NCBI GenBank assembly: GCA_017430675.1
Contig: JAFRMM010000188.1
Coordinates: 1 to 24,005 of the forward strand
Length of the DNA stretch: 24,005 nucleotides
Reading direction: 5' to 3'
Source of the DNA: Prevotella sp.
GTDB lineage: Bacteria; Bacteroidota; Bacteroidia; Bacteroidales; Bacteroidaceae
In this document: one piece after another, positions 1 to 24,005 of the stretch
Position numbering within the stretch: position 1 is the stretch's first letter
Layout of the letters: each line of letters opens with the position of its first letter
Notes under the pieces: model-generated
Told to the model about the DNA's origin: nothing
Seen by the model: the letters and a program-made list of their open reading frames with translations, nothing else
Databases searched by the model: none
Program-made: the position numbers and the translations under genes

Positions 1-1807
1 ACTTCACTCTGACATCCTCAAGTATACGGGCCTGGAGCGTGTTGCCGTTCTTCACACTCTGACGGATTTCCATCAGCGGCTCGTAGAGGTCGCCGAGGAA
101 GATCTTCAGCTCTTCCTGCAACTTGCTGTCGAGGTAAGAACCTTTATTCTCCTTTGGCATAAAGGTGTCGAGCCAGTTGCCCTTGCCGGGATATGCCTTG
201 GTATGATACTCCTTGGCCTTGGCGAGTTCGGCGGCCTTCTTCACGGCATCGTCCAGGCTGCCGATCTGGTCGATGAGTTTGATCTTGATGGCGTCGGTAG
301 CCAACCATACACGGCCCTGGGCGATGGAGTCGACCTGGGCGGGCTTCATACCACGACCTTCAGAGACGATGTTGAGGAAGTTCTGGTAGCCGCGGTCTAC
401 GTAGGTCTGCATACGCTTCATAATCTCGTCGGGGTTCTTGCCAAGAACCAGATCGACCTCGTAGTCAGAATACTTATTGGTGGTCACACCGTCGAAGGTC
501 ACACCGAGCTTGTCCTGTACCAGTCCGCTGAAGTTGGGAAACAGACCGAAGATGCCGATGCTGCCGGTGATGGTCGTCGGCTCAGCAACGATGCAGTTGG
601 CGGGTGAACTGATCCAGTAGCCACCAGAGGCAGCCACGCCACCCATCGATACCACTACGGGTTTCTTGGCCTTGACCAGTTTGATGGCGTGGCGGATCTG
701 TTCTGAGGCTACGGCACTACCACCGCCGGAGTTCACACGGAACACCACGGCCTTCACGTTATCGTCGTCAGCCAGCTTTCTCAGGTCTTCTGCCGTCGTC
801 TTGCCCACGATGCAATGGCCACCGCCGTTGATCAGGTTCGTGACCTCGCTGTCCACGATGCTGCCGAAGGCGTAGTACACGGCAATCTGGTCGCCGTCTT
901 CGTTCTTATCAGCCTTCACGTTCAGCATATCGGCGAGGGTCAGCTGGGGGATATTGTCATCCTTGCCGAGTTGCAGGCGATCTTTGATCTCTGCCTTGAG
1001 TTCCTCGGGAAACAGGATCTTATCGACGAGCTTTGCCGTCAGATAGTCATCGGGGTTGGCAAATGCCATGATGCTGTCGTTGGCCAACTGGTTCAGCTGT
1101 TCAGGCGTCACCTTGCGGCTCTCGGCAATCTCCTTCAGCCAGTACTGCCAGATGCCGTTGTTGTAGGCGGTGCGCTGCTCACGGTCGTAGTCGCTCATAC
1201 CCGTCATCGTATTACGCTCCACATAACTCTTATATTTGCCTACTTTGGCAGTCATATACTTCACGCCGATCTTATCGTAGAGCCCTTTCAGATACTCACT
1301 CTTGCCGCCGAGACCTTTGAAGTCGACATTACCCTCGGCGTTCAGGTACACCTTGTCGGCCACGGACACCACGTAGTAGTTGGCCTGCATATACATATCG
1401 GCGTAGGCCACGATCCACTTGCCGCTCGTCTTGAAGTCCTTCAGGGCGTCGCGCAGCTGCTGGGCGGTGGCTGGGGCGTCGAACTCCGTCAGTCCGCCTT
1501 CCAGGTAGATACCCTTGATATCGTCGTTGTCCTTGGCCTTGCGGATGCTGGCAATGAGGTCGTCAAGGCCCATGGCACTCATGTCATTCATGCCGAGCAC
1601 GGCGTCTAAGGGTGTACTTCCTTCAGCCCGTTCGCTGATGGTGCCGCTGAGTTTGATCACGAACACCGAGTTGTCCTCCACCTTGGTCGGAGCCGACTCG
1701 CTGGCCAGCATGCCGACGAGTGAGATGACGAGGAAGAATCCCGCAATCAGCAGGAAGATTGCGATGCCACAGATGGTGGCGAGTGTCATTTTAAAGAACT
1801 GTTTCAT
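1..1807 (-). CDS. sppA: Signal peptide peptidase SppA, 67K type (3' end cut by window edge)
   Basis: Inner-membrane serine protease that degrades leftover signal peptides. Translating the minus strand from the ATG at 1807 gives 602 open residues running off the left edge. One N-terminal membrane segment (about residues 8-33) follows the start MKQFFKM. The two tandem S49 domains of the long form are present. The N-terminal half carries the general-base Lys193 (in GKYKSYVER) and the C-terminal half the nucleophile Ser364 (in NSGGGSAVASE), matching the E. coli Lys/Ser dyad arrangement (E. coli SppA is 618 residues). The start fits a consensus promoter immediately upstream. It diverges from groES. 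The visible end (RILEDVRVK) is probably close to the true C-terminus, since family members are about 590-620 residues. High confidence in the family. Confidence 0.95.
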   Translation of the reverse strand, partial: MKQFFKMTLATICGIAIFLLIAGFFLVISLVGMLASESAPTKVEDNSVFVIKLSGTISERAEGSTPLDAVLGMNDMSAMGLDDLIASIRKAKDNDDIKGIYLEGGLTEFDAPATAQQLRDALKDFKTSGKWIVAYADMYMQANYYVVSVADKVYLNAEGNVDFKGLGGKSEYLKGLYDKIGVKYMTAKVGKYKSYVERNTMTGMSDYDREQRTAYNNGIWQYWLKEIAESRKVTPEQLNQLANDSIMAFANPDDYLTAKLVDKILFPEELKAEIKDRLQLGKDDNIPQLTLADMLNVKADKNEDGDQIAVYYAFGSIVDSEVTNLINGGGHCIVGKTTAEDLRKLADDDNVKAVVFRVNSGGGSAVASEQIRHAIKLVKAKKPVVVSMGGVAASGGYWISSPANCIVAEPTTITGSIGIFGLFPNFSGLVQDKLGVTFDGVTTNKYSDYEVDLVLGKNPDEIMKRMQTYVDRGYQNFLNIVSEGRGMKPAQVDSIAQGRVWLATDAIKIKLIDQIGSLDDAVKKAAELAKAKEYHTKAYPGKGNWLDTFMPKENKGSYLDSKLQEELKIFLGDLYEPLMEIRQSVKNGNTLQARILEDVRVK

Positions 1808-1842
1808 ACCTTATTAATAATAATATAGTTGATTTCAGCCGA

Positions 1843-1873
1843 CAAAGATAGTGTATTTTTTTGATATGACAAA
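1843..1873 (-). promoter_or_regulatory. Bacteroidetes-type promoter of sppA
   Basis: On the minus strand, TTTG (1873-1870) is followed after 19 bases by TATCTTTG (1850-1843), matching the Bacteroidetes -33/-7 consensus. Transcription would start about 30 bases before the sppA ATG. Confidence 0.75.
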
Positions 1874-1897
1874 ATAATCCGTCAATTATTTGCTTTC

Positions 1898-1910
1898 TGA
1901 CAAGTTGTCA
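1898..1910. promoter_or_regulatory. Perfect 13-bp palindrome upstream of groES, candidate operator or enhancer site
   Basis: TGACAAGTTGTCA is a perfect inverted repeat around G1904. It lies 12 bases before the sigma-54-like element in front of groES. A looser TGAC-N10-GTCA pair lies at 1867-1884. It does not match the CIRCE/HrcA operator. Binding by a heat-shock regulator or sigma-54 activator is an inference. Confidence 0.5.
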
Positions 1911-1922
1911 CACCTCCGGCAC

Positions 1923-1939
1923 TTGGCACGGTTTTGGCA
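1923..1939 (+). promoter_or_regulatory. Candidate sigma-54 (RpoN) promoter of groESL
   Basis: TTGGCACGGTTTTGGCA matches the RpoN consensus TTGGCACG-N4-TTGCA except for one base. The invariant GG (1925-1926) and GC (1937-1938) are 12 bases apart as required. It would place the start near 1950, about 70 bases before groES. No good TAnnTTTG housekeeping promoter is seen between it and groES. Confidence 0.5.
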
Positions 1940-2020
1940 GAAAGAAAGGCGGAGCGGTTGAAAGACAGCCCCGCCTATTATATATAAATAAGGTATAACA
2001 ATTAAAATATTAACAGTATT

Positions 2021-2293
2021 ATGAACATCAAACCATTAGCAGACCGCGTGTTGGTATTGCCCGCACCGGCAGAAGAGAAGATCGGTGGTATCATCATTCC
2101 TGATACCGCTAAGGAGAAGCCCCTCCACGGAACCATCAAGGCCGTTGGTCAGGGAACGAAGGACGAGCAGATGATCCTGAAAGAGGGTGACGAAGTGCTC
2201 TATGGCAAGTATAGTGGCACCGAACTTGAGTTCGAGGGCACCAAGTATCTAATGATGCGCCAGAGTGACGTGCTCGCAGTAATTGAGAAATAA
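2021..2293 (+). CDS. groES: Co-chaperonin GroES
   Basis: 90-residue Cpn10 subunit that forms the heptameric lid of the GroEL folding chamber in the cytoplasm. It opens with the typical [11 protein letters not shown] strand. The mobile loop that contacts GroEL is visible as [17 protein letters not shown] (about residues 18-34), and the later [13 protein letters not shown] and [13 protein letters not shown] strands are typical. Length is normal for the family. It lies 36 bases upstream of groEL with no terminator between them, so the two are cotranscribed. Upstream lie a palindrome and a sigma-54-like promoter (see those entries), suggesting stress control. Near-certain assignment. Confidence 0.97.
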
Positions 2294-2320
2294 TTATGCA
2301 TTATGAATTATTAATTATGA

Positions 2321-3961
<1,641 letters not shown>

Positions 3962-3979
3962 TACATTCATATAATACTG

Positions 3980-4014
3980 AAATCCGGCAGTCGAAAGGCA
4001 GCCGGATTTTTTTT
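3980..4014 (+). terminator. Rho-independent terminator of groESL
   Basis: A perfect 9-bp stem (3980-3988 with 4001-4009, AAATCCGGC/GCCGGATTT) closes a 12-base loop and runs straight into eight Ts ending at 4014. Confidence 0.85.
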
Positions 4015-4047
4015 GCCCTTTTCCTTCTTTCTTTTCGAAAAAATGCG

Positions 4048-4055
4048 TACCTTTG
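4048..4055 (+). promoter_or_regulatory. -7 box of the kinase gene promoter
   Basis: TACCTTTG matches TAnnTTTG and ends only 7 bases before the ATG at 4063, so the transcript would be leaderless or nearly so. A clear -33 TTTG at the usual spacing is not seen; only T/C-rich sequence is present. Confidence 0.6.
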
Positions 4056-4062
4056 CATCGGT

Positions 4063-5622
4063 ATGCAGAAACTATTGGATCTCTATCGGCAATGGAAGGG
4101 TGCTGAACCTGCCAATGTTCAGCAGATTCCGGGGGGCGGCAGCAACCGTACCTACTATCGTCTGACTGACAGCGAAGGCCAGACGGTCGTAGGCGTTATC
4201 GGCACCAGCCGCGATGAGGACCATGCCTTTATTTACCTCACAGAGCACTTCAACAGACGAAAACTTCCCGTGCCACAGATTCTCGCAGCCAGCGACGATG
4301 AGTTGCGCTACCTCCAGACGGATCTTGGTTCGACGTCACTCTTCGATGCCATCCGTGGCGGACGGGAGGCTGGGGGACGCTATACCCTGAAAGAACAGGA
4401 ACTGTTGCGCCGTACCATCCGTGAACTGCCGAATGTGCAGATCCGGGGTGCCCGTGACCTTGACTTCTCCAACTGTTACCCACAGGCGGAGTTCAATGTC
4501 GATAGTGTGCTCTTTGACCTGAACTATTTCAAGTACTGTTTCCTGAAGGCCACCGAACTGGACTTCCATGAGTTGAAGTTGGAGGCTGACTTCCGACTCT
4601 TTGCCAAGGATCTCACCAACGACGACTATGCCATTGGCGACGCTTTCCTCTACCGTGACTTCCAGGCCCGCAATGTGATGCTTGATCACGATGGAAATCC
4701 CTCCTTCATCGACTATCAGGGCGGGCGCAAGGGACCTTATTACTACGACCTCGCCTCATTCCTCTGGCAAGCCAGTGCAAAATATCCCCATAAACTGCGC
4801 CGTGAACTCGTCTATGAGTATTACAACTCGCTGAAGGATTACACCGAGGTGCCACCCGTGCGCCATTTTGTCAACCGTCTGTCGCTGTTTGTGCTCTTCC
4901 GTACCCTTCAGGTGCTTGGCGCATACGGCTTCCGCGGCTATTTCGAGCAGAAGAAGCACTTCATTGAGAGCATCCCGCCCGCCATCCAGAACCTGCGCGA
5001 ACTGCTCGCCAGTTCTTCCGTATTCCATTATCCATATCTGATGGAGATCCTGCGCCAGTTGACAGAACTCCCGCAGTTCCAGCAGGTAGAGACCGTCGCC
5101 CCGCGTGCTGACGGCTATAGGACGACAGACCTGAACCCCTACAAGGCCCATCCGCAGGACGGTCCCGCTACCTTCTCGCGCTACGATGCCCAGGGACCGC
5201 TGGTGGTGAAGGTGTTCAGTTTCTCCTATCAGAAGGGTATCCCTGAGGACGAGAGCGGCAACGGCGGCGGCTATGTGTTCGACTGTCGCAGCACCCATAA
5301 CCCCGGGCGCTATGAACCCTATAAGAAACTGACGGGTCTTGACGAGCCCGTCATCCGATTCCTCGAGGACGACGGGGAGATCCTGACGTTCCTCGACAGT
5401 GTCTATAAACTGGCTGATGCCCATGTGCGCCGCTACATTCAGCGCGGTTTCACCTCGCTGATGTTCTCCTTCGGCTGTACGGGCGGTCAGCACCGCAGTG
5501 TCTATTCCGCCCAGCATCTGGCCGGGCATATCCATGAGAAGTTCGGTGTCGAGGTGCGCATCTGCCATCGTGAGCAGAAGATCAGCCAGACATTGGAGGC
5601 GCGACATATTCAGAAGGTATAA
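4063..5622 (+). CDS. AmgK-like aminosugar kinase fused to a RapZ C-terminal domain
   Basis: 519 residues in two parts. Residues ~1-340 are an aminoglycoside-phosphotransferase fold kinase: GGGSNRTYYRL nucleotide loop near residue 22, catalytic YRDFQARNVM with Asp199 and Asn204, and metal-binding Asp217 in FIDYQGG. Residues ~381-510 match the RapZ C-terminal domain: VFDCRSTHNPGRYEPY, TGLDEPV, and the diagnostic GCTGGQHRSV (471-480). AmgK phosphorylates the anomeric carbon of MurNAc/GlcNAc in cell-wall recycling, and E. coli RapZ uses this domain to sense glucosamine-6-phosphate. Control of the kinase by an aminosugar ligand is therefore inferred. The expected partner, a MurU-like uridylyltransferase, lies at 7072, but two hcp genes intervene. 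The start is fixed by the adjacent -7 box. Substrate identity is not proven by sequence. Confidence 0.8.
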   Translation: MQKLLDLYRQWKGAEPANVQQIPGGGSNRTYYRLTDSEGQTVVGVIGTSRDEDHAFIYLTEHFNRRKLPVPQILAASDDELRYLQTDLGSTSLFDAIRGGREAGGRYTLKEQELLRRTIRELPNVQIRGARDLDFSNCYPQAEFNVDSVLFDLNYFKYCFLKATELDFHELKLEADFRLFAKDLTNDDYAIGDAFLYRDFQARNVMLDHDGNPSFIDYQGGRKGPYYYDLASFLWQASAKYPHKLRRELVYEYYNSLKDYTEVPPVRHFVNRLSLFVLFRTLQVLGAYGFRGYFEQKKHFIESIPPAIQNLRELLASSSVFHYPYLMEILRQLTELPQFQQVETVAPRADGYRTTDLNPYKAHPQDGPATFSRYDAQGPLVVKVFSFSYQKGIPEDESGNGGGYVFDCRSTHNPGRYEPYKKLTGLDEPVIRFLEDDGEILTFLDSVYKLADAHVRRYIQRGFTSLMFSFGCTGGQHRSVYSAQHLAGHIHEKFGVEVRICHREQKISQTLEARHIQKV

Positions 5623-5645
5623 AAATAAATAAAAACAAAATAGTA

Positions 5646-6059
5646 ATGGCATTAACAGCAGTATTAGAATTTGGCGATAACAACATCAAACGCTACTCTA
5701 AGCAGTATTTGGTGTCTGACTTCCGGCTTTTGTATGCCCGCCCCTACAATGAGTTCAGTCCTGAGGGGACAGCCCGTTGCGAGCGGGTGGAACTGACCGT
5801 TGTCGCCCCAGGCAGGGAAGACCTCAGCCTGTTTGATTGGTTTTCCACTCAGAGCGTACAGAGCGGACGGCTTTTCATCAGCCTGTCCAACGACGGCAAA
5901 CTGGACACGGAAGACGCACAGATTCTCTATTTTGAGGAAGCCAAGTGCTTCTCACTCTCAGAAGTATATGATGTCGATCAGTCGCGCCGTCGCCAGTTGA
6001 AACTGGCCATCGGTGCTGATAAGATCGAGATAGACGATGTAACCTTTAACCGTATCTGA
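5646..6059 (+). CDS. tssD: T6SS tube protein Hcp/TssD, Bacteroidetes type (copy 1)
   Basis: 137-residue protein with the pattern of the Bacteroidetes TssD (Hcp) family: an all-beta barrel with an N-terminal strand (LTAVLEFGDNNIKRYS), a Y-x-V-S-DFRL strand, a central helix after the acidic turn (EDLSLFDWFSTQ), and a closing IEIDDVTFNRI strand. Hcp hexamers stack as the expelled inner tube and can carry effectors in their lumen. It starts 23 bases after the kinase gene with no promoter visible in the gap, so it may be read from the kinase promoter. Only 2 bases separate it from the next gene, suggesting translational coupling. It diverges clearly from the third copy starting at 23903, so it may be a specialised tube or cargo-carrying variant. 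Confidence 0.75.
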   Translation: MALTAVLEFGDNNIKRYSKQYLVSDFRLLYARPYNEFSPEGTARCERVELTVVAPGREDLSLFDWFSTQSVQSGRLFISLSNDGKLDTEDAQILYFEEAKCFSLSEVYDVDQSRRRQLKLAIGADKIEIDDVTFNRI

Positions 6060-6061
6060 CC

Positions 6062-6547
6062 ATGGCACGTCTCTATTCCAACGAACTGAAGGCTCTGGTG
6101 GTGCCAGAGAACTTCCTTGACAACCCTAGGAATGTGCTGAAGGAGCACTGTCTCACCATCCAGCACTTCGACTATTGCTGCGAGCACAAGCGTAATGAGT
6201 CCCAAGAGGTCTATGGCCCCACGGAGCCTGTCATCCTGAAGTTTACCGTCCGCGTCAATGCCCCTGCCCACTCACGGGTGTTCTACCATCATCTGGTGTC
6301 GAACAATTATGCCGACTACTCCTTCCTCTTCAACGCCACCTTCAATGGCAATCAGCGGTTGAACGACTATGAGGACGGAATGGTGGTCAACGGCTATGTA
6401 GTCAGTGTGGAGGAACTGTACAGTTCCGAGAAGAACCAGGCCGGCGAGGACGAGCAGATCCTGCTGGACGTGACGCTTCTGGTTCGCTCTGTAACCTATC
6501 TGGGTCGCGAGGAGCAGAATAATTATAAAACTGTATTCATCCAATAA
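6062..6547 (+). CDS. Divergent Hcp/TssD-like protein (copy 2)
   Basis: 161 residues, starting 2 bases after copy 1. The order of elements resembles TssD: a strand with CLTIQHFDYCCEHK, a strand ILKFTVRVNAP, a helix region HSRVFYHHLVSNNY, then strands YEDGMVVNGYVVSVEEL and ILLDVTLLVRSVTYLG. It is about 25 residues longer than copy 1, with an extra N-terminal stretch and longer loops. No signal peptide or membrane segment is seen. The two genes are probably coexpressed, so the proteins may form mixed rings or cap a tube. A hairpin lies 14 bases after its stop. The Hcp-like fold is an inference from the pattern; the protein could also be an adaptor built on the same fold. Confidence 0.6.
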   Translation: MARLYSNELKALVVPENFLDNPRNVLKEHCLTIQHFDYCCEHKRNESQEVYGPTEPVILKFTVRVNAPAHSRVFYHHLVSNNYADYSFLFNATFNGNQRLNDYEDGMVVNGYVVSVEELYSSEKNQAGEDEQILLDVTLLVRSVTYLGREEQNNYKTVFIQ

Positions 6548-6560
6548 TTTCAAAACAACA

Positions 6561-6582
6561 CAGCGAACGAGCCTGTTCGCTG
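6561..6582 (+). terminator. Hairpin after the hcp pair, weak terminator candidate
   Basis: A perfect 8-bp stem CAGCGAAC/GTTCGCTG with a 6-base loop begins 14 bases after the copy 2 stop. It is followed by ATTTCTC, a poor T-run, so it may end transcription inefficiently or only protect the 3' end. Confidence 0.45.
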
Positions 6583-6587
6583 ATTTC

Positions 6588-6989
6588 TCGCGCGCGCACG
6601 CGAAATTTCGTGTTGGAGGGTGTCAGGGTGTACAAATGCCGATGTACAGGGCTTTTGCACCCTCTTTTATAGGGTGTCAGGGTGTGCAGAGGGTGTACAG
6701 ATCATCTTATGATTCAATTCTCTCGAGAATACGATCGTCCGGAGGCTCCTGACGATGCTACGGCACTGCCTTTTGCCCCAATTCTCTAGAGAATTGGGGC
6801 AAAAGTCAATGCTTTTCAAGCGCAGGGCCTTGCATGGCAAGTCTAAGGTAATAGCAGATTCACCTTTTATAACCTGTACACCCTCTGTACACCCTGGCAC
6901 CCTGCCCAAGAGGGTGCCATCACCTGTGTTTATGGACGTTTGTACACCCTGACACCCTCCAAAATATAATTTCGCGCGCTCGCGCGCGA
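6588..6989. repeat. ~400-bp interrupted palindrome (MITE-like or structural element)
   Basis: The left arm (about 6588-6701) and right arm (about 6873-6989) are inverted copies. Outer CG-alternating ends (TCGCGCGCG...GAAATT) are followed by a perfect 24-bp inverted repeat (6613-6636 with 6939-6962). A variable ~18-20 bp patch comes next, then a second inverted block (about 6656-6701 with 6873-6919) built from GGGTGTACA/GGGTGTCA units. The middle is unpaired except for a 36-bp perfect palindrome at its centre. No credible coding region was found inside, and no clear target-site duplication at the ends. It fills the gap between the hcp pair and the murU-like gene. Confidence 0.75.
6770..6805. 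repeat. 36-bp perfect palindrome at the centre of the element
   Basis: Every base from 6770 to 6805 is self-complementary around 6787/6788. The sequence reads outward from TAGA through GAATTGGGGCAAAAG on each side. Its midpoint is within about 1 base of the midpoint of the ~400-bp element, so the whole structure is symmetric. Confidence 0.85.
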
Positions 6990-7034
6990 TAGACACATCT
7001 TTTTCTTGTCTTCATACATAAATATTCAAAATGA

Positions 7035-7066
7035 TTTGGATATGTGCCGAGTTATTCGTAACTTTG
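7035..7066 (+). promoter_or_regulatory. Promoter of the murU-like gene
   Basis: TTTG (7035-7038), 20 bases, then TAACTTTG (7059-7066): a full Bacteroidetes -33/-7 match. The -7 box ends 5 bases before the ATG at 7072, implying a leaderless transcript, and shows that starts upstream of 7066 would not be transcribed from it. Confidence 0.8.
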
Positions 7067-7071
7067 CAGAC

Positions 7072-7806
7072 ATGAAACAGGCGATGATCTTCGCGGCGGG
7101 TCTGGGTACCCGTCTGAAACCCCTGACTGACACGATGCCAAAGGCACTGGTGAGGGTAGGGGGACAGCCCCTGCTCTGGCATGTCGTCATGAAACTGAAG
7201 GCGGCTGGCTTTGAGCGGGTCGTCGTCAATGTGCACCACTACGCCCGGCAGATCGTCGATTACCTGCAGGAGAATGGTAACTTCGGCCTCGATATACGTA
7301 TTTCGGACGAGAGCGACGGACTGTTGGAGACGGGTGGAGGCATCAAGAAGGCGCTGCCGCTCTTTGACCAGGAGTCGCCCGTATTGATTCATAACGTGGA
7401 TATCCTGAGTAATATCAACCTTGTCCGGCTCTATAACCTTGCTGCCAGTACGGCCGCTGCCGATGCGTCCATCGATGCGCTGCTGCTGGTCAGTCAGAGG
7501 AAGACGAAGCGGTATTTGCTGTTTGATGATGAGTTGTTATTGAGGGGATGGATGAACGTTGAGACGGGAGAGGTGAGAGGACAGTCCTCGAGTGATCTCA
7601 GACAGTTGGCGTTCAGTGGGATCCATGTGATCGGGCCGAGTGCGTTTCTATACTTCGAGGAGATGCCTGAGCGGTTTGGGATTATTGATTTCTACCTGAA
7701 ATTTTGTCAGCAGTGCATCTTCCTCGGCTATGAGCAGAAGGGTCTCCGTCTCCTCGACGTGGGCAAACCCGACTCGCTGGAACAGGCAGAATCATTTATC
7801 CAATAA
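7072..7806 (+). CDS. murU: MurU-like sugar-1-phosphate nucleotidyltransferase
   Basis: 244-residue cytoplasmic nucleotidyltransferase. The N-terminal signature FAAGLGTRLKPLTDTMPKAL (residues 7-26) binds the nucleotide and pyrophosphate. LLETGGGIKKALPLF (84-98) is very close to the MurU sugar-binding motif, and Asp110 in HNVDIL is the expected metal ligand. MurU joins UTP and MurNAc-1-phosphate to make UDP-MurNAc, bypassing de novo synthesis; the AmgK-like kinase at 4063 would supply its substrate. I chose the ATG at 7072 because a consensus promoter ends 5 bases before it. A longer TTG start at 7006 would add residues lying upstream of the promoter, and an ATG at 7084 is a shorter alternative. 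Specificity for MurNAc rather than GlcNAc or another sugar is inferred from the motif and partner. Confidence 0.75.
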   Translation: MKQAMIFAAGLGTRLKPLTDTMPKALVRVGGQPLLWHVVMKLKAAGFERVVVNVHHYARQIVDYLQENGNFGLDIRISDESDGLLETGGGIKKALPLFDQESPVLIHNVDILSNINLVRLYNLAASTAAADASIDALLLVSQRKTKRYLLFDDELLLRGWMNVETGEVRGQSSSDLRQLAFSGIHVIGPSAFLYFEEMPERFGIIDFYLKFCQQCIFLGYEQKGLRLLDVGKPDSLEQAESFIQ

Positions 7807-7836
7807 AAAGAATTTGTAAAAATTGTCGGTTAAATA

Positions 7837-7868
7837 TTTGGTTATTTTGATTATATTTACTATCTTTG
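7837..7868 (+). promoter_or_regulatory. Promoter of the lipoprotein-vgrG-guaA unit
   Basis: TTTG (7837-7840), 20 bases, then TATCTTTG (7861-7868) is a full consensus match. Transcription would start near 7875, giving a leader of about 35 bases before the GTG at 7911. No other consensus promoter was found in the intergenic gaps up to the terminator at 19067. Confidence 0.8.
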
Positions 7869-7910
7869 CATCCGACTACCTACTAGATAATAAACTTAAA
7901 AGTATAAGAT

Positions 7911-8798
7911 GTGAAAAGAAAACAATTATTTGACCTTTGCTGTCTGATGGCATTGGTAGTGGCAGGAACACTGCTGTCTTCGTGTTCGAATGATGAGAAA
8001 CAAGAGTTCGTAATGCATTTTTCCACGGATGCAGTACGTGAATTATCCGATGACGGTGTGGTGACAACCCGCGGTCTGAATCGGGATGGCTCTACCATCA
8101 AGGCCGTGTGGAAGGCCGATGACAAGGTCTATGCGTTCCCTGACAATAGTAGCCTGAGCATCGGCTACCTTTCTCCTATGGCTGATAAGGTGGGTACGGA
8201 AAGGACCAAACTTGACGGAAACCTGAACTCTACGGGTTTGAAGGTGGGAGACTATCTGAACTTCGTGACCCCACGTGATGTGTGGGACTATACCGGACAG
8301 GTGGGAACGCTTGCCGACATAGAGTCGAAGTACGACTATGCCCAGGCCAGAGTGTATATCACCGAGATCAGCGACAACGGCATGAAAGGCAGTACCGCCA
8401 ATTTCTCTACCGAGCAGGCTATCATCCGCTTCACCATCAAGGGTGCCGACGGTGCATCGATGAATATCCCTTCACTCACAATCTCGGCAGCCGGGAAGAA
8501 ACTGGCAACGGGCTATGCGTTGAGTGGCGGCACATTTACACCATCCTATGGTGATCTGACGATTACCCCGGCCAGCGCTACCAGTGAGATCTATGTGGCC
8601 CTGCGCAATGACACAGAGGGCAGTGATACTTACACCCTCCTGACCACTGTCAACGGACAATCGTATAATTACACACGTTCGGGTGTCACCTTTAAGAAAG
8701 GCACTCCTTATCATGTCACCGTGACGATGAGCCTGAACGACGACACCTACAGTGAGCGCAGCGGCTACGGCACGGAAGAGGAGCAGATCTGGGACTAA
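7911..8798 (+). CDS. Fimbrillin-like lipoprotein
   Basis: 295 residues. A type II signal peptide (MKRKQLFDLCCLMALVVAGT) ends in the lipobox LLSSC with Cys25 as the lipidation site. The following SNDEKQE is acidic, as in Bacteroidetes lipoproteins exported to the cell surface. The body is beta-rich and carries fimbrillin-family marks: VTTRGL near residue 48, AVWKADDKVYAF, and FSTEQAIIRFTIKG in the middle. The closing KKGTPYHVTVTMSL strand is also typical of Mfa/FimA-like modules. The start is GTG; the overlapping ATG at 7909 meets a stop at once, and the next ATG would remove the positive N-terminus. It lies 15 bases before a paralog and heads the operon containing vgrG. Function is not known; an adhesin or surface subunit is likely. 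Confidence 0.7.
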   Translation: MKRKQLFDLCCLMALVVAGTLLSSCSNDEKQEFVMHFSTDAVRELSDDGVVTTRGLNRDGSTIKAVWKADDKVYAFPDNSSLSIGYLSPMADKVGTERTKLDGNLNSTGLKVGDYLNFVTPRDVWDYTGQVGTLADIESKYDYAQARVYITEISDNGMKGSTANFSTEQAIIRFTIKGADGASMNIPSLTISAAGKKLATGYALSGGTFTPSYGDLTITPASATSEIYVALRNDTEGSDTYTLLTTVNGQSYNYTRSGVTFKKGTPYHVTVTMSLNDDTYSERSGYGTEEEQIWD

Positions 8799-8813
8799 CC
8801 TGACGACCATGGC

Positions 8814-10286
8814 ATGAGGAAGCGGGTGACCGGTCTCTGCAGGAATGCTGTGATGATCGTGGCTGCCGTTCTCTTGGCCGCCTGTACAGCAGATTCCGTC
8901 CTGAGCGAGAAGGCTCAGGATGGATTCTTTGTGTTGACCGTCCATGCCGTGAAGGGCGAAGATGAGGTGACCACCCGGGGCCTGGAACTCAGCGGGAAGA
9001 CGCTCAATGCCATCTGGACCTCCGACGACAAGGTGGCAGCCCATACCGATGACTGGAGTTCGGTCGTGGGGACGCTGACCCCATCGACCACCGGCACGGC
9101 TGCTACGGTGCTGAAGTCGGCCATGACGGTTGCCGTCGGCAATGACGCCCACCTCCATCTGCTCTTTCCCCGCAGTACCTGGGACTATACCGGACAGGAC
9201 GGTTCGCTGGCCACCCTTAGCGCCTATTACGACTACGCGCTGGCTGATGTTGTGGTGCAGCGCGCCTCAACGACGACCATTCATGCCAGTGATGCTGTGT
9301 TCAGCAACCAGCAGGCCGTTGTCAGGTTCATCCTGACAGACCAGAACGGGAGTGCCATCAATGCCTCGTCGCTGACCATTCACGATGCGTCGGGGAAACT
9401 GGTGCAGCGTGTGTCGGCAGGTACTGACCAATATGGCGACCTGACGATCAGTCCGAAGACAGCCTCCAGTGAACTCTATACTGCTTTGCGGGGCGTGAAT
9501 AATAGTGAACTCACATTGACGGCCACGGTTGGCACTGATACCTATACCTACTCAAAGAGTGGTCTGACCTTTGCCAATAGCCACTACTATGCCTGCACCG
9601 TCAAAATGCAAAGGCTCGTCGGCAACCCTCTGACATTCGAGGCCGTGAACGACAACACGCAGATTACCTTCCAGAACAATTCCGGAGGTACGGTGGAGTT
9701 TCGGCGGAATGACGGCGAATGGCGTACTTATACGACGGCACTCACCCTTGATGCCGGCGACAAGGTCAGTTTCCGTGGCAATAATGCCAGTTATTTCCCG
9801 GATAGTGATGCCTCCCACTTTGAGTGTACCGACGACTGCTATGTCTATGGTAATGTCATGAGTCTGATTAGTGCAACAGATTACGATCATGTCACGGAAC
9901 TGACGGACGATCATACTTTCAGGGAACTCTTTAAGGACAATACGCATATCAGGAACCATCCGGAAAAGGAACTCCTGCTGCCAGCCACCACACTGACGGC
10001 CAACTGCTACCGCTCGATGTTTGAGGGCTGTACTGCCCTGACAAAGGCGCCGGTGCTGCCTGCGGCGGAACTCAGACAAAACTGCTACCAGTCGATGTTT
10101 GAGGGTTGTACCAACCTCATCTATATCAAATGTCTGGCTACCAGTATTAATGCTGTAGGATGTACGACCGACTGGGTGAACGGAGTGGAGAAGGATGGCA
10201 CTTTCGTGCAGGCCGCTGGTGCCGACTGGTCATCCAAGGAGGATGGCAGTGGTATCCCAGAGAACTTCACAGTGAACTCAGAATAG
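8814..10286 (+). CDS. Fimbrillin-like lipoprotein with BspA-type repeat tail
   Basis: 490 residues. The signal peptide ends in LLAAC with Cys24 lipidated. Residues ~25-267 are a paralog of the preceding gene; shared blocks include VTTRGL, WDYTGQ with a nearby YDYA, the QQAVVRFIL strand, and YGDLTISP. Residues ~272-365 form another beta module containing CTDDCYVYGNVMSL. Residues ~383-445 hold two 26-residue repeats (NCYRSMFEGCTALT and NCYQSMFEGCTNLI), matching the leucine-rich/BspA-like surface repeats of Prevotella and Bacteroides, which usually come in longer arrays. At the DNA level the repeat period is 78 bp from 10002. It is 37 bases upstream of vgrG with no promoter or terminator between. 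It is probably a surface adhesin; a T6SS role is only suggested by position. Confidence 0.7.
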   Translation: MRKRVTGLCRNAVMIVAAVLLAACTADSVLSEKAQDGFFVLTVHAVKGEDEVTTRGLELSGKTLNAIWTSDDKVAAHTDDWSSVVGTLTPSTTGTAATVLKSAMTVAVGNDAHLHLLFPRSTWDYTGQDGSLATLSAYYDYALADVVVQRASTTTIHASDAVFSNQQAVVRFILTDQNGSAINASSLTIHDASGKLVQRVSAGTDQYGDLTISPKTASSELYTALRGVNNSELTLTATVGTDTYTYSKSGLTFANSHYYACTVKMQRLVGNPLTFEAVNDNTQITFQNNSGGTVEFRRNDGEWRTYTTALTLDAGDKVSFRGNNASYFPDSDASHFECTDDCYVYGNVMSLISATDYDHVTELTDDHTFRELFKDNTHIRNHPEKELLLPATTLTANCYRSMFEGCTALTKAPVLPAAELRQNCYQSMFEGCTNLIYIKCLATSINAVGCTTDWVNGVEKDGTFVQAAGADWSSKEDGSGIPENFTVNSE

Positions 10287-10323
10287 CAAGGATAAGTGAA
10301 AACAATCAAAATTATAAACAACA

Positions 10324-13300
10324 ATGGCAAATAACGAAACTGTTTCAGTAGAAAAAGACGCGTTTTTCGTCTATAGGCTAACTTTCGGTAATACGATAAC
10401 GAATCCGAAGACGGAGTTGGACAAACTGCAACTCGAACAGAGCGTGCTCAAGAACTTTACGGATAAGAACAGTAATATCACCTATAGCATCGTGTTGCAT
10501 GGCGTGAAGGTGAATAAGAAGATCTATCAGCCCTGTGAGATTGAGGTGGAGTTGGACTACATGCAGGTGACGGGGGAGAATACGAGTAAGGCACCTTCTT
10601 TCCAGGCCGTCTCATCCATGTTCTTTGAGAGACAGGTGAAGTTGGAGATCGTCCATCTGAACCGTGAGAAGGATACTACGAAAACGACAGAATACGGATC
10701 TTCCTATACCGTAGCCGAGAACTGCTACGTCTATGAGTTGAACCCCTTGCTGAAGAGAGATACCAACGGTACGAAGATGTTTGTGAAGTTGAACATCTTC
10801 AGCATGGATAAGTTGATGACGCTGAACAAGTATAGTAAGGCCTACGTCGCACGCAAACTCGGCTCGGGGATCCTGGAGATGGAAAGAGACACGTTTGGAA
10901 AGCAGGCCAACGACCAAGATCCTTTGATCCAGACGGACATCACCGGCATACAGTTCCTGAGATATCCAGAATCGTTCACTGCCAAGGACAAAGATGGCAA
11001 AGATCAGACCTACAATATCCAGTCAGAATTTATCCATCCCTATCTGGTGCAGTACAACGAGTCGTTCTACGACCTCCTCGTTCGTACCGCCAACCGTTGC
11101 GGTGAGTTCCTCTTCTTTGAAGACGGCAAACTGACGCTTGGTCTTCCTCTTGTCCAAGATATTGTTAGTTCTAAGAAGTCCCCTCTCAAAATTACGTATT
11201 ATGAGTCGGTGACCAAACAGGACATCTCCGACGGGCCGTTTAAGGTGCAGGAATATTTCCGCGACAGTGTGAAAGACAATAATGGTGAGATGTCAGAGAT
11301 GAATTTCACGCCCATCGAGAAGGGGAGCGACGGCTATCCCAAGGACGCATTCCCGGAAAAGCCCGCCTATAATGCCGAAGTGGCCAACGATGACTATATC
11401 TTCCCGGTCTTCAAGGATAAGTTCTCGTCTCTTGCCCGTGAGTTGTACTACGACGGCACTGGCGATCAGGTCGCCATCGCAAAGATAATGCAAGTTCTGA
11501 AAAGTGCGCTGGCTGATAAGACCGAAGGTGATCCGACGGCAAAAAGTGCAGGAACGGCACTGGCCATTGCAGCGGGGGTGGCCCCTGCGGTGGCCGAGGC
11601 CTTCAATGCCATTTTCGGCAAATTGGGGGCAAACGGTAAGAATACGGAGAAGACAGCAACATACGTTGAGAGTCTGAAGGACCTTGTAGAGCAGGCCAGT
11701 GCGGATAGTGCCGTGCAGTTTGCCACCTTAGACCCCGCTGGCTGGACCAAGATTGACTATTTCCGTGATATCCACAGCCACCAGGCCGCCCAGCAGCGAC
11801 AGATCATCTGCATCAACATGGGTACGGCTTATGCTCCGGTGAAGTTGGGACAGCCCATTCAGGTGGAAGGACTTGACAATACCACGTATGTCGTTATCCA
11901 GATCCAGCAACTGTCGGAAGAGGCGTGGAGCCGTGACTACGACACCTACGGTAGTACGGCTACTGACAAGTTCAGTGGTAAACGCTCACAGAAGATCTAT
12001 GCCATCCCAGCATATAAGAATAGTGATAGTGACACCGTGAATCATTTCATACCGCCGGTACATCCGGTGCCCATCATCCGCCATTCCGGTCCGCAGACGG
12101 CTTTCGTCTGTGACAATGCCGACCCGAAATTCCAGGGCCGTGTGCGTATCGCCTTCCCCTGGCAGTCGATAGGGCAGTTGGAGCGCCAGCAGTTGGCACA
12201 AGCCGAACAGGAGTTAAAAGAGGCAAAGAAAAAGGAAGAAGAAACGGAAAAGAAAGTCGAGGAACTGAAGGGTCAGGCCAAGGAGTACAGTAGATATCTC
12301 GATGAGGTGAAGGCCTTCCTCAAGATGTCGGCTGAGGAGCGGAAAGCGTATCTGAATGATTGTAAGGACAAGCGTAAGGCTCTGGCTGAGGAATTGTCTG
12401 AACATCAGAAGAAGAAAGCGGAATACGAAAAAACGCGTGACGAATCGGCAGCAAAGATTGATGAGGAGAAGAATGCCAAGGAAAAACGTAAAAAAGAAGC
12501 AGAACAGGTGCTCACGGAAATGGCCATCAATGAAGAGGATGCCGAGATCGCCAGGATACAGGAGGAAATCGACATGATCGACAAGAAGACGACGTTCTGT
12601 GAAAATGCGGAGAAAAACGAGACGGAACAGAAAAAAGACAGTAGTTATACCATCGACAAAAATAATACTGTCAAGGATCTGACCGAGAAGTACGAGCAGG
12701 CGACCAAGGGCTTGGTCATTATCGAAAAGGAAAAGACCGAGGAGGAGAAAGCCATGGAGGACCTGAAGAAGGCCGCGGATGCAGCCAGGGCGGCTCTCCA
12801 GAAGGACATCGCCGGCAATGCCACACCTTGGATCCGCATCGCCACGCCCATGGCTACCGATGGTGGCGGCTTCTATTACAAACCGCGCGTTGGCGACGAG
12901 GTGCTCGTGAACTTCGACAACGACAATGTTGAGCGGCCATACGTCGTAGGCACCCTCTATTCCAAGAACACGCTGCAGCCGGCAGAAGGCTTGGACCGCT
13001 ATCTGGCACCGAAGATACAACAGGGTGATGGTCTCAGTATGTCGCTCATGTCGCCCAACGGTCATCACATCACCTTTACCGATCCAGGCGACGGCATGAA
13101 GTTCATTGCCAACTTGAATCCTGGCACCGGATTCCTCTATTCCGTACTCCCGGGTTTTCTCGCAAATGCCATACCCGACGTGCCGGAGGCCAAGGACCTC
13201 ACTGGTGGCATCCATATTGGCGACCGCTATGGCCTCTATGAGATCCAACTCAGTTCGCACGCCCGTGAGGTCAGCATCTCGTCGGCGCTTGGAAAAATCA

Positions 13301-14724
13301 AACTTAATGCCTTCACGGGCATCTCTATCAATGCCCCCAACGGCGATATCAGTATCACGGGTCAGAACGTGACTATCTCGGCAGGCAACAAACTCAGCAT
13401 CACGTCGGGTAATAACATTCTGCCGCCGGGTATCGGAGACCCCGACTTCGAGTGGAAAAAGATTACTGAGAGGGAAAAATGGCAGGATTACGTTAAGATA
13501 CCTTTCAGAGCCCTCGGCAAGGGATTGCATTACCTGGGTCACAGTGCCATCCTGCCTGGCGCTATGGCAGGAGCAGTGGTGGGTGCCCAGAAATTGCCCC
13601 TGGCCGACCTCTCATTCTTCCGCTGTATGCTGCAGACATTCATGAGGCCTATCGACGGTACCATGCTCATCAAGTCGAAAAAATACATGATGCTTGAAGC
13701 CGGCAACGGAACGGCAATGGTTAATCCTGGCCGGTACAAGGAAACTAAGGAAAGAACGAAGAGGCAGGCTGGAGTCTATTATAATACCCTGCTCATCAAT
13801 GCCGTTTCCAGTGTCAATACCAAGATTGACAACTACTTCGCCACCTATAATGATTTGTGGAAGAAGGCAGCGGAAAGTAAACAGACTTATCAGTTCAGAG
13901 TAACAGAGGCACTTGTTAATGCCAATGACCCTAACATTCTTAATACGGCGTGGGGTAAGGCGACCAATGAGGAGTGGGGAGATATGTATGAGACGTATGA
14001 TGGTCTTTTTGAGGGTAAAATAAAACCAATACCCAATATTACCAGGGGAAGAGCAATAGTAAGGCGTCGCAACCTGGTTAGGCTTGCCGTGGGATATGGC
14101 GAGGCTGTCTTTAATCTTCATAAGCACATCAAGAAATTTGAGCATCTCTTCGATGTGACAGCACAAGGTACCAATATTGATGATTGTCTGAAAGCAGCAT
14201 TTGATAAGGCAAAAGCAGACGTTACAGGCTACTTGGATGGCTTGAACGATGCCAATATCCTCGGCACAGAGACGGATGAGGAATTTAAGAAGAAGATGAA
14301 ACTCCTGAAACGTAAGACTGTGGCCCATTTCCTGCTCGAGGTATCCAAGACGGAGGCCAACAAGGAATACGACTTTATCAACATCGGCTATGATGAGAGC
14401 GATATTAAGGAAAGCAACCTGAAGCAGGACTACTACTGGAAGCGCTTTATGCGGGGTGCTGCACGGGGAACTCAAAACAATATCCTCGCATCTGCCTACG
14501 AGTCCTTCATGGGCGAATGGAAGAAGCAGTTCGATGCCGACAAGTGGAAACTGGACGTCTGGGATGCCAGTCAGGCAGGACAACTGTTGATATCCGACAA
14601 TGCCGACGCCACCGTACACATCAATAGTGGCGGTGATCAGCCGCAACTGGAACAGGAGAAGGATGCCAACTATGGCAACGAGAAGCGTCTGTGGAAACTT
14701 GTGCTGGGTTTTAATAATATATAA
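10324..14724 (+). CDS. tssI: Giant T6SS spike protein VgrG/TssI with helical insertions and C-terminal extension
   Basis: 1466 residues, about twice the usual VgrG length. The N-terminal part (~1-480) is gp27-like, including FIHPYLVQYNESFYDLLVRT. The gp5-type OB-fold is split: GRVRIAFPWQ at 605-614 and TPWIRIATPMATDGG from 834, continuing PRVGDEVLVNFDNDNVERPY. Between them lie about 200 Lys/Glu-rich residues predicted to form a coiled coil. Beta-needle repeats follow at ~965-1032 (ISITGQNVTISAGNKL). The rest (~1033-1466) is mainly helical. It is bracketed by beta rungs KSKKYMMLEAGNGT and GQLLISDNADATVHIN, and has a Gly/Ala-rich hydrophobic stretch near 1068-1085. VgrG trimers tip the Hcp tube and carry effectors. 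The helical part may be cargo or a docking domain; I saw no recognisable toxin motif. It lies in the same operon as the needle protein 12 bases downstream. Confidence 0.88.
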   Translation: MANNETVSVEKDAFFVYRLTFGNTITNPKTELDKLQLEQSVLKNFTDKNSNITYSIVLHGVKVNKKIYQPCEIEVELDYMQVTGENTSKAPSFQAVSSMFFERQVKLEIVHLNREKDTTKTTEYGSSYTVAENCYVYELNPLLKRDTNGTKMFVKLNIFSMDKLMTLNKYSKAYVARKLGSGILEMERDTFGKQANDQDPLIQTDITGIQFLRYPESFTAKDKDGKDQTYNIQSEFIHPYLVQYNESFYDLLVRTANRCGEFLFFEDGKLTLGLPLVQDIVSSKKSPLKITYYESVTKQDISDGPFKVQEYFRDSVKDNNGEMSEMNFTPIEKGSDGYPKDAFPEKPAYNAEVANDDYIFPVFKDKFSSLARELYYDGTGDQVAIAKIMQVLKSALADKTEGDPTAKSAGTALAIAAGVAPAVAEAFNAIFGKLGANGKNTEKTATYVESLKDLVEQASADSAVQFATLDPAGWTKIDYFRDIHSHQAAQQRQIICINMGTAYAPVKLGQPIQVEGLDNTTYVVIQIQQLSEEAWSRDYDTYGSTATDKFSGKRSQKIYAIPAYKNSDSDTVNHFIPPVHPVPIIRHSGPQTAFVCDNADPKFQGRVRIAFPWQSIGQLERQQLAQAEQELKEAKKKEEETEKKVEELKGQAKEYSRYLDEVKAFLKMSAEERKAYLNDCKDKRKALAEELSEHQKKKAEYEKTRDESAAKIDEEKNAKEKRKKEAEQVLTEMAINEEDAEIARIQEEIDMIDKKTTFCENAEKNETEQKKDSSYTIDKNNTVKDLTEKYEQATKGLVIIEKEKTEEEKAMEDLKKAADAARAALQKDIAGNATPWIRIATPMATDGGGFYYKPRVGDEVLVNFDNDNVERPYVVGTLYSKNTLQPAEGLDRYLAPKIQQGDGLSMSLMSPNGHHITFTDPGDGMKFIANLNPGTGFLYSVLPGFLANAIPDVPEAKDLTGGIHIGDRYGLYEIQLSSHAREVSISSALGKIKLNAFTGISINAPNGDISITGQNVTISAGNKLSITSGNNILPPGIGDPDFEWKKITEREKWQDYVKIPFRALGKGLHYLGHSAILPGAMAGAVVGAQKLPLADLSFFRCMLQTFMRPIDGTMLIKSKKYMMLEAGNGTAMVNPGRYKETKERTKRQAGVYYNTLLINAVSSVNTKIDNYFATYNDLWKKAAESKQTYQFRVTEALVNANDPNILNTAWGKATNEEWGDMYETYDGLFEGKIKPIPNITRGRAIVRRRNLVRLAVGYGEAVFNLHKHIKKFEHLFDVTAQGTNIDDCLKAAFDKAKADVTGYLDGLNDANILGTETDEEFKKKMKLLKRKTVAHFLLEVSKTEANKEYDFINIGYDESDIKESNLKQDYYWKRFMRGAARGTQNNILASAYESFMGEWKKQFDADKWKLDVWDASQAGQLLISDNADATVHINSGGDQPQLEQEKDANYGNEKRLWKLVLGFNNI

Positions 14725-14736
14725 GGTATTACGCGT

Positions 14737-16722
14737 ATGGACTATATATTCAAAGAATGGGAAAAGAAACTGTCCGACTTTGAGGGCAGCGTGGAGAAAG
14801 ACCTGTCAGAGATCCGGAAATGCAAGGCCGAGATACGGCGGATATCCGATGATCTCAACAACAGCCTTGTGAAAGGACGCTATCTGCGGGATAACCAGCG
14901 GTTCATCATCTCCGCCCCCGAGATTATCATCGGCAACGTCGATAACAATGGCATGCTGCTCGATGGCGGATCCACCATTGTCCTGAGGGGTACAAAGTTG
15001 GGACTGCAGGCCGCCACCGATGGCGGACAGGTGGAACTGCGGGCACCGAGCATCCGTGAGATCGCCGAAGACCCGGGCAGCGACGGACAGGAGCATGTCG
15101 TGAGCGATGTCTCCGAGGTGGTCAGCCAGGCACGCAGTGTGGTCATCCATAGCAGTGACGCACAGAGTGTCTTTTCGGCACCTGCCGTTTCTGGCAGTGG
15201 CATTAGTCTGCAAACCGACCGGCAGATTGACATTGAGGCTGTCCAGACGGCTGAGAGCCGCGAGACCCGTCTCACGGAGCAGATCAGCGGACTGGAAAAG
15301 CAGAAGAGCAATTTGAAGGATCTGGCCTCCTCCCACAAGGAGTCGTTCAAGAGCATGAAGGAGGAAATGGAGAAACTGCTTGACAAGAAGGATAAGTTGG
15401 TGTCCGACGAGGACAACATCCTGTCAACCTATAGCGATATTTCCTCGCTGAACCAGCAGATTGACGAGGCCGCCATGGCGCTGTCGGAAGAGACGGCCAG
15501 TTATGCCGAGGTGCTCTCATTGCTGGCGGAGACCAACCGCCAACTGAAGTGCCTGAAGGACGAGAAAGGCAAGATCAAGAAGGGCGATGACTTTAAGAAG
15601 AACACGACGGGAGCCGCCGTGAACATCGTCGGCGAGAACATCAGCCTGATCTCCGCCGACGGCGAAGGCAACCTGCGCGACAATGAAGGCTCGGGCATTG
15701 CCATTATGGGTAACTCCGTCAGCGTGGCTTCCATCGAGTCCGACGGTAAACTGAAGGAGAAGGGAGTGGTGAGCATCAAGGCGTGTACCATTGATGTGGC
15801 TACTGCCGGAGAGACTGACCAGAAATACGAGAAAGACGGCACACTGACGACGGCTACCTACACGTCAGAGGGCGACTTTAAACTGACCTCGAAGAACATC
15901 ACCATCGAGGGTATTGATTACGAGGTGAAGGATAAGAAACTAAAGGAGAAACAACTCACGGCTGACAGCAAGATCAAACTCCGTGCCAAGACCATCGAGG
16001 TGAGCACCGAAGCCTCGGCCAACGTCGAAGTCGATGACCAGGGTAAACTCACCAAGGCCAACTATACCGCCGAGGGCGATCTCATCGTGCGCTCGAAGAC
16101 CGTCACCGTGGAGACCACCGATACCGACCTGGAGAATGGCGAGGCCAAGGAGAAGGCTCTCACCAAGGACGGCAAGGTGACCATACGGGCCGAGAAGATG
16201 AACCTCTCTGCCACCGATACCGAGGGGAAGGCCACGGGTAGCATCGGCATCAATGCCAAGGACGTCAGTGTGAAGTCGATGGACGTGGAAAAGGAAAAGC
16301 GTACCGACGACAAACTTGCCGCTGGCAGTACGATGGTGATTGTCTCGGAGAAGATGTTTGTCGGTGCCAAGTCGAAGGATGTCAAGAGCAAGAAGATGCA
16401 GGCCGTCTCCGAGGAGATGGGGCTCTTCGCCGACAAGACCTTCGAGGCCCAGCAGGGCGACGGCAAGGCTGTAGTACAACTCGACGGCGGTAACGCCTCC
16501 GTCGGCGGCAGCAAGAGCCAGATCTACGGCGACACGGCCATCAACGGCAAGACGGAGGTGAAGGGCGACCTCAAAGCCCCGAAAGGACAGTTCGACAACC
16601 TGGAGGCCAAGACATCTTTCAAGTCGCAGAATATCAGCGACGGTATCGCCGTGCCCGGCGCAGCCGCTGGCGGCAGCCTGAGTGCCAAGTTGAAGACCGA
16701 GGATGCCCCGAAATCAGAGTAA
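14737..16722 (+). CDS. T6SS-associated beta-needle protein with coiled-coil insertion
   Basis: 661 residues, not recognised as a named family. After an N-terminal helix (~1-45) come short beta-rung repeats (QRFIISAPEIIIGNVDNNGM, VELRAPSI, ISLQTDRQIDIEA) to about residue 172. Residues ~173-282 are a charged coiled coil. From ~290 to 640 the rungs resume, with a longer repeat of acidic turn plus strands (YTSEGDFKLTSKNITIEG, YTAEGDLIVRSKTVTVET, GKVTIRAEKMNLSATD). The end has QIYGDTAINGKTEVKGDL, as in phage spike proteins. This looks like a trimeric beta-prism needle of the gp5-C/VgrG type. It is in the same reading frame as vgrG and separated by one stop codon and 12 bases. It probably extends the spike or forms its tip, since no PAAR protein is visible. 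It has no signal peptide. Role inferred. Confidence 0.6.
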   Translation: MDYIFKEWEKKLSDFEGSVEKDLSEIRKCKAEIRRISDDLNNSLVKGRYLRDNQRFIISAPEIIIGNVDNNGMLLDGGSTIVLRGTKLGLQAATDGGQVELRAPSIREIAEDPGSDGQEHVVSDVSEVVSQARSVVIHSSDAQSVFSAPAVSGSGISLQTDRQIDIEAVQTAESRETRLTEQISGLEKQKSNLKDLASSHKESFKSMKEEMEKLLDKKDKLVSDEDNILSTYSDISSLNQQIDEAAMALSEETASYAEVLSLLAETNRQLKCLKDEKGKIKKGDDFKKNTTGAAVNIVGENISLISADGEGNLRDNEGSGIAIMGNSVSVASIESDGKLKEKGVVSIKACTIDVATAGETDQKYEKDGTLTTATYTSEGDFKLTSKNITIEGIDYEVKDKKLKEKQLTADSKIKLRAKTIEVSTEASANVEVDDQGKLTKANYTAEGDLIVRSKTVTVETTDTDLENGEAKEKALTKDGKVTIRAEKMNLSATDTEGKATGSIGINAKDVSVKSMDVEKEKRTDDKLAAGSTMVIVSEKMFVGAKSKDVKSKKMQAVSEEMGLFADKTFEAQQGDGKAVVQLDGGNASVGGSKSQIYGDTAINGKTEVKGDLKAPKGQFDNLEAKTSFKSQNISDGIAVPGAAAGGSLSAKLKTEDAPKSE

Positions 16723-16746
16723 TCATTTTAGAAACGGATAATATTT

Positions 16747-17496
16747 ATGAAACCAATTATTGTAGCCCAGATTTCCGGTGTACAGGAGAAGTTCGAAGCC
16801 TATCTCATGTTGCTCCGGTACAAGTATATGAACCTTTGTGTCAAGGCAGAGGTAGGGGCACTGATGCCCGTCACCGTCACCGATTTCTCTGGCAGTTATG
16901 ACCTGGAGGAAGTGGCCAGCGTGGGTCTGCCCGATGAGTTTCACTTTGTAGTCTATCCTAAGGACCCAGACCAACTACAAGCCATTATCAAGGGTATCTT
17001 CGATGCCCATCCTGAGTTTAAACTGGATATCAAGACCGGTGAGGTAGAGTATTCAGACGGTAGTGACGACAAGACGGAATTTGAGGGAATCGAGAGTATT
17101 CTGGCCGACAAGAACAGCACGGGTGACGATGACCCGAAGAGCCGCTATCTGCTCTACACCATGCCCGAGGTTGATAAGGATCGACGCGACTTGCTGAACA
17201 CCACGGCCAAAAGCCTGCACAAGCAGTGCGTTGCTGAAATAGACGTGCTCTATGCCAGACAGTCACCCCAACTTGTCAACATGCTGTCGGATGCCCCGGC
17301 TGAGGAAGTTGATGAAGCAAAAGAGGCGCTCAAGAATGTTTACGAGGATTACAAGAAGACCGCTGATGATTTGCTGAAGGCTAAACTCGACGAGATTGAA
17401 GATGGCTACCAACACTATCTCATAGGACGTGAAAGCGAGGCTGAGGCTAACAAGGATTATGGACAAAGCCTCAATCTCAACAAGATGGAAGAATAA
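16747..17496 (+). CDS. Ribosome recycling factor (RRF)-like protein in the T6SS spike operon
   Basis: 249 residues with no annotated family I can name with certainty. By eye it aligns with RRF along its length. [20 protein letters not shown] (52-71) lines up with the E. coli RRF domain II stretch [32 protein letters not shown] (139-150) lines up with the hinge PLPPLTEERRKDL, and residues 151-219 with the C-terminal helices. About 35 acidic residues (~96-132) are inserted before the hinge and ~30 are added at the C-terminus. The conserved RRF arginines in the NVRRDAND helix are not kept (here EIDVLYAR), so ribosome binding is doubtful. It lies 24 bases after the needle gene and 14 before guaA. 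It may be a repurposed RRF fold acting as adaptor, chaperone or effector; the function is unknown. Confidence 0.5.
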
Positions 17497-17510
17497 AAAA
17501 GAATAGCAGA

Positions 17511-19037
17511 ATGACACAGAAGATTATTATCTTGGATTTCGGCTCACAGACGACACAGTTGATTGGCCGTCGTGTCCGTGAGTTGGACACCTTCTGCGAG
17601 ATTGTGCCTTACAACAAGTTCCCCAAGGACGACCCGAGTGTGATCGGCGTGATCCTGAGCGGCTCGCCCTACTCGGTCCACGATCCCGAGGCGTTCAAGG
17701 TGGATCTGAGCCAGTTCGTTGGCAAGGTGCCTGTGTTGGGCATCTGCTACGGCGCGCAGTTCATCTCGCACACCCTTGGCGGCAAGGTGGAGAAGGCCGA
17801 CAGTCGTGAGTACGGCCGTGCAAACCTTCAGACGGTAGATACCTCGAACCCGCTCTTCAAGCACTTCGAGCAACTGTCACAGGTGTGGGTGAGTCATGGT
17901 GACACGATCACCGCCATCCCCAGCGACTTCAAGGTCATCGGTTCGACGGTGGATGTCGTCAATGCAGCCTTCGCCTCAACGACGCAGCCTGTCTGGGCCG
18001 TGCAGTTCCACCCAGAGGTGTTCCATACCTTACAGGGTAATCAATTGTTAAAGAATTTCGTTGTCGATATCTGTGGTTCAAAGCAGCAGTGGAGCGCCGC
18101 CTCGTTCGTCGATTCGACGGTGGCGGAACTGAAGGAGATGTTAGGTCAGGACAGGGTGATATTAGGTCTGAGCGGAGGCGTCGATTCTTCTGTAGCCGCT
18201 GTTTTGCTGAACCGTGCTATCGGCAATCGCCTCACCTGTATCTTCGTGGATCACGGTATGTTGCGCAAGAACGAGTTCAGGCAGGTGATGGAGGACTACA
18301 AGGTGCTCGGCCTGAATGTGGTCGGGGTTGATGCGTCAAGAAAATTCTTCGGAGATCTTGCTGGCGTTTCTGATCCAGAACAGAAGCGTAAGATTATCGG
18401 TCGTGACTTCGTGGAGGTCTTCAATGCTGAGGCGAAGAAAATCACTGATGCGAAGTGGCTGGCACAGGGTACGATTTATCCTGACCGTATCGAGTCGCTG
18501 AACATCACGGGCAAGGTGATCAAGAGCCATCATAACGTGGGCGGACTGCCGAAGGAGATGAACCTGCAACTCTGTGAACCGCTGAAGTGGTTGTTCAAGG
18601 ACGAGGTGCGCCGTGTGGGCCGTCAGTTGGGCATGCCAGAGCATTTGATTACCCGTCATCCGTTCCCGGGACCCGGTCTCGCCGTCCGTATCCTGGGTGA
18701 TATTACCCCTGAGAAGGTGCGTATCCTGCAGGATGCCGATGACATCTATATCCGTGCCTTGCGCGAGTGGGGCCTCTACGATCAGGTCTGGCAGGCGGGT
18801 GTCGTACTGCTCTCCACCGTCCGTAGCGTCGGTGTGATGGGCGACGAACGCACCTACGAGCATCCTGTCGCCCTGCGGGCCGTGACCTCCACAGACGCGA
18901 TGACGGCCGACTGGGCCCATCTGCCCTACGACTTCATGGCGAAGGTGTCGAACGAGATCATCAACAAGGTGCGTGGCGTGAACCGCGTCTGTTACGACAT
19001 ATCTTCCAAGCCCCCCGCAACGATCGAGTGGGAATAA
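17511..19037 (+). CDS. guaA: GMP synthase (glutamine-hydrolysing)
   Basis: 508 residues, normal length. It converts XMP to GMP with ATP and glutamine in the cytoplasm, the last step of guanine nucleotide synthesis. The class I amidotransferase domain comes first, opening with [15 protein letters not shown], with catalytic Cys79 (GICYGAQ), His167 and Glu169 (FHPEV). The ATP-pyrophosphatase domain follows, with P-loop LSGGVDSS (220-227). The C-terminal dimerisation domain is intact and ends [15 protein letters not shown], as usual for GuaA. The start is only 14 bases after the RRF-like gene, with no promoter seen in the gap. This housekeeping gene therefore appears to be the last member of the T6SS spike operon; a strong terminator follows it. 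Confidence 0.97.
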
Positions 19038-19066
19038 GATGAATCCTTAGTCAATAAGGACTGAGA

Positions 19067-19108
19067 CGGTTGCAAATCCTATAATAATACGATTTGTAAC
19101 CGCTTTTT
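19067..19108 (+). terminator. Rho-independent terminator after guaA
   Basis: A 12-bp stem (19067-19078 with 19091-19102; one G-T pair) closes a 12-base A/T-rich loop and is followed by CTTTTT. A small 6-bp hairpin (19044-19060) precedes it. Confidence 0.88.
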
Positions 19109-19173
19109 GGTTAAAGAATGTGAAATGACGGGAGTTTTACCTTATTCATCAAAGTTTTTTTGTCCTTTTTTCG

Positions 19174-19181
19174 TAAATTTG
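19174..19181 (+). promoter_or_regulatory. -7 box upstream of tssH
   Basis: TAAATTTG fits TAnnTTTG and lies 31 bases before the tssH ATG. A TTTG is present at 19159-19162 but only 11 bases upstream, so the -33 element is not convincing. It probably drives tssH-tssB-tssC. Confidence 0.55.
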
Positions 19182-19212
19182 CGCCTTAATATGACTATAA
19201 ACGTAAGTTATT

Positions 19213-21750
19213 ATGAATGCTAAACTAAAAACAATTGCCAATTCCTTTGCTGAGGAATATTGTAGTGATGCCATTTATCCGGCACATCTGTTCAAGGCTG
19301 TTCTTCATAAGGAAATCGGACTCGTCCACTTCATTGAGAGCGAACTGGACAAAGACTATTTTTATCTTCAGGACTGGGCAGACGTGCAGATGCAGTTGGC
19401 CCCGCGTGCCGTCCGTCCGATGCGAGACCTTGAGTATAGTGATGAGGCACAGGCCGTCATCGAGGAGGCTGAGAACTATCAGGTGAAGTTCAATCTCGAC
19501 GAGTGCACGGACGTCTGTGTGCTGGCCTCGCTGGTGACACCAGGTGTAGGCTTCTCCTTCGATCAGTTGAAGACGCTGCCACTGACCCCGTCGGACATCA
19601 GTGCGAAGATGGGCGGTGGTGCCAATGTGGAGGCTCCCTACATGGAGGGTGCCGAGTTGACGAAGAAGACCGGTGGCAGTGCTGGAGGCGGCAAGGGAAG
19701 TCTGGCCAAGTACTGTGTGGATAAGACCGCCATTGCCCGTGCCGGCAACCTCGACAACGTGATTGGTTTCGAGAAGGAGATCTCTGTGATTTACGAGATA
19801 TTAGGCCGTAAGACCAAGGCCAACTTGCTCATTACGGGTGAGGCCGGCGTGGGTAAGACGTCGCTCGTGAACGGGTTTGTCCGTGAATTGGCTGCCGACC
19901 ATGTGCCGGGCTTCCTCAGTGGGGCTGTGGCATACGAACTCGATACGGCAGCCCTTGGCGGCGATGCCCAGTACAAGGGTGAGGTGGAGGACCGCTTCAA
20001 GAACGTCATCACAGAGGTGGAAAACCTGCCGAATGCCGTGCTGATCATCGAGTCGATCGACAAACTCTTCGACAAGCAGGGATCGCTCTTCGGTACTTCT
20101 TCGATCCTGAAGAACGAACTGAGTAAGGGCCGTCTGCAGTTGCTCGCCACCTCGAGCATCGACGGCTTTACGAAGAATATCGAGACCGACAAGGAGATGA
20201 CCTCGAAGTTGGAGAAGATCACGGTGGAGGAACCCACCGCCGACCTGACGCTCCGCATCCTGAAGGGTGCCATCCCCGCCTATGAGGAATATCACAAACT
20301 GACTGCCGACGAGACGGTGCTGGGCGATGCTATCCGCCTGGCCAAGCGTTATCTGACGGAGAAGTCGCTGCCTGACTCGGCCTTCGACCTCCTCGACCGT
20401 ACGATGGCCCAGGTGAAGACGATGAATGACCTGACTGGCAGTATCATTGAGGACCTGAAGGGCAAACTCGATGCCATCAAGGCTTCGGCTGAGGGTAAGG
20501 ACAAGGCTGACGAGGGACTGATGAAGGAACTTGACTGGCTGAACTACGAACTCTTTAATAAGGTGAGTTGTATCCTGCTGGCTGGTGTGGATTCCGATAC
20601 CGACTTCAGTAAGATCGCCACCATTCAGGAACGTATCGACTTTTTGTCGGCCACCCTCGACAAGTTGTCCGAACTGAGTGCCGAGCAGCGCACAGAGTTG
20701 AAGAGCGACGACCTCAGTGCCGTCGTGGCCAAGCAGACAGGTATTCCTCTCGGAAAGGTGCAGACCAAGGAGCGCGACCGGCTCATGGGTGCCGAGGAGA
20801 CACTGAAGAAGCGCGTTGTCGGTCAGGATCACGCCGTGAAGAAGGTGCTCGATGCCGTCTATGAGGCCCGTTCCGGTCTCAGCAAGAAGGGGCAGCCCAT
20901 GGGCTCGTTCTTCTTCCTCGGTCCGACGGGTACTGGTAAGACGGAGTTGGCCAAGGCCCTCGCTACTTTCCTCTTCGGAGACGAGAGTGCGCTCATCCGT
21001 TTTGATATGTCGGAGTTCAAGGAAGAGCACTCGGTGGCCCTGCTCTATGGTGCGCCTCCGGGATATGTTGGCTATGAGGAAGGTGGTCTGCTGGTGAACA
21101 AGATCCGCCAGAACCCCTACGCTGTGGTGCTGTTCGATGAGATCGAGAAGGCCCACAAGAGCGTGTTCGACCTGTTCCTGCAGATCCTTGATGAAGGTAA
21201 GTTGCACGACCGTCTGGGACGTGTCGGCGATTTCTCAAACGCCCTCATCCTCTTCACCTCGAATATCGGCGCACAGACCATCGTGGAGAAGTTCAACAGC
21301 GGCGTGATCCCTGAGAACAATGAACTGATGGACATCATGCAGGGATATTTCCGTCCGGAGTTCCTGGCCCGTCTGACGGAGATCGTGCCGTTCTCACCGA
21401 TCACCGACAAGACCGTTGCCAAGATCTTCGACATCCACCTGAAGGGCTTGCTGAAACTGTTGGAGGAGCAGAACATAGAACTGACGCTGACACCCGATGC
21501 CCGTCAGACGATCGCTCTGCGTGGTTACAATCAGCAGTATGGTGCACGTCCGGTTTTGGGCATCATCCGTAAGGAACTGCGCCACCCGATCTCGAAGATG
21601 ATGATTGCCGGCAAGGTGAAATCTGGCGACAAGATCGAGGTGCAGGTTGATAAGGACGGTTGCCCCGTCTTCGTGATCAACGGGGAAAAGGCAGCAGAGC
21701 CAAGTGCCGAAGAAAAAGTTGAGAAGGCAGGGAAGAAAGGTAAGAAATAA
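19213..21750 (+). CDS. tssH: T6SS sheath-recycling ATPase TssH (ClpV) with degenerate first ATPase domain
   Basis: 845-residue Clp/Hsp100 ATPase that disassembles contracted TssB/TssC sheath in the cytoplasm. Order: Clp N-domain (~1-140), Gly/Ser-rich linker (~155-165), D1 (~180-400), a short middle region, D2 (~540-770) and a C-terminal Clp domain. D1 keeps Walker A (GEAGVGKT, 209-216) and a pore-loop-like YKGEVED. Its Walker B reads VLIIESIDKL (Glu280-Ser281 where Asp-Glu is expected), and the usual LERRF arginine-finger segment reads MTSKLEK (329-335). D2 looks intact: Walker A GPTGTGKT (570-577), Walker B VVLFDEIEKA (Asp642-Glu643), GYVG pore loop and FRPEFLARLTEIV. Context with tssB/tssC downstream supports TssH rather than ClpB. 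It carries a Lys/Glu-rich tail. Confidence 0.93.
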   Translation: MNAKLKTIANSFAEEYCSDAIYPAHLFKAVLHKEIGLVHFIESELDKDYFYLQDWADVQMQLAPRAVRPMRDLEYSDEAQAVIEEAENYQVKFNLDECTDVCVLASLVTPGVGFSFDQLKTLPLTPSDISAKMGGGANVEAPYMEGAELTKKTGGSAGGGKGSLAKYCVDKTAIARAGNLDNVIGFEKEISVIYEILGRKTKANLLITGEAGVGKTSLVNGFVRELAADHVPGFLSGAVAYELDTAALGGDAQYKGEVEDRFKNVITEVENLPNAVLIIESIDKLFDKQGSLFGTSSILKNELSKGRLQLLATSSIDGFTKNIETDKEMTSKLEKITVEEPTADLTLRILKGAIPAYEEYHKLTADETVLGDAIRLAKRYLTEKSLPDSAFDLLDRTMAQVKTMNDLTGSIIEDLKGKLDAIKASAEGKDKADEGLMKELDWLNYELFNKVSCILLAGVDSDTDFSKIATIQERIDFLSATLDKLSELSAEQRTELKSDDLSAVVAKQTGIPLGKVQTKERDRLMGAEETLKKRVVGQDHAVKKVLDAVYEARSGLSKKGQPMGSFFFLGPTGTGKTELAKALATFLFGDESALIRFDMSEFKEEHSVALLYGAPPGYVGYEEGGLLVNKIRQNPYAVVLFDEIEKAHKSVFDLFLQILDEGKLHDRLGRVGDFSNALILFTSNIGAQTIVEKFNSGVIPENNELMDIMQGYFRPEFLARLTEIVPFSPITDKTVAKIFDIHLKGLLKLLEEQNIELTLTPDARQTIALRGYNQQYGARPVLGIIRKELRHPISKMMIAGKVKSGDKIEVQVDKDGCPVFVINGEKAAEPSAEEKVEKAGKKGKK

Positions 21751-21795
21751 ATAGTGTTTATTCAAATAATTATTAACTAAAAAATTGTTACTACT

Positions 21796-22260
21796 ATGGC
21801 AATGAAAGAGAATTTTATCTCGATGGCTCCCGATGAGGAGAGCAGTGCGAAAGTCAGTTTGATTGACCAGAACAAAACATTGATGATCGATCAGTACACA
21901 ACGGATGTAGAGGCCGGCAATCCCGAGTTTGTGGAGGATATCCAGAATATCGAGGATGCCTTTGCACACTTCAAGCCGAAGGTAGAGGTGAGTTTCACCG
22001 ACGAGGAAGGCGGTTCTGTGGATGAGACGCTGCAGTTCGGTGAGTTGCGCGACTTCGAGGCACAGGGTGGCAAGGGCCGTCTGGTACAGAACAGCCCCTT
22101 CCTCTCCAGCACAAAAGAGAAGATCGACACCAACCAGAAGATTCGCAAGAGCATTGAGCAGAACCGCAAGTTGCGTGACATCCTGAAGGAAGCCGGCAGC
22201 CGTGCTGAACTGAAAGAGGTGCTGCAGTCGATGCTGAGTGAACTGGAAGGCGCTGAGTAA
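21796..22260 (+). CDS. tssB: T6SS sheath small subunit TssB
   Basis: 154-residue partner of TssC in the contractile sheath. The family pattern is visible: a short N-terminal segment, a strand KTLMIDQYTTD, the core HFKPKVEVSFTDEEGGSV with LQFGELRDFE (about residues 57-95), then a long C-terminal helix (NQKIRKSIEQNRKLRDILKE) ending LQSMLSELEGAE. Length is typical for Bacteroidetes TssB. It lies 45 bases after tssH and 54 bases before tssC, on the same strand, with no terminator in either gap. The three genes are likely one unit, placing sheath subunits beside their recycling ATPase. Confidence 0.92.
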   Translation: MAMKENFISMAPDEESSAKVSLIDQNKTLMIDQYTTDVEAGNPEFVEDIQNIEDAFAHFKPKVEVSFTDEEGGSVDETLQFGELRDFEAQGGKGRLVQNSPFLSSTKEKIDTNQKIRKSIEQNRKLRDILKEAGSRAELKEVLQSMLSELEGAE

Positions 22261-22314
22261 GAAAAGGAGAATATGTAAAAAAGTAAAAACGGTAAAAGTA
22301 AAAAAGAAATTATT

Positions 22315-23685
22315 ATGGCAGATGTAGAAATGCAGAAAGCCCAGGCTGCCGAACAGGCAGGTGCCGGACTTCAGGAGAAAGAAGGACAGAAAGACGTCTC
22401 CCAGTTGTTGAAAGCATTCGGTGGCTTCAATGCCATTCGTGGTTTCATGCCCGATGCAGATAATATGAACCCCGCCCGCAAGGCCGCTAAGCAGGTGTTC
22501 CTGAGCGACAAGCGCTTCAAGGACAAGCGCGAGGGACTGAAGCGTGACATCAAGCGCTGGCTCGAACTGCTCGATGATGCCAGCATCGAGAGTGCCACCG
22601 GTTTCGCCGATGCCTGTAAGCAGGATGAGGAGAAATATACGAACGTACTGAAGCAGGGTATCACCGATGCCCTCTATGCTACCCAGAACCTCGAGCGTAG
22701 TTATCGTCAACTTGACTCGTTCTTCAAGACCTGTGGTACCGATAAGGTGAAGAATCTGCGTATCATCAACGTGCTGAAGGAGGATATCGCTGATGCCGAT
22801 TCTGGTTTCGCTAATGAGGTCGAGAACATCCTGCGCAACGGCTTCGACCGTCTGAGTCTGAAGGATGCCTATAGTCTTGTCTGTGTGCCGGGTGCCGTGT
22901 TCACCGATAAGGTGGATCTGCTCCAGTGGGCAAAGATGGCCTTCAAGTACAAGGTGATGCTGATCACCGACCACGCCGACGAGTATTCGTTCGATGACCT
23001 GCAGGCCAATACCGAGGGCTACCGTGACAGCGACCAGGAACTGATGAACGTGGTGATGACCGCCAACTGGATCGTGGGCCGCGAGGCAGAGAAGATGTCA
23101 TCCGACGAGGAGGACGCCAAGGCCTTCTATATCGCACCGGCTGCCGCCCTCTGCGGAAAGTTGTACGACGAGACCGCCAACATGGCACAGGGTGCCGGTG
23201 GTAAGAAGTATGGTACGCTTGACGGTGTGAAGGGTGTGAAGAGCGACCTGCTGAAGTCGGAGATCGCTGCCCTGATGGACAATCAGGTGATCCCGATGGT
23301 GTATAGTGAGGGTCGTGTGATGGCTTTCAACAACACCACGCTCTACAACGGTGATCTTGATGCCATGAAGGAGTATCCTATCGTCCGCGTGTTCGACTGG
23401 GTGAAGAAGGTGCTGATGAACTTTGTTCACGAGGTGGCCCTAGAGAACTGGGATCCGTACAACAGCCCGAAGAACCTGAAGTCGAAGATTCAGGAGTTCC
23501 TCAACATGTATAAGGGTTATGGCAACTTGTTCCAGAACTACGAGATCGGCGAACCGCGCCAGGATCCTGTCACTAAGCAGATCACCTGCGACATCACGCT
23601 GACCCCGTTCTATGCCGCCAAGAACTTCGTGATCAAGGTGGCTGCCGATAAGAAGGACAAGGAGGCTGCTCTGGCAAGTGCATAA
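22315..23685 (+). CDS. tssC: T6SS sheath large subunit TssC
   Basis: 456-residue large sheath subunit that pairs with TssB to build the contractile sheath around the Hcp tube. Near the N-terminus is the sheath segment FNAIRGFMPDADNMNPARKA. It continues with LERSYRQLDSFFKTCGTDKV near residue 130 and a long alternating alpha/beta core. The final domain has CDITLTPFYAAKNFVIKVAA, the C-terminal strand that takes part in inter-subunit handshakes. No signal peptide or membrane segment is present, and length is normal. It follows tssB, and a long hairpin lies just past the stop. Strong codon bias suggests high expression. Family assignment rests on the overall pattern and context. Confidence 0.92.
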   Translation: MADVEMQKAQAAEQAGAGLQEKEGQKDVSQLLKAFGGFNAIRGFMPDADNMNPARKAAKQVFLSDKRFKDKREGLKRDIKRWLELLDDASIESATGFADACKQDEEKYTNVLKQGITDALYATQNLERSYRQLDSFFKTCGTDKVKNLRIINVLKEDIADADSGFANEVENILRNGFDRLSLKDAYSLVCVPGAVFTDKVDLLQWAKMAFKYKVMLITDHADEYSFDDLQANTEGYRDSDQELMNVVMTANWIVGREAEKMSSDEEDAKAFYIAPAAALCGKLYDETANMAQGAGGKKYGTLDGVKGVKSDLLKSEIAALMDNQVIPMVYSEGRVMAFNNTTLYNGDLDAMKEYPIVRVFDWVKKVLMNFVHEVALENWDPYNSPKNLKSKIQEFLNMYKGYGNLFQNYEIGEPRQDPVTKQITCDITLTPFYAAKNFVIKVAADKKDKEAALASA

Positions 23686-23694
23686 ACCTGTCGG

Positions 23695-23758
23695 GACAGG
23701 GATATGCGACATAATCTAAGGCCTTCCTCCGGATTTGTCGCATATCTCCCTTCCTGTC
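23695..23758 (+). other. Long hairpin between tssC and hcp
   Basis: An 11-bp perfect stem (23701-23711 with 23736-23746, GATATGCGACA/TGTCGCATATC) is extended by GACAGG/CCTGTC (23695-23700 with 23753-23758) across a one-sided six-base bulge. No T-run follows, so it is more likely an mRNA 3'-end stabiliser or weak terminator than a classical terminator. Confidence 0.6.
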
Positions 23759-23789
23759 GCAACAACCTGAGACAAAAAAGCAGAAAAAG

Positions 23790-23821
23790 TTTGGAATGGG
23801 TTGAAATCCTCCGTAACTTTG
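23790..23821 (+). promoter_or_regulatory. Promoter of the third hcp/tssD gene
   Basis: TTTG (23790-23793), 20 bases, then TAACTTTG (23814-23821): a full consensus promoter. Transcription would start near 23828, leaving a ~75-base A-rich leader with an AAAGAAAGGAAA purine stretch just before the ATG. Confidence 0.85.
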
Positions 23822-23902
23822 CATCGTCAAAAGGTCGTAAAGCCTAAGACAAAAAGAATTATATTATTAACAATTAAACAAATTAAAGAAAGGAAACAAA
23901 TT

Positions 23903-24005
23903 ATGGCAAAGACTCCAGTTTCAATGAAGATTGACGGTTACAAGGATCGCGAAGTGCTGATGGTAACCTATGAGTTTGATCAGGCAACTGATGTAGAGGG
24001 ACAGA
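23903..24005 (+). CDS. tssD: T6SS tube protein Hcp/TssD, Bacteroidetes type (copy 3, cut by window edge)
   Basis: Only the first 34 residues are visible, beginning MAKTPVSMKIDGYKDREV and containing LMVTYEFDQATDVEGQ. The YEFDQATD-x-EGQ segment is typical of the main Bacteroidetes Hcp tube protein. It follows tssC, has its own full-consensus promoter and a purine-rich ribosome-binding region, and is likely the abundant structural tube subunit. The two copies at 5646 and 6062 look more divergent. The rest lies beyond the right edge, so length and integrity cannot be judged. Confidence 0.85.
   Translation, partial: MAKTPVSMKIDGYKDREVLMVTYEFDQATDVEGQ

Follow-up and report, generated by a model that had tools for sequence, protein, structure and literature searches.

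The DNA analysed here, a stretch of 24,005 nucleotides from Prevotella sp. hereafter called the window, encodes among its T6SS spike genes a protein of 249 amino acids that is distantly homologous to the ribosome recycling factor (RRF), of which it may be an ancient paralogue. The homology of this RRF-like protein, RRFL, to RRF, its predicted RRF fold and its linkage to T6SS genes are established by computation. RRFL is probably not a usual recycling factor. Its putative function, which the evidence narrowly favours, is that of a spike-specific accessory protein, a chaperone or adaptor, of the spike proteins CL0 and VgrG in one T6SS subtype of the Bacteroidales. It seems that certain Bacteroidales of the gut and rumen have turned a long-established translation factor to a new use, the assembly or loading of a bacterial weapon.

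A sequence-only reading had placed an RRF-like protein at 16747..17496 amid T6SS spike genes, and this observation is confirmed. The features of the window are as follows.

5646..6059, + strand: TssD/Hcp-like protein (PF17642, E 1.5e-7, above the cut-off)
6062..6547, + strand: CL6, 161 amino acids, no Pfam match; in related loci often between the TssD-like gene and VgrG
10324..14724, + strand: long VgrG-like spike protein, 1466 amino acids (Phage_base_V, E 2.3e-15; Phage_GPD and DUF2345 below their cut-offs)
14737..16722, + strand: CL0, 661 amino acids, putatively the second spike protein; its gene is the closest partner of the RRFL gene
16747..17496, + strand: RRFL, 249 amino acids (PF01765, 39.3 bits; predicted RRF fold)
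17038..17142, + strand: acidic RRFL insert (residues about 98-132), for the most part of low model confidence and poorly filled in relatives
17398..17493, + strand: C-terminal extension of RRFL, residues 218-249, a prolonged helix and then a low-confidence tail
19213..21750, + strand: ClpV/TssH-like AAA ATPase (AAA_2 and ClpB_D2-small; ClpB/ClpV NCBIfam models below the cut-off)
21796..22260, + strand: probable TssB (VipA), before TssC (T6SS_VipA, E 0.072, below the cut-off)
22315..23685, + strand: TssC (PF17541, E 6.3e-100, which places it in the T6SSiii family)

The order of the genes is TssD-like, VgrG-like, CL0, RRFL, an ORF that we take by eye to resemble GMP synthase, ClpV-like, probable TssB and TssC. 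According to the ORFs of the window, RRFL starts 24 bases 3' of the end of CL0. Just before VgrG, positions 7911-10286 encode two related, secreted-looking proteins of 295 and 490 amino acids, each by eye with a Cys near the N-terminus; their cluster has 14 members in 9 loci, several of them beside other spike cassettes. Rfam, at gathering scores, has no match in the window.

The homology to RRF, first proposed from a manual alignment, is borne out by profile comparison. In a Pfam scan the window RRFL scores above the curated cut-off of PF01765 (29.7 bits), and all 46 RRFL relatives match this family at E<=0.1. The NCBIfam scan gave no RRF match to RRFL, the PADLOC and PHROGs scans gave no RRF or otherwise useful match, and a PDB search from the single RRFL sequence gave weak matches. 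The predicted model of RRFL has the L-shaped, two-domain fold of RRF, composed of a three-helix bundle and a beta domain, as had been expected. It resembles RRF (frr, PF01765) over about 180 residues, including the hinge motif (MP..xxxR) and a C-terminal K..EI, and its structural alignment to full-length RRFs shows 13-20% identity. The acidic insertion (~96-132) and the C-terminal tail absent from RRF, both noticed in the sequence-only reading, were found again with slightly different limits for the insert. The insert has a mean column occupancy of 0.42 in alignment A1. A tail motif is shared by 57 of the 121 proteins of the family, and shuffled tails give a mean of 0.23 and a maximum of 2, a contrast that is optimistic as the motif was picked after inspecting the tails; the other 64 proteins lack it. 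The mean top-residue frequency of RRFL is 0.75-0.79 in segments 29-46 and 133-150, which form the conserved hinge, and 0.46 in segment 151-212. Selection conserves the RRFL gene, with dN of 0.043 and dS of 0.45 between the window and its relative L001. By eye, an evident signal sequence is absent.

However, RRFL has diverged from canonical RRF. The arginines at canonical positions 30, 131 and 134 (numbering of the reference L082), which we take to face rRNA, are present in 20 of 20 canonical proteins and in 0 of 46 RRFL, so that the loss of rRNA-contact arginines reported earlier holds in all 46. Presumably, domain I arginines around E. coli Arg132 contact rRNA. Arg132 of E. coli RRF is named in the title of PDB entry 1ise. 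Position 30 is a gap in all 46 RRFL sequences. Position 131 is occupied by D (28), E (11), K (5), N (1) or Q (1), and position 134 by Y (26), H (5), F (4), C (4) and others, K once. Position 33, which is R in 13 and K in 7 canonical sequences, is K in 45 of 46 RRFL, and at least one R lies within the stretch aligned to canonical 128-137 in 31 of 46. The hinge and C-terminal residues P105, R111, L115, E182 and I183 (L082 numbering) are kept in all 46. The median pI is 4.57 (4.29-4.87) for RRFL and 7.67 (5.85-9.11) for canonical RRF; the median net charges are -20 and +1, respectively, and those of domain I are -9 and +1. We infer that RRFL may no longer bind ribosomes, although basic residues are partly retained at the sites of contact between RRF and rRNA, and binding is for this reason still conceivable.

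A separate canonical frr, for which the sequence-only reading had suggested a search, was found by PF01765 at 200-229 bits in 20 of 21 RRFL host genomes; the exception, G003, has no match that strong. RRFL is not the sole housekeeping frr copy of its hosts. In the same search every one of the 21 genomes also gave 1 to 9 RRF matches of lower score, numbers that under-count RRFL, as two of the three copies in G001 were missed. Another difference from RRF is that RRFL is found in T6SS spike cassettes, in up to several copies per genome. We conclude that RRFL is probably not a usual recycling factor because the arginines are gone, the charge is inverted and a separate frr accompanies it in 20 of 21 genomes. 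A loss of RRF function is likely.

RRFL is a recurrent member of a cassette that comprises VgrG, the spike-like CL0 (~660 amino acids) and RRFL. A scan of genome contigs for RRFL gave 78 loci, taken from the best 80 of 99 confirmed stretches and chosen by RRFL alone. By record title all are from Bacteroidales, mostly Prevotella or Prevotellaceae, and also Alistipes, Parabacteroides, Bacteroides and others. Many of these records are, by title, metagenome-assembled drafts, in which absences may be gaps. The 78 loci and the window were relabelled with HMMs built from those loci, so that the labels are not independent; among their 83 RRFL genes, CL0 is directly before RRFL in 65 and within three labelled genes in 14 more, where PAAR-like and PEGA genes usually intervene. 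The remaining four comprise an incomplete gene at the edge of a contig (L005), two genes at contig ends (L052 and L064) and one with CL0 nearby on the opposite strand (L058). At the 55 loci without an E1 gene, VgrG, CL0 and RRFL are found together in 48 and a PAAR-like gene in none; six of the other seven are short loci with CL0 and RRFL and no labelled VgrG, and L064 has PEGA and RRFL. At 34 of these 55 loci, for example L013:1386-3700 and 11113-13679, genes for a SpoIIE-type phosphatase, STAS or HATPase proteins lie near VgrG-CL0-RRFL cassettes, and the scanned SpoIIE-type member has sensor domains; these neighbours suggest partner-switching control of the spike.

The members of the cassette have been inherited together. 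Over 68 modules from 40 genomes, which are the RRFL genes kept from the 83 after leaving out 15 without full-length RRFL, CL0 or VgrG in reach, RRFL distances correlate with those of VgrG (r 0.83) and of CL0 (r 0.64). Within genomes (38 pairs) both correlations are modest, with r of 0.46 and 0.34, respectively. When RRFL was reshuffled among the modules of one genome, the observed overall r was reached in 0 of 1000 trials. The correlation shows inheritance as a cassette and not physical contact; gene linkage alone also correlates trees. The RRFL-CL0 correlation is below that of RRFL and VgrG, yet gene linkage favours CL0. Mirror-tree scans along CL0 and VgrG singled out no binding region, and the stretch of CL0 that correlates best with RRFL is also its most variable one.

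In 249 genomes of the genus of G009, RRFL (E<=1e-18) was found in 21 and CL0 (E<=1e-10) in 22, which are the same 21 and G408. TssC was found in 40 genomes, whose scores fall into clearly separate groups, the classes having been drawn after the scores were seen. RRFL is present in all 20 genomes with a TssC of 333-354 bits and in none of the 20 that have other TssC matches only (four of 750 bits or more, fourteen of 418-446 bits and two partial). G536 has both this class of TssC and another, and G400 has RRFL and no TssC match. The proposed co-occurrence with this VgrG type across T6SS loci is thus seen both in the cassette linkage and in the genus-wide tracking of one TssC class. By a hand count among the matches listed, RRFL lies within 2 kb on the same contig at 45 of 47 CL0 places. 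The other two are G408 and G006:C102, a place at which CL0 is cut short by the end of the contig. In G408 (L117:852-4046) a SpoIIE-type gene follows CL0 in the place of RRFL and the genome has no TssC match; CL0 can occur without RRFL. In G469, one contig (L119) carries TssD, TssD-like, CL6, RRFL, CL0 and PAAR-like genes, the last three at 1204-4435, and no VgrG. The core operon lies on a different contig (L120) in the order ClpV, TssC, VgrG and E1, with no CL0 or RRFL between them. RRFL is therefore seen to travel with CL0 even where VgrG does not.

Each RRFL gene accompanies a particular spike paralogue, and one machine can have several of them. G006 and G009 have at least six and at least five RRFL matches, respectively, and one TssC match each, and these several copies per single TssC point to RRFL being spike-specific rather than machine-specific. 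A single contig of G001 carries three RRFL genes within 29 kb. RRFL is rare, since in an order-wide sample of 295 genomes a match above 46 bits was obtained only in G001, the centre of the sample; further matches in the list, at 45.6 bits or less, have scores like those of canonical frr. No homologue was confirmed in viral contigs, where none of 36 pattern matches is a relative, and plasmids gave none.

The model of CL0 is of moderate quality (pLDDT 70.7, pTM 0.48) and is laid out as N-terminal helices, a helical hairpin (172-279) and beta repeats. A Foldseek search of this model against the PDB gave no match at E<=0.001, the best being the VgrG spike 6sk0 at E 0.1, and for this reason we describe CL0 as a putative second spike protein. 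The chaperone or adaptor reading of RRFL is favoured because there is about one RRFL per spike and because the protein combines the RRF fold, an acidic composition, the lack of an evident signal sequence, a conserved hinge and a disordered tail with a motif. RRFL would bind CL0. In such a mechanism the spike is the variable part and the machine the constant part. Each RRFL may bind its own CL0, or its CL0-VgrG trimer, in the cytoplasm, and would help CL0/VgrG to fold, to be capped or to be loaded before entry into the common baseplate. Contact with a shared part of the machine could be made through the disordered tail of RRFL or through its conserved hinge ([23 protein letters not shown]).

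Known spike adaptors and chaperones of the T6SS (DUF4123, DUF1795/Eag, and DUF2169/TvpA with Tvp complexes) are likewise accessory genes tied to one VgrG paralogue. Tvp complexes, which according to PMC13373197 are accessory proteins for VgrG-PAAR spike assembly, are the closest functional parallel that we found. However, RRF is the only Pfam family of the window RRFL (no DUF4123, DUF1795 or DUF2169 adaptor domain up to E 1), and its linkage is closest to CL0. Bacteroidota T6SSiii are known from the GA1-3 loci (PMC4714493) and from their membrane complex (PMC10781749). The window shares TssC (PF17541), TssD and ClpV-like genes with T6SSiii, and related loci have a gp25-like TssE and, below the cut-off at E 0.0019, a weak match of TssK type. 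The present class differs in that its TssC scores 333-354 bits, against 750 bits or more in the best-fitting class, and in its long VgrG, CL0, RRFL and the E1, E2, UbL and RING genes of the core operon.

The core operons of this T6SS class appear to encode a pathway of ubiquitin-like conjugation. Their genes usually run TssC, TssD, TssD, TssD-like, CL6, VgrG, CL0, (RRFL), DUF4280 PAAR-like, PEGA, (RRFL) and ThiF-type E1, followed by CL8, TssK-like, gp25-like TssE, CL10, UbL, E2, CL14, CL15 and RING. At L062:10711-20699, where E2 was found by HMM labels only, and in related operons (24 E1 loci, among them L048, L055, L060 and L075), a ThiF-type E1, an E2-like protein, a UbL of 105-107 amino acids that ends in Gly and a membrane RING protein are encoded. 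The E1 assignment is firm (ThiF, E 4.4e-48, one member scanned), and the Pfam matches of E2 (0.003), UbL (0.008) and RING (0.001) are weak. Aligned members keep HPN and an invariant Cys in E2 (17 of 17), a C-terminal Gly in UbL (16 of 16) and eight invariant Cys/His in RING (11 of 11). PDB profile searches weakly matched E2 to E2-25K (E 0.025) and UbL to ubiquitin variants (E 0.0087). UbL and E2 are each present in 23 of the 24 E1 loci and RING in 12, several of these loci breaking off ahead of RING. The tested E1 also resembles bacterial E1-E2 systems, as it matches PADLOC models (best E 6e-15); the difference is that the genes here are embedded in a T6SS operon. One E2, one UbL and one RING matched no PADLOC model at E<=0.01.

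E2 was found in 34 of the 249 genus genomes, at 235-363 bits in 19, all of which have RRFL, and at 149-161 bits in 15 more; G536 has both kinds. No E2 match was obtained in the RRFL genomes G400 and G444, nor in any of the four genomes whose TssC falls in the 750-bit class. Five loci of the 149-161-bit group (L109-L113) represent a sister subtype, a T6SS with a shorter VgrG of 670-764 amino acids. It has UbL, E2 and RING in all five loci and E1 in the three that reach it, and neither CL0 nor RRFL in any of the five. A protein encoded in this subtype matches Prok-JAB weakly (E 0.0087). The gene that follows VgrG there was considered as a hidden RRF relative and found no support (hhalign 0.1%, three diverse sequences only).

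Four other roles for RRFL have to be weighed against that of a chaperone or adaptor. RRFL could be a structural component that is fired with the spike, for instance by capping CL0 or forming a collar on it, and not a chaperone that stays in the cytoplasm. One RRFL per spike cassette and its co-inheritance with VgrG and CL0 would suit such a component as well; however, the strongly acidic composition and the disordered tail would suit a transient binder, and we know of no RRF-fold spike element, so that we regard a fired component as rather unlikely. It is improbable that RRFL serves the E1/E2 of the ubiquitin-like branch as their substrate or adaptor. Among labelled genes RRFL immediately precedes E1 in 15 of 24 core loci, most of which have UbL and E2. 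However, all 55 loci without E1 keep RRFL, 54 of them with CL0, although their E1 may lie elsewhere in the genome; moreover, the five sister-subtype loci have the branch without RRFL, and the gene after their VgrG shows no RRF kinship in the three sequences compared.

The other two roles had been suggested, beside that of a spike adaptor, in the sequence-only reading; an adaptor or chaperone would fit best among the three. An antibacterial effector that acts on target-cell ribosomes as a non-productive RRF would agree with the fold, with the place in a spike cassette and with the remaining basic residues. It is very improbable, given the three arginines lost in all 46 sequences, the inverted charge and the recurrence of the gene as a cassette part. 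A regulator tying the state of translation to secretion, or a second working recycling factor, would account for the RRF homology, for the hinge residues kept in 46 of 46 and for K at position 33. It too is hardly to be expected, as the key arginines are lost, 20 of 21 genomes have a separate frr and the presence of RRFL follows one T6SS class in the genus sample. Both roles are disfavoured by the loss of the key arginines on the rRNA side and by the recurrence of the gene in the cassette.

To our knowledge, no RRF-fold protein works outside translation. In a literature search with most subscription journals and bioRxiv preprints outside its scope, we found no link of RRF to T6SS in Bacteroid- taxa or with VgrG, and no description of a T6SS class with RRFL. 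Papers that join RRF and T6SS are, by title and start of abstract, transcriptome, secretome or genome-comparison studies; those on RRF-like folds, on ubiquitin-type genes with T6SS and on rumen Prevotella T6SS describe in these parts neither the RRF nor the ubiquitin-like link to T6SS. By term counts, 'ubiquitin' and 'ribosome' are absent from PMC4714493, and in PMC10781749 'ubiquitin' refers to the fold of a TssN/EccD domain.

Some sources annotate RRFL genes as 'ribosome recycling factor', and annotators should be wary of this name. Taken as a whole, the proposal that a translation factor was exapted as a dedicated T6SS spike chaperone, one per CL0-VgrG spike, in a T6SS class with seemingly its own E1-E2-RING ubiquitin-like conjugation, has in our estimate an even chance of being right. 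If true, a universal translation factor would have been rebuilt into part of a weapon, and a new fold would be added to the spike accessory proteins of the T6SS. RRFL would then serve as a marker gene by which to recognise a T6SS subtype in Prevotella of the rumen and gut and in their relatives.
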